This document shows positions 1 to 64,000 of a stretch of DNA of 64,000 nucleotides, piece by piece. The stretch is from Microbulbifer taiwanensis (GTDB lineage Bacteria > Pseudomonadota > Gammaproteobacteria > Pseudomonadales > Cellvibrionaceae). The stretch lies in assembly GCF_014904815.1 (NCBI RefSeq), contig NZ_JACZFR010000032.1, forward strand, positions 83,966 through 147,965. Direction: 5' to 3'. The position numbers and the translations under genes are program-made. Below the pieces are notes generated by a model that made no database searches, was not told where the DNA came from, and saw only the letters and a program-made list of their open reading frames with translations. Position 1 is the first letter of the stretch. Each line of letters opens with the position of its first letter.

Positions 1-35
1 TACTGCGGTGTCAAACTGGCGATGCAAAATCCGGG

Positions 36-449
36 CTAGGGCCCCAATCCACTATCAGCCCAACTCTTATGCAGAATTCTAATTGTTAGCCATTGTAGTT
101 TATTATCGTTAGAAACAGAGTAATCAGGGGCATTAAGGTAGCCAATCTCGAAGCAACCACCGGCGACTCCAAGCTCTTCTGGAGTTTCCGAATATATCCA
201 ATAGAGGGTAGTTCCACAGTTGGCACAGAAATATCTCCGTTGCGAACCCTTTGAGTGCTTTGACTCAAACCCATAGACACTAGACGCCCCCAAAATCTCC
301 TTAACCTGAGCTAAGTCGAAATAGGCAGACGCACCGAAAGCGCTACCCGTTCTGCGACGACAGTTATAACAGTGACATACACCAAAACGTTTCGGGCTCC
401 CCAAGACCTCGATAGCCAACTCCCCGCAACAGCATTGTGCCCTTGCCAT
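36..449 (-). CDS. GFA-family zinc protein (CENP-V/GFA fold)
   Basis: A 137-residue protein of the glutathione-dependent formaldehyde-activating (GFA) family. The family fold binds zinc through clustered cysteines, all visible here: CCC at residues 6-8, CHCYNC near residue 25 and CANCG near residue 75. Length is usual for the family. The ATG follows a GAGGT-like ribosome site. Most relatives are not proven S-(hydroxymethyl)glutathione synthases, so I name only the family. It stands alone, with a 200-base gap to the next gene and no partner that suggests a substrate. Confidence 0.85.
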   Translation of the reverse strand: MARAQCCCGELAIEVLGSPKRFGVCHCYNCRRRTGSAFGASAYFDLAQVKEILGASSVYGFESKHSKGSQRRYFCANCGTTLYWIYSETPEELGVAGGCFEIGYLNAPDYSVSNDNKLQWLTIRILHKSWADSGLGP

Positions 450-647
450 ATCTACCTCACAAAAAAATAATCAGATATACGCTGAACCATCTCCGGCACT
501 AAGTTCCTCCAGAGTGTTTTCGGCAATACGGAAGAAACCTAAAACCTGCTTAATAAAAATAATCCTTTGACGAGAGACACAGGCTCCAGTTCACTTTAAA
601 TCGAATACGATTTGAATGCCGAAGAAACAGGTACTAACTCGAAGCCG

Positions 648-1022
648 TTATCGTATAAAAACGGAGTTTAGGCTCACCCTTATATCAGTGCACTCATATG
701 AATCATCCCACTTGAACCTGAGATAGCTGTTCGCATTAATAGCGGCTATACGCTTTAACCGTTCAGAGCTACCGGTAATACACCTGGCTTCATTGCCATC
801 AGCGTCTACAGCAAGACAGAACGCTTTAGAGCCGGACTCATCTTCGTACAATTCGCAACCAATGGACTGGGCATCGTCCTAACTATGCCGTGCGGCACTC
901 AGAGCGCCGATGGCACTATTGGCACTGAAATCGATGACCACCTCCTTATCGGAAGTCTCCCCAGCCAGTGCAACGGCCGATACGGCCATGGCAGCAATGA
1001 GCATCGAAATATTTTTAATCAT
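648..1022 (-). pseudogene. Small exported protein gene interrupted by an amber codon
   Basis: Read from the ATG at 1022, this encodes a signal peptide (MIKNISMLIAAMAVSAVALA) and a short mature protein, but an in-frame TAG at 881-879 stops it after about 47 residues. Reading resumes in the same frame to the TAA at 648. The whole frame is homologous to the intact 125-residue gene at 27784-28161: both have GALxAxRxS before the stop and IGC soon after, then spaced Cys residues. The amber codon falls where the intact paralog has Gln, so a CAG to TAG change is the simplest cause. There are no frameshifts, which suggests recent loss, suppression or a base error. Confidence 0.75.
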
Positions 1023-1379
1023 AGAACCGCCTAAGTTTTTGTTGGAAACAAACAATACTCTCGTTTCAACATCGATAGAGCCAGTAGTCTATAGTTCTAC
1101 TCACCCAACAGACGGCGCGAAATAGGTCACAAACAGGTGATTTTGGACATGACCTTTCAGTACTCGGCCGGATACTGCTCATGTATAAAATCGCAAACCG
1201 GTAAAACCTGAGCAGTAGAAGGCACTCATGATCAAGAAATTGCATAATACCGGCGAGACGGGAAACAGGCGGCATTTCGACCCAAATGACCCGGATCATT
1301 TGATTGCCGGGCTGTTACCCTGCGCTAACTCCCTAAACTCTCCGCAAACAGCAGAAACAATAGTTCAAGAGGATTATCC
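1023..1379. other. Gene-free stretch (about 360 bp)
   Basis: Divergent intergenic region between the broken small gene (minus) and the first alpha/beta hydrolase (plus). It should hold both promoters, but I see no convincing -35/-10 pair. Short reading frames here resemble no protein family. A purine-rich AAGAGGA ribosome site lies just before 1380. Confidence 0.5.
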
Positions 1380-2330
1380 ATGCCCCCCCTATCCCACAGC
1401 GTCGATTGCTCCGGCTGCTCTCTTGCAGTATCTGAATATCCAGCCCAGGGCAGAGCGAAAGGCGTAGTGGTTGCCGGGCACGCGATGATGGCTAACCGCC
1501 GCACACTCGACCGCCCCAGAGGAAGAGGCCTCGCCAGCACCCTAGCCGAGGCAGGGTTACACGTATACACATTTGACCTACGCGGTCACGGACAAAGCAG
1601 CACCGCAGGAAACAGCCATTGGAATTACGACGAAATTGTCCGCGGTGACATTCCTGCAGTGGTCGACTGGGTCCGCGCCAGGCACCCGGCTTTACGCCTC
1701 GGATTACTTGGCCACAGCCTCACCGGCCACGCCTCCCTGTTCTGGCTAGGACTGACACCCCGGGCCCCGGTAGATGCACTGGTTCTCTACGCAACCAACC
1801 TGTGGTTGCCGCAGTTCGAACCTACTAACTGGGTTTGGTTCCGCAGACGCGCCGTGCTGTTTATATGGGAACTTCTCTGCAAGCCCTTGGGTTACTTCCC
1901 CGCTCGCCGCCTGCGTGTGGGCTCGGAGGACGTTCCGTTATCCTTCGTTGCTGATCTTCGTCGATGGGCGAGAACCGGTAGCTGCATATGCGCCACAGAT
2001 GGAGTGGACTACCTGTCATTACGAGATAATGTACGGCAACCTGTATTGGCGATTACTGGTGAGAAAGATCGCTTTCTGTGCCCACTCGAATACTGCCAAC
2101 AATTTCTAGCACCGGTCCCAGATCACCGTATCTATTGCGCCCCGAATGCAAACCACATGACAGTCGTAACCAGAGAGCTATCCCGCCCCGCATGGGAACA
2201 CACCGCACAATGGCTCGTTGAGCAGCTAGACAGACCTCTCTCGCGCCAAATGGAAGAGTCAGTAACCTCTAAAAATCAACAGTGGCGTCGAGATAAGAAG
2301 AAAACCGCAGACGACTTTCAAACACAATGA
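1380..2330 (+). CDS. Alpha/beta hydrolase (serine hydrolase)
   Basis: A 316-residue alpha/beta-hydrolase-fold protein. The nucleophile elbow GHSLTG places Ser at about residue 113, the acid is Asp in GEKDRF near 230 and the base is His in NANHM near 259, giving a complete triad. The segment FDLRGHGQS after the oxyanion region is typical of carboxylesterase or acyltransferase-like members. No signal peptide, so probably cytoplasmic. The C-terminal ~35 residues are charged and probably disordered. It is clearly paralogous to the next gene: both share PARRL, an ADLRRW/RQLALW-like helix and the DRF acid loop. Substrate cannot be told; short acyl esters or lipids are plausible. The ATG has an AAGAGGA ribosome site. 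Confidence 0.85.
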   Translation: MPPLSHSVDCSGCSLAVSEYPAQGRAKGVVVAGHAMMANRRTLDRPRGRGLASTLAEAGLHVYTFDLRGHGQSSTAGNSHWNYDEIVRGDIPAVVDWVRARHPALRLGLLGHSLTGHASLFWLGLTPRAPVDALVLYATNLWLPQFEPTNWVWFRRRAVLFIWELLCKPLGYFPARRLRVGSEDVPLSFVADLRRWARTGSCICATDGVDYLSLRDNVRQPVLAITGEKDRFLCPLEYCQQFLAPVPDHRIYCAPNANHMTVVTRELSRPAWEHTAQWLVEQLDRPLSRQMEESVTSKNQQWRRDKKKTADDFQTQ

Positions 2331-2755
2331 GCACCCACAAATAGAGTACACACGCTGAAATAATATCAGGAAATTGGCGCACCTCTCAATGATTTACGCA
2401 ACCGCACCAGATGCAGTATGCAATGAACACGTGGACCAGGAAAAGTCTAGTCAAATTTCTGATACTACATGATGCAATAATATAGTTACTCTCTACTCAC
2501 TTACACTTTAAGAATTTGAAAACTCAAACTTCATGATAAAACCTTAATTAAATAAAATAATTCCGCATAAAACCGCTGAACAAACATTGAAAATTAAATT
2601 CACTTCTGATATAGGTGAAACTTAGATATCGCAAAGCAAGTAAGGCCCCCGCTGGTTAAGAACAGAAGCCTTGTGAAACCGCCCTAGAACGGAAGGTTCC
2701 GATTGCTTGCAATACAGCCGACACGAACCCACTTCACAATCTCGGAGGCGAAACT
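2331..2755. other. Gene-free stretch (about 425 bp)
   Basis: AT-rich gap between the two hydrolase genes. No gene, clear terminator or repeat seen. The last 15 bases carry the GGAGG ribosome site of the next gene. The length argues that the two hydrolases are transcribed separately. Confidence 0.5.
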
Positions 2756-3658
2756 TTGACCCAGGAAACACAGTCGATCGATCACTTCATTTCAGCCGGC
2801 GGCGGGCACCAACTCATGGTTCAGGAGTTGGTGCCCGCACGAGGCACGGAAAATGGCGCTGCCGTGCTTTGCTTACACGGGATTTTCTCCGACAGCCGCT
2901 TTTTCTACAACAGCGTCCAGCAGGGAGCCGGCCGCTACCTGTTAGACCAGGGTTACAGAGTGCTACTAGGAAATCTGCGCGGGCACGGGCGCAGCCGTTG
3001 GCCAAACGGAGAGGCTCGATGCTGGGACTGGAGCTTCGATACCTATGTCGATTCGGACGTGCCCGCGCTGATCCGCTTCGCATCCGAGCAACACAAGGGC
3101 CCGCTACTCATGCTCTGCCACAGTTTCGGCGGCTATGCCGCACTGGCAGCATTAGGGTTGGATCCCAGTCTGCAGGCCGAGGTTTCCGGCGTCGCGGCTC
3201 TGGCGTCAGCCATCAATGACTACTCAGACGGCGGCCTTTCCAAGCGCATACAATTGCCACTCTCGGACCTGGTAGCGCATATCTTCGGAAGAATGCCTGC
3301 CAGGCGTCTCGGCCTAGGCCCTTCGGACGAACCGCCAGCGTTAATGCGGCAGCTCGCACTGTGGGCCGCCCGCGGCAGCTTCGCTAGCGTTGACGGTAGC
3401 CGCAATTACTGGAAACTCCTGCGAAACGTGAAACTCCCTGTCTATGCCGGCATCGGTGCAGCAGACCGCTTCCACGCCTCCCCTGCACGTGCGAAGAAGC
3501 TCGTAGAGCATTTAGGCAGTAAAGATATTACTTTCGAGACCTTCGGTAGAGCACAGGGCTTTGGACACGATTTTTCCCATTTCGATATAGCAGCAGGCAA
3601 ACGCGCCCAAAGTGTCGTATTGCCCTGTGTGCATGCCTGGATGGAGAAGTATTACTAA
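2756..3658 (+). CDS. Alpha/beta hydrolase, paralog of the 1380 gene
   Basis: A 300-residue alpha/beta hydrolase. Motifs: LCLHGIF (oxyanion turn, about residue 40), LRGHGRS (about 75), nucleophile CHSFGG with Ser near 123 (Cys replaces the first Gly of GxSxG), Asp in AADRF near 237, and His near 271 or 275 (GHDFSH). I chose TTG at 2756 because GGAGG lies seven bases upstream and no ATG fits the start of homology. Shared PARRL and the acid-loop pattern make it a paralog of the preceding gene, though the two are diverged. No signal peptide. Likely an esterase or lipase acting on an unknown substrate. Confidence 0.85.
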   Translation: MTQETQSIDHFISAGGGHQLMVQELVPARGTENGAAVLCLHGIFSDSRFFYNSVQQGAGRYLLDQGYRVLLGNLRGHGRSRWPNGEARCWDWSFDTYVDSDVPALIRFASEQHKGPLLMLCHSFGGYAALAALGLDPSLQAEVSGVAALASAINDYSDGGLSKRIQLPLSDLVAHIFGRMPARRLGLGPSDEPPALMRQLALWAARGSFASVDGSRNYWKLLRNVKLPVYAGIGAADRFHASPARAKKLVEHLGSKDITFETFGRAQGFGHDFSHFDIAAGKRAQSVVLPCVHAWMEKYY

Positions 3659-4561
3659 TAGTGGCACGGATAACAGCCTCACCCTCCAAAGCAATCACCC
3701 TCCCATTGCGCCGGCGTTAAGCCGGCACTCTCCGCCACTGCCATCGACAGCTTCCCCGGTATAAAATTATTAGTGAATCGGACCAATCAACCTGGCAGGG
3801 TTTTCGTATATCATCCCAAAATCACAGTAAACTTTCGTCGTGAAGTAAAGTAAATCCTATCCCCCGCCACAGGTTTTCCGGTTTTTTGACAGGTATGCGA
3901 GAGATCGCGAGATAGTAAATTACTGCCTGTTGTTCATACCTTGACCCATTGTGTCGCCATCTCAGTCCACCGACCGGCACACCATTGAATGGCGGACGGG
4001 CCACTTCAAGCTAACCGCCCGCTTCAATCGCGATGGTACTCTAAGGAATGACCAGGGATCTGCGGGTAAACCAAACAGTGCAAATTCAGCCCGAATCACG
4101 ATAGCCAAAATATTGAAGACACTGATTCCAGCTGGAATATCGACACTGCCGAGATAAAATTGAGCACAAGCCTTCTTGGAATATAATTGAACAAGGGTGC
4201 GGCGTAGAGAATTCTTCGCAGCCTGAAAAGCAAATTTTTCTCAGAACTCCCCTATGGAACAACCACAGGGACAGCGGTCGTGGTAATAGCACTTACTTGA
4301 CGCGGCGCTACAACCGGGGTCGCCCCGTGAATAAAAAGAAGGAATACCATCTGCAACAGCGGATGAAAATACTAGTTCATCACCTGGAACAAATTAAAGA
4401 ATCAGTAATGGAGGATATGCGTCCGGCGAAACATCTGGGTGTCCACGCAGCCTCCCATCTGGCATATTAAACCCACCACGCCAGTTAAATATCTAGTAGC
4501 CTCGGCACGGCGATTATTACTTACATTTGGCTATACACAGCCTAGTAGCTACGAGGCACTT
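3659..4561. other. Gene-free stretch with duplicated upstream segment
   Basis: About 900 bases with no convincing gene. A GCCGGC/GCCGGC stem with a 5-base loop at 3710-3726 may be a weak hairpin downstream of the hydrolase, without a T-run. From about 3985 the sequence matches the region upstream of the second SGNH gene: a block around 4005-4170 pairs with about 6695-6860 and a block at 4492-4567 pairs with 7045-7119. Both blocks presumably contain the promoter region, but I cannot assign -35/-10 boxes. Confidence 0.5.
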
Positions 4562-6313
4562 ATGAAAAGAATAGCTCCAGTCTTAACAAGATCGCTATCT
4601 GCTCTTTCACTCACTCTCTTTATTTCGCCCGCTTTCTCGGAATCGAAACCGGTCACAGCTGTGGTTCTGGGAGACAGCTTCTCCTCCGGGCAGGCCGGGC
4701 GCTGGCGGGGCAATACACGAGTCCCGCAAGGCGGGGCGTCAACCCCCGAGAGCTTCGGAACCGATGGTGCCGAACATGCTGCACCTGGCTACCCAAGATG
4801 GGACTCAGTTTACGAGGAAGACAGCATTGATAACGGCTGCCATCGCGCATACAGCGCCCCCATCCGCCAGTTGAGAAAGCCCTATTTCCCCATGCCACCG
4901 CTACAAATTAACGGCCCCTTCCCAAGCGTAGTCAACCTGGCCTGCAGCGGCGCTCGCAGTAAACATCTCTGGCCCGAGGCGGAGGGCGGAGAATACCAGA
5001 TGGACCAGGTGCCGCAGATCACTCGCCTCAACGAGCTGGCGCAGGATAACGATATAGAGCTGATTGTCCTCGGTATCGGCGGAAACGACTTGGGCTTCTC
5101 CGACATGATAGCTTCATGTATATATTTTTGGATAGCAAAAAACGAAATGGAAGAATTTGAAGATGAAAGATGTTGGGATGATATCAACGAAACCCTCTCT
5201 CTCTCGCTGTTCGATACCTATGGCAATGTTTCCAAAACCGTCGACTTGATCCGCCAGACTATGACAATCCATGGAAGAACGGATCCCAACGACTATCGAA
5301 TCGTATTAATGGGCTATCCGGCAATCATCGCAGGATCCGATGATAATCGATACAATGAATGGAATCGAAGAATATATGGAAGGTGTCCCTTTATTGACGA
5401 CGACTCTGATTATATCAAGCACACCTTGATGCCAAAGATCAACGGATTGTACGAGGCACTCGCCCACGAGAAATCCGTAGACTTTATCAACCCGCAGTAT
5501 GTCTTTGATGGGCACAAACTATGTGAAGCGGAATCGCAGCGCGCAACTCCAGAAATATCCGCAACGGCGGAAAACATGGAGTGGGTAAGATATCTTGACA
5601 GCACGATGGATCCCGAGGGGAATGGGCGCGCCGGCGCAATGACCAGCTGGTTAGAAGACAACCTCTTCAGTGAAGACAATCCTATGGGGGAACAAGGCCG
5701 CGTGAATGAGTCCATGCGCCCCAATCAGTTCGGTCAGGAAGCCTTGGGCTCCTGCCTACGTAAATGGTGGATCCAGCGCGGTACAGCGCCGTCGGCCTTC
5801 AACTGCAGCAACCCCAACCCGGCAAGCACTCAGCACGTTAAAGTCGGCCCGCTGGCCGAACCCACCAGCGTTCATGTTGGCGGCTCATATTCCATTCCGG
5901 ATGCAGAGCTACAGCAGCAGGATCCCCCCCCTGGCGGCGGAGACGACCCCAACGATCCCCCGACCAAGACCCCCCCTCCGCACACGGAAGGCGTTGTCAC
6001 GGTACCGGGAGAACTGCAGCGCCACTTTACGATTGCAGAAAATGGCCAATCTGAGCCGGGCCGCATGGCGCGTATCGAACTCGCGATTGATCACCCATAT
6101 AGAGGCGACCTACGGATTCTCCTGCGCAACCCCAGTGGCGCCGAATATATATTAAAAAGGGAGAATCCAAGTCACAGTTCTCCAATGCCCTCCGTGTGGC
6201 GCGGCTATCTGACCCACGCCGCGCTCCAACCGGGCCAGTGGACTCTTGTAATACAAGATACAAAAAATGCACATACTGGGACTCTTCATGGCTTCAATAT
6301 ATATTGGTTCTGA
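4562..6313 (+). CDS. Exported SGNH/GDSL hydrolase with P-domain, catalytic His replaced
   Basis: Copy A of three paralogs. I start at ATG 4562, because a signal peptide (MKRIAPVLTRSLSALSL..., ending near FSES) follows directly and aligns with copy B; upstream in-frame codons do not belong. The mature protein has an SGNH hydrolase domain with GDSFSSG (Ser39) and IGGND (Asn175), a Pro/Gly/Asp-rich linker, and a C-terminal P/Homo B domain (about residues 500-584) containing RGDLRILLRNPSG. Block V, where family members carry the catalytic His, reads SMRPNQFGQ: Arg386 (CGC) replaces the His (CAC) of both paralogs. Secreted esterase or lipase activity is expected for the family; this copy may be inactive or work as a binding protein. 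Confidence 0.85.
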   Translation: MKRIAPVLTRSLSALSLTLFISPAFSESKPVTAVVLGDSFSSGQAGRWRGNTRVPQGGASTPESFGTDGAEHAAPGYPRWDSVYEEDSIDNGCHRAYSAPIRQLRKPYFPMPPLQINGPFPSVVNLACSGARSKHLWPEAEGGEYQMDQVPQITRLNELAQDNDIELIVLGIGGNDLGFSDMIASCIYFWIAKNEMEEFEDERCWDDINETLSLSLFDTYGNVSKTVDLIRQTMTIHGRTDPNDYRIVLMGYPAIIAGSDDNRYNEWNRRIYGRCPFIDDDSDYIKHTLMPKINGLYEALAHEKSVDFINPQYVFDGHKLCEAESQRATPEISATAENMEWVRYLDSTMDPEGNGRAGAMTSWLEDNLFSEDNPMGEQGRVNESMRPNQFGQEALGSCLRKWWIQRGTAPSAFNCSNPNPASTQHVKVGPLAEPTSVHVGGSYSIPDAELQQQDPPPGGGDDPNDPPTKTPPPHTEGVVTVPGELQRHFTIAENGQSEPGRMARIELAIDHPYRGDLRILLRNPSGAEYILKRENPSHSSPMPSVWRGYLTHAALQPGQWTLVIQDTKNAHTGTLHGFNIYWF

Positions 6314-6383
6314 CCGGCTTCCATAGTTACCAAAGCCTGCCTTCAAAATATTGATAAAGAAAAAAACATTTGTGCAAACTTTT

Positions 6384-6411
6384 GCCCGCATGTGCCAAGG
6401 AGCATGCGGGC
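6384..6411. terminator. Hairpin between SGNH copy A and AraC remnant
   Basis: GCCCGCATG and CATGCGGGC form a 9-bp stem with a 10-base loop, 70 bases after the stop of SGNH copy A. No T-run follows on either strand. Its counterpart at 8926-8954 keeps a stem despite sequence changes, which supports a role as a terminator between convergent genes. Confidence 0.5.
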
Positions 6412-6488
6412 AACACTCTATGCAATGAGTTATCTTGCGCTTGGTTAATATTTTTGTCTCAGCTCGACGACGACGCACTCTGTCTAGG

Positions 6489-6660
6489 CTAATTATCCTC
6501 CCCTCTAACTTTGTAACCGAAGACCGACCCACCGCTCCAAACCGTTTGCAGTGTTCTGCAGGTGTCAGGTTCACATTCTCAGGAAAATCCGTTCGAAGGA
6601 ACCGAGACCAGCATAGCCCGTCTCATAGACGACCTTCCAATAGGCTGATCCCCATTATCC
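6489..6660 (-). pseudogene. 3' remnant of a PfpI-AraC regulator gene
   Basis: This stretch matches the last ~170 bases of the AraC gene at 9032-10075. One frame reads NLTPAEHCKRFGAVGRSSVT where the intact gene has NLTPAQYRRRFGAVRRSLVT, followed by LEG and the end of the gene. Upstream the match continues at DNA level (the VGYAD-NRLFKRK part of the second helix-turn-helix) but with frame-breaking indels, and it stops near 6660. No 5' part exists, so it cannot encode a regulator. It marks the edge of the tandem duplication. Confidence 0.8.
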
Positions 6661-7113
6661 GACACCACCTCTGGTCGCCGACCTGTAGATGCGCCACTTA
6701 AGACCAACCGGCCGCTTCAATCGCGATGATGCCCTGGAAAAGGCCTGGAATCAGTAGTTAAACCACGCAGTGTATATCCAATCAAAATCAGGGCCCCAAT
6801 ATGGGGGACATTGACTTCAGCGGGGACATCGGCGCTACCGGATGACACTGAGCATGAGCCGTCCTGGGAGCGCCTCCATGACTACAGCGAAGGAGTGTCA
6901 GCTGCAACAGCGCAAGAAAACCTAAATTTATCGCCCGCAAAAAACTGACCAATCGTTGCCAGAGGAGTTGCAGCCCGATGAGATGTCGGACTGTCAAGTC
7001 CGCCCTCTTTCTGTCGCGCTCAACCCGGCACACCATCTAGAAATCTAGTAGCTTAGGTGCGGCGATTATTACTCGCATCTGACTATACACTGGCAAACAG
7101 TTACGAGACGCCT

Positions 7114-8856
7114 ATGAAAAAAATAGTTCCAATATTAAGAAGATCGCTATCTGCGCTTTCGCTCTCTCTATTAGTTTCGCCCGCTTTCGCGGAAGCGAAG
7201 CCGGCCACAGCCGTAGTGCTGGGAGACAGTTTCTCCTCCGGACAAGCCGGTCGCTGGCGGGGTAATACGATAGTTCCGCAAGGCGATTGGCCAATCCCAC
7301 GGAGTTTCGGAACCGATGGTGCAGAACGCTACCCGTCCGGCAACCCAAAATGGGACTCAGTTTACGAGGAAGGCAGCATTGACAACGGCTGCCACCGGGC
7401 TTATAGCGCTCCTATTCAGCAGCTGAAAAGGCCCTACTTCCCCGTGCCCCCCTTTATGATCCAGGGGCCTTTCCCAAAAGTGGTCAATCTGGCCTGTAGC
7501 GGTGCCGAAAGTAGACACCTATGGCCACTGGTTAATGAGGGAGAGTTCCAAGGAGACCAGGCGCCACAGATCACTCGCCTCGAAGAATTGGCATATGATA
7601 ACGATATAGAGCTGATTGTCCTCGGTATTGGCGGGAACGACATGGGTTTCTCCGATATGATAACCGAATGCATGGCAAAGTGGGTCAAAAAGCACTGGAC
7701 CGCAGATGACGATGATAGATGTTGGTACGGCATCAACGACCATCTCTCTTTGTCACTTTTCGATACCTATGGCAAGGTTTCCAAATCCATTGACCTAGTC
7801 CGCCAGACTATGGCAGTGCATGGAAAGACCGACCCCAATGACTATCGGATTGTACTCATGGGCTATCCGGCGATACTCGCGGGTTTCTATGACAATCGCT
7901 ATGGAGAAGGACACCGTAGAGAATTCGGGAGGTGCCCCTTTATTGGCGACGACGCTGAATTTTTTGAGCACACCTTGATGCCGAAGCTAAACGGCCTGTA
8001 TGAAACACTCGCTCATGAAAAGTCTGTCGATTTTGTCAACCCGCAGTATGTTCTTGATGGGCACAAGCTGTGTGAAGTGGGCTCGCAACGGGCAACTCCG
8101 GAAATTCCTGCCACGGCAGCGAATATGGAGTGGGTCAGATATATTGACAACCCGATGGATGCCGGGGCGGGCCCCGACGCGCTTATCACTTGGCTTTACA
8201 ACACTCTCTTTGGTGCAGACAATCCCATGGGGGAACAAGGCCGATTGAACGAGTCCATGCACCCCAACCAGTTCGGCCAGGAGGCCCTGGGCTCCTGCCT
8301 GCGTAAATGGTGGTCGCAACGCGGTACAGCGCCGTCGGCCTTCAACTGCACCAACCCCAACCCGGCAAGCACTCAGCACGTTAAAGTCGGCCCGCTGGCC
8401 GAACCTGCCAGCGTTCATGTTGGCGGCTCATATTCCATTCCGGATGGAGAGCTACAGCAGCAGGATCCCCCCCCTGGCGGCGGAGACGACCCCAACGATC
8501 CCCCGAACAAGACCCCCCCTCCGCACACGGAAGGCGTTGTCACGGTACCGGGAGAACTGCAGCGCCACTTTACGATTGCAGAAAATGGCCAATCTGAGCC
8601 GGGCCGCATGGCGCGCATCGAACTCGCGATTGATCACCCATATAGAGGCGACCTGCGGATTCTCCTGCGCAACCCCAGTGGCGCCGAATATATAATAAAA
8701 AGGGAGCATCCAAGTCACAGTTCGCCAATGCCGTCCGTGTGGCGCGGCTATCTGACCCACGCCGCGCTCCAACCGGGCCAGTGGACTCTTGTAATACAAG
8801 ACACAAAAAATGCACACACTGGGACTCTTCACGGCTTCAATATATATTGGTTCTGA
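7114..8856 (+). CDS. Exported SGNH/GDSL hydrolase with P-domain (copy B)
   Basis: A 580-residue exported protein starting at ATG 7114, which opens a signal peptide (MKKIVPILRRSLSALSL, ending near AFAEA). SGNH motifs are intact: GDSFSSG with Ser39, IGGNDMGF, and SMHPNQFGQ with His383. A Pro/Gly/Asp-rich linker leads to a C-terminal P/Homo B domain (GDLRILLRNPSG, then HTGTLHGFNIYWF at the end). SGNH members with this GRWRGN/CHRAYS pattern are usually secreted esterases or phospholipase-like enzymes; P-domains are beta-sandwich accessory domains. Multiple Cys suit an oxidised, exported protein. It is convergent with the AraC regulator at 9032, which might control it (inference from position). 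Confidence 0.88.
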   Translation: MKKIVPILRRSLSALSLSLLVSPAFAEAKPATAVVLGDSFSSGQAGRWRGNTIVPQGDWPIPRSFGTDGAERYPSGNPKWDSVYEEGSIDNGCHRAYSAPIQQLKRPYFPVPPFMIQGPFPKVVNLACSGAESRHLWPLVNEGEFQGDQAPQITRLEELAYDNDIELIVLGIGGNDMGFSDMITECMAKWVKKHWTADDDDRCWYGINDHLSLSLFDTYGKVSKSIDLVRQTMAVHGKTDPNDYRIVLMGYPAILAGFYDNRYGEGHRREFGRCPFIGDDAEFFEHTLMPKLNGLYETLAHEKSVDFVNPQYVLDGHKLCEVGSQRATPEIPATAANMEWVRYIDNPMDAGAGPDALITWLYNTLFGADNPMGEQGRLNESMHPNQFGQEALGSCLRKWWSQRGTAPSAFNCTNPNPASTQHVKVGPLAEPASVHVGGSYSIPDGELQQQDPPPGGGDDPNDPPNKTPPPHTEGVVTVPGELQRHFTIAENGQSEPGRMARIELAIDHPYRGDLRILLRNPSGAEYIIKREHPSHSSPMPSVWRGYLTHAALQPGQWTLVIQDTKNAHTGTLHGFNIYWF

Positions 8857-8925
8857 CCGGCTTCCATAGTCACCAAAGCCTGTCTTCAAAATATTGATAA
8901 AGTGAAAAAATTTGTGCAAACTTTT

Positions 8926-8954
8926 GCCCGCATGTGTCAAGGCACATGCGCGGC
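8926..8954. terminator. Hairpin between SGNH copy B and AraC gene
   Basis: CGCATGTG and CACATGCG form an 8-bp stem with a 6-base loop, and GCC/GGC extend it past one bulged C. It lies between convergent genes and corresponds to the hairpin at 6384-6411. The sequence has changed but pairing is kept. No clear T-run. Confidence 0.5.
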
Positions 8955-9031
8955 AACAGTCCACTCAATGAGTTATCTTGCGCTGGGCTGATATTTTCGT
9001 CTCAGCTCAAAGACGACGCACGCTGGCGAAG

Positions 9032-10075
9032 CTAACTCGCCGCCCCTTCCAATTGTGTGACCAAAGATCGACGCACCGCTCCAAAGCGCCTCCGGTACTG
9101 CGCCGGGGTCAGGTTTACCTTTCTCTTAAACAGTCGGTTAAAGAACCCTGTATCCGCATAGCCCACTTCATAGGCGACCATTTCAATGGGCTGCTCCCCG
9201 CTCTCCAGTAGCTGCTTGGCCTCCTCAAGCCGGAGGGTGTGGACGTATTCCAATGGCGGCATACCAGTGGCCTGTTTGAATCGGCGCTTAAAAGTGCGCT
9301 CGGCTAGGCCGGACATCTGAATCATGGCCGTGACTGGGCTTGCCTCTGTGTAATTTTCCGCGATCCAAACCTGGCAGCGGGCGATCAGAGAATCCTCCGC
9401 CTGCCGGCTTCTGGCCAGGCAGGCGAACGGCTGTTGGCCCACGTGGTGCCAGTCAATCACCCACACTCTTGCCACCTGCATAGCGGCTTCAACACTCACG
9501 GTTCGCGCAATCAGGTAGAGCGCCAGGTCCAGCCAAGAAGTTCCACCACCGGCCATTATCAGTCGCTGCCCCTCCCCACTTACCACTAGCGCACGATGCT
9601 CCTGCACCGATATCTTTGGAAATCGCCGGCGCATCTCATCACACCAGGCCCAGTGGGTAGTCGCCTCGTAGCCATCGAGCAAACCCGCTTCTGCAAATAG
9701 CATGGCGCCTGAACACGCTGCGGCCAATATAGCGCCATCCCGATGCTTTTTCCGCAGCCACTCGAGCTCTTCGGCAAAGCGCTCCTGCAGAGCCTCCCCG
9801 GGCGGCACAGTGATTTCGGGCACACAGACAATTTCCACAGGAGGACAGTCCGCCAGCGAAGCCTGGGGCGCCACCTTCACACCGTTCATTACTTCTATCG
9901 GCTCGCCACAGCGGGAGACCAGCACCGGCCTGATAACCTCGACGCCGGGCTTGCCGGTGGTCAGATACTCCCAGTCCCTGTTAGTAGACAGGAACAAATC
10001 GTACATTCCGTAGAGAGCAGAGCCAGAAGTCTCCGGCACAGTCAGAATTGCAACAGGGACAGGCTTTGATCTCAT
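9032..10075 (-). CDS. GATase1/PfpI-like AraC-family transcription regulator
   Basis: About 347 residues from ATG 10075. Homology with the second such regulator (30632-31684) begins at this point (VAILTVPE versus VAILVLPE), so longer upstream starts are unlikely. The N-terminal half is a DJ-1/PfpI (GATase1-like) domain with an AACSGAMLFAEAGLLDG elbow. The C-terminal ~100 residues form two AraC helix-turn-helix units (AERTFKRRFKQATG and the GYADTGFFNRLFKRK signature). Relatives such as GbdR and CdhR sense small amines or amino acids. Target genes are unknown; the convergent SGNH hydrolase and the divergent methyltransferase at 10657 are candidates. The 3' end is duplicated as a fragment at 6489-6660. 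Confidence 0.9.
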   Translation of the reverse strand: MRSKPVPVAILTVPETSGSALYGMYDLFLSTNRDWEYLTTGKPGVEVIRPVLVSRCGEPIEVMNGVKVAPQASLADCPPVEIVCVPEITVPPGEALQERFAEELEWLRKKHRDGAILAAACSGAMLFAEAGLLDGYEATTHWAWCDEMRRRFPKISVQEHRALVVSGEGQRLIMAGGGTSWLDLALYLIARTVSVEAAMQVARVWVIDWHHVGQQPFACLARSRQAEDSLIARCQVWIAENYTEASPVTAMIQMSGLAERTFKRRFKQATGMPPLEYVHTLRLEEAKQLLESGEQPIEMVAYEVGYADTGFFNRLFKRKVNLTPAQYRRRFGAVRRSLVTQLEGAAS

Positions 10076-10656
10076 GGCGACTTGTTTCCGAGTGGCGCTC
10101 CTATTGAGTAGGGCATTGTAACGATACCTCAGCCTATTCCCACTTAGGCCAAATAGAACATGGCGCCCAATTAGCAATGGCCATGCGAAATAATTTTCTA
10201 TAAAAAATTTTAAAGAAAGACATAAATGCCAGCAAAACCCATTTTTTTACATCGATTGTCTTTCGGATAAGGCTTCAACCTTAGCAGGCCCATACGGCCC
10301 TGTTTTTGCGGAAAAAGCTTCATACCCCCGGTACTGCATGTGGTCCCGCCGCCAAACGCGCGCACCTGGCAAGCGCGGAGAAACTTTCCTGGGCCTATCG
10401 ATAGTCACCGGAGGTTTCGGCGTCTTACAAGTATCAACAGGAATTGCGCTTGAAACCGATTTCCACGGCTGCACTTGTTCCAGCGAAAATCACTGGATTT
10501 GGACTCAAATTGTCGCCGGGTCCTACGTTTGGCTTGGCCTGTTTAACAATTTTATTGCATAAAAGACGCCCGCTTTACCGGGGGACTTACTCTATTCTGT
10601 CGCAGAGTCAAAACTAAGACTCCAGAACCCGCCTTCCCAACATCCAGGTCTCGACC
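10076..10656. other. Gene-free divergent promoter region (about 580 bp)
   Basis: Lies between the AraC regulator (minus) and the homocysteine methyltransferase-like gene (plus), so it should carry both promoters and any AraC operator. Short frames on both strands (about 75 residues) have no recognisable motif and no convincing ribosome site, and I do not call them genes. An AT-rich tract sits near 10190-10250. Confidence 0.5.
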
Positions 10657-11595
10657 ATGAGCAAATACCGACATCATCTCCCCCAGCTAGACGGCGCCAT
10701 GTTCCTCACAGACGGCGGAATGGAGACAACCCTCGTTTTCCAGCAAGGTCTGGAGCTTCCCCAGTTCGCTGCGTTCTATTTGCTCCTTAGCGAGGAGGGT
10801 ATCGCGATACTGCGTAACTACTATCGCAGCTACCTGCGTATCGCCGAGCACCATCGCTGTGGCTTTGTCTTGGAATCGCCGACTTGGCGCGCCAGCCCGG
10901 ACTGGATTAGAAAAGTCAATTGCGGCGGCAAAACCCTGGCAGATATAAATCGGCGAGCAATCGGTCTAATGCTTGAGCTCAGGGGTGAATTTGAATCTGC
11001 GGGCTCCCCCATCGTCGTCAGTGGTAATATCGGTCCGCGCGGCGATGGCTACATGCCGGGTGCAATGATGAGCATCGAAGAGGCCAGGCAATACCATGCT
11101 CCCCAGATAGAAATCTTTGCACAAACGGATGCAGATATGGCCTCCGCACTGACTCTCAACTATGTCGATGAGGCCATAGGTGTGGCCCTGGCGGCTAAAG
11201 GTGCAGGAATTCCCATAGCGATTTCTTTTACTGTGGAAACCGACGGTCGCCTGCCGGACGGCTCAAGTCTAGCAGATGCCATTACGCGCACGGACGAGGC
11301 AGCCGGAGGCTTTGTGCCCTATTTTATGATTAATTGCGCCCATCCGAATCACTTTGCGAGCACATTAATGGGGGGCGGTGACTGGCGCCACCGAGTGGGC
11401 TGCATTCGCGCGAATGCATCAGCGAAAAGCCACGCAGAGCTAGACGAGAGCACCACCCTCGACGAAGGGGACCCTGATGCTCTCGGCAGCCAGTACAAAC
11501 AGCTGTTGGAATCCATGCCCTGGTTGAAAGTACTCGGCGGCTGCTGTGGAACCGATTGCCGCCATCTGGAGTCCATCGCAAGCCGCTGCTTGTAG
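10657..11595 (+). CDS. Homocysteine S-methyltransferase-family protein
   Basis: A 312-residue single-domain member of the homocysteine S-methyltransferase (MmuM/BhmT-type) family. The family uses a Zn-bound Cys trio to activate the thiol. All three are present: Cys227 in INCAHP and Cys296-Cys297 in LGGCCGTD. Other landmarks are TDGGMETTL near the N-terminus and SGNIGPRGDGY near 125. Cytoplasmic. The methyl donor could be S-methylmethionine, a betaine or another compound; sequence alone does not say. It lies divergent from a PfpI-AraC regulator, a class that often controls betaine or carnitine metabolism, so a betaine-type donor is a reasonable guess, not a finding. Confidence 0.87.
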   Translation: MSKYRHHLPQLDGAMFLTDGGMETTLVFQQGLELPQFAAFYLLLSEEGIAILRNYYRSYLRIAEHHRCGFVLESPTWRASPDWIRKVNCGGKTLADINRRAIGLMLELRGEFESAGSPIVVSGNIGPRGDGYMPGAMMSIEEARQYHAPQIEIFAQTDADMASALTLNYVDEAIGVALAAKGAGIPIAISFTVETDGRLPDGSSLADAITRTDEAAGGFVPYFMINCAHPNHFASTLMGGGDWRHRVGCIRANASAKSHAELDESTTLDEGDPDALGSQYKQLLESMPWLKVLGGCCGTDCRHLESIASRCL

Positions 11596-11922
11596 AACCC
11601 TGTCTATTCTTCGGAAGCCGTTGAAAACTCCATCGCGCCCCGGGCCGCCCCTGCACGGTTCCCCCAACACCATGCATGAGCGCCCAGCGGGCGCGGCCAT
11701 CGCGAAGTAGTCGGTCCTTATAGCCCCCCCATTGACCCGGAACCACCGGTCCGCCCCGATACTGGCACAAAAGAACAAGAAATTTTCCAATAAAATCAAT
11801 TGGTTGCGCCATCATCGTGGCGAACGGCCAGTCTCGCATTACTCCGACCCATGCCACACTGTGACGACGCCAGGAACTAGTTAATTTTTAGGCATCTAGA
11901 ACGGAATCTCGGAGGTCCTGGT
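11596..11922. other. Gene-free stretch (about 330 bp)
   Basis: Between the methyltransferase-like gene and the first P-loop gene, both plus strand. No terminator hairpin with T-run, repeat or reading frame of note. GGAGGT at about 11911-11916 is the ribosome site of the next gene. Confidence 0.5.
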
Positions 11923-12303
11923 ATGAAAGTTCTAATTATCGGAAATATCGGCTCGGGTAAAAAAGCGATGGCCGAGCAACTGATTGGCCGAGAAAATATT
12001 GCATTGCTCCCTTTGGATGAACTGACCAACAGCTGTGAACAGACAGGCAACACGCTGGAGGAGGGCCTGAACATGCTGCGCAACGTGCTCGAAGATCATA
12101 CGGATTGGGTTGTTGAATGCGCAAACAGTGACCTAGCCGAAGTGGCGCTGCCCTATTGCGAAGAGCTCCGCTATATCAGTCAAGGAGTGACGGGGAATCC
12201 CAGCAACGACAATGCAGGGGAAGAGATCTACAGCTCCAAGCGCTACCGCGAGCTGTTCGAAAGCTTCGCCGGACTCAAAACGGAATACAACGGCGATACT
12301 TAA
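11923..12303 (+). CDS. Small P-loop protein, shortened and with altered Walker A
   Basis: A 126-residue protein paralogous to the next gene. Both resemble a family of ~165-residue P-loop NTPases usually labelled AAA-family or shikimate-kinase-like, with an N-terminal Walker A, LDEL, WV(I/V)E and CEELRF motifs and a C-terminal LF(D/E)SFxGxKxEY motif. Here Walker A reads GNIGSGKK: the Ser/Thr after the Lys, which coordinates Mg, is Lys14. About 35 residues between CEELRY and the C-terminal motif are also missing. The GGAGGT ribosome site is good and the frame is open, so it may still be made, but normal nucleotide hydrolysis is doubtful. Confidence 0.7.
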   Translation: MKVLIIGNIGSGKKAMAEQLIGRENIALLPLDELTNSCEQTGNTLEEGLNMLRNVLEDHTDWVVECANSDLAEVALPYCEELRYISQGVTGNPSNDNAGEEIYSSKRYRELFESFAGLKTEYNGDT

Positions 12304-12553
12304 AATACGGAACCTACCGCGGCTTCCAAGATGGAAGCCGTGTCTCTTTCAGTACCCTCCAAACCACCTAGCGAGAGTCAGACTGTCTAAGCTGAAAATC
12401 GGCACGAAAAGCCCCATCAAAATAATGCAATTGAGGCACAAGATGGCGTAACGGCCGGTCTGCACGGTTAACGGCAGAACCAGCATAACGACAACATATA
12501 CCGACGCCTAAATTACAAACGACAGAAGCAGAAATTACGCGGAGGTGCCAGTC

Positions 12554-13024
12554 ATGAGAATCCTGATTATCGGATGTACTGGATCCGGAAAAAGCGCAAT
12601 GGCTCAACGCCTGGTCGGGCTAAAAGACATTGCTTGGTTATCCCTGGACGAACTCTACTGGGACAACAAGGCCAATGGAAAATACCTAGTAGACAGTCTC
12701 AGCGCCCTTTACGAGTTTGCGGAGTGGAATGAGAATTGGGTGATCGAGGGCTGCCAGTGCGATCTCGTTCAGGCAGCGATGGGCTTCTGCGAAGAACTGC
12801 GCTTCATGAACCCTGGGTGTGAGGCATGTGTAAGCCGCTGCATAAACAAGCCTCGGAATAACAAGCATAGAGATGAGACCAGTAAGGAAGAAACGCCGCT
12901 TGATCGGATCATTGCTTCAGTTGGACAGTATGAATACAGGCGGGATGGTTTCGGCCTTGACAAGCACAAGGCGCTGTTTGACAGCTTCGTCGGAGCGAAG
13001 AAGGAATACACAGTGGTGATTTGA
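12554..13024 (+). CDS. Small P-loop NTPase (shikimate kinase-like family)
   Basis: A 156-residue protein with an intact Walker A, GCTGSGKS at residues 7-14. It has LDELYW near 35, WVIEGC near 60, CEELRFMNPG near 80 and LFDSFVGAKKEY at the C-terminus, the pattern of small gammaproteobacterial AAA/shikimate-kinase-like proteins of unknown substrate. I place the start at ATG 12554, nine bases inside the longest frame, because GGAGGT is well spaced and homology to the 11923 paralog begins there. A tandem duplication with a 250-base gap explains the pair. A nucleoside or small-molecule kinase is possible, but nothing here identifies the acceptor. Confidence 0.8.
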   Translation: MRILIIGCTGSGKSAMAQRLVGLKDIAWLSLDELYWDNKANGKYLVDSLSALYEFAEWNENWVIEGCQCDLVQAAMGFCEELRFMNPGCEACVSRCINKPRNNKHRDETSKEETPLDRIIASVGQYEYRRDGFGLDKHKALFDSFVGAKKEYTVVI

Positions 13025-13168
13025 GTCGGCGGTATGCCTGGGCCGCCAGAAACGACGGCCCCCGCCAAAGCCCCCTCCTACCGACTTGGCGGCACCACTC
13101 ACCCCAGTTTCCAAGGAAGGTATTCTCACCCAGTAAATAAACCTGTCCGCGAAGATAGACCTTCATAA

Positions 13169-13189
13169 GCGCCCCCGTTCTAGGGGCGC
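13169..13189. terminator. Hairpin between convergent P-loop and RHS genes
   Basis: GCGCCCC and GGGGCGC form a 7-bp GC stem with a 7-base loop in the 215-base gap between two convergent genes. No T-run on either side, so intrinsic termination is only possible, not shown. Confidence 0.35.
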
Positions 13190-13239
13190 CGACTACCAGC
13201 TTTACTGCACATTGGCAAATGACAGAGGCATCATACACA

Positions 13240-16200
13240 CTATGGCTTGACTTCTACGGAGGTGCGATACCTGGACTCAGAGCTAGTCCCTCCCCCCACT
13301 AGTCCCACTGCCGCCCTTAAAGTAGTTAATAGCCCTCCTCCATATCGGCCAAGCTGCCCCCCCCCTGCGCTTGGAAGGGCCGGTCGGGAAAAGCTATATG
13401 AGCTATCCCAACCGAAGCCACCGCCGAAACCGCTAAATCCCCCTAGCGGCAGCAGGTTTCCGCTTTGGTCAGCAAAGTAGCCGACAGGAGGTAGGCCTAT
13501 ATCGCCGCCGTCACCGGGTACAGATTCGATATTGCTGCGACCGGTACGCCTATCCATTCTCGATACAGTCGGATCATAAGCGAGAGACTCCCCCCCTTGA
13601 AGATCCACTGGACGCGGCTCTAAGTGCAGCAAACCGTTCACAAAAGCAGACGATGGCACTACTGCGACCCCCGGTGTATGGAGCATATCTCCATTCGTAT
13701 AAGCGGTTGTCTGTATATTCATTATTCTCTGCTGGCATTCAGGGCCACTACCTGGGACGCATTTCAGGTTAACAATCGGTCCGAAAGGCAACTGGCCTTT
13801 AGCGAGGTTAGATGCCTGTACCCCAATACCTACCTCAGACTCCATGCCCACGTCGTCGGGTGCATATTTACTGGTAAATCCAAGCTTGAGCGGTTCGAAC
13901 CCAATCCCCCCTGAATCCAGCTGACCATTCAATACACTGGCGCCCACTCCTACTCCATATCGATTACCGGTTCTAGTATCGGCAGAAAATACAGTTCCGC
14001 TGAATCCAGTGACAGAATACTCAAAACCCAGAACTTTATAGTTTCCCCTGGCCAGAGGGAAACCGACATAATCGAAGTCCAATAGCGCTGTGCCCATTGC
14101 CATGCCGCCGGGGTTGTCACTTGGTTCTAGCACCTTGACATTTTGTGTAACGGGGTCAAGACCGCTGCTGTCATTGAAGACAATCGGGTTGTTCCAAGCA
14201 TAGTGATACGGGTTGGCCTTGATCGCGGACCGAGGAATTGCCAGCGGATCCCGCTGCAGGAAACGACCGATTTCAGCATCATAAACGCGCGGACCCATCC
14301 GGTACAATTTGTCGTACATACGACAACCGCCACTAGCAGGAAGCGGGTTGCAGACGTCCGTACCGTGCCAGCGGCGCTGGTTCACCGCTGTGTGGCCGGG
14401 TTCAATGCGTTCAGTCGGTTTTCCGTAGGGGCTATATGAACTGAAACTCGACTCAAGGCCAGCATCATCCAGAGTAGTATTGGCTGAATTGGTTTGGAAA
14501 CCGGCATAGTAAAGCTCTGAAGCCTCAGTGGTACCGCGAAGCGAGGCGCCACTGGGCAAGGTACTTTCCCAGATTACGCTTTCTCCATTTTCCCCGCCTC
14601 GGCGCTGCCCCACCGATCCAAGTTGGAACATCGTTTCTCCGAGTGCGTGATCTCTGCGCTCGCTGACACTGCCGTCACCAGCGTAGCGATAACTGATCTG
14701 CTCATTGAGCGTTAGCTTTATTTTCGTAATCTCATTCAAATCGTTATACCAAAGTTGCCGTTCAGCGTTGCTAAGCGGATCTCGATACTTGACGAGATTA
14801 CCCCGCCGATCGTACTCAAAAGTACAAAGTTCGTTCGATACTGTCGACTGCTCGGGGCCAGATTCGAAGCCGATTTCATAGCGACAAATTTTGTCCATAT
14901 CGTCTTGCCGGGGAATGAAACGCGTATAAACACTCGAATCCTGGGAGTGGTCGACCGTATCTTGTAAATTTCCCAATGAGTCGTAGGCATACTCATAATC
15001 ATGAGTCCAAGAATTGTTCAGGGTATCCTTTTGCTTGAATCCTATAAGTTGATTCAAGTCGTTGTACCAATAACCTTGATGTATGCTACCTGAGGCAACC
15101 GCAGTGAGCGCCAGCTTGGACTCCACGCGTTCGCTAGTGACGCTTTTCAGGCGTCCCAGGTAGTTTCCAAAGTGAATGCGGCGGATGGGCCCATCTCCAG
15201 CAGCCACTCCCGGAAGAGTCTCGTAAACGTACTCGAGCCGACGATGGCCGCTGGTTCCATATTGGAACTCCCTAACTGAGCTATTACCGAGTACCGACTT
15301 GAGAGGGCGCCCCCACGGATCCATGGTCACAATATTTTTCAACGTCGATGAAATCAATCCAAAGTTGTACTCGGCCGCGCGCACTCGACCAGCGCTGTCA
15401 TAGCGAAAATTGATAAGCTCTTCCGCCATATCGGTCGCGCTGGAGCGACGCTTCTGCCCACCTATGCGAGACAGGCCGTCGTACTCCCACTCCACCTCCG
15501 ATATCAGGCTCGCACCCATAGAATGCCGGGTCATTGACCTGCGGCCAAATGCATCGTACTCAAATTCGACGATTGGCGATTGACTTCTCTCTATCGCGCG
15601 TAGATGTCCCGCACCAGTCTGCCCATCTCCTATATAAGAGTAACGGGCTCCCCAGATGTTGGGGGTCAGCCTGAACAACCCGTCGTCTGTGAGAAGTTCC
15701 CAGCGCTTCAGCCTACCGAATCCGTCGTGCTCATACCCCTTCCAACTCACGCCAAGTTCGGCATTGACGGAGGCCTGCCCCACTTTATTCATATTTCCCC
15801 ATTCATCGTAACGGAAATGAATAGGTTCTATTCCATCGCTGGCGAACAGGGTTGTCCGGCCCAGACCATCGTGTTCATACTGCCAAGTCAACGCCTGCCC
15901 CGGGAAATTCAGTTCCTCCGTATCCCGGTAGCGGGAAACATACTGGAGATTTCCGAACTGATCGTAATCGAGACGCATAAGGTCCCGGGCGTTATCTTTC
16001 CCCGACAGCCAACTTCTACGCTCAGCCAGCTGTCCAGTTGCACCATAGATACTGACCTCCATGGAAATATCCTGTGGATCATCAGATGCGAGGGAATACG
16101 GGGAGATCGAGATTTTCTTGCGCTGCCCCATTTGAAAAGTCATCAGCGAGCAATGGCTAATCAGTTCACGGCCTCCATCGGTTACAGGGAATACGTAACT

Positions 16201-19200
16201 GGTGGACGGCGTGCCAATCTCGATCGTTTCTTTCTCAATAACTTTCTCTACAAGAGGCGGACTCTTCTGTACACCGGGTGCAGTAACTACACAGAATGGG
16301 TCGCTACTCAGATCTGCATGGTGGTACGTGGACACCAACTCATCTTCTTTCTCGCCGACTACAAATGGATGATTGATATGGCTTACACGGCCCTGCCCAT
16401 CGTATTCAGCACTCCACACAGCCAACCTGGCGTCGCCGTAGTCCGGGTCTTCTCCCAAATACTTGTCAATCCGGGCCAGGCGACCAAATATATCAAAGCG
16501 TTGTTCGGTCCAAAGCTCCCCATCGACAGCTGTGCCCTGAGCATAGTCTTCCAGAGGATACCACTTTTCAAAGCGACGCAATCTCAGCTTTCTCCCAGCA
16601 TGGTCCGGGCTGTCCTCACCTAGATACTCGATCGCGCTGATAATTTGCGGTGCTCCACCGGAATGTCCGGGACTGGATATCGCGGTGGTTGTGCGTCGCC
16701 CGTAGCGGTCGTAACCAAAGAGAGTGCTGACATTGGTATTGAGATCAGTCAGCGACGCCAGCCTGTAACTGCCTGTCTCGTAATTCATTGCCTCCCTCTT
16801 TGCAAAGTTGCTGACGTCGGATGCCCTGACACTCCGGCGAACCGGGACCATCTGGAAATTATCGTAGTCGATCTCCGTAGTCCGAACCACGCTTTTTGTA
16901 CTGATCGGGTTGTGGTTTCTGGTCGTAACTCTCAATGCTTGGCCATAAACGTTGCGATACTCAACAGCTCCTTCATTGACACTGCGCAAATATGTGGGGC
17001 TCGACGGAATTGTCCCATTATGGGTCCTAAAACGGGTTTCTATTGTCTCGACATAGGGGAACAATCGGTATTCCCCAGCCACTTCCTGTTCGCTCCCTTC
17101 GTAGTAAAAAGTTTTTTCCCTTTCGACCTTACCTGAACAGTCATCTACAGTTAATTTGGCCAATAGGTTCAACGGCTGGAATTCCTTATCCTTCCATTGA
17201 TCATGGTTAGACTGGGCGTACTCATAGTGGGTGCAGAAGTCATCTTCTGCATCGCGGTAATCTCCCTGATTCTTGACCCGCAGCGGTCTTCCTCGATCGT
17301 CCCATTCCTCTACGAGGGTCTGACGCTTAACGTTGCGAAGGTAGGGATCGACAATGTGGAAGCTTTCGCTGTGATCTCTGGCCAAGTACGCCGACGCCTC
17401 GAACTCACGCTCACTGCGAACCACCAGGATACCCTGGTCGGCACAGGTTCTGGATGCAACGGGAGTTTCTGCCTGACCTATTCCCCCGTAGGGGAAATCG
17501 AGCCGCTCGCATCGCCCGTTGTCGTAGTGTTCGGGCGGCAGGTCGTCCCAGCTCGGCGGATAAAGGTATGCTTCGATGGTATTGTCATTGTTGCCGGTAT
17601 AATAAACATCACCGTCAAAACTTCCGGTCATATATTGCATTAGCAGGTCCCGGGCGCTGAAGAAGTATCCTTCGTAGCTTCTTACCTGGTCGCGGGTTCC
17701 GACCAGCCAATCGCGCGTTATCGGGTCAAAGCTGTTGTTACGGCGGATTACGACCTGCCCCTTCCCCTTGACCTGCCCCAGTTGTGTGCCCGACGTTTGG
17801 GTCTTGCCGCGCACTTCCGCGGTATAGAGATAGCCTGTGGGCACAAACCGCTCCGTGTAGGTATCGTAGCGCATTGCGTTGTCACCGTAGGCATAGTAGG
17901 TTGGCTCCTGCAGTTTTTCTCCCGGCGCGCCCAGGCCCCCTATTGGTCGGCTCCACTCCAGCACAATTTCTGCAAATGGCACCTGATGTTTGCCCCAGGG
18001 GTCTCGCTTGGCATTGGTATATCGGTATTCCATGCCCGCACCGAATCCGTCGGTAACGCGAATCAGCTTGCCGGCATTCCATAAGCCCCTGTCCTCAACG
18101 CTCCCACCAGTACCGATGATTACCGGTTTTCGGATACGCAGCTCGCTGCCGACAATACGAGCTCGATCTGGGAGGCCGCTGCCGGTGACATCAACCAGCA
18201 TCTCCTGCACTCTCGCACTGTCATCGCAACCGGCATCGCTGTCAAAGGTGCCCTTGGACGACTTCTCGGCAACATGGTAATTGACCATTACTCGGCCACC
18301 CGTCCCCAGGCGACTGGCAGAATCCGGCAGGCCATCCCCATTTCGATCCATCCAGTTTGCATAGCTCACGATAGACGGGTTCTGTGGCGACGGTGTCTGC
18401 GCCGGGTCGTTTAGGTGGTGGGGATGGCGCCGACCAGAAGCGTTGCAAACGGGCAGACGCGCCAGCTGCTCTGTTCTCCCAGCCTGAGCGTGTACACGTT
18501 GATCGAGGAAGCCGTCGCCGGTGCCCAACTGTGCGCCACCGCTGCTGTGCAGTAGGTCCGGAAAGCCATCCCCATTCGCCTCTACTAGGCCGCAAACCCG
18601 AAGGGTCCTACGCTCATTGACCCCTTCCTCGCCGTCGCTGGTCCAGCGCTGGACACCGCCACAGGCGCCGATCGAGTTCACTAGCGGAGCTCGGGACTGC
18701 GCGAACAGTCTGCCACCGGTAATCGATTGCGGCCCAAGGCGCGCCCCGGCGACATTGTAGTGCACATTCAGCGCGCGTTTCGGGGGCGTGTTAATGCCCC
18801 GAGTAAAGCCCTGCCAACGCACAGACAAGTCCTCAACATAACAGTTGTAGCCATCAGTGGGTTTCAGGTCGCGGCGACGACCACCGTACCACGAGTAGCA
18901 ATCCCCATACGCAGATAGTTGGAAGCCAGTACACTCTACAGCGCCATCGGAATAGCAATCGAGAAATCGACTGTGGCTCTGCGACATCTGCTGCTCAATG
19001 AGAGTGCTATCGCCTTGGGGCTTTGGTAATACCACTGGAGCCACACTGGATCTATAGTGTTCCCACGGCGGCTCTGCCGACGCGGAAAAAACATCCGGTT
19101 CGCAATCCTGGCCGAATAGGCCCAATGCCCTGCACTCTGCATCGGGAATAGATTTCTGTAGGCTCTTCGGCGTCCAGCCGCCAACGAATTGAAAGCCCTG

Positions 19201-21321
19201 AGGCCAATCGATACTCACCAAGTCGGGATAGCTGTCGCCATTGATATCCCTGGTGTCAATAACGACGTAGGAATCAGACTTCTGGTCCAGGCTCCAGGTA
19301 ATGTCAGCGGCAGTATTTCTCTCCCAGGCGCAGGACGCCAGTGGCATTGAAAGAGGATCCAGCACGTCGAGGTCAGTGCAGAAGTTCCCTAAATTCCATC
19401 CAAAATAGTCAAACGCCCTGGCCTGAGCCAACTCCATACCAGACAGGGTCCAGGACAACGGAAATCGGTCGCCGGAAATCCAGCCGTTATCGATGGTCAG
19501 ATTACTTTCATCCAGCCTCACCTTCTCCCGCCATTCTTCAACCAAGTGGTCCACTGGTATACGGGTCTTCATCCAGTAAATGGGATAGTCGCCGCTGGGG
19601 CCGAACTCCGGGGAAGTATCCTGCCGGTGGCTGGGTGGCGTATTGATGTAGGCCACCCATTCACCGGGAGTTCGGGCATCCACAAGATCCAGGCGGCCGT
19701 CCCCGTTCAAATCCTGCAGGCGAACATAATCCACAGAGGAAGTAGCCAGCCCATCCGATTCGGCGACATCCGTGGTGTAACGCAGATTGAGCGGTAGCTT
19801 GCCACCGCCAACCTCGCTCATGTCGAAATTCCCTTCGCTGAACAGGTTCACCGACTCTTCAAAGTCCAAACTGGAATCCGTGGATCGGTTGCGAGCGAGT
19901 TTAAGTTCGCCATCGTCAGTGCTGCGGTACACCAGATCGGGGAGGCCATCGCCAGTCAAGTCGACAAAAGCAGTCCAGCTCTTTTCCAACGTTGCCGCCG
20001 GGAAAGAAAACCTATGCCTGAGGCCTGGGGGAGTAGTGCTATGCGTCTCTTCAACGCTATAGGACCAATAGGCCCGGGTAATATCGGTATCCTCGGGCAG
20101 CTCCGGAGATACGCCGTCTGCGGTGGTTACCTGTTGACCAACGGCAGGCACAGTCACATATTCAACATCTGAGAAACTCGGCTTCATATCGGCCGGCAGC
20201 ACCGCCGGATCCATCCACTGCTCGTCGGGATCATAAGCCAAGGCACCGCCGCCATCCGTGAAATCGGCGTAGTCGTAGCGCGCCAGGGGCAATGGTGCGC
20301 CCGCTTCTCCTTCGCGACCGTGCCGATCGACACCGCGCAAACGCGGCTGCTTGAGATCCGGATCGACATCGTAGTCAAGTACCAGTTGCGCCTGGGAAAC
20401 CAACGGTACGGCACAGCCCTGGGATCGGGACAGCAAATCGATCCGCTCTAGCACCCGGGTGACCACCGTCGACTTATAAGAGTCGCCGGCGGAAGCCGCC
20501 GTACGGACGTCAAGGACGCCGTCTGCGATAGGACCACTCTCGCTATCCAGGCCCAATTCGCTGGGCTGCCGGTAAACCAGGTCTACCACGCTCGCCGGAC
20601 AGCTGGTCTGTTCGCTTCCCGGCAGATGGTTATAACGAAGCTGGTTCAGGCGAATCTCTACAGAACCCTCCTGGCTGGCAACGTCATAACCCAGTACTAC
20701 CCGGCTGTCGGACTTCCGTTCATACTCCATCGGAATACCAGCCAGTAGCCAGCGATTGAAAGACACAGCGTGATCAATTCGAACAAGATAATAGGTGTCA
20801 GGATTTGTACCGGCTATGCGCTCGAAGCGATATTCCATTATTCCATGGCGCAATACCCATAAATCGGGGCCTTCCCTGAGCAGCTCCGATCCCAGAGACC
20901 GATCCCTTGCCACATAGCGGCTTGCATCCAGCGAAGCTGGCACGAAGTCAATTGCTGCACCATTGATTGAGACATGGAGATTCAATGGGACATCGCCACT
21001 TTCCAATGGCAAACGGCCGGCTGGGGTCCTGCTTTCCCTGACGTAGCTCAAGGGGACCTCCCAACCCAGTCCGGCCGCTCCGGCGCGCGATCCGCCACCG
21101 TGGACAACACTCAAAGGCAACGGGAGGCCGACGCGCTCAGGCATTAACCCCAAGGGTAATGAAATTCCCGGGGTCGAGCTCCCGGGCACCGCATTGGTCG
21201 CTAGCGCGGCCTGAGGCTCCACAACCTGCGCGGATACCACACCGCAGCTGCTCGCCAGCCACACCAGCAGAAGCGCCACTCTCCTGGAGGCTCCGACTCT
21301 GAAAAGTTGATGCAAAACCAT
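13240..21321 (-). CDS. Giant exported SpvB/RHS-repeat protein with unique C-terminal domain
   Basis: A 2693-residue protein from ATG 21321, with an AAGGTG ribosome site. It has a signal peptide (hydrophobic stretch ending near VVSAQ) and an SpvB/TcaC-like N-terminal region (PGISLPLG... GLGWEVPLSYV). An FG-GAP-like region of about residues 380-1090 carries several DxNGDGxxD calcium-type motifs. RHS/YD repeats (YDxxGR) follow from about 1600. The conserved RHS core is RVYDAEIGRFLQRDP near 2348, closing at NDSSGLDP near 2388. The last ~300 residues are unique, Gly/Ser-rich and apparently beta-rich. RHS proteins form a shell around a C-terminal effector, often a toxin; I cannot name this one. No immunity-like gene follows: downstream comes the opposite-strand P-loop gene. 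Residues ~380-860 are homologous to the two proteins encoded upstream. Confidence 0.9.
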   Translation of the reverse strand: MVLHQLFRVGASRRVALLLVWLASSCGVVSAQVVEPQAALATNAVPGSSTPGISLPLGLMPERVGLPLPLSVVHGGGSRAGAAGLGWEVPLSYVRESRTPAGRLPLESGDVPLNLHVSINGAAIDFVPASLDASRYVARDRSLGSELLREGPDLWVLRHGIMEYRFERIAGTNPDTYYLVRIDHAVSFNRWLLAGIPMEYERKSDSRVVLGYDVASQEGSVEIRLNQLRYNHLPGSEQTSCPASVVDLVYRQPSELGLDSESGPIADGVLDVRTAASAGDSYKSTVVTRVLERIDLLSRSQGCAVPLVSQAQLVLDYDVDPDLKQPRLRGVDRHGREGEAGAPLPLARYDYADFTDGGGALAYDPDEQWMDPAVLPADMKPSFSDVEYVTVPAVGQQVTTADGVSPELPEDTDITRAYWSYSVEETHSTTPPGLRHRFSFPAATLEKSWTAFVDLTGDGLPDLVYRSTDDGELKLARNRSTDSSLDFEESVNLFSEGNFDMSEVGGGKLPLNLRYTTDVAESDGLATSSVDYVRLQDLNGDGRLDLVDARTPGEWVAYINTPPSHRQDTSPEFGPSGDYPIYWMKTRIPVDHLVEEWREKVRLDESNLTIDNGWISGDRFPLSWTLSGMELAQARAFDYFGWNLGNFCTDLDVLDPLSMPLASCAWERNTAADITWSLDQKSDSYVVIDTRDINGDSYPDLVSIDWPQGFQFVGGWTPKSLQKSIPDAECRALGLFGQDCEPDVFSASAEPPWEHYRSSVAPVVLPKPQGDSTLIEQQMSQSHSRFLDCYSDGAVECTGFQLSAYGDCYSWYGGRRRDLKPTDGYNCYVEDLSVRWQGFTRGINTPPKRALNVHYNVAGARLGPQSITGGRLFAQSRAPLVNSIGACGGVQRWTSDGEEGVNERRTLRVCGLVEANGDGFPDLLHSSGGAQLGTGDGFLDQRVHAQAGRTEQLARLPVCNASGRRHPHHLNDPAQTPSPQNPSIVSYANWMDRNGDGLPDSASRLGTGGRVMVNYHVAEKSSKGTFDSDAGCDDSARVQEMLVDVTGSGLPDRARIVGSELRIRKPVIIGTGGSVEDRGLWNAGKLIRVTDGFGAGMEYRYTNAKRDPWGKHQVPFAEIVLEWSRPIGGLGAPGEKLQEPTYYAYGDNAMRYDTYTERFVPTGYLYTAEVRGKTQTSGTQLGQVKGKGQVVIRRNNSFDPITRDWLVGTRDQVRSYEGYFFSARDLLMQYMTGSFDGDVYYTGNNDNTIEAYLYPPSWDDLPPEHYDNGRCERLDFPYGGIGQAETPVASRTCADQGILVVRSEREFEASAYLARDHSESFHIVDPYLRNVKRQTLVEEWDDRGRPLRVKNQGDYRDAEDDFCTHYEYAQSNHDQWKDKEFQPLNLLAKLTVDDCSGKVEREKTFYYEGSEQEVAGEYRLFPYVETIETRFRTHNGTIPSSPTYLRSVNEGAVEYRNVYGQALRVTTRNHNPISTKSVVRTTEIDYDNFQMVPVRRSVRASDVSNFAKREAMNYETGSYRLASLTDLNTNVSTLFGYDRYGRRTTTAISSPGHSGGAPQIISAIEYLGEDSPDHAGRKLRLRRFEKWYPLEDYAQGTAVDGELWTEQRFDIFGRLARIDKYLGEDPDYGDARLAVWSAEYDGQGRVSHINHPFVVGEKEDELVSTYHHADLSSDPFCVVTAPGVQKSPPLVEKVIEKETIEIGTPSTSYVFPVTDGGRELISHCSLMTFQMGQRKKISISPYSLASDDPQDISMEVSIYGATGQLAERRSWLSGKDNARDLMRLDYDQFGNLQYVSRYRDTEELNFPGQALTWQYEHDGLGRTTLFASDGIEPIHFRYDEWGNMNKVGQASVNAELGVSWKGYEHDGFGRLKRWELLTDDGLFRLTPNIWGARYSYIGDGQTGAGHLRAIERSQSPIVEFEYDAFGRRSMTRHSMGASLISEVEWEYDGLSRIGGQKRRSSATDMAEELINFRYDSAGRVRAAEYNFGLISSTLKNIVTMDPWGRPLKSVLGNSSVREFQYGTSGHRRLEYVYETLPGVAAGDGPIRRIHFGNYLGRLKSVTSERVESKLALTAVASGSIHQGYWYNDLNQLIGFKQKDTLNNSWTHDYEYAYDSLGNLQDTVDHSQDSSVYTRFIPRQDDMDKICRYEIGFESGPEQSTVSNELCTFEYDRRGNLVKYRDPLSNAERQLWYNDLNEITKIKLTLNEQISYRYAGDGSVSERRDHALGETMFQLGSVGQRRGGENGESVIWESTLPSGASLRGTTEASELYYAGFQTNSANTTLDDAGLESSFSSYSPYGKPTERIEPGHTAVNQRRWHGTDVCNPLPASGGCRMYDKLYRMGPRVYDAEIGRFLQRDPLAIPRSAIKANPYHYAWNNPIVFNDSSGLDPVTQNVKVLEPSDNPGGMAMGTALLDFDYVGFPLARGNYKVLGFEYSVTGFSGTVFSADTRTGNRYGVGVGASVLNGQLDSGGIGFEPLKLGFTSKYAPDDVGMESEVGIGVQASNLAKGQLPFGPIVNLKCVPGSGPECQQRIMNIQTTAYTNGDMLHTPGVAVVPSSAFVNGLLHLEPRPVDLQGGESLAYDPTVSRMDRRTGRSNIESVPGDGGDIGLPPVGYFADQSGNLLPLGGFSGFGGGFGWDSSYSFSRPALPSAGGGQLGRYGGGLLTTLRAAVGLVGGGTSSESRYRTSVEVKP

Positions 21322-22287
21322 TCCGTTTCACCTTTATTTCTGATCCGCAATAGCGGAGACTGACCGAAAAGATTAGGAAAAAATCCTATCAGAGGCGAAC
21401 GCATATACGGGAAGTCGAGAAGGCCAGGAAAGGGACATTTGGCCGTGAACTCATCTATGAAGCCCCCCGGTAAACCGGCGAAAGGACTTGCGCGAGCGAA
21501 ACCACTGCAGACTGGAACGCCGAGAAAACTGTCAGCCGAGCAATCCCCGAAAGAAATGGTCCAATAGCAGTGGGCACGACTTCCACTATCCAGACGCCAA
21601 TAACGGGAGTTCCACTGTGATGTTTAAAACGAGAATACTGAACTGCGCTTACGCAGAGGAAAAACCGCGGAATCACCGGCACCGAACGCTTGCGCGCGTC
21701 ATAGGACGCAAGAGCGCTTCTACCGCCAACACTAGGCGCCAGGTACCGGCTTAAGCCGCGGTTGAGGAAAATGACCCCGCAAGGTCTCCGGGATCCTAGT
21801 GAGCGCCGTCAGAATCCGCCCACCAAATCATGGTTGCAAACTCCTGGGAAGGCTCAAACCGAACGCGGCGAATCTTCAACTGCGCCGTCGTTTTTCCGAG
21901 CGGGAACCAAGCCCCCCACTTTGGTTAAGAACTGACGACCGCCCGCGCAGGACAGCCCACCGATTACTACCACTGCGGCAATGTTGGCGCAACCGCAAAG
22001 CCGGTCTCTGTTTCCGGACTGGAGTTGCGCAATATCCGCATTCGCTCACGACTTCGAACCAGGAAAACTGTTTCAGAAGAGTCCAGGTTTACAGCGACGC
22101 GATGCTTGGCACTGGGCCTGGAAATCCGTTTACAATCGGACATCGGCCGGATCTCCACCCCGCCCTGTCGGGCGAAAGTGGCCATGCGATACATCTTTTC
22201 TGTTTCTACTACGCCTCTTATGAACCCAAGAGCCGCGAGATCCTCGACGCAGGTAAAGCGCTATTCCGACTGTTGGCTTGCTGGTGC
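21322..22287. other. Gene-free mosaic region (about 970 bp)
   Basis: Upstream of the RHS gene and downstream of the truncated module gene. It should hold the RHS promoter. Overlapping frames on both strands show no family features. The sequence at the 22288 end replaces what would be the continuation of an RHS-like gene, so it may mark a rearrangement. No repeats or insertion-sequence ends recognised. Confidence 0.45.
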
Positions 22288-23745
22288 TCACGGCGACGCT
22301 GGCAAGCCAGAGACGGGCCGTATACCTCTTGAATAGCCTCTCCAACGAGTCGACGAATCCTCAACCAAGCAATCGTAGCCGTCTCCGGGTTTCAGGTCTC
22401 CGCGGCGGCCGCCATACCAGGAGTAGCATTCCTGATACGCCTGAATTTCGAGCGCAGCGCAATACAAATTGCCGTTCTCGAAGCACCCGATATAACGATC
22501 ATATTCTTCCCGCAACTCCACTTCAATCTGTGTGAGTGAGTCGCTGTTTAACGACTCCGGCTTGGGTAACACTACCTCCCCAGGCCCCGGATGGAAACCC
22601 GCGTAGTGATTCCACGGCGTCTTGGCCGGCGCAACGAAGACATCCGGCTCACAGTCCTGACCAAACGGCTCCAGGTCTCGGCACTCAGGCTCCTGCACAG
22701 CAATCCGTAACTCCTCCGGCTCCCATCCTCTAACAAAACGAAATCCTGGCGACCACTCGACGCCGGCGACATCCAGAACGGCATCGTCGTCTACCCCGCG
22801 CAGGGCGATTATTTTATACGAGCGGGGAGAACCATCCACAGTCCAGGCAACGTCCTTCGAAGGTTTTCTTTCCCAAGCGCAGGCCTGCCCGGGATACTCC
22901 AGTGGAAAAAGCGGGCTCAAATAGCTACAATCGAGACTCAATCCGCTGAACTTGTAGGCCCTGGCCTCAGCCATCTCGATACCCGACAGCGTCCAGGAAA
23001 GCGGAAAGCGAGCGCCGGAGATCCAGCCATTCTCAAAGCCGCTCCCGCTATCACCCACTGAAACCCGTGCTCGCCACTCTTCAACCAGGTAATTGACAGG
23101 GGCCTCAATTTTCTCCCAATAAATAAGGGCGCTACCCCCGGAAGGCCTATTAAGATAGATGATCCAATGCCCTGGATTGCGGGCATCCACGACATCCGTT
23201 CTGCCATCGCGATTCACATCTTGCAAGCCGATATAGTCCACGGATGACATTGCGGTCCCTGAGGATCCGATAAGGTCAAATGAGATCTGAAGCTTTAGCG
23301 GTAATTTACCATTGCCAACCTCGCTTAGAACGAAGTTTCCTTCGCCAAACAAGTCAACAGGATCAGCGTATTCGTGCTCAGAAACGCTGCCAATATTCTC
23401 GCTCAGTCTTAAATCACCGTCTCTGTAAAATACCAGGTCTCGCCGCCCATCTCCTGTCATGTCGACAACGGCCGACCAGTACTCAGTTGCCACTGCCGGT
23501 GGAAAGTATACGGTGTGATAATAATAGTTTCCGTCTCCACCAGTAGTAGCAGACGCCCAATAAGAGCGACGCAGATCCTCAAAATTGACGCCCGAGTCTT
23601 CAACCTCGAGTTCCTGACCAATAGGCACTGCCAGTTCTTCCGACATATAATCGAAGTGGGTTCTGATCATTGCAGAGTAAGAAGGAGGCTCCACTCTCTG
23701 ACCTAAAACACCAATAGAAAGTAAGATTGGAACCAAAGAACTCAT
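22288..23745 (-). CDS. Stand-alone RHS-derived FG-GAP module protein (485 aa)
   Basis: Homologous along most of its length to residues ~380-850 of the giant RHS protein. It shares AVVDMTGDGRRDLV, GEGNF-LSEVGNGKLPL, WISGARFPLSWTLSG, FGQDCEPDVF and CYSWYGGRRGDLKP (matching segments differ slightly in the RHS protein). It has no SpvB domain, RHS repeats or core. It ends just after RWRGYSRGI, where the RHS protein carries on, with a short non-homologous tail. The N-terminus MSSLVPILLSIG is hydrophobic without a basic n-region and is shared with the next two genes. AAAGGAT gives a good ribosome site. It may be an exported Ca-binding partner of the RHS protein or a decayed paralog; the open frame favours a working gene. 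Confidence 0.75.
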   Translation of the reverse strand: MSSLVPILLSIGVLGQRVEPPSYSAMIRTHFDYMSEELAVPIGQELEVEDSGVNFEDLRRSYWASATTGGDGNYYYHTVYFPPAVATEYWSAVVDMTGDGRRDLVFYRDGDLRLSENIGSVSEHEYADPVDLFGEGNFVLSEVGNGKLPLKLQISFDLIGSSGTAMSSVDYIGLQDVNRDGRTDVVDARNPGHWIIYLNRPSGGSALIYWEKIEAPVNYLVEEWRARVSVGDSGSGFENGWISGARFPLSWTLSGIEMAEARAYKFSGLSLDCSYLSPLFPLEYPGQACAWERKPSKDVAWTVDGSPRSYKIIALRGVDDDAVLDVAGVEWSPGFRFVRGWEPEELRIAVQEPECRDLEPFGQDCEPDVFVAPAKTPWNHYAGFHPGPGEVVLPKPESLNSDSLTQIEVELREEYDRYIGCFENGNLYCAALEIQAYQECYSWYGGRRGDLKPGDGYDCLVEDSSTRWRGYSRGIRPVSGLPASP

Positions 23746-24072
23746 GATATATCCTTTATCTGATCTTTATAAAAAGCGCGCATCAGAGCGAGACTCATCT
23801 TTAAATTCAAGAGATGCTCAACCACTCTATATCGGTGACCAGTGCCATGGCATCCGGCAAAGAATCCGTTTGTAATAGCGCGACCGCCAATTTCTGTAAT
23901 AGACTTCCGGATCAATCTTGGCCCCAAATTGAGCTTCGATCTCAGATCGTCTATTTTCAGCCATAACCGACGACACTGGTCGACTAAAAACTGCTAGCGC
24001 AAAAAGTAATGTACGCTTCGAATTACTATAGAATCTCGGTTCCCGACCCGCCACCAACCTTAAGACCACAAC
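23746..24072. other. Gene-free stretch (about 330 bp) with a weak reading frame
   Basis: Between the two RHS-derived module genes. A minus-strand frame at 23827-24069 (80 codons) starts right after the upstream stop. Its segment RRSEIEAQFGAKIDPEVYY looks protein-like, but there is no ribosome site or recognised family, so I do not call it. It may be a remnant of a longer ancestral gene. Confidence 0.35.
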
Positions 24073-25539
24073 TTAATTTCCAAAGCCCGCAACATTGGAA
24101 ATGATAGTGAGGGATCCTCGCGGTAACTGCTGCTGGGCACGAATATTCCCTTGCCACCTCGTAGAAATGTCCTCGACCAGGCAACTTGATGGATGCGTGG
24201 GACTGAGGTCCCGACGAAATCCGCCGTACCAGGAATAGCAATTTTCGTACGCATCAATCGTGAACGGCGGCACCGGATTGCAATAGACCTCTCCATCATC
24301 GAAGCAAGTTGCAAACTTATCGTAGTTGTTTCGAACGACTTGCAATTCTGCTGGGAGATCCTCAAGCACCGATTCCGGCTTGGGTAGAACCACAAGACCG
24401 AGGTAATCCTGCTCCCAGGGCCTTCCTGCCTCAGCCCGGAACAATCCGGGCTCACAAATACCCTGCCGGCACTCCGGATTCTCCACGGTATTTTCAAGGT
24501 CTGCGGGTGTCAGACCAATGACCTGAAAACCCTGAGGCCATCTACTAGAAACAAGATCTACATAGCCGTCACCGTTTGCATCCGTGAGATCGAACACCAA
24601 GTCAAAAACAGTTGAGGAGCCAAGCTGCCACTCCAGATCGCTGGAAGGAAAGCGCTCCCAGGCACAGGCGGTACGCGACATCTGGACGGGATCCAGCGAA
24701 GTAACTGCCGTGCAGCTGTTTTGTACATTCCATCCCCAAAAGGCGTAGCCCCACGCCTCCGCTAACCGATAAGTCCCCGACAGAGTCCACGACAGTGGAA
24801 AGCGGGCACCGGAGACCCAGCCGTTTTTAAAGTCACCTCCATGGCCACCCACAGACACCCGAGAGCGCCACTCATCGACTCGCTGCTCGACCGCCAGCGT
24901 AAGCTTCTCCCAGTAAATTGGATACCCACCGGTGCCATGACCGGAGGGCATATTCATGTAGGCAATCCACTCTCCCGGGCTGCGAGCATCGACAATATCC
25001 AATCGACCGTCGCCGTTGAGGTCCTGCAGTCTCACATACTCCACTGTAGACTTACCGACACCCTTAGACCCAATGATTTCTGTGGAAAGAGTCAATTTTA
25101 ACGGCAAACTTCCATCGCCTACCTCACCCATTGAAAAATCGCCTTCACCGAATAAATCTATCGGCGCTAGATATTCTGGACGACTATTACTACCTATGTT
25201 GCGGCCAAGCTTAAGCTTACCATCTCTTTTGAATATGAGATCTCTGCGGCCATCCCCATCCATGTCGGCTACCGCCTTCCAGTATTTATCTACAGTCGCA
25301 GCAGGAAAATTAATACGGTGTTTATTAAAAGGACTACTGAAAATCGTCACGTTGGACCAGTGCGCCCGCTGCAGGTTATCGTCTTCGACACCAAAGTCGG
25401 CAACGGAAGGCGGACCGGCGGCTATTTGCTCAACAGTTCTGCTTGGTAGATTTACAGATTCCAAGCCGCTATAAGAAACAGCTTGAACTTCCTTCCCCAT
25501 GATTCCAACCGATAGCAAGATAGAAACCAGAGCACTCAT
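24073..25539 (-). CDS. Stand-alone RHS-derived FG-GAP module protein (488 aa)
   Basis: Second module protein, paralogous to the 22288 gene and to RHS residues ~380-860. It shares AVADMDGDGRRDLIF, LQDLNGDGRLDIVDARSPGEW, WVSGARFPLSWTLSG, CYSWYGGFRRDLSP and ends SNVAGFGN at the point matching YNVAG in the RHS protein. I prefer ATG 25539 (the second ATG of ATGACCATG): MSALVSILLSVG then aligns with the leader of the 22288 gene and leaves a GGGA ribosome site. Three DxDGDG/DxNGDG-type motifs suggest Ca binding. The break point, close to that of the 22288 gene, argues that this segment is a discrete module. Function unknown. Confidence 0.75.
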   Translation of the reverse strand: MSALVSILLSVGIMGKEVQAVSYSGLESVNLPSRTVEQIAAGPPSVADFGVEDDNLQRAHWSNVTIFSSPFNKHRINFPAATVDKYWKAVADMDGDGRRDLIFKRDGKLKLGRNIGSNSRPEYLAPIDLFGEGDFSMGEVGDGSLPLKLTLSTEIIGSKGVGKSTVEYVRLQDLNGDGRLDIVDARSPGEWIAYMNMPSGHGTGGYPIYWEKLTLAVEQRVDEWRSRVSVGGHGGDFKNGWVSGARFPLSWTLSGTYRLAEAWGYAFWGWNVQNSCTAVTSLDPVQMSRTACAWERFPSSDLEWQLGSSTVFDLVFDLTDANGDGYVDLVSSRWPQGFQVIGLTPADLENTVENPECRQGICEPGLFRAEAGRPWEQDYLGLVVLPKPESVLEDLPAELQVVRNNYDKFATCFDDGEVYCNPVPPFTIDAYENCYSWYGGFRRDLSPTHPSSCLVEDISTRWQGNIRAQQQLPRGSLTIISNVAGFGN

Positions 25540-25614
25540 GGTCATTCCCGTACTTTAATGAGATTTCAGTAATTCGATCGGTACGCCCAGGTTTCGAACC
25601 GGGCGCAACCGGGT

Positions 25615-26799
25615 CTATCTCGGGATAGGATCTGAACTATCACAAGATATGCTGCGATTATCGTAAATAGCGTTGCCGAAGTTGAACCCGACATTCTTTA
25701 CCTTGAAGAAGCCATCGGGCGCATGGTTACATATTTTGTTACGCAATACCGTATTGAACCTGGCAAAATCCCGATCATCGGTATTGCTTGCCTCCCAGTC
25801 TCCATCCCAACCAAACGAAGGATCGACATCGCTAATGTCCCACGGTCTGGAAACATTACTGTCTTTGTCGCAGTAGCCACTCAGGCTGTCGCCATCCCGG
25901 GACCCAACGTAAACCGCAGGCCTGGTAATCCAGGCATCCTGGTAGTAGAAAATGTTATCGCTGATCTCGTTATTTCTGACGCCGGTATAGCGGACCTCAC
26001 CGCGCTCTCCGCAATTTCTGTATAGAAAAACACCACCCAAAGTGACACCGGAAAACCAGTTCCTAGTAATCAGATTGTGCTCCGCACCATCGATCGATAA
26101 GACCTCACGGAAATTGCTGCTATCGTGGTGGAACTCATTATTCTCGACCACATTGTATGCAGCCTCTGCATCGATATACAGCGATGGGCCGCCTGCATTA
26201 TCGTGTTTAATACGGGAGTTCTTCAGGGTTGTGTGGGTCACGCCCTGCTCAATATACAGACTCACGCCACTACCGTTGACAATATCAAGATTATCGAAAG
26301 TAATTCCAGTCGGCGCAACCGACCTAAGCTCCCGAACATAATCCGGACCTCGCTCATTCTTATAGGTCGCCAACTCTTCATTTCCGATTCGATAAAACTG
26401 ACTGCGAACCCGCGTACTGCCCCTAACCTTGCAGTTTTTTATAGTCACATTCCTCACCGGCTCATGTGCGTAGTCATCCCCGGCACGAAACTTCGCCGAA
26501 GATACGAGCAAGGCGGGCTCTTCTTCCTTTAGTGCACCCAAAGGGGATATAGTGGCGCCATTACAGTCAAAAACCAAATGATTGGCCGCTGGACCGATAA
26601 AACGTAAAGATTTGGTCACCAGATCACCCGGCTGCAACTGCACGCTGCAACTGACATTAGCAAAACGATTTTCCCAGGTATCCGGGTCGTCCTCATCGAT
26701 CACGATAGGCTCAGCCAAAATATCCGATATCTCCTCACTGGAGCACGGAGGGTTCTTAATTACACCAATGGAAAGCAAGAGCGGAACAATAAAACTCAA
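25615..26799 (-). CDS. Exported right-handed parallel beta-helix protein
   Basis: About 394 residues. The body is a series of short strand-turn repeats (VRNVTIKNCKV, GITFDNLDIVNG, THTTLKNSRIKHD, YNVVENNEFHHD, HNLITRNWFSG) typical of pectate-lyase or NosD-like beta-helices. Such folds occur in polysaccharide lyases, epimerases and adhesins, and no catalytic set is clear enough to choose. I place the start at TTG 26799: it gives MSFIVPLLLSIG, aligning residue for residue with the leaders of the two module genes downstream. Ser/Asp/Asn-rich turns and scattered Cys suit an exported protein. Same strand as the module genes with gaps under 100 bases on this side, so it may share a transcript with the 24073 gene. 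Confidence 0.75.
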   Translation of the reverse strand: MSFIVPLLLSIGVIKNPPCSSEEISDILAEPIVIDEDDPDTWENRFANVSCSVQLQPGDLVTKSLRFIGPAANHLVFDCNGATISPLGALKEEEPALLVSSAKFRAGDDYAHEPVRNVTIKNCKVRGSTRVRSQFYRIGNEELATYKNERGPDYVRELRSVAPTGITFDNLDIVNGSGVSLYIEQGVTHTTLKNSRIKHDNAGGPSLYIDAEAAYNVVENNEFHHDSSNFREVLSIDGAEHNLITRNWFSGVTLGGVFLYRNCGERGEVRYTGVRNNEISDNIFYYQDAWITRPAVYVGSRDGDSLSGYCDKDSNVSRPWDISDVDPSFGWDGDWEASNTDDRDFARFNTVLRNKICNHAPDGFFKVKNVGFNFGNAIYDNRSISCDSSDPIPR

Positions 26800-26904
26800 A
26801 TCGAGCACCAACTTCTGTTAATAGCTTCAAAAGTGAGAGCGTGGAGAACACTAAAGCGCATTCACCACACCCGCACATTACATCCAGCCGATTATCTAGT
26901 TAGT

Positions 26905-27219
26905 TCAGGAAACACTAATCGAGCCGACAACTTCAGTATCACCTTCGCATTCACCATTACCGTAAATCCGAACTGACTTACCCGACAAGAGGGCAGACAA
27001 AGCCACTGTATGCTGAACCTCATTTGTTATAACGAATCGATTATCTTGATTCGTTCCGATACACGGTGAATCATCAACGCTGGCACTGATGTAAACTGTA
27101 TTATTAGCGCCACCTAAACTTGTGGTTTTCAGATACGTGACAGTTCCATCGTAGGGCCCACCTGCAAAAGCAGACATGGAAGTTAGCAATAGCGAAGAAG
27201 CAAAAAAAATCTTTTTCAT
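26905..27219 (-). CDS. Small exported protein (unnamed family)
   Basis: A 104-residue protein with a clear signal peptide, MKKIFFASSLLLTSMSAFA, cleaved near AFA-GG. The mature part is about 85 residues, beta-rich, with two Cys that could form a disulphide (SPCIGT and NGECEG). The pattern of a GTVTYL start, a VALSALLSGKSVRIYG helix-strand and a Cys near the end is common in small gammaproteobacterial exported proteins of unknown role. A GGAAGG ribosome site is near the ATG. No neighbour gives a function. Confidence 0.7.
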   Translation of the reverse strand: MKKIFFASSLLLTSMSAFAGGPYDGTVTYLKTTSLGGANNTVYISASVDDSPCIGTNQDNRFVITNEVQHTVALSALLSGKSVRIYGNGECEGDTEVVGSISVS

Positions 27220-27783
27220 AAACCTTCCAGTAAGTTAAAAGAAATTTACAAACGTTGTTCCATAATAATGGAAGTAGAAATTTACCAAACAATATACCTT
27301 CGAGACAAAGCTGTTAACGACAAATACATGCCTATTGTGACAACCATGAAAACGACATCAAAATTTTTCTATAGAAACTACTAAAAGTTTACGTAAGTTA
27401 TTAGAACCTATCTCACCACACATTTTCTCTTGGTCCGCATTGCAGCATAAAATTATCCAATACAACACTACAGTACTATAATTTTAATCCTAGGAAGTAC
27501 CCATGAGCAGAAACTCACAACTACTAATATGAACGTTTTCTAGAAAAAAAGTGGAAGTCAATTGTCGAACAATTAACTAGAAATTATCTTTGAAAGCCAG
27601 CCCGAAGCGAGGCCTGAGCTATAAGCGAACATAGCTTGAAAGTAAGCAAAGCTTATAGACAAGGCTTCTTAACCCCAGAGAATGGGAGGTATTTGCAAGG
27701 GGTCTTAGTTTCACCAGAAACTAGGCATTCGATCAGACAGAAAACTGAGGAGGCCACAAATAGCCTCCTGATTAGGAATGTTT
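27220..27783. other. Gene-free AT-rich stretch (about 560 bp)
   Basis: No gene. It holds the promoter region of the 26905 gene, the terminator at 27741-27769, and an 8-bp inverted repeat (CTATAAGC at 27619-27626 with GCTTATAG at 27651-27658) of unknown meaning. Confidence 0.5.
27741..27769 (-). terminator. Rho-independent terminator after the 27784 gene
   Basis: On the minus strand AGGAGGC pairs with GCCTCCT around an 8-base loop, followed by CAGTTTTC. It lies 15 bases past the stop of the small exported-protein gene. Stem, position and short T-run fit an intrinsic terminator. Confidence 0.65.
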
Positions 27784-28161
27784 CTATGATTCTTCGTAGG
27801 CAATAGAGTCGGAATTGCGGTGCACCGCAACAGCTGTACACTCACCACTTGCATTCCACTCAAAGTAAAGAGTGTTGTCGGCGTCGATAGAGGATATTAC
27901 TTGCATCATCTCGGCGCTGGTTGTGGAGCAGCTCTCGGTTTCTCCCAGAATATCCCTGGCGAAACAGGTGGCGGAGCTGCCGAACCTGCCTGTGTAGACG
28001 GTACAACCGATATACTGGATTTTGTCCTGACTTTGGCGCACCGCTCGCAGCGCACCGTAGGCGCTGTTGTCATTGATCACCACTTCAGGAGTGAAGCTGC
28101 TGCCGGCCAGGGCGGCGGTGGAAAACACCAGAGTTGCGGCAGTAGCCAGTATTTTGTTCAT
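27784..28161 (-). CDS. Small exported Cys-containing protein (intact paralog of 648 pseudogene)
   Basis: A 125-residue protein with signal peptide MNKILATAATLVFSTAALA and AAGGAG ribosome site. The mature part has four Cys in the pattern IGC-(10)-C-(11)-C-(24)-C, suggesting two disulphides in the periplasm or outside. It is the intact counterpart of the broken gene at 648-1022: both share GALxAxRxS, IGC, and the end of the helix-strand I-A-N-LxF-W-EC. I recognise no named domain. Whether it helps the downstream lipoprotein lyase (same strand, after 28182) is unknown, as it is the later gene in that direction with a 170-base gap. Confidence 0.7.
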   Translation of the reverse strand: MNKILATAATLVFSTAALAGSSFTPEVVINDNSAYGALRAVRQSQDKIQYIGCTVYTGRFGSSATCFARDILGETESCSTTSAEMMQVISSIDADNTLYFEWNASGECTAVAVHRNSDSIAYEES

Positions 28162-28329
28162 CTATGGTTTCTCCTTGATTAAGCGTGAGGCGGGACGGAG
28201 CCCGATGTTTACTACGGTCAAGTCTGTGCCCGCGTTGCGGGAGTTGACAGCAGTCCCAATTGGCGCCGCTAAAAGTTTCGGAGTACTCGCTGACGACGAC
28301 CGCTCCTACAGTAACGGCGGACAAGTGAT

Positions 28330-30573
28330 TTACTGTAGCTCCATGGGGGAGCCGTCGGCATGAAAGCGAATTTCCATATCCTCACCGTTCACGGTTAGGG
28401 TCAATGCATACATATCGCCGTTGATCTCTAGCTCAGCATGCTGAACAGCGGCATCGATATCCAGGATTTTGACAGAACGGTAGTCACCACCCGGAATGCT
28501 TTCATAGATACGCCATACATCCTCAGTGGTAACCGAGTCGGCAAGGTTCTCCTTCTGCCAATCGCTACCGTTGACGCCCTGGGTCAGGTCGCGCACACGG
28601 ACCTCTCTGCCGCCGGCGGTGTAAGTCACCTCGCTGCCATCGACCTGCGGCTCCACCGGCAGATGAAGCCGCCATTTTTTTTCTGTCTCAGAATCAACCC
28701 TGTCAAAGATCACCAGCGCCTTCAACTCACTCCCAAGCCAGGCGTAGTCGCGCACATAGTGATCAGCCTCTGTCCAGTAGGGTTGAGCGTCAATTTGCAC
28801 ATAGGAATGCGGTGTCGCAGCGCCGCGGTTGTCCTCTGCGTGAGAGATAGCCGGAAAATCGCCGTCGTTGTTGTATTTCTGCCCTTCCAAGGTGACGATA
28901 TTGGATACGTCACTGAGCACGCCGCTACCTGCCTCGGCGAGGATACCGCTGTTGTTGAAGTACTCGGGATCCGTCACTATCCAGTCGCTGCCACAGGCCC
29001 ACTGGAAGCCAGGGGCATCCGGGTTGCCGTGCGAATACTCTGGGGCGGTACCGAAATTGTTGGCGAACATCAACGCTGCGCAAGCGCTCTCCTGGAAACC
29101 GAGGGTCGAGCGCAGGCCGATCAGGCCGGCACCCGGTGTCGGGGCAACGAAGAGCCTGTCAGCCTTAGTATCCAATGGCGCGGCGGCGAAATCGCCGATG
29201 TTCCAGTAGAAGTTGGCAAAGCCACGCACGTTGCGTCCGATAAAGGTAGCATCTTCGCTGTCTGCTACCTGCAGGACACTCTTGGCGTGCTGCGCTTGTT
29301 CGCTGTCACCGCCGGCAGCATGGATTAACTGGTGCCAATAGCGGAAGGCCAGGCCTGTGTGGCGCGCATCACTGGCATTGGCCTCGGAGCCCACTTCAAA
29401 GAAGTGCTTAAGATGTGGACGCGTCTGGTACATGAGGAGGTCCAGGTATTCCGCAGCATCGAATCCGGACTGCTGAAGATAATCAGTACCTTCCGCCGCA
29501 TCGAACAATTGCAGCGCCCAAATTGCATTGCCGACATAGGCAGAATAGTAGTGACCTTCCGACTGCACGGGCCCCTGCCATTCCGACGCCGTAGTGCGCT
29601 CTATCCAGAGGTTCGCCATGCGGTGGACGGCCTGCTTCCACTCATCGGCACGGGGATTGAAATCCTGCGTGGCTACCGAAGCGATCACATGTGCCAAAAT
29701 ACCGTTTTGCCAGTAATTGCTCTTTGGCTCGTCGAAAGGCCAATAATCCTGATTTGCGTCATTCCAGTTGTCCAGGGTGCCATTGACCCAGCCTGCCAAC
29801 AGTTCGAGCTCTTCTTCATTGAACTGTTCGTATGCCAGGTCTGCCGTCGCGGCCACCATGAGCATCCGGCTTTCCACATGCTGGAAATTGCTACTGTGGC
29901 CCTGGTCGCCGTCCGGGTCGCTACTAACCAACGACATGACCTCGTCGTGGGCCAACTGCAACATGTCGGTGTCCTCACTCAGCCAACCGGCAAAGGCAAT
30001 TTGGAAGGTTGGAATGTCCGAATAATACTCCCTGTCTTCCACCGCTCCCTCAATGAGAGTAATGAAGCCAAGAGGCTGCCCACCTCGATTGGAACCAGAG
30101 CCAACAGCCTCCGGGTCATCAGCGTCGATAGACGCCTTCAAGCGCGCCTCATCGGTTTTGAATAAAAAAGGACCGCCCACTGGCTGGGCGGCAAAGACTG
30201 CGGAGATATCAGCATGGGACGACAGAGTGACTTCGCAGATTGAGTGGCTGCCACAGCTGTCCTTACTCCAGTGGGAGAACCTGGATCCGGCAGCGGGCGT
30301 CGCCGTCAGCGTGATAACGGCGCTTGCCTCGAAGTCGGCACTGCATACTGCGCCGCAGTTGATCCCCTTGGGGGAGGAGACTATTGAACCACTACCTTCC
30401 ACAGAAGCAGCGAGGGAGTAGTATTCCGTCGGGGGCGGACTTCCGGGATCGTTCCCGATGGGATCGTCCTCGACGGGTTCGCCATCGTGACCACCGCTAC
30501 CACCGCAGGCGGATAAGGAAAATAGTAAGTAAAGAACAATTCCGAGGATTGTGAAATTTCTCATAGCTTTCAT
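28330..30573 (-). CDS. Heparinase II/III-like lipoprotein with bacterial repeat domain
   Basis: A 747-residue lipoprotein. The signal peptide ends in lipobox LSAC-GGSGG, so Cys near residue 23 is lipidated. Residues ~50-130 form an InlB-like bacterial repeat domain (GSGSIVSSPKGINCG... CSADF, ending ISAVFA). Residues ~140-480 look like the alpha/alpha toroid of polysaccharide lyases. The C-terminal half has the heparinase II/III beta-sandwich pattern (YVQIDAQPYW, RDYAWLG, VIFDRV, KKWRLHLP). The family cleaves uronate-containing polysaccharides by beta-elimination; the substrate here is not evident. The gene follows a PfpI-AraC regulator on the same strand after 58 bases, a likely operon. Probably outer-membrane anchored. 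Confidence 0.8.
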   Translation of the reverse strand: MKAMRNFTILGIVLYLLFSLSACGGSGGHDGEPVEDDPIGNDPGSPPPTEYYSLAASVEGSGSIVSSPKGINCGAVCSADFEASAVITLTATPAAGSRFSHWSKDSCGSHSICEVTLSSHADISAVFAAQPVGGPFLFKTDEARLKASIDADDPEAVGSGSNRGGQPLGFITLIEGAVEDREYYSDIPTFQIAFAGWLSEDTDMLQLAHDEVMSLVSSDPDGDQGHSSNFQHVESRMLMVAATADLAYEQFNEEELELLAGWVNGTLDNWNDANQDYWPFDEPKSNYWQNGILAHVIASVATQDFNPRADEWKQAVHRMANLWIERTTASEWQGPVQSEGHYYSAYVGNAIWALQLFDAAEGTDYLQQSGFDAAEYLDLLMYQTRPHLKHFFEVGSEANASDARHTGLAFRYWHQLIHAAGGDSEQAQHAKSVLQVADSEDATFIGRNVRGFANFYWNIGDFAAAPLDTKADRLFVAPTPGAGLIGLRSTLGFQESACAALMFANNFGTAPEYSHGNPDAPGFQWACGSDWIVTDPEYFNNSGILAEAGSGVLSDVSNIVTLEGQKYNNDGDFPAISHAEDNRGAATPHSYVQIDAQPYWTEADHYVRDYAWLGSELKALVIFDRVDSETEKKWRLHLPVEPQVDGSEVTYTAGGREVRVRDLTQGVNGSDWQKENLADSVTTEDVWRIYESIPGGDYRSVKILDIDAAVQHAELEINGDMYALTLTVNGEDMEIRFHADGSPMELQ

Positions 30574-30631
30574 GGAGTTTCCCTTCTACAAATTACTAAG
30601 AGCTTTCCTTCAAAACCTTGCCATCGACCCA

Positions 30632-31684
30632 TCACGATAAAGGATCCTCCGCGCGCTGCAGGCTTCGTCGAATCCCCATAAACCGCTTTCGATACTCAGA
30701 TGGTGTCATCCCCACGCGGCGGCGGAACAGCCGGCGAAAAAAACTGGCATCTTCGTAGCCCAACTCGAGGGCGATCATTTCTATACGCTGGCTGTCTGAT
30801 TCCAGCATATGCTTAGCCTCTTCCACCCTCAGTGTGTGCACATACTCTATTGGGGACATGCCCGTCGCCTTACGGAACCGACGCTTGAAAGACCGTTCCT
30901 TCAAGCCGCTTTTGTCAGCCATGGCTTGTATGATACCGGGCTCAGAATAGTGAGAAGACAGCCATACCTGCACGTCGGCTATAGTTCGGTCTTCCATCTG
31001 CCTAGGCCGAGAAGCGGCAGCAAAGGGAAGTTGCCCGTGGTCGTGCCAGTTGAGCAGATAGAGTCGCGATAAGTTACGCGCCTCTTCCTGACCAAAGAAG
31101 CGTGCCACCAGATACAGCACCATATCCTGCCAGGAAATCCCACCACCGCATGTAATAATGCGCTGTTCAGGGCCCGACACCACCAACACCTGCTCCCGGT
31201 GAACTCGGATCTGCGGGTAGGCAGCTTGTAAGTTTTCCGCGTAGGCCCAGTGAATGGTTGCATTCAAGCCGTCCAGCAGCCCACTCTCGGCCAGCAAAAA
31301 AGTTCCACTGCAGGCCGAAGCGATGACCGCCCCACCCTCGAAACGGTCCCTCAACCATGCGCACTCCACAGGGTACCGGTTGCGCAGTGTTTTACTTGGC
31401 GGCAAATAAAGATCTGGAATACAGACAAGGTCCGGCTCCAGCCCCTCCGATAACGTCGCATCGGGCCGGAAGGGAACCTGACCATCGCTAACGAAGAGGT
31501 TGCTGGAATCGGCGGCGAGCAGTACAGGCTCCACCCACTGCTCTCCCAGTTCACCGCGGGTTACCAGGGGCCAATCGCGACCGACAGAAGCCAATACATC
31601 GCGCAACCCATATATCGTGGAAGCAGTAGCCTCGGGCAACACAAGAATAGCTACCCTCAACGGCCCGGAACGCTGATCCCTCAA
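30632..31684 (-). CDS. GATase1/PfpI-like AraC-family regulator, upstream of lyase
   Basis: About 350 residues, paralogous to the 9032 regulator. N-terminal PfpI-like domain (VAILVLPEATAS, IASACSGTFLLAESGLLDG), C-terminal AraC DNA-binding region (LKERSFKRRFRKATG, then GYEDASFFRRLFRRRVGMTPSEYR). I favour TTG 31684 because AAGGG lies eight bases upstream and the 9032 paralog begins at the same point; a longer frame from TTG 31714 is possible. It is followed after 58 bases by the heparinase-like gene, which it may control. The next upstream gene is an alpha/beta hydrolase, also on the minus strand. The effector is unknown. Confidence 0.87.
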   Translation of the reverse strand: MRDQRSGPLRVAILVLPEATASTIYGLRDVLASVGRDWPLVTRGELGEQWVEPVLLAADSSNLFVSDGQVPFRPDATLSEGLEPDLVCIPDLYLPPSKTLRNRYPVECAWLRDRFEGGAVIASACSGTFLLAESGLLDGLNATIHWAYAENLQAAYPQIRVHREQVLVVSGPEQRIITCGGGISWQDMVLYLVARFFGQEEARNLSRLYLLNWHDHGQLPFAAASRPRQMEDRTIADVQVWLSSHYSEPGIIQAMADKSGLKERSFKRRFRKATGMSPIEYVHTLRVEEAKHMLESDSQRIEMIALELGYEDASFFRRLFRRRVGMTPSEYRKRFMGIRRSLQRAEDPLS

Positions 31685-32713
31685 AATTAGTACCCTTAAT
31701 CCGCCAAATGCCAAAACAACTAGTAAACGGCTACCGCATTGCAGCCACTCAACGCTGATAACAAATAATTGAGCACTCGTCCTGCCTGACTACATTTCTT
31801 ACTCCAACGGCAAAGGAATCGTACAAGCTACTTTCCATGTAAAACTTTAAACCCTACTTATTATTTGTATTTGTTGCCATTCTCTCAGAAAACCAATGAG
31901 AATGGTCGCGCGATTCGGGTCTCCAACAGGCCATAACTGCCAACAAGCGATATACCTGGATGGCTCCGAATTCTCTGCTCCGCACCTTCCAGTGAAGAAT
32001 AGAGTTGATAAGCTCACAGGAAGCCCAAAAGATAAAACGATGGCCTGCCAACTCCGATTGCACTGAGAAAGCCAATCCTACCCACCATGATCCAGTGTTC
32101 GCAGGACCCAACAAGGACCGATAGATCACCGACACCAACGAATTAAGGCACTCGCAACGGCTTTCAGTTTTTTTTAATTGATTTACTGTATATAGTATCT
32201 CCACAGTCGGAGTCCAGAACTCTAATCCAGCGCACTCAAACCCTTCAATCCTGCTCCACACTTTCCCTATACTAAAAACCTCCCCTGCTACTTCTATTAT
32301 CTTTGACTTCGCTTTCAATTTCCCAACAGGCTGAATAAATTCAACAGTAAAATCCTATCATTTACAGCATACAATCGAACGATACCTGACTGTTCATTCT
32401 CCAACTCCTACATTGGACTATTATCGGAATATCTTGGGTAGCCAGAAGAATCCCCAATCGAAGAAATTGCTTCGGACTCGGAAGCTACTTACCAACTAGT
32501 TGAAGCAACCGATAGAAGCCATAGATCTTTGTCATACTGAAAGAAAAAAAATAAGCTAAACCAGATAATATTGGGCGTGTACGTGATCCAGCTGGAGAAT
32601 CAGATAGTTACTACATCCAACTTGAGCGAGAGCACTTAGATATTAAGCATGCATCCACAATCGACATAAAAACCGCCCCTGAAAAACAACTAGATATATA
32701 TACCCGACATATA
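31685..32713. other. Gene-poor stretch (about 1.0 kb)
   Basis: A 154-codon minus-strand frame at 31854-32318 has no ribosome site, unusual composition (many Trp, Cys, Arg) and no recognisable motif, so I treat it as non-coding. The remainder is AT-rich. The promoter of the PfpI-AraC gene should lie at the low end. No insertion sequence or repeat recognised. Confidence 0.4.
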
Positions 32714-33562
32714 TCAATGGCATAAGAACTCTATCAACTCTGCAAGCAAATCATCTTTGTTATCCATATGGATATCATGCCCGCTTCCCGATATCTCCAC
32801 TAACTTTGCACGAGGAATCTCTTTCTGCATTCGCTCAGCGACACTCCGAGTCGTAAAAAAACTATTACTCGCGCGCGATATTAAGGTAGGACAACGGATT
32901 TGACCGAGCCTAAACCAGTGCAGGGATTCACTCGCTGAAGCCTCCTCGACCCACTCAATCAATTTTCTCGCGTCAAACTTCCATACCCAACATCCATCTT
33001 TAGCCATCCGAACATTATTGCAAACAAACTTATACAACTCCTCGTAATCTCCACCAGAACCGTAGCTGTGTATGTAAGATGTTACAGCCTCAATCCTTTC
33101 ATTGAATTTACTCACCGAGAACCTGCTGAGAACCGCTCCCATACCGGCTGCAAAGCTACAACTAGAAATGACTTCAGGATCAATGTCCAGAATTGCTAAT
33201 CTTTCTACCCTCTCAGGCCTACAGGCAGTAAAAGACCATGCATTCACTCCCCCCATGGAATGTCCGATGAGCCTAAATGATTCTAGGCTGAGCGCATCAG
33301 CAAAGCGCCCCACGTCTTCTACCATCACGGACATAGAGTAGTCGTCACACCACGAACTGTCTCCGTGTCCGCGCTGATTCAAGACAAGGACGCGGAAATC
33401 ATTAGCAAGGCCCGCCGCAATAGAATCGAACTCCCAGGCATGACCAGTAAGGCCATGCAAGATGATAAGTGGGGGGGCACCAAATCTTCCCCACTCGCGG
33501 TAGTGAAATAACATCCCATCGATATTTTCTACGCGATCTACGGCAAAGATATCTGCTTTCAT
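32714..33562 (-). CDS. Alpha/beta hydrolase with atypical acid position
   Basis: A 282-residue alpha/beta hydrolase: HGLTG oxyanion turn near 36, LNQRGHGDSS near 62, nucleophile GHSMGG with Ser102, and base His262 in GSGHDIH. Where most members carry the acid Asp after strand 7, this one reads ASNSFF (Asn). An Asp in LAILDIDPE (126 or 128, after strand 6) is the likely substitute, as in some relatives. No signal peptide; cytoplasmic. More typical of general hydrolases than of the two at 1380 and 2756. It is divergent from the third SGNH gene, with 390 bases between. Confidence 0.83.
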   Translation of the reverse strand: MKADIFAVDRVENIDGMLFHYREWGRFGAPPLIILHGLTGHAWEFDSIAAGLANDFRVLVLNQRGHGDSSWCDDYSMSVMVEDVGRFADALSLESFRLIGHSMGGVNAWSFTACRPERVERLAILDIDPEVISSCSFAAGMGAVLSRFSVSKFNERIEAVTSYIHSYGSGGDYEELYKFVCNNVRMAKDGCWVWKFDARKLIEWVEEASASESLHWFRLGQIRCPTLISRASNSFFTTRSVAERMQKEIPRAKLVEISGSGHDIHMDNKDDLLAELIEFLCH

Positions 33563-33954
33563 TTCTACACAGCCACATAAAAAGATACCCCGCGATCCTC
33601 ACACAATATGAGTCAAAGATCTCCACTCGAAAGAGCCACTGTCAGGCCGAAAGCGCCAGCAACTACTCAATAGGCATACCCAGGTTCTCCCCCAATATCC
33701 AAACATTCGCCACCAGCAATAGCTTCGCACTAATGAACCAGATATCTATAAGATCTGGAAATCCATGCCGTGAAGTACAAGGCAACGGTAACAACCAGGC
33801 TTTACCAACCTAACTGATATAAAAAGTGTAAGTGTCCATTTTGACCAGCTAATGGCGTGGCAGCCACCTTCGGTAGAACGTTTAACTGATACTATCGGCA
33901 GGTGGTCATTCGGCAATCGGTTCGAGAGAACTAAATACAGAGGTAATCTCAAAT
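33563..33954. other. Divergent promoter region (about 390 bp)
   Basis: Lies between the alpha/beta hydrolase (minus) and SGNH copy C (plus). No gene; no clear -35/-10. AGAGGT ahead of 33955 is the ribosome site of the SGNH gene. Confidence 0.5.
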
Positions 33955-36036
33955 ATGAGACAAAAATTTCTCTTATATCGCAACAAAAAGATCTCTCGAT
34001 CTACAATTGCGTACTGCTGCATATTCATTGGCGCGCTCTCTTCCCACAAAGCGATTGGCGCCGATAATGTAGATCCTCCGGTCCTAACTGTTAACCATCA
34101 CTCTTCGACCGGATACGATATCGCATGGAACAGCGGATACTCCAATATTAAAATTTACGAAAGCCCAAACGGCACTGCAAGTTGGTCGCTGAAGTACGAT
34201 GGAAACGCCAACTCAAGTCATTCAGCTGATTTTAACTATCCGCTCGGCGGAACACGTTACTATCGAGCAAGGGGATGCGCTTTTATTGTAGACGGCGGTA
34301 ACGGTGGAGGCGGCAGTGATGGTAATGTCTCGCCTAAAGCATCGGAGACTTATGAATGTTCTGGATACAGCCAGGTAGTTAGCGCAAACGTAACCGGCAA
34401 CAGCTCTAAGCCGACTACCGCGGTAGTACTCGGAGATAGCTTCTCTTCGGGTGAGGGTGGTCGCTGGCGCGGAAATACAAACGACGAGGATACCAGGTTC
34501 TCTGGCTATATGGGAACCGACTCAGCAGGGTTCCTCTCTGACGACTTACCCTCTGGTCACAGGGGAAATCCTGTTGCACGCTGGGATGAAGCCTATGAAA
34601 GCAATAGCATAAGCAATGCATGTCACAGAGCCTACAGCGCTCCGATTCACCAGCTAGCAGGAGATCCATACTTTCCAATACCTCCGTTTATGATCCGCCG
34701 GGGATTTGAGAAAACCGTTAACTTAGCCTGCTCTGGCGCTCGCAACAAGCATCTGTGGCCTGTTGCCGAAGGTGGAGATTCCTTCAAAGGAGAAGAACCG
34801 CAAATAACACAGCTTTCCAACTTAAACCTGACCCACGATGTGAAACTTATCGTCGTAGGCATTGGTGGAAATGATATGGGTTTCAGCGCAGCTATCGGCA
34901 GCTGTGTTAAGGCATGGTTTGTAAAGCATTGGGGCTGGGAGTTAGACAACTGGGTAGACGATCAGTGCTATGAGTATATCGCTGATGAAACCATACCAGC
35001 ACTGTGGGATGTATATGGAAAAACAGCACTTACAATAAACATGATTCGTCAGGAAATGTTGCGGCAGGGAAAAACCGACCCTGACGACTATCGAATAGTG
35101 CTAATGGGGTATCCAGATATAATCGCAGGATTTGGCGACAATAGATACGAAAGCGGAGATAGGAGATCAACCGGAAAATGCCCCTTTAACGGCGAAGACT
35201 CTCGCTTTGTAGTGGATACACTGCTACCAAAGCTTAATGGTATGTATGAAACTCTAGCGCACGAAGAGCAGGTAGATTTCATAAACCCCAAAGATCTTTT
35301 CCAGGGGCACAAACTTTGCCAGATGGATGCAGCTCGGGCGTCTTACAACAAGCCTGCAAATCCAGGAAACATGGAATGGGTCAGATATATTGATCACGAT
35401 TTGAATACACGTGGCGCTGTACAATCACTTTGGGACGCGTTGGTTCTTGGCGAAGTACTAGATGGTGTCCAAGGTAGGATTCAGGAGTCAATGCACCCAA
35501 ATCAGTTTGGCCAAGTCGCCCTGGGTTCCTGCCTCAACAATTGGTGGACCCGGCGCGGAACAACACCTGCGCCATACAGATGTGACAACTCGAATCCATC
35601 CACCAATAAGCAAGTAAAGATTACGGGATTACCTGCGCCAAGCTACAGTCAGATTTCCAGTGATAACGCGATACCAGATGCAGAACTACTTGGCGAGGCC
35701 TATCCCGGAGGTCCGGACGAATATAGACCTGGCGAATTAAGACGCTCTTTTGTCGTCGCAGATAGCGGGCAAAACGAGCCTGGCCGAATGGCTCGCGTTC
35801 TAGTCAGAATCGATCATCCAGCGAAAGGAGATTTAAGAATCTTTCTACGGAGTCCCAGCGGGGTAGAGCACCTGATAAAAGGCCATAAACCGACCGACCT
35901 GTCGCCCTTCCCTTCAGTATGGCGCAGCTACCTGACTCACGCCGCATGGCAGCCAGGGGAATGGAGTCTTGTGATACGGGATACTAAAACAGGTCATACA
36001 GGAACGTTCCGTGACTTTAAAGTCTATTGGTACTAG
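33955..36036 (+). CDS. Exported SGNH hydrolase with N-terminal Fn3-like domain and P-domain (copy C)
   Basis: A 693-residue exported protein, third SGNH/P-domain paralog. After a signal peptide (ending near AIGAD) comes an extra ~100-residue beta-sandwich-like region (PPVLTVNHHSSTGYDIAWN..., YYRARGCA) resembling fibronectin III, absent in copies A and B. The SGNH triad is intact: Ser162 in GDSFSSG, Asn306 in GGND, His514 in SMHPNQFGQ. The linker is short and the C-terminal P-domain (GDLRIFLRSPSG) ends FKVYWY. It is diverged from A and B throughout and richer in A+T, so it is an older paralog. A secreted esterase or phospholipase-like role is likely. A 15-bp hairpin follows the stop. Confidence 0.88.
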   Translation: MRQKFLLYRNKKISRSTIAYCCIFIGALSSHKAIGADNVDPPVLTVNHHSSTGYDIAWNSGYSNIKIYESPNGTASWSLKYDGNANSSHSADFNYPLGGTRYYRARGCAFIVDGGNGGGGSDGNVSPKASETYECSGYSQVVSANVTGNSSKPTTAVVLGDSFSSGEGGRWRGNTNDEDTRFSGYMGTDSAGFLSDDLPSGHRGNPVARWDEAYESNSISNACHRAYSAPIHQLAGDPYFPIPPFMIRRGFEKTVNLACSGARNKHLWPVAEGGDSFKGEEPQITQLSNLNLTHDVKLIVVGIGGNDMGFSAAIGSCVKAWFVKHWGWELDNWVDDQCYEYIADETIPALWDVYGKTALTINMIRQEMLRQGKTDPDDYRIVLMGYPDIIAGFGDNRYESGDRRSTGKCPFNGEDSRFVVDTLLPKLNGMYETLAHEEQVDFINPKDLFQGHKLCQMDAARASYNKPANPGNMEWVRYIDHDLNTRGAVQSLWDALVLGEVLDGVQGRIQESMHPNQFGQVALGSCLNNWWTRRGTTPAPYRCDNSNPSTNKQVKITGLPAPSYSQISSDNAIPDAELLGEAYPGGPDEYRPGELRRSFVVADSGQNEPGRMARVLVRIDHPAKGDLRIFLRSPSGVEHLIKGHKPTDLSPFPSVWRSYLTHAAWQPGEWSLVIRDTKTGHTGTFRDFKVYWY

Positions 36037-36052
36037 GATTCTGTAATTATCA

Positions 36053-36102
36053 GATTTACCTGACAGATATCTTCTATCAAAAAGTACTCTGTCAGGTAAA
36101 TC
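36053..36102 (+). terminator. Long perfect hairpin after SGNH copy C
   Basis: GATTTACCTGACAGA (36053-36067) pairs perfectly with TCTGTCAGGTAAATC (36088-36102): a 15-bp stem with a 20-base loop, 17 bases after the stop. No T-run follows, so it may terminate with help of Rho, protect the mRNA 3' end, or regulate the downstream VOC gene. Confidence 0.55.
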
Positions 36103-36140
36103 CAGATTCCATGCTATTTACCAAATAAAGGTTTTACATT

Positions 36141-36524
36141 TTGATCAAACCATTTCATCTTTCATTCTTAGCAATTGACAAAGAAGAGACTAAAAATTTT
36201 TATCTTGAAACTCTTGATTGTACCTTAGGTAGAGACAGTAGAATGTGGTGTGATGTTATATTCTTTGGGCATCAAATCACAGTCCATCAAGCGAGCAGAG
36301 TATCGCAATGCCAATCAATCGACCATTTCGGAGTGATTCTTAGTCGCGACGAATGGTCCACATACTTGAGGAAAATAAAGAGCAAAGGAATTCCTTTTAT
36401 ACAGTCTCCAGTATCACAGAATCAGGGAAAACATTGCGAGTCTGGAAAGTTCTCGATCAATGACCCATGCGGAAATATCATAGAATTTAAGTACTATAGT
36501 GAATCTATTAATCAGAACATTTAG
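36141..36524 (+). CDS. VOC-family (glyoxalase/dioxygenase fold) protein
   Basis: A 127-residue VOC-superfamily protein: FHLSFLAIDKEETKNFYLETL start, DHFGVIL in the middle and NDPCGNIIEFKYY at the end, the usual two beta-alpha-beta-beta-beta modules. Candidate metal ligands are His6, His near 52 or 62, and Glu near 117. I use TTG 36141, preceded by AAAGG; no ATG fits the start of the fold. Typical members of this size are small-molecule lyases, isomerases or resistance proteins, and the substrate is not evident. It follows SGNH copy C but is separated by the long hairpin. Confidence 0.8.
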   Translation: MIKPFHLSFLAIDKEETKNFYLETLDCTLGRDSRMWCDVIFFGHQITVHQASRVSQCQSIDHFGVILSRDEWSTYLRKIKSKGIPFIQSPVSQNQGKHCESGKFSINDPCGNIIEFKYYSESINQNI

Positions 36525-36639
36525 CACCTTACACCAAGATAAATCCATTGAAAATATAAAAACAACTGGACCAGGTCGGCCAGAACAGTTACATGCTAAC
36601 CTATAACTTTATACAATCTACCTTTTAGGAAATAAGTAT

Positions 36640-36996
36640 ATGAAGAACATCGCTCCAAGTATCACAAGAAAGAGACTGTTAATTGAAGGGTATTATTCTA
36701 GGGAAATTGGCGAACACGAAGTTGAGGAATTTCTAACTTCCATTGCGAGTAAACTAAGCCTAAAATTCTATGGAAGTCCGATAGTTCATGTACCGGAAAG
36801 TCTAGGAAAGGAAGAGAATCAGGGATTTGACGCATTCTTACCACTGATCGATTCTGGAATTTCTATATATGTCTGGACAAAATCTCAGTTTTTCGCAATT
36901 GTTCTCTTTACATGTAAGAATTTTTCGTCAGAAACAGCAATAGAATTCACTAGAGAGTATATGTTAGCGTCGGAGATTGTTAGCAAAGATTTCTAG
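36640..36996 (+). CDS. Divergent SpeD/SpeH-like (AdoMet decarboxylase fold) protein
   Basis: A 118-residue protein. The segment DSGISIYVWTKSQFFAIVL, then FTCKNF, followed by a helix (ETAIEFTREYM) matches the pattern around the self-cleavage site of bacterial AdoMet decarboxylase (ESHISIHTWPE...VDxFTCG). The Ser that would become pyruvoyl is kept (DSG), but the usual His after it is Gly and later catalytic Cys/His positions are only partly kept. Length fits SpeD/SpeH. No spermidine synthase gene is nearby. It may be a decarboxylase of altered specificity or a non-catalytic relative. The call rests on motif resemblance only. Confidence 0.4.
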   Translation: MKNIAPSITRKRLLIEGYYSREIGEHEVEEFLTSIASKLSLKFYGSPIVHVPESLGKEENQGFDAFLPLIDSGISIYVWTKSQFFAIVLFTCKNFSSETAIEFTREYMLASEIVSKDF

Positions 36997-37397
36997 AACC
37001 GTTTGCACTAATTCCGGCAGTTCCTGCGCCCATGGAGATCACTAAACATGGATTTGGATTATACAGTGAGAATATTAATCTGGCATTTGTCCTCCAGGAC
37101 CTATGGATAACCTAAGCTGTATTCGGTGCGATTCTCTTGTTTCCTCTAGGCTTAAGAAAACCGAATTTAAAGCCGCACTTGATGCCTGGTCATTTATTCT
37201 ACGACCATGATAGAGCTTTTCCCGCTTTACATGAGCAGATATTAATCCAGGTTGTTTTGTATTTTAGGTGGGGACTCGCACCAGTTTTCCCTTCTTTTTG
37301 GTAGAAAACTTTCATCGCGAATTAGATTTTTCGTCAACATTTCTCTGATTTCTGGCGGGCTGATTAATATCAAGTCCCGTTAAAGCCAACCAGATTT
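36997..37397. other. Gene-free stretch (400 bp)
   Basis: Between the SpeD-like gene (plus) and the small lipoprotein gene (minus), which converge. No gene, strong hairpin or repeat seen. Confidence 0.5.
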
Positions 37398-37700
37398 TTA
37401 TCCTGGGCCCTGTCGAGAACTTCCCAGCCCCCCCTTTCGTACCTGACTCCTGAGAATTTCTGAAGATTTTTCGGACAATTTCTCTCGCTCCCGGTTCGTC
37501 ATACAGACTTTCCGGCCAACACGAGAACCAGTGACCTGATATAACTTGCAGTCCATTGTATCCTTTTCATCATCCACCGTGCTGGCTGTTTTATTCGTCT
37601 GACCCGGTGAAGCAAAGCCATTTTTTTCACCAGCCCCTGCTGCACAGCCAACTAACGCACTTACAGTGAAAAGATAAGCAAAAGCTACAGAAAATTTCAT
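37398..37700 (-). CDS. Small lipoprotein with CxxxTGSRxxxKVC motif
   Basis: A 100-residue protein with a lipoprotein signal peptide (MKFSVAFAYLFTVSALVGC, lipobox LVGC). The mature chain has a short Gly/Ser/Asp-rich linker, then DCKLYQVTGSRVGRKVCMT and a charged helix. The TGSR...K-V-C-x-T pattern between two Cys occurs in many small gammaproteobacterial envelope proteins of unknown function. The C-terminus is basic. Likely an outer-membrane-anchored periplasmic lipoprotein. No partner in the neighbourhood. Confidence 0.7.
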   Translation of the reverse strand: MKFSVAFAYLFTVSALVGCAAGAGEKNGFASPGQTNKTASTVDDEKDTMDCKLYQVTGSRVGRKVCMTNREREKLSEKSSEILRSQVRKGGLGSSRQGPG

Positions 37701-38243
37701 AGAACCACCACTACTTATAAACGGACTTTCGATCCGGTTAAATCAGCGCGACCTAAGGGAATTATCATGTCGAACTGATAATTAAATGGATCACGCAAAC
37801 TCCGATACACACAACAAGAGATGTGTCAGTACGCGAATAGACAGGATGACTAAATGACACACAGTTACCCTGTTTGGACTTGACACTAAAATGCCATCTT
37901 ATCGCATCAGACTCAAGTGCCTTTCAAGACACGGAGTGTCGGTTTCAGCCAAGTAAAGAGATATATTTTAAATGCAGCAAAGTAACTGAACTTAGATAAT
38001 TACCGTACTTGTTGCGGTCGATGAGACCGGACCACCTCAATAGTTACATTATTGTACCCACAGAGAAAATGCACTCTAAAAATATCAATACATTTTCAAT
38101 CATCATAGTATGCTTAGAAAATCTAAGCGCGATCAGCTGAATGATTGACGTAAAATTCCCCTGTAAGAGTTGGTGCAGTGTTTACTAGAGTTCGCTGTAT
38201 AAACCCTATGAATCCACTCACTTTCAGCTTTTTAAGTTTACAC
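37701..38243. other. Gene-free stretch (about 540 bp)
   Basis: Holds the promoter region of the lipoprotein gene. TTGACA occurs on the plus strand near 37877-37884, but no good -10 box follows at the right spacing. TGTGTCA and TGACACA form a loose inverted repeat around 37820-37865. Nothing else recognised. Confidence 0.4.
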
Positions 38244-38861
38244 TTAACATCCCAAACCCACCAAATTCTGAATTTTTTCCGACATTGATAAGCTCAAATC
38301 ATTCATTTTTATAGGAGGCAAAACACCTGTATCTCTTAGCCTATTGAGATCTATAAATTTTAAATTTAAACACGGTGTTTTCTGTTGAAACTCACATAAA
38401 TCTTCATTTGTTATAATCGGCATATAATTTGGAGAAAGCCCGCTAAGAATTTTTGACGGCAGTAACAGCCTCTCAGGAGAAGATAAATGGTTGCTCGACA
38501 TTTTTGCCAGTAGAAATTTAAAATTTGGCTTACCAAAAAAGGCTCCGGGAAACACCCACAGCCTAGATGATTTTAAGCAATCCTCGGTAACGCCGTCAAA
38601 AATAGCATCCGAATAAGGATCTGTAGACAACAATATTGAAATATGATGATCAGTATACACTTCCAGGAAATATCTGGTATATATCTGATTCAATGGGTCG
38701 CCTATATAGACGCCAAATATATTTTCTATGGATCGTGCAAATTTTAAGGCAAGCATTTTTTCCTTAAAATTTTCCAAGCTCCAAAAACTTTCTTTTTCAG
38801 AAATAGCTTGATCTATATCAGAGTTTCTTTCTTTTTTTTCAGCATCCATAATCGGTACCAT
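38244..38861 (-). CDS. Unknown 205-residue protein
   Basis: An open frame of 205 codons with ordinary protein composition: charged N-terminus (AEKKERNSDIDQAISEKES), then mixed helix/strand segments such as RYFLEVYTDHHISILLS, and a Leu/Ile-rich end. No signal peptide, membrane segment or motif known to me. Two ATGs fit (38861 and 38849), neither with a clear ribosome site. It lies 130 bases downstream of pilY1 on the same strand, so it could be the last gene of that transcript. I cannot assign a family. Confidence 0.5.
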   Translation of the reverse strand: MVPIMDAEKKERNSDIDQAISEKESFWSLENFKEKMLALKFARSIENIFGVYIGDPLNQIYTRYFLEVYTDHHISILLSTDPYSDAIFDGVTEDCLKSSRLWVFPGAFFGKPNFKFLLAKMSSNHLSSPERLLLPSKILSGLSPNYMPIITNEDLCEFQQKTPCLNLKFIDLNRLRDTGVLPPIKMNDLSLSMSEKIQNLVGLGC

Positions 38862-38990
38862 TTGAATTCTATCAAATTAATATCTGTTTATTAGAACCAG
38901 AGTCACTGTCTCATCCCTAAAATTCCTAACATGCCTTAACAATCCTTGTTATTGCAAGATCATTTACTTTCTGAAAATTCCAGATTCGGA

Positions 38991-41900
38991 TTAAAATGGT
39001 ACAAGCTCTTCCCATGCTAAGCGTCCTTCCCTTCCCGATTTCCCCAAGTTGACATCTCGAGAAACTACCTCTCCCGAACTGGTCGGTATATATTGCTTCT
39101 TTCCATCTAGGAAATCTGATTTGTTTGGTATGCTGCCATCAATATACTGCCCTACAGCTCCCAGGTCATTGTCATCTATGTTGCCGTCACCGTTGGAGTC
39201 AAAAACTGCAAATTTCTGAGGAGCTAGTCCGGTTCTCACATCCACAGACATGAGCCAACCATGGCCACCCGCTGAACAAGCTTCAGCAGAAGGAATTAAT
39301 GTGTTAAAGAATAGGACATCGCGAAGAAGAATGGCGCGATTTACCACCCGCTCTCCGGCAACATCGCCAGTAGGATAGCTCCCCTGATTCAGTTGAATGT
39401 ACCATCCGTATTCGCTGCTCCAATCGATTTCGTCGCCGATCAATGTCCGCTGGGTTGCCGCTGTGCCTAGCGCTTGGGGGACATCGCTCGCGGTTATACT
39501 GCGGGCCTCTAGATTATTCTTTTTTAAGCCATAGTATCCATTGTCAGACACAGCATAAAAGCCACCCGCTGTATTCGTTTCTGTATCCGCGGCGGTAAGG
39601 TATTGTCCTGTCCCGAATGTAACCAGTAGATTGGGCGCGCTTCCAGTGGGATTTGCAGTGTTACGTAGGACTAACGGGGCGGCGGTTATGGGTTCAGCTT
39701 CCCCGACTGAAACAAGTGGAACTGGAGCTCCCAGGGGATCCGACGCGACATTCCAACTGCCAACCGTCGAAACGTCGAACAACCAAAGGTTGCCCTTCAG
39801 ATCTCCGGCATATATCCTATCAACAACTCCATCATTATTAATATCAACGATCGCCGGCGTAGACATGCCATTTCGAACCTCCGAATCCGCGGTCCCGGTG
39901 GAAAGGTAGGTATAGCTTTTTCCAGCTCCGCCATCTCCGTCTAAGTAAACAATGAATATGCCAGCATCCCCGGTCTCACTATTAAAACCGTTACCGAAAA
40001 TTGCCGCCCATTCCCCATTGGACATCATTGCAATTTGCGGGCGGCTATAGCTGTAGCCCATATTCCTGTCTTTCGTGCTGTTGAACTCCCACAGAACCAA
40101 ATTTGAGGCATTGGTTTCCCTGAAACTCTCCGGTTCAGTGACATCAAGAGCAAAAAAACCCTTGCCGCCACCACCAAGACCGCCAACCAGCACTGTTTTC
40201 CAACTCCCGTTGATATATACATCTGAAACAGTCGGAGTTCCATCTACATAGTATTTATGGTTGTACTCTTGCGATGAGAGGGCATGTAAACCATACTCTT
40301 GATCTGTACTCAGTACCGCCGAAGGCAAGTAAGCGATTAATTCCCTACCCGCATCGGAGCTGCTTGTTCGTGCGTTAAAGCCGTGTAGGAATCCATCGTT
40401 CGCGCCAATGTATACCACCGGAGTACGGCCGCTTTTTTGCGCCTTAAATTTGGAATAGCTGTCGGCTCCAGTAGGGAAAGGCACTCGGTCTGGCCAGCTA
40501 TTACTTGGTGCACCGACATATACTGGACTGGAGTTAACGATATCGCCAAGGCGACTATCACGCTTACGATAAGTATCGCTCGCGGTGCCCTCCTTACTAC
40601 GATCCCCTCGCAAGTACTCTAGCCGTTCTGTGGCTCGGCTATCGACCACCGGTGATCCACTCGAAGTATTGACGCTCAGATCCTGAGCATGAGCGCTCAA
40701 AGATTCTGAAAGACCGACGCCCAAAGACGTAAATGCAACGCCGCCTGTGCCCTCTCGATAGGTGAGCATCACCCGATTGTCTGGATTTCCGCTATCCAGC
40801 AATACACTGGCTTCCCACGCCGGAGCACTAGAAATTTCGCCACTATCATCTAGCTCCAGCGCAGAAAGCTCTCCACTCCAGTTCGAACTGTTAAATTTCG
40901 CCTTAAAAACGACGGATCCAGCGTCCAGCGACGAAGAATTGAAAGCTAGAGCACTAGAGCTTCCGACGATCTCATGGACACTATTGGAAATCCTATTGAA
41001 AACTCCTGTTAGATCACTGGCATCCTGGGCCTCATAGAGACCTCCACCACCCAGGGCGCCGGCATTGATCATAAGTGGAGTTTGCGACAGCCCTGGTTCC
41101 GCAAAACCAATCATGAAGCTGGTTATATTGTGCTTAACTGGCGTTCCATCTGGTTTCCGCAGATCCGGGCGTAAGTCAATGTCGAAGAGTGCCTTAACAA
41201 CATCATCCATTTCATGTATTTTTTCCCCCCTGTCTGAGCTGTAACCTTGATTTTCATCCGTACACCCCGCAGGGTTTCCACTACAAGCAAAGTCGTAACC
41301 TTTAAGGTGACTGCTGATTTCGTCATCACGATAGCTGGGTTCACCATCTGTCAAGGCCACCATAAAGTTCTTTTGGCAATGATATTGGATAGCACCGCCG
41401 TTGATGGTGTTATCGGGTTTCTTCACTTTCGGACTGACCTCATCCCAGTCCGGTTCGTTATCAAAAATTTCTCGACCAGGAGCCGAAACTGTACTCCCGT
41501 CCTCGTCGATATAACTGAGGTGTTGATCTTCATAGCCGGATATAAAGTAGCGCGCTACTCCGGCAAAAGTTTCAGCAAGAGGGGTGGAGCTGCTGGTATC
41601 CACTGCGTCCACTCGCTCGTGCAGCAGATTCCGGTTTTCCGGAGTGAGCTCTGACACACCAAACATTGCTCGACCCCCATCTTTCTTTCCGTCAAACTGC
41701 ATTAAGCCAACGCGCGTCCCAGATAAATTAGATATTAGTTCGTGAAGCACCTCTTTCATTATGTCTACTCGACGAACTCCCACTTTGGATCTTCGAACAC
41801 TGCCATTCTCATTCAAAAATTTTGCCGATCTATAATCATCGGAACTGTCTCTATGAGAGAAAAACCAGTTCAAAAAATGCCCACTAACATTTTTTGATCT

Positions 41901-42389
41901 GTACTTTTTGTCATTTCCCGTCTCAAAATAGAATCCGTTATCGCGATCGGCGTATAGCCATGCCTCATCATAGTAAACAGCGTCGTCAAAACAGTTGTTT
42001 TTCGTATCCCAGCTCCTCCAGATACCGTCTCCGATGGTAAACTCAACGGTCCCTGCAGCGCTTTCTGATAACGTTACCCGGAACCTAACCTCTGATTTTT
42101 CGAAATCACCGGGATCCTGAGGTTCCTCGTATTTGTATCCAATTGGATTCTCGCAGCTAGCGTAGACTTCATTTTTGTCGTAACCGAGCGGTCCAGGAAC
42201 AACGTTCTCCATTGACCCTGATGAATCCATCACCAGCATAATATTTGGCTGGGCCGAGCTCCTAGCATACAATGGCACGTTAGATAGCTCCCCTGGAGCA
42301 GCGGCAGCGCAAGTGGACCAGGTAAGTATAAATTTAGCACTGTACTTACTTGCCAAGAGAGTTGTTCTCACGAGCTTATTAATATTCAC
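38991..42389 (-). CDS. pilY1: PilY1-like type IV pilus tip adhesin
   Basis: A 1132-residue PilY1-family protein. The N-terminal signal region is followed by a von Willebrand A-like domain with the MIDAS motif DSSGS in IMLVMDSSGSM (near residue 55) and DGEPS later. The C-terminal half is a PilY1 beta-propeller (VYIGANDGFLHGFNA, VGGLGGGGKGFFALDV, NGFNSETGD). Ca-type loops occur at DINNDGVVDRIYAGD and DSNGDGNIDDND. The family sits at the pilus tip, supports pilus biogenesis, adhesion and surface sensing. Start is GTG 42389 with GAGG eight bases ahead, 11 bases after the pilX stop, so the two are co-transcribed. The usual companions fimT, pilV, pilW and pilE are absent here. Confidence 0.9.
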   Translation of the reverse strand: MNINKLVRTTLLASKYSAKFILTWSTCAAAAPGELSNVPLYARSSAQPNIMLVMDSSGSMENVVPGPLGYDKNEVYASCENPIGYKYEEPQDPGDFEKSEVRFRVTLSESAAGTVEFTIGDGIWRSWDTKNNCFDDAVYYDEAWLYADRDNGFYFETGNDKKYRSKNVSGHFLNWFFSHRDSSDDYRSAKFLNENGSVRRSKVGVRRVDIMKEVLHELISNLSGTRVGLMQFDGKKDGGRAMFGVSELTPENRNLLHERVDAVDTSSSTPLAETFAGVARYFISGYEDQHLSYIDEDGSTVSAPGREIFDNEPDWDEVSPKVKKPDNTINGGAIQYHCQKNFMVALTDGEPSYRDDEISSHLKGYDFACSGNPAGCTDENQGYSSDRGEKIHEMDDVVKALFDIDLRPDLRKPDGTPVKHNITSFMIGFAEPGLSQTPLMINAGALGGGGLYEAQDASDLTGVFNRISNSVHEIVGSSSALAFNSSSLDAGSVVFKAKFNSSNWSGELSALELDDSGEISSAPAWEASVLLDSGNPDNRVMLTYREGTGGVAFTSLGVGLSESLSAHAQDLSVNTSSGSPVVDSRATERLEYLRGDRSKEGTASDTYRKRDSRLGDIVNSSPVYVGAPSNSWPDRVPFPTGADSYSKFKAQKSGRTPVVYIGANDGFLHGFNARTSSSDAGRELIAYLPSAVLSTDQEYGLHALSSQEYNHKYYVDGTPTVSDVYINGSWKTVLVGGLGGGGKGFFALDVTEPESFRETNASNLVLWEFNSTKDRNMGYSYSRPQIAMMSNGEWAAIFGNGFNSETGDAGIFIVYLDGDGGAGKSYTYLSTGTADSEVRNGMSTPAIVDINNDGVVDRIYAGDLKGNLWLFDVSTVGSWNVASDPLGAPVPLVSVGEAEPITAAPLVLRNTANPTGSAPNLLVTFGTGQYLTAADTETNTAGGFYAVSDNGYYGLKKNNLEARSITASDVPQALGTAATQRTLIGDEIDWSSEYGWYIQLNQGSYPTGDVAGERVVNRAILLRDVLFFNTLIPSAEACSAGGHGWLMSVDVRTGLAPQKFAVFDSNGDGNIDDNDLGAVGQYIDGSIPNKSDFLDGKKQYIPTSSGEVVSRDVNLGKSGREGRLAWEELVPF

Positions 42390-42400
42390 CCTTTTTTCCT

Positions 42401-42946
42401 CTAAAATGCTTTTCCGTAGAGTGTTGTCAATATCCTCTCTGTACCCGCTGGACCGGTTCCACGTGTGACGACTTTAAAAACCTGGATATCCTCGGAGTTT
42501 AACTTTGTTACTCCGGCACTAATGTCCACATCAGACGCATTGGACTTGTCCGACGTTGAACCTGCCAGCTCGATATAGATGCGTCCGGTCATAGTTTTCC
42601 CTTCACTGCGACCCATCGCAACGGGCCACTCGACCGAGTTTTTATCTGTCCAGGTATCTAAAGAAGATAGATCGTTCGGACCGCTTCCGATGGAATGAAG
42701 CCAATTGGTAGAGCCAAAACTATTAGTATCTTGAAGACTTTCTATGTACTGCTCTCCTTTCCTGGCCATGGATTCGGCTACTTCCAGAGCATATTTTGAA
42801 TCCCGGGAAGCAGATACCATTCTCTCTCCGAGTAGTACACCGCGAGCACTGGAGACCGCAATCAAACTCAAAACTAGTAAAAGTATCAGGCTAACAACCA
42901 GAACTGCACCCTGTTGCGTTGCAGCAGATTTTATTGAATGACTCAT
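42401..42946 (-). CDS. pilX: PilX-type minor pilin
   Basis: A 181-residue PilX-like minor pilin. The N-terminal QQGAVLVVSLILLLVLSLIA is the PilX_N helix, with a prepilin-peptidase-like Gly before the hydrophobic stretch. It is followed by SSARGVLLGERMVSASRDS and an Ala/Glu-rich helix (ALEVAESMARKGEQYI), then a beta-rich pseudopilin head. Minor pilins PilV-PilW-PilX and PilY1 prime pilus assembly. Here only PilX and PilY1 are encoded, with pilX first and an 11-base gap. No pilW/pilV remnant is seen upstream on this strand. Confidence 0.87.
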   Translation of the reverse strand: MSHSIKSAATQQGAVLVVSLILLLVLSLIAVSSARGVLLGERMVSASRDSKYALEVAESMARKGEQYIESLQDTNSFGSTNWLHSIGSGPNDLSSLDTWTDKNSVEWPVAMGRSEGKTMTGRIYIELAGSTSDKSNASDVDISAGVTKLNSEDIQVFKVVTRGTGPAGTERILTTLYGKAF

Positions 42947-43300
42947 AAATCTATTACCTTTATTGTGTTTGTACGGGGATTTCTAGACTGTCCGCTGCCG
43001 CAGAGTCCAGCAATGGATGACTCTCCTTTTTGAAACAATACCGCGTTACTGTCGTTTGCAGTAGATAACAGGTTTATAACATCTTAGAATCATTAATTTG
43101 ATACCGATAAGACATCGCCCTCTGTTACGCACCCGTTACCCCTTCGTGTATGGCTCTCCCGTAGAAAATCTGAATCTCAGTGATACTGTCAGAAGTATCT
43201 TTAGTAGAGCTTCTAATCTCTCGGCTACAAATAGAGATTAAGTTATGGAACTTTTCGAAAGTAGCGGGGGTGTATTCCTGCTTGTGGCATAGCTGCTTTG

Positions 43301-43345
43301 CTTTCTTTTCCTTTCTTTTCCTTTCTTTTCTTCTCTTTTCTTTTC
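43301..43345. repeat. Homopyrimidine 10-base tandem repeat
   Basis: Three exact copies of CTTTCTTTTC at 43301-43330, followed by an imperfect pyrimidine run to 43345. The tract is entirely C/T on this strand, has mirror symmetry and lies in the promoter-side region between pilX and the GGDEF gene. It may form unusual DNA structure or vary in length. Confidence 0.8.
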
Positions 43346-43995
43346 AAAGATATCTGCTAATAATATCTTTACTAGAATCTGATCTTAATTTCCGGATCTG
43401 TGTCGAAAAGACTGCTTGTACACAATCGTTGGAGCAGTCTCTTGCTTCTGTTCTGGTCATCAAGCCTTCGTTACGATAATTTTAGATCAGCACCACCTCT
43501 TCGGATCCAATGGAGCAACTCTAGCTTCTACAAAGAGAATGCTATACACCCAAATATTTAGCTTCTTAGTTTTAATGCCCCACTCTTTTCCAAGCGCGAA
43601 CAAATATGTCTGCTATTCTTTTTTTTATCGAGGCCGAATCTGACACAAACGAGACAAGAGTGACAAATTTCATATGACCTCTACAAATTTTTTAGCTCAA
43701 TATTTCACATAGATCCAGAAACATAGAAAAATTTCCTAAAACGTTTTACTTGCCCTCCAGGGAATCTGGCAGTGTACATGTAGTAGAGAACCCCAGAGTT
43801 GAAGCAAGGAAAATATGATCGGAAGCTGAAATAGTTAAATCCCTGCGTACTAACTAGATGGCGCACTGGAGTAGAGCCTAGTAGCGATAATCGCTCTGTA
43901 TAGCCTCGAGTAAACTCGCTGTTTCTAGTAACAGCTAAGAAAAATGGCCTGACTGTCCCACTCATGGCCCAGATGACAGAGAAATTCTAAGAAAA

Positions 43996-44064
43996 CTGTG
44001 AGAGAGTGAGCGGACGCTCTCACAGGGTGTGCAAGTGCCGCGCACTTCCAAATATGGAAGTGCG
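43996..44064. other. Two adjacent strong hairpins in gene-free DNA
   Basis: First: CTGTGAGAG (43996-44004) pairs with CTCTCACAG (44017-44025), 9 bp. Second: CGCACTTCCA (44041-44050) pairs with TGGAAGTGCG (44055-44064), a perfect 10-bp stem with an AATA loop. Between them AAGTGC (44033-44038) can also pair with the GCACTT of the second stem, so alternative folds are possible. No T-run follows on either strand. Could be a small structured RNA, a leader region or a double-stranded protein site. Confidence 0.45.
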
Positions 44065-44294
44065 ACGGCAACCTAAACTTTCGGAGCTCCAGAAAATGCC
44101 TGATAACCATAGGTGGCTCTCATTTATCGTAATTCTATTTTATTCCATACCAGCCGATCAGAGACTTTCTTAATAGGGTATTAAGTTAGCAACTATAAAT
44201 TAGCACCTGAAAGTCAGTTTCTAGAATACAAGTGAAAACAATTGGAGTCTTTAATCGATAGAATTGACTGGCAAAGAACTCTAAAAGGAATAAA

Positions 44295-45323
44295 ATGAAC
44301 TTCGGAAGAACGCCTGAAGAAATTGAGAATGAGCGAAAAAGGCTTCTTATACACGCATTTTCTGGTTTGGGGAGTATATTTCTGTTTGTCTTTGGATCGC
44401 TCTCTATCCTGGATGGTCGGCCATTCCTAGGGAGCGTGCTCTTCGGTTGTTTCGGTGCTGTAATTGTCTTGTCTATAGTTGCTAGAAAAATAAATAATGT
44501 GCAACCTGTAAGCCTTTTCTTGGCTCTATTATTATTCCTTTTATCTTCATTTTTACTGCTACGTGGCGGAGCCTCGGGCACCGGAGTTTACTGGTCCTAT
44601 TCGGTGTCGATGCTTATGGTTCTGGTTGTCGGTCCTAAGACCGGTGGAATATACATGGGTCTATATATAATAATAAACTCTATTTTTATTTTTGGAAATT
44701 TTTCGTTTACCTACCAGTACTCCGGTTTGGAATCTAGCAGAATAATAGCTACATCAATTACGCTCTATGTTTTGATTTTAGCTAGCGAATGGATTCGTAT
44801 AGGCTCCTATAGTGCAATCTCAAGGACATCAGAAAGCCATCGAAACATGGCAAGCACTGATTCGTTAACAGGATTGCTGAATCGACATGGAGTAAAAGAA
44901 GCACTTGAAGCAAAGAAGATTTTACAGCCTGCGGTTTTGATTTTATTAGATATTGATAACTTTAAGAAAATTAATGATTCCTATGGACATGACTTTGGAG
45001 ATTCAGTACTAGTTAAGTTGTCAGAGATCATAATGAGTCATACAAAAGGTGGCGATATCATTGCTCGATGGGGGGGGGAAGAGTACCTGCTGATTCTTTT
45101 TGACACAGAGCTAGATCCGTCAAAAGTCCTTGTAAGTAAAATCAAGAACGATTTTAAAAATTATCCGTTCGAATGGGAAGGGGCGTCGATTTCCGTGACT
45201 TTTAGTGGTGGAATATCTACCCTTAATAGCAACTCAAGCTTTACGCAATCAATTACGCTTGCAGACAAAAAACTCTACAGCGCAAAAGATTCGGGAAGAG
45301 ACAGAATCGTAGCTTACTTGTAA
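44295..45323 (+). CDS. Membrane GGDEF diguanylate cyclase
   Basis: A 342-residue inner-membrane protein. About five hydrophobic segments fill residues ~20-175, with no periplasmic sensor domain of size. A GGDEF domain follows: DSLTGLLNRHG near 190, LDIDNFKKINDSYGHDFGD near 215, active-site GGEEY at 260-264 (Tyr instead of Phe, Glu at position 3 as in many active enzymes) and DKKLYSAKDSGR at the end. The RxxD inhibitory site is not kept (KGGD lies at that place), so product inhibition may be absent. It would make cyclic di-GMP, relevant to the adjacent pilus-tip genes (inference). The codons for WGGE contain nine consecutive G bases. Ribosome site AAGGA. Confidence 0.87.
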   Translation: MNFGRTPEEIENERKRLLIHAFSGLGSIFLFVFGSLSILDGRPFLGSVLFGCFGAVIVLSIVARKINNVQPVSLFLALLLFLLSSFLLLRGGASGTGVYWSYSVSMLMVLVVGPKTGGIYMGLYIIINSIFIFGNFSFTYQYSGLESSRIIATSITLYVLILASEWIRIGSYSAISRTSESHRNMASTDSLTGLLNRHGVKEALEAKKILQPAVLILLDIDNFKKINDSYGHDFGDSVLVKLSEIIMSHTKGGDIIARWGGEEYLLILFDTELDPSKVLVSKIKNDFKNYPFEWEGASISVTFSGGISTLNSNSSFTQSITLADKKLYSAKDSGRDRIVAYL

Positions 45324-45391
45324 GGAACTTATCTTACCAATCTGAAAAAACGAAAGCACTTTGGTGGCACTCATTTAGTATCTCTATTGTA

Positions 45392-45420
45392 TATCTCATA
45401 AAAAAAGAGAGATAATTTTT
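45392..45420 (+). terminator. Possible weak terminator after GGDEF gene
   Basis: TATCTC (45392-45397) pairs with GAGATA (45409-45414), followed by AATTTTT. The stem is only six mostly A-T pairs, so strength is doubtful, but place and T-run fit an intrinsic terminator 70 bases past the stop. Confidence 0.35.
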
Positions 45421-45561
45421 GATTATACTGAACTTGTTACTTTCAGAACAAACCCGTATCTTTTTATATATTCACTTAGTGTTACTCAAACTGCTGATCT
45501 AGGAAATTTGTCTACGACTACATTACAATGCCACTCAGTCAGTTACGGGTCTTCCAAAGTT

Positions 45562-47829
45562 ATGTCTTATATATCTGTTTACACCTATAGTTCGTCCGTA
45601 TTATTCCTTTTATTAATTACTATATTCACTGCCGGCTGTGGTGGTTCTGAATCAGGTATCGAGTCCCCAAGATCCATACAGGAAGACTCCGTAGAGGTTG
45701 CCTCACCAAAGTATTCCAGCAACCTGTATTACAAGTTTAAAAATTATATAGAAACCGGAGATTTAGAACAGATAAGAAAGCATGGCGTAATTCGATTTGT
45801 TAACCTTTCGGGTGCCTCTGAGGACCAGCTGCCTCGTGACGATATCGTAAACCTTCGGCACCTCGAACTCGCAAATGGACTGGCCAGGCGATTGAAACTC
45901 AAACCCAAATGGGTTCGCGCAGACACACCAAGAGCGGCAATTGAACTACTTCTTACCGGCAAGGCCGATGTTTTGGCTTTCAACTTGACCGATACTAAAA
46001 ATCGGCAAAGACTAGTGAGTTTTACTATTCCGATTACGCAGACCCGACAGCAACTGATTACCGGCAGCTTGGGTCCGGATATCAGCAATCTGGAGAATCT
46101 GAGGGATATCGAGTTCCTCGTACCGGCAGATTCGACAAGCGCGGACACTGCCAGGCGCCTGATTGAAAAACATCCGAGTGCAAACCTAACAGTGCGTGAG
46201 GTTCAGCGCCGCGGTATCGATCAGGATGAGGGAGCAGATCTTGTCAATGAGAAAGACAACCGGGTGGCAATTATAGACAGCAATGTAGCCGAGAGCCTGA
46301 GCAACTATCGAGACGACATTCGACTCGGAGCATACGTATCTCAAGAGGAGAACATTTCCTGGGCACTGCGTAAAGGCGCCGAACAATTGCGCCTGAGAAT
46401 TAATAACTACCTGACTCGGAATCTGGTAAAACCGCAAAAGGTGCGGATCGCCGACTGGAAGGAAGTCAAGGAATCTGGGCTGATCCGGTTCCTGACCTAT
46501 AACGGCCCATCCGCATATTTCCTCTGGAAAGGCGTGCTTATGGGATTTGACTATGACCTCGCCAAAGCCTTCGCGGACAAGCATAATCTGCAGCTCCAGA
46601 TCATAGTGGTGCCGTACGAAGAAACGCTGATCGACTGGCTAAAGGCTGGACGCGGGGATTTTGCCGGTGCGGCTGAGAACATCACCCAGGAAATTAAGAA
46701 CCAGGGCGTTGTCTTTACCAATTCTTATCGAGAGACACCGGAACAGGTTGTCAGTAACAAGGAAAAGCCAAAAATCAATAACGTCCAGGACCTCGCCGGA
46801 CGCACCCTGACCTTGCGCGCTTTTTCCTCATTTATCAAGACAGCAGAGATAATAAAGCGCAGTGGTATCAATGTTGAAGTGGAGACAGCGCCACCCGGAG
46901 TTTCTGTTTCGGAGATCTTTAATTTGATAGCTGACGGGTCGTTGGACGCGACCATCGCAGATAATGACGATATAAGGATTGAGGCCTCAGTGCGGCCGGA
47001 GTTAGACGCCGGCGCCATTATCAGCGATCCGAGGCCAGAGGGCTGGATGGTGCTACCCCAGAACTGGGAACTGATTAAGAAGCTCAATGATTTCCTCAGC
47101 GAATATCGAGAAACCACGCAGTACAAGAAAAAAGTGGCCGCTTACTTCGAACCCAATGAGCGATTCAGCCGGCGGGTGCTGGCGCGTATAGTTCCTGGTC
47201 AACCGCTTTCTCCCTTTGATAGCCTTGTCAAGGTCTCCTCGCTGGATTACGGTTTCGACTGGCGCATGGTGACAGCCCAGATATGGCAAGAGAGTAATTT
47301 CAACCCCAAGGCTGTATCCCCGGTTGGCGCTCAGGGGTTGATGCAAGTGATGCCCGCCACCGCTGAAGAAATGGGGTATCCACCTCCACTGTTTGAACCA
47401 GAACGCAGCATAAAGGCCGGTGTCAAGTATCTCAATTGGGTGCGAAACAGGTTCGATTCTACGCTGTCAAGCGAAAACCGGCTCTGGTTTACACTCGCAG
47501 CATATAACGCCGGCTATGGACACCTGCTAGACGCCCGGAGACTGGCCAAGAAACTTAACTTGGACCCCGATGTCTGGTTTGGCAATGTCGAAGTGGCCAT
47601 GCTGAAGCTCGCGGAACCTCAATATTACAATAAGGCCCGCTACGGTTATGTCCGCGGCGCAGAGCCCGTACAGTATGTGCGAAATATCAGCAATCTCTAT
47701 AAGGCCTATGTCGATGTCGCCAGCGGGGAGGTAACGGTTCGCCCGCCTATGCGGAAAAAACAGAATATAATGGCTGAACACCAGAATACTGTTGAAACTC
47801 GCGTAAATTCTTCTGCACCAGCACGGTAA
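45562..47829 (+). CDS. MltF-like lytic transglycosylase with two solute-binding domains
   Basis: A ~755-residue lipoprotein. From ATG 45562 there is a lipoprotein signal (SSSVLFLLLITIFTAGC, lipobox TAGC). An upstream TTG at 45508 with AGGA is possible, but a signal sequence favours ATG. Two tandem periplasmic solute-binding (SBP_bac_3-type) domains follow, each opening with a G-x-I-RF-x-x-(Y/N) strand (HGVIRFVNLSGA near 80; SGLIRFLTYNGP near 310). A lysozyme-like SLT domain starts near 560, with the catalytic Glu577 in QESNFNP and the AAYNAGYG motif. MltF usually has one such regulatory domain and is ~500 residues. It cleaves peptidoglycan between MurNAc and GlcNAc; the doubled domain may sense muropeptides. 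Confidence 0.87.
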   Translation: MSYISVYTYSSSVLFLLLITIFTAGCGGSESGIESPRSIQEDSVEVASPKYSSNLYYKFKNYIETGDLEQIRKHGVIRFVNLSGASEDQLPRDDIVNLRHLELANGLARRLKLKPKWVRADTPRAAIELLLTGKADVLAFNLTDTKNRQRLVSFTIPITQTRQQLITGSLGPDISNLENLRDIEFLVPADSTSADTARRLIEKHPSANLTVREVQRRGIDQDEGADLVNEKDNRVAIIDSNVAESLSNYRDDIRLGAYVSQEENISWALRKGAEQLRLRINNYLTRNLVKPQKVRIADWKEVKESGLIRFLTYNGPSAYFLWKGVLMGFDYDLAKAFADKHNLQLQIIVVPYEETLIDWLKAGRGDFAGAAENITQEIKNQGVVFTNSYRETPEQVVSNKEKPKINNVQDLAGRTLTLRAFSSFIKTAEIIKRSGINVEVETAPPGVSVSEIFNLIADGSLDATIADNDDIRIEASVRPELDAGAIISDPRPEGWMVLPQNWELIKKLNDFLSEYRETTQYKKKVAAYFEPNERFSRRVLARIVPGQPLSPFDSLVKVSSLDYGFDWRMVTAQIWQESNFNPKAVSPVGAQGLMQVMPATAEEMGYPPPLFEPERSIKAGVKYLNWVRNRFDSTLSSENRLWFTLAAYNAGYGHLLDARRLAKKLNLDPDVWFGNVEVAMLKLAEPQYYNKARYGYVRGAEPVQYVRNISNLYKAYVDVASGEVTVRPPMRKKQNIMAEHQNTVETRVNSSAPAR

Positions 47830-48363
47830 TTATTTTTTTTGAGCCGAATGTCATGAGAACTTTCCTAAAGATCCATCCTTGCTATTACGATAACGCCTGG
47901 TTAGCCTTCAATTCATTGTTGCTGACTTCCATGCGTCCCTGCTCAGAACGGCGCTTGTCTAGAAAATTAAATATTAATAGTAGTGTACAAGATGTTCTGT
48001 ATACGCGAATGTTTAGTATAGTTTTTTCGGGAAATTTCACTCGACAGTTTCAATTTTCTACAACTCGATTTTGTTTTCTGATTTACACTAGTGTAGGCGA
48101 GAATCTATGAGGGTGTCGATTCTACGCCAAAAGGCCTAATGAGAATTGTTGTTCCGGCATAACGCATATCAAAGTCTAGAAAGCCTTTGTGTACTTTCCG
48201 GCAATTATGGACTTTTTTTAATGTAAAGTTACTGGTTGGTCACTATACTGCTACGATGAGTATTCAGTTAATCAATCATACCTTCAATGCGAAAGATCTC
48301 ATACCATCAGGTCAATATTGTTTGTTGCCCAAGTGATAACAAGCGATCTAAGCAAGAATAAAA
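47830..48363. other. Gene-free stretch (about 530 bp)
   Basis: Downstream of the transglycosylase gene (plus) and of the DUF6265 gene (minus), which converge. No clear terminator, gene or repeat. The plus-strand frame at 47853-48110 lacks a ribosome site and any family signature. Confidence 0.45.
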
Positions 48364-48852
48364 TCATAATCTTTCCTGAGAATGGAATTGCAGCATGAAT
48401 CCGTTGCCGTCATTGTCCCCTACGTAAACATCGAGGATTCCGATTTCGGATAATGTGTACCTAATTAAGTTTGGAAAATCGTGCTCATCGTTGCCAAAAA
48501 CCGCGCCATTTTTAGAACAATCGATTAGCTTGAAGGGAACAGGGAACTTATTCTCAGAAATCTTAGCTAGATAGAAAATCTCACCAGACATTTCTATAAT
48601 ACGCAGAGACTCTCCAGACTTACTGTCATCTTTTTTTGAGTAAAATTCCCCCTTCCCTTCTAAGGCCAGAATACCATCCTTATATAACGACTTGACTACA
48701 CCCCACTCCTCAGAAACTTTCTTCTCGGAATCCTCGTGAAGCCAATTACCATTTAGCCACCTTAACGATTCCATTGTTTTGCACTCGGAAGCCACCGATA
48801 TAGGTGCAGACAGGAAAAGCAGTACACCAAAAAGGCCAAAAACATATTTCAT
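48364..48852 (-). CDS. DUF6265-family exported protein
   Basis: A 162-residue protein with signal peptide (MKYVFGLFGVLLFLSAPISVAS). The mature part follows the DUF6265 pattern: LRWLNGNWLHE near 30, EEWG, a GKGEFY and ESLRIIE strand, IFYLAK, then the hallmark AVFGNDEHDFPNLIRYTL near 120. The fold is a small lipocalin-like barrel in this group. Function is not known; such proteins are often near stress or envelope genes. ATG with AAGGA ribosome site. Two Cys (SECKT and LIDCS) could bridge. Confidence 0.82.
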   Translation of the reverse strand: MKYVFGLFGVLLFLSAPISVASECKTMESLRWLNGNWLHEDSEKKVSEEWGVVKSLYKDGILALEGKGEFYSKKDDSKSGESLRIIEMSGEIFYLAKISENKFPVPFKLIDCSKNGAVFGNDEHDFPNLIRYTLSEIGILDVYVGDNDGNGFMLQFHSQERL

Positions 48853-49880
48853 ACTTAGTTCCTTACAATTTGACGTTCCCTATTGAAAATAGGCGATGGG
48901 AGTCAAGGAAATTATCATTAACTAGCACTTTTTATGTGAAAAACCGCAGATTGCATCAAGCTTTCGATTCCTAGCCCCCTTCCAGAAGCTCTCAGGAGTT
49001 TTCCCCTCAAAAAGGTCAAAACAATATTCGAGTCGTGTGTCAGCTGGTAGCGGTACTTACTACTTCCTCCCTATCCAAGGGTTGTATGTGTTAGTTCCAA
49101 TAACGTGCCGCCATCTTGAGAAGCTAGCTGAATGCGCGCCTCTGGCTCCTTCTTTTTCGGCCAAAGGAAAGGCCAGTAGGCTCATCGTCTGATACAGGGA
49201 GAGTGTCATAACCAACGTATTCCTATTGATCTGTGTACTCTCTATCAGGTGGCTCAGATAGCTTGTAATCTTCAGAGACTGATTCAGCGTACTAACTGCG
49301 CACCGTAGTCTTTAACCAGATAGACAACCATTGCCTGCGCTCACAATTCTTTCCCAGATCTCTCATTTCAGCCTCGGTAAAAATTGCTTGAAACGGAGAC
49401 TTCCAGTACCAGGAAAAACCGCAGTAGCCCTCAATGTATCCTCTACTAGTAGATCTGTTCCACTATTCTACTCTGTGCCATACACTTTTATCTTGCCAAG
49501 CATGCCAAAACAGAGTCAGAAAACTGTCGAAAAGAGATATTTGTTGTAGATTCCCACTCTGGCCAGTATCGTAGATTTTGCTCCGTGCTTTTACCCTAAA
49601 TCAAGCATAGGCAATCGAATAGTGGTGCTTGGCATATTGTCGCTTCGTCATACAGCCGTGATGTCCACTAGTTGCACGTCAGACTTTTCACAGGGCGGCC
49701 AAACAACATACTTACCTTCGGGTGATACAGTATTGGTGGCCAGTTCTTGGAATCGGAACGAGCAATTTACACGCGCAGAGTAAATTTCGTTATCAAGGGC
49801 CGATGAACTATGGTGTGCATCAGATATTGATTGCCGTCGACACGCTATCCGGCGACATCATAACTGAGCATCCGACGAAT
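48853..49880. other. Gene-free stretch ahead of transposase remnant (about 1.0 kb)
   Basis: No intact gene. The downstream end adjoins the IS481-type remnant and may include further, unreadable parts of it: a DESDFVG-like stretch near 49870 resembles the family's DTFxVG strand. I find no terminal inverted repeats. No other elements recognised. Confidence 0.45.
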
Positions 49881-50326
49881 CAGATTTTGTTGGTGTTTTG
49901 AAATGCGTCGGCAATATCCAGCTGCAGTTCGGGATCGAATGCTAAAGCCGATACGCTCGGGGTCGCCTGTACACCAATAGAATACCGGATGCTGCCGCCT
50001 ATCTGTTGAATACTGACGTGCCGCCATTCTTCGAGAGACACCAGGCGGAAATCAGTACGATTCTGACCTACAATGGCCGAGATTTCTCTGGCAGCCCGGA
50101 TACCAAACCCTGTGAACTATTTTGATCACAGGAAAAACAAAGTGCGGCGCCCTCAGAGCAACGGATTTTACTGCGCCTTCACCTGACTCTTCTCGATGAA
50201 CATTTCCGAGTCATGGGAAGGAAAAATTGGTACGAGCCCATGACTGATAAGTAAGGCGACCTGGATCAGTATCTTGTGAAGGAAAAATGGGAAACGGCCC
50301 CATCAGGGCCGCAACATGAATGGTAA
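49881..50326 (+). pseudogene. Decayed IS481-family transposase (integrase core)
   Basis: Reading along one main frame gives pieces of an IS481-type DDE integrase core. These are GVFKCVGNIQLQ, SRYARGRLYTNRIPDAAAYL, LLNTDVPPFFERHQAEIS, LTYNGRDFSGSPDTKPCELF and LTLLDEHFRVMGRKNWYEP, then DLDQYLVKEKWETAPSG. In functional members these read GVGxVYxQ, SRYAxGRLYTxK, VLPFFExHG, LTDNGREFCG-PYELF and TLLDEHFRxxGRxxWYE. Here in-frame TGA and TAA codons interrupt the chain, and the second catalytic Asp in LTDNG is Tyr. The N-terminal helix-turn-helix region is unreadable. It is an inactive relic on the plus strand. Confidence 0.8.
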
Positions 50327-50551
50327 AATATCGTACGCGGTACCTGAACCTGGATTTCCTAAGGAGAAAGGAAAATCGCAACGAATATAACCTAAGTTAC
50401 CCATAAACCCTACGAGGCACTTTCAGTTGAGTGCTCTAACGGTACATTCCCCTTTGCACTCCAGGATAAGCCCTCTTTTTGTGGCGGACATTTATTAACC
50501 CGAAACTAGTTGGCAGTGATAGCATTAATCAAGGACATTCGGAAAAATTTA

Positions 50552-51781
50552 CTACGAGACTACGACCATAATTAAGTCGGTTCTAAGATAACTAAAACGA
50601 TCCAAGCTAACATGCTTAAAATAATTTTTTCTTGACATTATGCCGCCAGCCAATTCTCGAAATAGCAGCCAATGTATTTGTCCTTTCAGTGGCAAATTGT
50701 CACCCCCCTTGAGACCTTTTCCATTAACATTGAAAACTGTGATTCCTTCGACCTCTTCTGGGCCTGGATCAAACCCATTCGGATGGATAAATCGAATTTT
50801 CTCTGCGGTATTATCAGATTTAATTCTGTAAACATGGATACCAGCATTCCTACCATGTTCACCCTTATCATCGACAGATAAGTAGAGCAGCCCATCGGGA
50901 GAAAAAGCACCTCCTTGAACTCCCGTATTTAATTCTAGATCTAAATCTATTGTGTATAGTGGCACTAAATTTTCGCCATTGGAAAAGTTTCTATCATAAA
51001 CGAACAACTTATTTACATTGTCAAAATCTGATGAAAACATCAATCCGCCAACAGGATTGATTGCGACCCAAGGAGCATCTACCTGAGAGGCGAGAATTCC
51101 CATTCGGGGATTATTATACTTACCCCCATCGTATGCGAATATACGGTTACTTCCGGTCTCTCCAGGACATTTCTCTACCGCAACAAACAATGTCCCTGCA
51201 AAATGCTCTCCATCACCTAAATGATCACAACCGTTTCTTTCTGGGCTTATGCTATATTTTTCACTCTCATAGTTTGAAATGTCATCAGAAAAAGGAACTT
51301 TGTAGATGTCATACTCATCAATAAAGTACCAACTTTCCTTATCAAATGCCACCCCCTGCAATACTCTAGATGCATCTTTAGCATGTGGATAATTATGACT
51401 GTACTCAAAAGACTTCCATATAGAGTTCGAACTCAACAACCTGTAAGAACTTGCTTTATTGTCCAATTCTTTAATAGCATCAACTTTCTGAAACACCTGA
51501 TCTACATCACCAATAAAAACTCCGCATCTACCGCGTAGATTTGTCGCAGAACAGAGCAGTAACTCATACCCGGGCTCAACATACACAGAGCTAATACTAT
51601 CTTGAGCACTTTCTCCATTGTCATATTCATTATCCGACAAATCTAGATCACTGTTGAATACAAACATTCTACCACCACCCCCATGATTCCCCTGAGCGAG
51701 AATTGCATTTTCACTGGCACTGGATCTGGCACTGGATATATTTATCAATAACACTAACATTAGTAGAAAAATATAACGCAT
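50552..51781 (-). CDS. Exported protein with beta/gamma-crystallin-like and propeller-like regions
   Basis: A 409-residue exported protein. I use ATG 51781 (GAGG eight bases upstream) rather than the TTG just before it. A signal peptide of ~20 residues ends near SSARS. Residues ~65-115 (SVYVEPGYELLLCSATNLRGRCGVF... with ASSYRLL) resemble a beta/gamma-crystallin unit. The rest is a run of beta strands (SWYFIDEYDIYKVPF, NRIFAYDGG, GLMFSSDFDNVNKLFVYDR, GAFSPDGLLYLSVDD) like a propeller of a secreted receptor or enzyme. No catalytic residues identified. The C-terminus after ~385 is unlike the rest. No neighbour suggests a role. Confidence 0.6.
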   Translation of the reverse strand: MRYIFLLMLVLLINISSARSSASENAILAQGNHGGGGRMFVFNSDLDLSDNEYDNGESAQDSISSVYVEPGYELLLCSATNLRGRCGVFIGDVDQVFQKVDAIKELDNKASSYRLLSSNSIWKSFEYSHNYPHAKDASRVLQGVAFDKESWYFIDEYDIYKVPFSDDISNYESEKYSISPERNGCDHLGDGEHFAGTLFVAVEKCPGETGSNRIFAYDGGKYNNPRMGILASQVDAPWVAINPVGGLMFSSDFDNVNKLFVYDRNFSNGENLVPLYTIDLDLELNTGVQGGAFSPDGLLYLSVDDKGEHGRNAGIHVYRIKSDNTAEKIRFIHPNGFDPGPEEVEGITVFNVNGKGLKGGDNLPLKGQIHWLLFRELAGGIMSRKNYFKHVSLDRFSYLRTDLIMVVVS

Positions 51782-51784
51782 CAA

Positions 51785-52320
51785 AAAACCTCACATTAAC
51801 TCTAAAAAATCTTAGTCTGATATAATTTGATTAGTTTATCTAGTTGAAGCATGCATAACAAAACCAAACTCCGACACTCCCCTCCCTAGGCTATCCTAAG
51901 AGTATATTCCTAGATTCTTCTTTTGGCTTGGTATCGAAGCTATGCTTTCGCGGCTTATTATTTGATTTTCATTAGAATTGGTTGCTCTATTCGATCCTCG
52001 TTCAACGAACTATAGAAGTAAGGCATTGAAAAATACAAACCTCTTGGGGTTAGTCGTAGTGAAAAGATAGATATTGACAAACTTGTTACAGCTCAGCATT
52101 AATATATCTAGCTGCACAGTGTCAACTGAAATCATACTTCCAAAGAGTATTTATGTTCCAAGAGTACAACGAAACGAAAGCTCGTACTGACAGATAGAAC
52201 TCAGAACTTGGCGTATAGCAATACCTACGAGACGGACAATCAGATAGAACTTTCGCCATCTATCTGATTGTTAATTATCACAGTAAAGATGCGTCATAAT
52301 GACTGGAAGATTTTTTGTAT
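51785..52320. other. Gene-free AT-rich stretch (about 535 bp)
   Basis: Contains a 13-bp hairpin at 52236-52271 and the promoter region of the 50552 gene. The 9-base string CAGATAGAACT-like motif occurs twice (near 52190 and 52241) as a direct repeat. No gene seen. Confidence 0.5.
52236..52271 (-). terminator. Perfect 13-bp hairpin downstream of the 52321 gene
   Basis: ACAATCAGATAGA (52236-52248) pairs perfectly with TCTATCTGATTGT (52259-52271), loop 10 bases. It lies 50 bases past the stop of the minus-strand gene. No T-run follows on that strand. Terminator or 3'-end stabiliser are both possible. Confidence 0.5.
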
Positions 52321-52818
52321 TCAAAGCCGACTAATAGAAAACCTTGGCATCATCTGATAGTTCTCAATATAGGTAAAAGCTGGCATTTCACATTCCATAG
52401 TGGTCTGCCCACCTCTGTTAATATACTCCGAGTAGATTATTAGAGTTGCGTTTGCAAAGCCATCACCATTTGTGGTTACCCAGGGTGTATTTAGCTCCTG
52501 CTCTCCCTTCCAATCAAAATTCTTCAACCTACACCTGACGCGACTCGAGGAATTCGAATTATTAACCCTAACCCATACTTGGAGCTCTGAGAATGCGTCC
52601 TCGCGCCTCAGATCATTATTAATCTCAATTGGGCAAGTAATATGTGAATATGTTAAAGCCTTAATTCTGCTATTTTCATAAGTGACGCTTTCATCGTGCG
52701 TATATGGCCATTGAGGCTGGCATAAGACAGAGGACTCCACCTCACCACCTAAGTTATCATTTGCTAGCACTTCACAGGAAAAAAGTAACGCAATAACCAG
52801 AAACACGTGCTTAATCAT
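52321..52818 (-). CDS. Exported protein of unknown function
   Basis: A 165-residue protein from ATG 52818, which opens a signal peptide (MIKHVFLVIALLFSCEVLAN) and has AAAGGGG well placed; an upstream in-frame start is unlikely. The mature part is beta-rich (YSHITCPIEI, ELQVWVRVNN, FANATLIIYSEYINRGGQTTMECEM) with about five Cys, so disulphides are likely. I recognise no family. It sits between a gene-free region and the terminator of fadD, with no operon partner. Confidence 0.65.
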   Translation of the reverse strand: MIKHVFLVIALLFSCEVLANDNLGGEVESSVLCQPQWPYTHDESVTYENSRIKALTYSHITCPIEINNDLRREDAFSELQVWVRVNNSNSSSRVRCRLKNFDWKGEQELNTPWVTTNGDGFANATLIIYSEYINRGGQTTMECEMPAFTYIENYQMMPRFSISRL

Positions 52819-53020
52819 TATAAATACCCCTTTAAATGAATCTAAATATCTACCATGCGACGATTCCACTAGAGACTTGGCAACCTAACAGAACCATCGG
52901 CAGCAATTTTTGCGTACAGTACCAAGAAACTGAGGCTGTAAGCGCGTCTAGTTCGCCAATATCGGTTCATCCCGCCCCTGCTTAACATTACCTTTCAGGA
53001 AAAATCCGCTCCAACAATAA

Positions 53021-53050
53021 AAAAGCCCCGCTGTCTCCAACGGGGCTTTT
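53021..53050 (-). terminator. Rho-independent terminator of fadD
   Basis: AAAAGCCCCG (53021-53030) and CGGGGCTTTT (53041-53050) form a 10-bp stem with a 10-base loop. On the minus strand a T-run follows directly. It lies 22 bases past the fadD stop. Classic intrinsic terminator. Confidence 0.9.
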
Positions 53051-53071
53051 CATTTCCGGTCCAGAGAAAAA

Positions 53072-54709
53072 TCAGGCGCTGACAGCGGCCTCGATTTTCT
53101 TCAGTTCCTCATCGCGCAACTCGCGGCGCAGTATCTTGCCGACATTGGTCTTCGGCAGGTCCTCGCGGAACTCTATCTGCTTGGGTACCTTGTAGGCGGT
53201 CATATGCTCCCGACAGAAAGCGGTGACCTCCGCTTCGGTCAGGGAGGCATCGGCCTTGACCACGAAAAGCTTGACCACTTCACCGCTCCTCTCATCGGGA
53301 ATACCGATGGCGGCAGCCTCGGCCACCTTGTCGTGAGTACTGACAACATCCTCGATTTCATTGGGGTAGACGTTGAAACCGGAGACGATGATCATGTCCT
53401 TCTTGCGGTCGACAATCTTGATATAGCCGTCGTCCTGAATCACCGCCATATCCCCGGTGCGCAGCCAGCCCTCACTATCCAGGGCCTCGGCGGTGGCTTC
53501 CGGGCGCTGCCAGTAACCCTTCATGACCTGCGGACCACGCACACAGAGTTCGCCCGGGGAGTTGTTCGGCAGGTCGTTACCATTCTCGTCGATGACCTTT
53601 ACTTCGGTCGCAGGCACCGGGATACCGACGGTACCCAATTGTACGGCGTCAGCCGGGTTGAAGGACACCACCGGCGAGGTCTCCGTCATACCGTAACCCT
53701 CGGTTACCGTACAGCCGGTCATTTCCTCCCAGCGCTTGGCGGTATCGCGGGTCAGCGCCATACCGCCGGATGCGGTGGTATGCAGCTTGCTGAAGTCCAG
53801 CTCGGCGAACTCCGGATTGCGCATCAGGCCATTGAACAGGGTATTCAGGCCGGCAAAGCCGGTGAAGCGCAGACCTTTTAAGGTTTTCACAAATGCCGGA
53901 ATATCGCGCGGGTTCGGGATCAACAGCGAATGGCTGCCGGTGGCAAACAGGCACATGCAGTGAATGGTAAAGGCGTAGATGTGATAAAGCGGCAGCGGCG
54001 CCACGTACAACTCCTCACCCTCCTTCATGGAATCGCCCAGCGCTTCGCGCACCTGTTCCATATTGGCCACCAGGTTGCGGTTGGTGAGCATGGCACCCTT
54101 GGCCACGCCGGTGGTGCCGCCAGTGTACTGCAGTACGGCGATATCGTCCGCGGAACGCTGCACATCCTGGTGCGGCTGCTTGGCGCCCAGTGCCATGGCA
54201 TCGCGGAAATTGACCTGGTTGGCGAAGGAGAAGTCCGGCACCATCTTCTTGATGTGCTTGGCCACGCTGTTGATCAGGATGCGCTTGACCGGGCTGTGCA
54301 GGTCGGCGATCTCACTCACGATCACCTTCTCCACGCCTGTCTCCGGCACTACCGCGGAGGCGGTGTCGGCTATATTGGCCAGCACTACCAGTGCTTTGGC
54401 GCCGGAATCGTTTAACTGGTGTTTGAGTTCACGCTGGGTGTAGAGCGGATTGGTGTTGACCACGACCAGGCCCGCGCGCAGGGCACCGAATACGACCACC
54501 GGGTACTGCAGCACATTGGGCAGCTGCACAGCGATGCGGTCGCCGGGCTTCAGGGCGGTGTGGTTCTGGAGGTAGGACGCAAACTTGGCGCTCAGATTGT
54601 CGATGTCGCCGATGGAAAGCGTCTGCCCGAGGCAGGTAAAGGCCGGCCTGTCACCGAACTTGGCGCAGGCGTTGCTAAATACGTCGAGTATGCTGCGGTC
54701 GATGTCCAA
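53072..54709 (-). CDS. fadD: Long-chain fatty-acid-CoA ligase
   Basis: A 545-residue acyl-CoA synthetase of the AMP-forming family. The P-loop-like motif YTGGTTGVAKGAML lies near residue 200, EGYGMTETSPV (adenylate-binding) near 335 and DRKKDMIIVSGFNVYPNEIE (fatty-acid signature) near 430. The catalytic Lys is in KTNVGKILRR near 530. It activates imported fatty acids to acyl-CoA at the inner membrane for beta-oxidation. Start is TTG 54709, with GGGAG seven bases upstream; no ATG is better. Length matches FadD. A strong terminator follows. An acyl-CoA dehydrogenase lies upstream on the same strand, but the promoters are separate. Confidence 0.92.
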   Translation of the reverse strand: MDIDRSILDVFSNACAKFGDRPAFTCLGQTLSIGDIDNLSAKFASYLQNHTALKPGDRIAVQLPNVLQYPVVVFGALRAGLVVVNTNPLYTQRELKHQLNDSGAKALVVLANIADTASAVVPETGVEKVIVSEIADLHSPVKRILINSVAKHIKKMVPDFSFANQVNFRDAMALGAKQPHQDVQRSADDIAVLQYTGGTTGVAKGAMLTNRNLVANMEQVREALGDSMKEGEELYVAPLPLYHIYAFTIHCMCLFATGSHSLLIPNPRDIPAFVKTLKGLRFTGFAGLNTLFNGLMRNPEFAELDFSKLHTTASGGMALTRDTAKRWEEMTGCTVTEGYGMTETSPVVSFNPADAVQLGTVGIPVPATEVKVIDENGNDLPNNSPGELCVRGPQVMKGYWQRPEATAEALDSEGWLRTGDMAVIQDDGYIKIVDRKKDMIIVSGFNVYPNEIEDVVSTHDKVAEAAAIGIPDERSGEVVKLFVVKADASLTEAEVTAFCREHMTAYKVPKQIEFREDLPKTNVGKILRRELRDEELKKIEAAVSA

Positions 54710-54864
54710 CTGTCTTCTCCCAGTCCTAATTGTTGTTGTCGTTTGCCCACTTCATCCGTTCTTATAGACGAAATCTGCCACAAGGGTGTAGCTACGGGTA
54801 TTTATTTATTGTTTGTAGTGATTTTCGGGCCGAACAGAAGGGTATCCGCTTCTCTCCGCCCGGT

Positions 54865-55233
54865 TCAGCGCTTCGCCGGAAAAAGGTCCGCCAATGAGGC
54901 CGCCATTTCCCGATCGCCGAAGTATCGAATTTCCCCCAGTAGAAAGGCGTGGCGCGCACTTAAACGGCCGTCCAATATAGCACTCAATGTGCTATTTGCC
55001 ATTTCCAATATCAGTGCCGGATCTTCCACCAGCCCAATCTGTGACACAACCTTATCAGATACAGCCTCGCCGCATTCGGACTGCCGCGAAAAATCCAGGT
55101 AAAAGTCGCTGGCATCCGGTAGCCGGAACTGTACCCGAGCAAGTGGGTGCGGACAAGCTAGGCGGCGCAGGCGCTCGAGAATATGATCCGGTAATGGCAT
55201 CGGGGCGGCCGGTTTCAGAGTATTTTTATCCAC
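54865..55233 (-). CDS. SCP2-like sterol/lipid-carrier domain protein
   Basis: A 122-residue protein with the C-terminal part of an SCP2 fold: DPALILEMANSTLSAILDG, then ARHAFLLGEIRYFGD, the usual helix-strand pair of SCP2 domains. Start is GTG 55233 with GGGGGAA ahead. SCP2-like proteins bind acyl chains or lipids in the cytoplasm. Its place between fadD and an acyl-CoA dehydrogenase, all on the minus strand, suggests a part in acyl-lipid handling, but gaps of 150 bases on each side and a terminator upstream make co-transcription unproven. Confidence 0.7.
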   Translation of the reverse strand: MDKNTLKPAAPMPLPDHILERLRRLACPHPLARVQFRLPDASDFYLDFSRQSECGEAVSDKVVSQIGLVEDPALILEMANSTLSAILDGRLSARHAFLLGEIRYFGDREMAASLADLFPAKR

Positions 55234-55361
55234 GAAGTCTTCCCCCTTTCACGAGAAGCCCATCACCGCGATCAATGATCGACATTTCTTCAATCAATCC
55301 CGCTTGCAGGCACCCCGGCCGCACCACGCACTCAGGGTATTTTCGGTCTTGGAAGGGCAAT

Positions 55362-55391
55362 AAAAAACCGCCGGCTTAGCGGCGGTTTTTT
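55362..55391 (-). terminator. Rho-independent terminator of acyl-CoA dehydrogenase gene
   Basis: AAAAAACCGCCG (55362-55373) pairs with CGGCGGTTTTTT (55380-55391), a 12-bp stem with a 6-base loop. The minus strand continues into a T-run. It lies 13 bases past the stop codon. The A/T flanks make it likely to work in both directions. Confidence 0.9.
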
Positions 55392-55404
55392 GTCGGGGCT
55401 GGAA

Positions 55405-57198
55405 TCAGAACGCAAAGTGTTCCGCGTCCAGCTCCATCAAGTTGCCGGCGCCGCTCAGGATGGCCTCGGCATGGCTGCCGGTGCGTGGCAGTATGCGGTC
55501 GAAGTAGAAGCGCGCGGTGGCCAGCTTGGCGCGGTAGAAGTCCGTCTCACCTGAGCCTTCGGCCAGTTTCTCATTCGCAATCTTGGCCGCGCGGGCCCAG
55601 AGGTAAGCCTGCACCGCGTAGCCGGAGAACATCAGGTAGTCGACGGAGGCCGCACCGACTTCATCCGGGTTTTCTATCGCCTTGCCGCCCACGTGCAGGG
55701 TCAGGTCACCCCACTGCTTGTTCAGCTCCTGCAGCTTGGCGACGAACGGGGCCAGTGCCTCGTTGTCGATTTCTGCCTGGCAGAACTTGTGCACGATTTT
55801 GGTGAACTTGCGCAGCAGCTCGCCCTGGGTCATCAGTACCTTGCGGCCCAGCAGGTCCAGCGCCTGCACACCGGTGGTGCCCTCGTAGATGGTGGAGATA
55901 CGCGCGTCGCGCACATTCTGCTCCATGCCCCACTCGGCGATATAGCCGTGGCCGCCGAAGCACTGCATGCCCAGGTTGGCGGACTCGCATCCGGTCTCGG
56001 TCAGGAAGGCCTTGGCGATCGGGGTCAGGAAGGCCAGCAGGTCGTCGGCATCTTTCCTGTCCTCGTCGCTGCCTTTCTGCAGGCGATCCACCTGCTGCGA
56101 ACACAGCAGTATCAGCATGCGGCCGCCCTCGGCGAAGGCCTTCTGGGTCAACAGCATGCGGCGCACATCCGGGTGCACGATAATCGGGTCGGCGGGACCC
56201 TCCGGGTTTTTCGGGCCGGACAGGGAGCGCATCTGCAGACGGTCCTTGGCGTAGGCCAGGGATTTCTGGAAGCCCGCCTCGGCGTGGGCCAGGCCCTGCA
56301 GGGCGGTGCCCAGGCGCGCGGTGTTCATAAAGGTGAACATGCAGTTCAGACCCTTGTTCGGCGGGCCTATCAGGTAGCCCTTGGCGCCGTCGAAGTTCAG
56401 CACTGCGGTGGCGTTGCCGTGGATACCCATCTTGTGTTCCAGGGAACCACAGACGACGCCGTTGCGTTCACCGACGCTGCCGTCCCCGTTGGACAGGAAC
56501 TTGGGTACGATAAACAGGGAGATGCCCTTGGTGCCGGCAGGGGCGTCGGGCAGGCGCGCGAGCACGATGTGGACGATATTCTCGGCCATGTCGTGCTCAC
56601 CGGCGGAGATAAAGATCTTGGTACCGGTGATCGAGTAAGAGCCGTCGGCATTCGGTTCGGCCTTGGTGCGCAGCATGCCCAGGTCGGTGCCGCAGTGCGG
56701 CTCGGTCAGGCACATGGTGCCGGTCCAGCTGCCTTCAACCAGCTTGGTCAGGTAGGTGTCCTTCTGCTCCTCGGTACCGTGGGCCTCAAGGGTGTTCATG
56801 GCGCCGTGGGACAGGCCCGGGTACATACCCCAGGACCAGTTGCTGGTACCCACCATCTCACTCATCAGGGTGCCCAGAGACGGCGGCAGGCCCTGGCCAC
56901 CGTGGGCCGGGTCGTGCGCCAGTGACGGCCAGCCAGCCTCGACGAACTGCTGGTAGGCTTCCTTGAAGCCGTCCGGGGTGGTGACCTCGCCGTCTTTCCA
57001 GGTGCAGCCCTGCTGGTCACCGACCTGGTTCAGCGGCGCCAGCACGTTTTCACAGAACTTGGCGCCCTCTTCCAGGATGGCGTCTACCAGATCCGGCGTG
57101 GCTTCCTCGTAGCCCAGGGACGCATAGTGTTGGTCCCAGTCCAGCATTTCGCGCATGGCAAAACGCATATCGCGCAATGGAATCTTGATATCGGTCAT
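55405..57198 (-). CDS. Acyl-CoA dehydrogenase (DmdC/FadE-like, 597 aa)
   Basis: A 597-residue FAD acyl-CoA dehydrogenase with the extended C-terminal domain (ACDH_C). Order: N-terminal helical domain (CENVLAPLNQVGD near 50), middle strands with MCLTEPHCGTDLG near 160 and GTKIFISAGEHD near 195. A long helical domain contains ESANLGMQCFGGHGYI near 405 and the catalytic-Glu region ISTIYEGTTGVQALDLLGRKVL near 435. The group includes DmdC (methylmercaptopropionyl-CoA) and FadE-like enzymes; the chain-length preference cannot be told here. ATG 57198. A perfect 10-bp palindrome lies 30 bases upstream, the likely operator. Core enzyme of acyl-CoA oxidation at the electron-transfer flavoprotein step. 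Confidence 0.9.
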   Translation of the reverse strand: MTDIKIPLRDMRFAMREMLDWDQHYASLGYEEATPDLVDAILEEGAKFCENVLAPLNQVGDQQGCTWKDGEVTTPDGFKEAYQQFVEAGWPSLAHDPAHGGQGLPPSLGTLMSEMVGTSNWSWGMYPGLSHGAMNTLEAHGTEEQKDTYLTKLVEGSWTGTMCLTEPHCGTDLGMLRTKAEPNADGSYSITGTKIFISAGEHDMAENIVHIVLARLPDAPAGTKGISLFIVPKFLSNGDGSVGERNGVVCGSLEHKMGIHGNATAVLNFDGAKGYLIGPPNKGLNCMFTFMNTARLGTALQGLAHAEAGFQKSLAYAKDRLQMRSLSGPKNPEGPADPIIVHPDVRRMLLTQKAFAEGGRMLILLCSQQVDRLQKGSDEDRKDADDLLAFLTPIAKAFLTETGCESANLGMQCFGGHGYIAEWGMEQNVRDARISTIYEGTTGVQALDLLGRKVLMTQGELLRKFTKIVHKFCQAEIDNEALAPFVAKLQELNKQWGDLTLHVGGKAIENPDEVGAASVDYLMFSGYAVQAYLWARAAKIANEKLAEGSGETDFYRAKLATARFYFDRILPRTGSHAEAILSGAGNLMELDAEHFAF

Positions 57199-57228
57199 CC
57201 TGCTACCCTCAAATCACTGTTGTTTGCC

Positions 57229-57254
57229 GACCGACCGGCAAAAACCGGTCGGTC
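57229..57254. promoter_or_regulatory. Candidate TetR-type operator upstream of acyl-CoA dehydrogenase
   Basis: GACCGACCGG (57229-57238) and CCGGTCGGTC (57245-57254) form a perfect 10-bp inverted repeat with a 6-base spacer, starting 31 bases ahead of the dehydrogenase ATG. Repeats of accgaccggt type are common TetR-family sites upstream of acyl-CoA degradation genes. No TetR gene lies in the window, so the regulator is elsewhere. It could also be an mRNA hairpin, but there is no T-run. Confidence 0.7.
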
Positions 57255-57625
57255 AGGTTTATGACTGGTTTCTATGATTGGTTCATCATAGTAGCAAGCC
57301 GGCGAGCCTCACTATGGCGAAATCCGTCCAAAACGGTGACAAATCGGGGCGGAGGGGTGGGTATTTTTCTCGCAACAGTCGGTATTACAACTGATCTCGA
57401 TGCGAAGGCCCTGATGTCGGGGGCTTTTTGCGGGACTGTTGGCGAGAGGGGCCGAAGGCGCCGTGAATACCTGGAGCGGCCGGGCCACCTCGCCGACAAG
57501 CCTACAGGGATGCATTCACCGGGGGGGCGCCTAGCCCGTATCCCGCAAAAAGCCACCGGCAGCAGGGCCGCCATCGAACTCGCTACGGGTGCCACTCCGG
57601 GCATGGGCGAGCACAAGGTTCACCC
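57255..57625. other. Gene-free stretch (about 370 bp)
   Basis: Between the dehydrogenase promoter (minus) and the end of the AraC regulator gene (minus). It holds the -35/-10 region for the dehydrogenase and nothing else I can name. Overlapping short frames on both strands show no family signature. Confidence 0.5.
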
Positions 57626-58681
57626 CTAAATCCCACCTTTGCGGCTGCGGTACTCGCCGGGGGTAATGCCAGTCCACTTCTTGAAGGCGCGAAAGAATGC
57701 GCTGGACTCGTCGAATCCGAGCATCTCCGCTATCTGCCCGTTGGACAGGTCCGGGCAGCTGAGATAGTGGAAGGCGGCCTCCATGCGACACTCGTCCTTC
57801 AGCTTCTGGTAAGAGGTACCTTCCTGCTGCAGGCGCCGGCGCAGGGTCGTGACCGACATATTCAGGCGCTCGGCCACCGCTTCCGCCGCCGGCATGGACT
57901 CGCTGACGTCGCGATTCAGAATCGTCTTGACCTTGGTCTTGATGCTGTTGGCACTGCCGTCACTGATCACCAGGTGATAGGGGGCGGTGCGGATAAAGTC
58001 CTCCACCGTCTGCGGGCTCTGCACCACCGGGTAGTCCAGGTAGCGACTATCGTACTCGAGCGCGTCGACGGGCTGGTCAAACAGAAGTTCGCCGGCCTCG
58101 CTCTGGGCCAGGGTGCGAAACTCTTCCGGGCAGGGAAAGGAGAAATGCAGCCGCGCCAGCGGAATCTCACGACCCACCAGCCAGCAGTAGAAGCGGTGCC
58201 AAACCGCCAGGGTGGTGCGGATAACACCGGGACTGGTATCGGCGATCAACTGCTCGAACTCCCCCTCTTTCAGGGAACTGATACCGCGAATCGCCACCCG
58301 CTCGCGGCCGCCGGCCGCTTCCTCGAATACCGGTTTTACCTTGAAACCTCGGCAGATTTCCATGAATTCGGCACTGAGGGTGATCGCCTGGCGCACCGTC
58401 GCGCAGTTGACCACTGTCAGGCACAGCAGGCGGAAGGAGCCGGACCGCACGCGTCCGCCACTCAGCATGCCGAACCACTCGTCCTGCACCTGCCACATGA
58501 CCCGCTGGTACAGGCGGCCGTATTTCAGTGCAGAGAAAGCGGCCACCCCTTCCAGTTCGCGCTCGTTTATGCCAACCGAGGCCAGCAGATCGCCGCGATC
58601 GCAGCCGTGGCGCGCGGCCTCCTCGAGCAGTCGCTCCAGGTAGGCGATGGGGATACGGATATCCTCTTCCGGCACTGACAT
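57626..58681 (-). CDS. AraC-family regulator with arabinose-binding-type N-terminal domain
   Basis: A 351-residue AraC-family regulator of the OruR/ArgR-like subgroup. The N-terminal ~210 residues match the Arabinose_bd (PF12625-type) domain (IPIAYLERLLEEAARHG, GLLHRGxx-like GRLYQRVMWQ, FSALKYGRLY). The C-terminal ~100 residues form the AraC double helix-turn-helix: VAERLNMSVTTLRRRLQQEG, then IAEMLGFDESSAFFRAFKKWTGITPGEYR. ATG 58681 directly abuts the TAG of the small membrane-protein gene upstream, so the two are translationally coupled. Target genes are not evident; the acyl-CoA dehydrogenase just downstream on the same strand is one candidate, since regulators of this subgroup often act on amino-acid or lipid genes nearby. 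Confidence 0.87.
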   Translation of the reverse strand: MSVPEEDIRIPIAYLERLLEEAARHGCDRGDLLASVGINERELEGVAAFSALKYGRLYQRVMWQVQDEWFGMLSGGRVRSGSFRLLCLTVVNCATVRQAITLSAEFMEICRGFKVKPVFEEAAGGRERVAIRGISSLKEGEFEQLIADTSPGVIRTTLAVWHRFYCWLVGREIPLARLHFSFPCPEEFRTLAQSEAGELLFDQPVDALEYDSRYLDYPVVQSPQTVEDFIRTAPYHLVISDGSANSIKTKVKTILNRDVSESMPAAEAVAERLNMSVTTLRRRLQQEGTSYQKLKDECRMEAAFHYLSCPDLSNGQIAEMLGFDESSAFFRAFKKWTGITPGEYRSRKGGI

Positions 58682-58885
58682 CTATTTTTTACGCCTGCGC
58701 AACCAACTCAACAGCGCGCCGAAACCCAGCGCCGCAACGATAATGACCGCGAGAAAGATCAGCAGCAGCACCAGGTAAGATGCGACATCTTCCACCGGCA
58801 GATCCCAGCTCCAGATCGCCGCCGCGATAAAAGCGATGCAGGCGAGCACACTGGTAATGAAGGAGCGGCGACTCTTTTTAGCCAT
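58682..58885 (-). CDS. Small two-helix membrane protein coupled to AraC regulator
   Basis: A 67-residue membrane protein: a basic start (MAKKSRRSF), then two hydrophobic helices (residues ~9-28 with LACIAFIAAAIWSW, and ~37-56 with YLVLLLIFLAVIIVAALGFG), and a basic end (SWLRRRKK). Its TAG at 58684-58682 is followed at once by the AraC ATG. Family unknown to me; comparable small proteins of this type occur throughout the group. Both ends basic fits an N-in/C-in hairpin. Inner membrane. No ribosome site stands out. Confidence 0.7.
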   Translation of the reverse strand: MAKKSRRSFITSVLACIAFIAAAIWSWDLPVEDVASYLVLLLIFLAVIIVAALGFGALLSWLRRRKK

Positions 58886-59032
58886 GGGGGTCTATCGGCA
58901 TTGCTTGTGGAAAATGGACAAATGGTCGCGGCCGTTCGGCGGCATTACCATTGTAATGTCGGCGCAGTCCGCCGACGCGGCGTGGAATCGTGAGGGATAG
59001 GTCGAGTCCTGTCAACGCCGCAGGAGGTTTGT

Positions 59033-59152
59033 ATGGGCAAAAGAATGCTGCGGCGCGAGGACCGCACTACAGTCTGGCACCTGTTCAGATGGTTGGAGTG
59101 CCTGGCCGCGATCATGGTCACGATACTGATGGGGCTGGCTCTGCTTGCCTGA
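59033..59152 (+). CDS. 39-residue single-helix membrane peptide
   Basis: A very small gene with a strong AGGAGG ribosome site six bases before ATG 59033, ending at TGA 59152. The peptide has a basic, charged N-terminus (MGKRMLRREDRTTVWHLF) followed by a hydrophobic helix (ECLAAIMVTILMGLALLA) at the C-terminus, the layout of a small inner-membrane peptide. No family known to me. It lies between the 58682 gene (minus) and fumC (minus) and runs against both. The ribosome site, start, and membrane pattern make coding likely. Confidence 0.6.
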   Translation: MGKRMLRREDRTTVWHLFRWLECLAAIMVTILMGLALLA

Positions 59153-59187
59153 TCAATGGAAGGGGGATACGGTGCGCACAACGCGCC

Positions 59188-60600
<1,413 letters not shown>

Positions 60601-60614
60601 GGTTGCGGGCCTGT

Positions 60615-61058
60615 CTATTCGACCACTATGGTAATTTTCTCGGACATCACCGGCGGCTTGAAGGGAATATGCAGGTAGTTGCCCAGCACCAGCTGCAAGG
60701 TGTGCTTGCCCGGCGGCAGGGTAATCTCGGTTTCAGTCTGGCCGCCACCGTAGTGGATCAGGTTGTCCGAGGCCGGCAGCGGTTTGGTCATATCCGGCAT
60801 TTCGTCCACGTCGATCAGCAGGTGATGGTGGCCGGTGTTCTTCCTGTCCACGCCCGCCGGCGCCACGCCCATGCCGGAAAGGCCAAACTTTACGGTAAAG
60901 GTCCTGGCGACTTTTTCGCCATCCTGCGGTGAAATGATGTACACCTTGGCATCCGCCGGTGCCTCGGAAACCAGCTTCGCCTGCGCGTCGTCGCCCGCGT
61001 GTAACAGGGGGGCAAACAAGAGCGCACTGGCGAGAATGGCAGACCGATAAGCTTTCAT
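60615..61058 (-). CDS. DUF4399-family exported protein
   Basis: A 147-residue exported protein with signal peptide (MKAYRSAILASALLFAPLLHA) and AGGAG ribosome site. It follows the DUF4399 pattern: VYIISPQDGEKVARTFTVKFGLSGMGVAPAG, then NTGHHHLLID, and YLHIPFKPPVMSEKI near the end. The HHHLLID His cluster may bind metal. The fold is an immunoglobulin-like domain in the periplasm. Function unknown; the family is often found with copper or redox genes. It lies 14 bases upstream of fumC on the same strand. Confidence 0.87.
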   Translation of the reverse strand: MKAYRSAILASALLFAPLLHAGDDAQAKLVSEAPADAKVYIISPQDGEKVARTFTVKFGLSGMGVAPAGVDRKNTGHHHLLIDVDEMPDMTKPLPASDNLIHYGGGQTETEITLPPGKHTLQLVLGNYLHIPFKPPVMSEKITIVVE

Positions 61059-61149
61059 AACAACTCCTTTCGTTGACGTCCAAATTCTGGCGATAGCAGC
61101 GTAACACGCGGCTATCTTAGCCTGATGGTAGCTCAGCCAGTAATCGCGC

Positions 61150-61584
61150 TCAGATGCTGACGCGCCCTTCCTGAGTCCACTCGCAGCGCACCTGCATATC
61201 GCCGCTGCCGGGCTCGTGAAAAAGCCCCGCGGCCTCCCAGGTGAAAGAGTGAATGCCGGACAACTCCGTCTCCAGATGCACCGTCGCGGAAACCCAGTAC
61301 ATACTGCCCAGCAACTCCTCGAACTTCTGGATCCAGTGATTCCATTCGTACTCGACCGCGCGGTAGGAGGCGCCGAAGTGAATCACATCTGTCTGGTACT
61401 GGGACTGCTTCACCTTGATGGTGGGAATGGAAAACATATCGCGGCACAGGAAGGGCCACTCATCGGCGCTGGGCAGGGCGAGTACCGCCTCGCGATTGAC
61501 GCGCCTGCGGTCGGCGCCGCCGGCAAGGCTGTTACTGTCTTTGATACAACCGTAGACAATGGATTCCTGATCGCCCTGAAGCAC
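61150..61584 (-). CDS. Conserved-type protein of unknown function
   Basis: A 144-residue protein starting at GTG 61584, with AAGGA nine bases upstream. Segments DEWPFLCRDMFSIPTIKV, YQTDVIHFGASYRAVEYEW and LLGSMYWVSATVHLETELSG look like a compact alpha/beta fold, and W-rich parts suggest a globular domain. No signal peptide. The pattern resembles uncharacterised proteins of marine Gammaproteobacteria, but I cannot name a family. It lies between DUF4399 and ligA on the minus strand with separate gaps on both sides. Confidence 0.65.
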   Translation of the reverse strand: MLQGDQESIVYGCIKDSNSLAGGADRRRVNREAVLALPSADEWPFLCRDMFSIPTIKVKQSQYQTDVIHFGASYRAVEYEWNHWIQKFEELLGSMYWVSATVHLETELSGIHSFTWEAAGLFHEPGSGDMQVRCEWTQEGRVSI

Positions 61585-61815
61585 GTGTACCTATCCTTAC
61601 AGCGGCGCTAGTGGATAAAAATTATCCGGCGCGAATAAATCTTGGTGCCTCACTTTAACGGCGAAAGGGAGAGAAAGCTATAACCGGAATCTCATTCGGA
61701 AAAACGGTAATTTTTTGCGCAAAGACTGAACAAAGCAACTGCATTTTAACCCCCGTGCAAGGGCCGGCCTGCAGAGCTGAAGCGCAAATCCGCGCGTTCA
61801 GCCCCGACAGCCCGA

Positions 61816-63912
<2,097 letters not shown>

Positions 63913-63926
63913 TTATTTGTAGGAGC

Positions 63927-63961
63927 GGGGGGGGGGGGGGGGGCCCCCCCCCCCCCCCCCC
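63927..63961. repeat. G17-C18 homopolymer junction near contig end
   Basis: Seventeen G (63927-63943) followed directly by eighteen C (63944-63961), then a GC-rich tail with CCCGCGCCCCGCCCC. Such a run is a perfect palindrome unlikely in a natural genome at this place. It begins 60 bases upstream of the ligA start. Most likely a sequencing or assembly artefact at a contig edge. Confidence 0.8.
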
Positions 63962-64000
63962 AAGGACAAGAAGGCCGCGGACCGGCCCGCGCCCCGCCCC

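Follow-up and report, generated by a model that had tools for sequence, protein, structure and literature searches.

Two free-standing counterparts of an internal FG-GAP segment of a giant RHS protein in Microbulbifer taiwanensis, and a leader in common with a neighbouring beta-helix protein

In a 64,000-nucleotide stretch of Microbulbifer taiwanensis DNA (the window, in whose positions all coordinates are given), two genes for proteins of 485 and 488 aa lie upstream of a gene for a giant RHS protein. A first-pass annotation, made from the letters alone, had claimed that both proteins match exactly one internal part of the RHS protein, lack all its other parts, end near the same place, and possess their own leaders and ribosome sites. 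The question raised by this locus is what such a segment would do as a protein of its own, and whether the two genes are established members of the locus, remnants, or relatives of another kind.

Two genes and one segment of the RHS protein

Genes 1 and 2 are both intact open reading frames, located upstream of the RHS gene on the same strand, and the spacing between gene 1 and the RHS gene is 966 nt (Table 1). The frame of gene 2 extends over 24073-25545 and gives 490 aa from its first ATG; a start at the later ATG, at 25539, gives 488 aa. The correspondence to one internal part was borne out by protein alignment, in which gene 1 and gene 2 shared 49.5% and 47.0% identity, respectively, with RHS residues ~380-866, and no RHS part outside these residues was found in either protein. 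The local match of gene 1 covers RHS residues 389-844, and the E values were 1.3e-124 for gene 1 against the RHS segment and 1.5e-128 for gene 1 against gene 2. The C-terminal ends also lie where they had been placed, just past RHS 'RGI' for the 485-aa protein and just past RHS 'NVAG' for the 488-aa protein, and the same two kinds of end recur in their metagenomic partners, P0003 (55% identity to gene 1) and P0005 (58% identity to gene 2). Regarding the ribosome sites, AAAGGA is present 6 nt 5' of the ATG of the 485-aa gene; the public gene call of gene 1, P0002, begins at residue 34 and lacks the leader. Promoter- and terminator-like sites were no commoner than in shuffled sequences, and neither 26812-28160 nor either of the two larger gaps yielded a further copy, no match being better than E 0.21.

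Table 1. Positions of the two genes, their inner features and their neighbours in the window
Feature	Position	Strand	Annotation or basis
RHS protein, 2693 aa	13240..21321	minus	Pfam RHS_repeat, FG-GAP_3; NCBIfam Rhs_assc_core
RHS residues ~380-866, segment with free-standing versions	18724..20184	minus	protein alignment
Gene 1, free-standing predicted propeller segment, 485 aa (partner: metagenomic P0003)	22288..23745	minus	
Last third of gene 1, rich in cysteines (6 of the 8 conserved ones) and containing CYSWYGG	22336..22683	minus	
Gene 1 loop 3, degenerate	22771..22797	minus	
Gene 1 FG-GAP acidic loop 2, DVNRDGRTD	23185..23220	minus	
Gene 1 FG-GAP acidic loop 1, DMTGDGRRD	23428..23463	minus	
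Gene 1 leader, residues 1-15	23701..23745	minus	
Gene 2, free-standing predicted propeller segment, 488 aa (partner: metagenomic P0005)	24073..25539	minus	
Gene 2 leader, residues 1-15	25495..25539	minus	
Neighbour of another fold (beta-helix), 394 aa from a TTG start, leader in common	25615..26799	minus	Pfam Beta_helix
Beta-helix gene leader, residues 1-15	26755..26799	minus	

Eight of eight cysteines are aligned in all five sequences, and genes 1 and 2 have no further ones. The third acidic loop is degenerate in gene 1 and P0003 and retained in gene 2 and P0005, as it mostly is in the RHS protein. Pfam FG-GAP_3 (cut-off 26.9 bits) was exceeded by gene 1 (30.4), gene 2 (32.9) and the integrin-like segment ahead of the RHS shell in the neighbour (30.6), and P0003 (25.3) and P0005 (25.5) came slightly under it. 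Pfam TcdB_toxin_midN (cut-off 24.8 bits) was surpassed in the RHS proteins P0007 and P0011; gene 2 and P0005 stayed below it (16.2 and 16.7), and no match was obtained for gene 1 (E up to 0.1) or P0003 (E up to 0.05).

The 2693-aa neighbour has RHS repeats and core (RHS_repeat, 36.1 bits, cut-off 22; Rhs_assc_core at residues 2337-2388, 41.9 bits, cut-off 32.5) and an N-terminus that by eye resembles a Sec signal peptide. Its Pfam and NCBIfam matches include no toxin family, and SpvB, expected after the signal peptide, gave no Pfam match in it at E 0.1; a genome search at the same value likewise gave none in it but recovered SpvB from two large frames elsewhere in the genome, and the SpvB matches in P0007/P0011 were below cut-off. 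Pfam TcA_TcB_BD had 0 matches in this genome and also 0 in 14 control genomes, a search thus having no positive control. RHS residues 41-702 match P0007 residues 36-576 (28% identity, E 4.75e-35), and since the main matches break off at residue 702 and restart at 878, the cysteine-rich RHS part is unmatched in P0007; the RHS counterpart of the cysteine-rich third of gene 1 lies in this gap. Alignment columns 87-356 (some 240 columns) are homologous to the FG-GAP part of P0007/P0011 (hhalign 99.2%, E 2.2e-19), a comparison in which the cysteine-rich last third had no match. AlphaFold2 run on gene 1 with 5 sequences returned an unusable model (pLDDT 34.5) that leaves the predicted propeller fold unconfirmed, and the PDB sequence search gave no significant match, its sole matches (E 0.32 and 0.48) being PVL, a propeller lectin.

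Our preferred reading, a tentative one with a probability of about 0.4, is that genes 1 and 2 encode copies of the RHS propeller that have long existed on their own and are exported, and that these are predicted to bind the partner of that propeller. The copies would derive, probably long ago, from the FG-GAP segment (a predicted beta-propeller) of the RHS protein, would probably be under selection, and would likely leave the cytoplasm via their own short leader; the cysteines together with the leader position point to export and to disulfide bonds. According to two papers (PMC8765631, PMC6868009), the six-bladed beta-propeller of TcB binds TcA, gates or closes the RHS cocoon and serves docking. 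Because TcB proteins close the cocoon and dock by a propeller, the free copies are predicted by analogy to act as accessory or competing subunits that bind the docking partner or the mouth of the cocoon. The SpvB and TcA results leave these odds as before, because what this reading requires is resemblance to TcB, not that the protein belong to that class.

A leader in common with the beta-helix neighbour

The leaders ascribed to the two proteins are one and the same leader of ~14 residues, M-S-x-[LI]-[VI]-[PS]-x-L-L, which is common to genes 1 and 2, to both metagenomic partners (thus 4/4 free-standing proteins) and to the adjacent beta-helix protein. The sharing is new, and the leader of the beta-helix gene went unmentioned in the first-pass annotation. 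Among 3611 open starts of the window, the three genes had leader scores of 57, 45 and 42, the next best being 20. The leader has a hydrophobic core and departs from the textbook Sec signal, which has one or more basic residues ahead of that core; neither K nor R occurs within residues 1-10 of P0018, P0020-P0024, P0003, P0005, P0004 and gene 1. It occupies the position of the signal-peptide-like N-termini of P0025-P0028, more distant beta-helix relatives, and because these relatives carry ordinary-looking signal peptides there, it is likely the export leader of genes 1 and 2 and the beta-helix protein. A literature search on the leader found nothing relevant. Carried by proteins of two folds, the leader is a candidate export signal outside the textbook type, and one open to direct test.

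The leader bears on a competing reading, likewise tentative and almost as probable, in which both proteins would be FG-GAP proteins of an ordinary exported kind, located at the surface or binding sugars, and would act with the beta-helix protein, sharing no more than ancestry with the RHS segment. The leader is common to the beta-helix protein and not to the RHS protein, and the AlphaFold2 model of the former (pLDDT 90.2; residues 1-10 least confident, mean 50) resembles polysaccharide lyases and epimerases, with an alginate lyase as top PDB match (13% identity; TM 0.49 when normalised by query length). Moreover, PVL is a lectin, albeit not significantly matched, and both protein matches from outside the window are free-standing, with no other RHS protein bearing the segment among the candidates scored. 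On the other hand, the two genes adjoin, upstream, the sole RHS gene found with the same segment including its cysteine-rich part, and the longest contigs of P0003 (6134 bases) and P0005 (9672 bases) coincide in size with none of the contigs of the five leader-bearing beta-helix relatives. Beyond the preferred reading of exported RHS propeller copies, a bolder version can be drawn, unlikely in our estimation, in which a portable leader of an undescribed kind would mark exported proteins of different folds, and the two, as detached copies of the RHS propeller, would serve the RHS cocoon as exchangeable subunits for docking or gating, or as decoys, giving an RHS system with free gate subunits.

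Relatives, divergence and direction of descent

Each gene has a metagenomic partner, and therefore free-standing forms exist beyond this genome; because relatives of both occur in metagenomes, both are probably working proteins. The protein searches, each scoring ~8000 candidates, covered lengths of ~267-849 aa for the segment and ~1481-4713 aa for the RHS protein, with 850-1480 aa outside both. Among genomes, no relative of gene 1 or 2 was found in 143 others of the family, only weak partial matches in 2/389 of the order (E 3.1e-4 over 57 columns; E 9.7e-4 over 85 columns) and 1/368 of the class (E 7.5e-4 over 83 columns), and 0/397 in the phylum, samples that overlap and in which, among the matches listed, at most 5, 4, 4 and 3 candidates, respectively, were scored per genome. 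The whole segment was found in no other sampled genome. Pattern matches were confirmed in 0/4 and 0/589 cases in a named genome collection and in 0/43 cases in viral contigs, and PHROGs holds no family for gene 1, gene 2 or the beta-helix protein. Searches for a mobile origin were likewise negative for gene 1, which matched none of 72,556 plasmid records and none of 50,697 phage records.

Between genes 1 and 2, pN was 0.36 and pS 0.82 (overall ranges, 0.36-0.37 and 0.76-0.82), and no pair among gene 1, gene 2 and the RHS gene shares an identical 14-nt run or a 16-mer. Nucleotide identity is ~0.54, with 0.82 in the best 60-nt window and no long tract of raised identity. Decay or recent copying of both genes is unlikely, because pN is below pS, no 14-nt identity with the RHS gene exists and the eight cysteines are kept. 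The first-pass suggestion of secreted co-factors, decoys or regulators of RHS assembly has support in part: the leader, the 8/8 cysteines, pN below pS and the two metagenomic partners favour separate and probably exported genes, and any of the three roles would be hypothetical. The test against decay or absence in relatives was answered in part: stops and frameshifts are lacking here and two metagenomic relatives exist, but none was found in the 143 other family genomes searched.

In an unrooted five-row tree, gene 1 pairs with P0003 (support 94/94) and gene 2 with P0005 (100/99), and loss of the third loop and a deletion of five residues are among the marks of these pairings; with outgroups, the gene 2-P0005 pair loses support and the root is not fixed. 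A free-standing form might have come first in the lineage, the RHS protein having taken up a copy that replaced an older, shorter FG-GAP part, which would suit the cysteine-rich part unmatched in P0007 and the finding of free-standing forms, and of no second RHS form, elsewhere among the candidates scored. We consider this improbable: descent from RHS to free-standing is simpler because RHS relatives already bear homologous FG-GAP blades at that place. That the genes are decaying remnants of earlier RHS genes is very improbable; all other RHS parts are indeed missing and no such gene was found in the 143 other family genomes searched, but pN/pS and the conserved cysteines disfavour decay, the frames are open, the two metagenomic partners have similar length and ends, and the two larger gaps hold no RHS leftover (best E 0.21). 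A role as silent cassettes, which would vary the propeller of the RHS gene by recombination, would fit segment-length copies near a full gene on the same strand but is hardly credible, since the divergence profile described above disfavours gene conversion and the genes have their own start codons and a leader without RHS counterpart.

Comparison with known systems

Free-standing propeller segments from the N-terminal half, with partners in metagenomes, would suggest that a docking or gate subunit of the RHS cocoon can be separate and exported. In a small open-licence literature search on RHS and propellers, the titles and abstract beginnings mentioned orphan Rhs toxins, and neither free-standing propeller segments nor the shared leader.

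The 394-aa neighbour has a modelled fold like that of right-handed beta-helix polysaccharide lyases and epimerases, from which it differs in sequence (at most 13% identity among the 50 matches listed) and in that the leader replaces an ordinary signal peptide. The free-standing proteins have acidic loops in common with FG-GAP/integrin-like propeller proteins and lectins, whereas no solved structure matches significantly and the nearest relative found is the RHS segment. Orphan rhs or polymorphic-toxin cassettes likewise copy a large gene of toxin type in part; however, the standalone cassettes described in PMC3482391 are for C-terminal toxin domains, whereas here an N-terminal-half segment has its own start and leader, is long diverged and shows no trace of recombination. 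RHS toxins of the TcB or TcdB/TcaC type, composed of signal peptide, SpvB, integrin-like beta-propeller and RHS, resemble the neighbour in the RHS core and the homologous FG-GAP segment, but no SpvB match or toxin domain was found in the neighbour, and its segment has a cysteine-rich addition. In those toxins the propeller lies inside one chain, whereas here it is encoded additionally by two genes apart from the RHS gene, each bearing the leader; their proteins are the segment homologous to the propeller part, a likeness and not a membership.

Layout of the locus and match to the RHS protein

Genes 1 and 2 lie beside a gene for an RHS protein, and the proteins they encode align with only one part of it, residues ~380-866 (the RHS segment), with identities of 49.5% for gene 1, 47.0% for gene 2 and 48.4% between the two. 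The gaps computed from the coordinates are 75, 327 and 966 nt along the order of transcription, and no remnants of the segment or of RHS were recognisable in the latter two (best E = 0.21). Free-standing RHS-segment genes beside RHS are a genuine, unusual variation on a known kind of protein, and their functional link to RHS is a prediction. The RHS protein comprises RHS repeats, the FG-GAP segment and an RHS-associated core, and its family matches include no toxin family; an immunity gene was looked for only by reading the ORF list.

Features of the locus and other observations in the window
Feature	Coordinates	Strand	Length (aa)	Transcription order or observation
Beta-helix gene	25615-26799	minus	394	first
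Gene 2	24073-25539	minus	488	second
Gene 1	22288-23745	minus	485	third
RHS gene	13240-21321	minus	2693	last
RHS C-terminus	13240-14154		~300	Pfam and NCBIfam gave no toxin-family hit
Two small ORFs	26905-27219, 27784-28161			just upstream of the beta-helix gene; ordinary-looking signal peptides; low GC around them (0.41 at 27-28 kb)
Three proteins of one layout	4439-6313, 7057-8856, 33955-36036			GDSL-like lipase part (below cut-off) and proprotein-convertase P-domain
AraC-type regulators	9032-10177, 30632-31714			each with DJ-1/PfpI domain
Adjoining small ORFs	11923-12303, 12545-13024			similar P-loop-like starts (VLIIG/ILIIG...GSGK); AAA_18 below cut-off in the second
PilY1-type propeller protein	38991-42389			von Willebrand-like part below cut-off

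Columns 87-356 of the segment were homologous to the FG-GAP part of two RHS proteins, P0007 from Corallococcus and P0011 from a metagenome (hhalign probability 99.2%); in both of these, TcdB_toxin_midN scores above cut-off and toxin domains are predicted at the C-terminus. The last third of the segment, where CYSWYGG and six of the eight cysteines are found, falls outside this match, and the main matches between RHS and P0007 end at RHS residue 702 and restart at 878. The AlphaFold2 model, with a pLDDT of 34.5, did not confirm the predicted propeller fold, and no solved structure matched significantly.

Relatives and age of the free-standing genes

A search with gene 1 (~5.8 billion proteins, 7996 candidates scored) returned four proteins, the window's own two and the metagenomic, free-standing P0003 (474 aa) and P0005 (493 aa). 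The closest pairs were gene 1/P0003 (54.7%) and gene 2/P0005 (58.4%), the remaining pairs being 47-53% identical, and an unrooted five-row tree split gene 1 + P0003 (94/94) from gene 2 + P0005 (100/99), as it did without the leader (93/95 and 100/99). Gene 1 and P0003 stayed paired with P0007 + P0011 (99/97) or P0007 alone (94/95) as outgroup; these rooted trees gave no resolved branching among gene 2, P0005 and the RHS segment. Gene 1 and P0003 both have a degenerate third acidic loop; gene 2 and P0005 have an intact one and a five-residue deletion in common, and the C-terminal ends are of two types, one per pair. Because of this pairing and these pair-specific marks, we infer that the two free-standing subfamilies predate this genome.

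Among genomes the segment proved very rare: it was found in none of 143 other family genomes searched and none of 397 in the phylum sample, was matched only weakly and partially in 2 of 389 genomes of the order sample and 1 of 368 of the class sample, and had no match in plasmids and phages. When the RHS segment was the query against proteins at least about 1481 aa long, 7989 candidates were scored, and the matches were the RHS protein of this genome and 11 remote ones with identities of 35% or less.

Among gene 1, gene 2 and the RHS segment, pS was 0.76-0.82 (dS was saturated and not computable) and pN 0.36-0.37, and no pair shared a 16-mer or an identical 14-nt run. The proteins of genes 1 and 2 each contain eight cysteines and no more, and every one of these is aligned across all five known sequences. 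Judging from their sequences, both genes look old and under selection.

The leader and the beta-helix neighbour

All four free-standing proteins (genes 1 and 2, P0003, P0005) begin with M-S-[SA]-L-[VI]-[PS]-I-L-L, and the N-terminus of the beta-helix gene is MSFIVPLLLSIGVI. Its leader is identical to that of gene 1 at 9 of 13 post-start residues, four of the nine using different codons, and to that of gene 2 at 6 of 13; the chance of such identity in a rough residue-shuffling test, which preserves composition only, was 0.0001 for gene 1/beta-helix, 0.0004 for genes 1/2 and 0.007 for gene 2/beta-helix. The leader scan covered the window and the other 84 kb of the contig. With the gene 1 leader as reference, the three genes scored 57, 45 and 42 and the next-best open start in the window, which has 3611 of them, scored 20; in the 84 kb the top score against any of five leaders was 27 among 5302 starts. 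The public prediction of gene 1 (P0002, 452 aa) begins at residue 34, 33 residues downstream, and has therefore lost the leader. We read the leader, a testable feature of the arrangement, as a putative export signal; this reading is weakened because a textbook Sec signal has a basic residue that is missing here and because the P0002 start excludes the leader.

N-termini were inspected for 18 of 60 beta-helix matches. A similar proline-bearing, short hydrophobic leader occurs in the window's own protein and five metagenomic relatives (P0020-P0024, whose third residue is acidic and whose first ten residues include no K/R); of the others, ten have N-termini of ordinary or other kinds, P0019 begins within the domain and P0029 is a fragment. 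In the alignment, the beta-helix leader occupies the position of seemingly ordinary signal peptides in P0025-P0028. The protein's eight cysteines are invariant across 11 aligned sequences, and its model (pLDDT 90.2; mean 50 at residues 1-10, 77 at residues 11-20) has a fold like that of polysaccharide lyases and epimerases, the top match having TM 0.49 when scaled to the query length.

Proposed function and comparison with Tc toxins

We propose, with a probability of roughly 0.4, that genes 1 and 2 encode the RHS propeller segment in free-standing form; these copies would be exported, would bind whatever partner or ligand the RHS propeller has and could act as accessory or competing subunits. 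The main rival reading is almost as likely: the two would be exported binding proteins of the FG-GAP type, working with the beta-helix protein and having only ancestry in common with RHS.

Concerning the proposed binding of the RHS propeller's partner, the TcB propeller of Tc toxins shuts the RHS cocoon and is also what docks to TcA, according to excerpts of PMC8765631 and PMC6868009. A search of this genome for the domain by which TcA binds TcB, run without a positive control, gave 0 matches. An excerpt of PMC3482391 characterises the TcdB/TcaC pathway by a signal peptide together with SpvB and an integrin-like propeller. Two other large frames of the genome (L038 and L039, on contigs C114 and C91; 2526 and 2153 aa) match SpvB above cut-off, so more proteins of the TcB-like or RHS type may be encoded there. 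The RHS neighbour has no SpvB match at E 0.1 but carries the RHS and FG-GAP marks, and for these reasons we class it as TcB-like and not as a TcB member.
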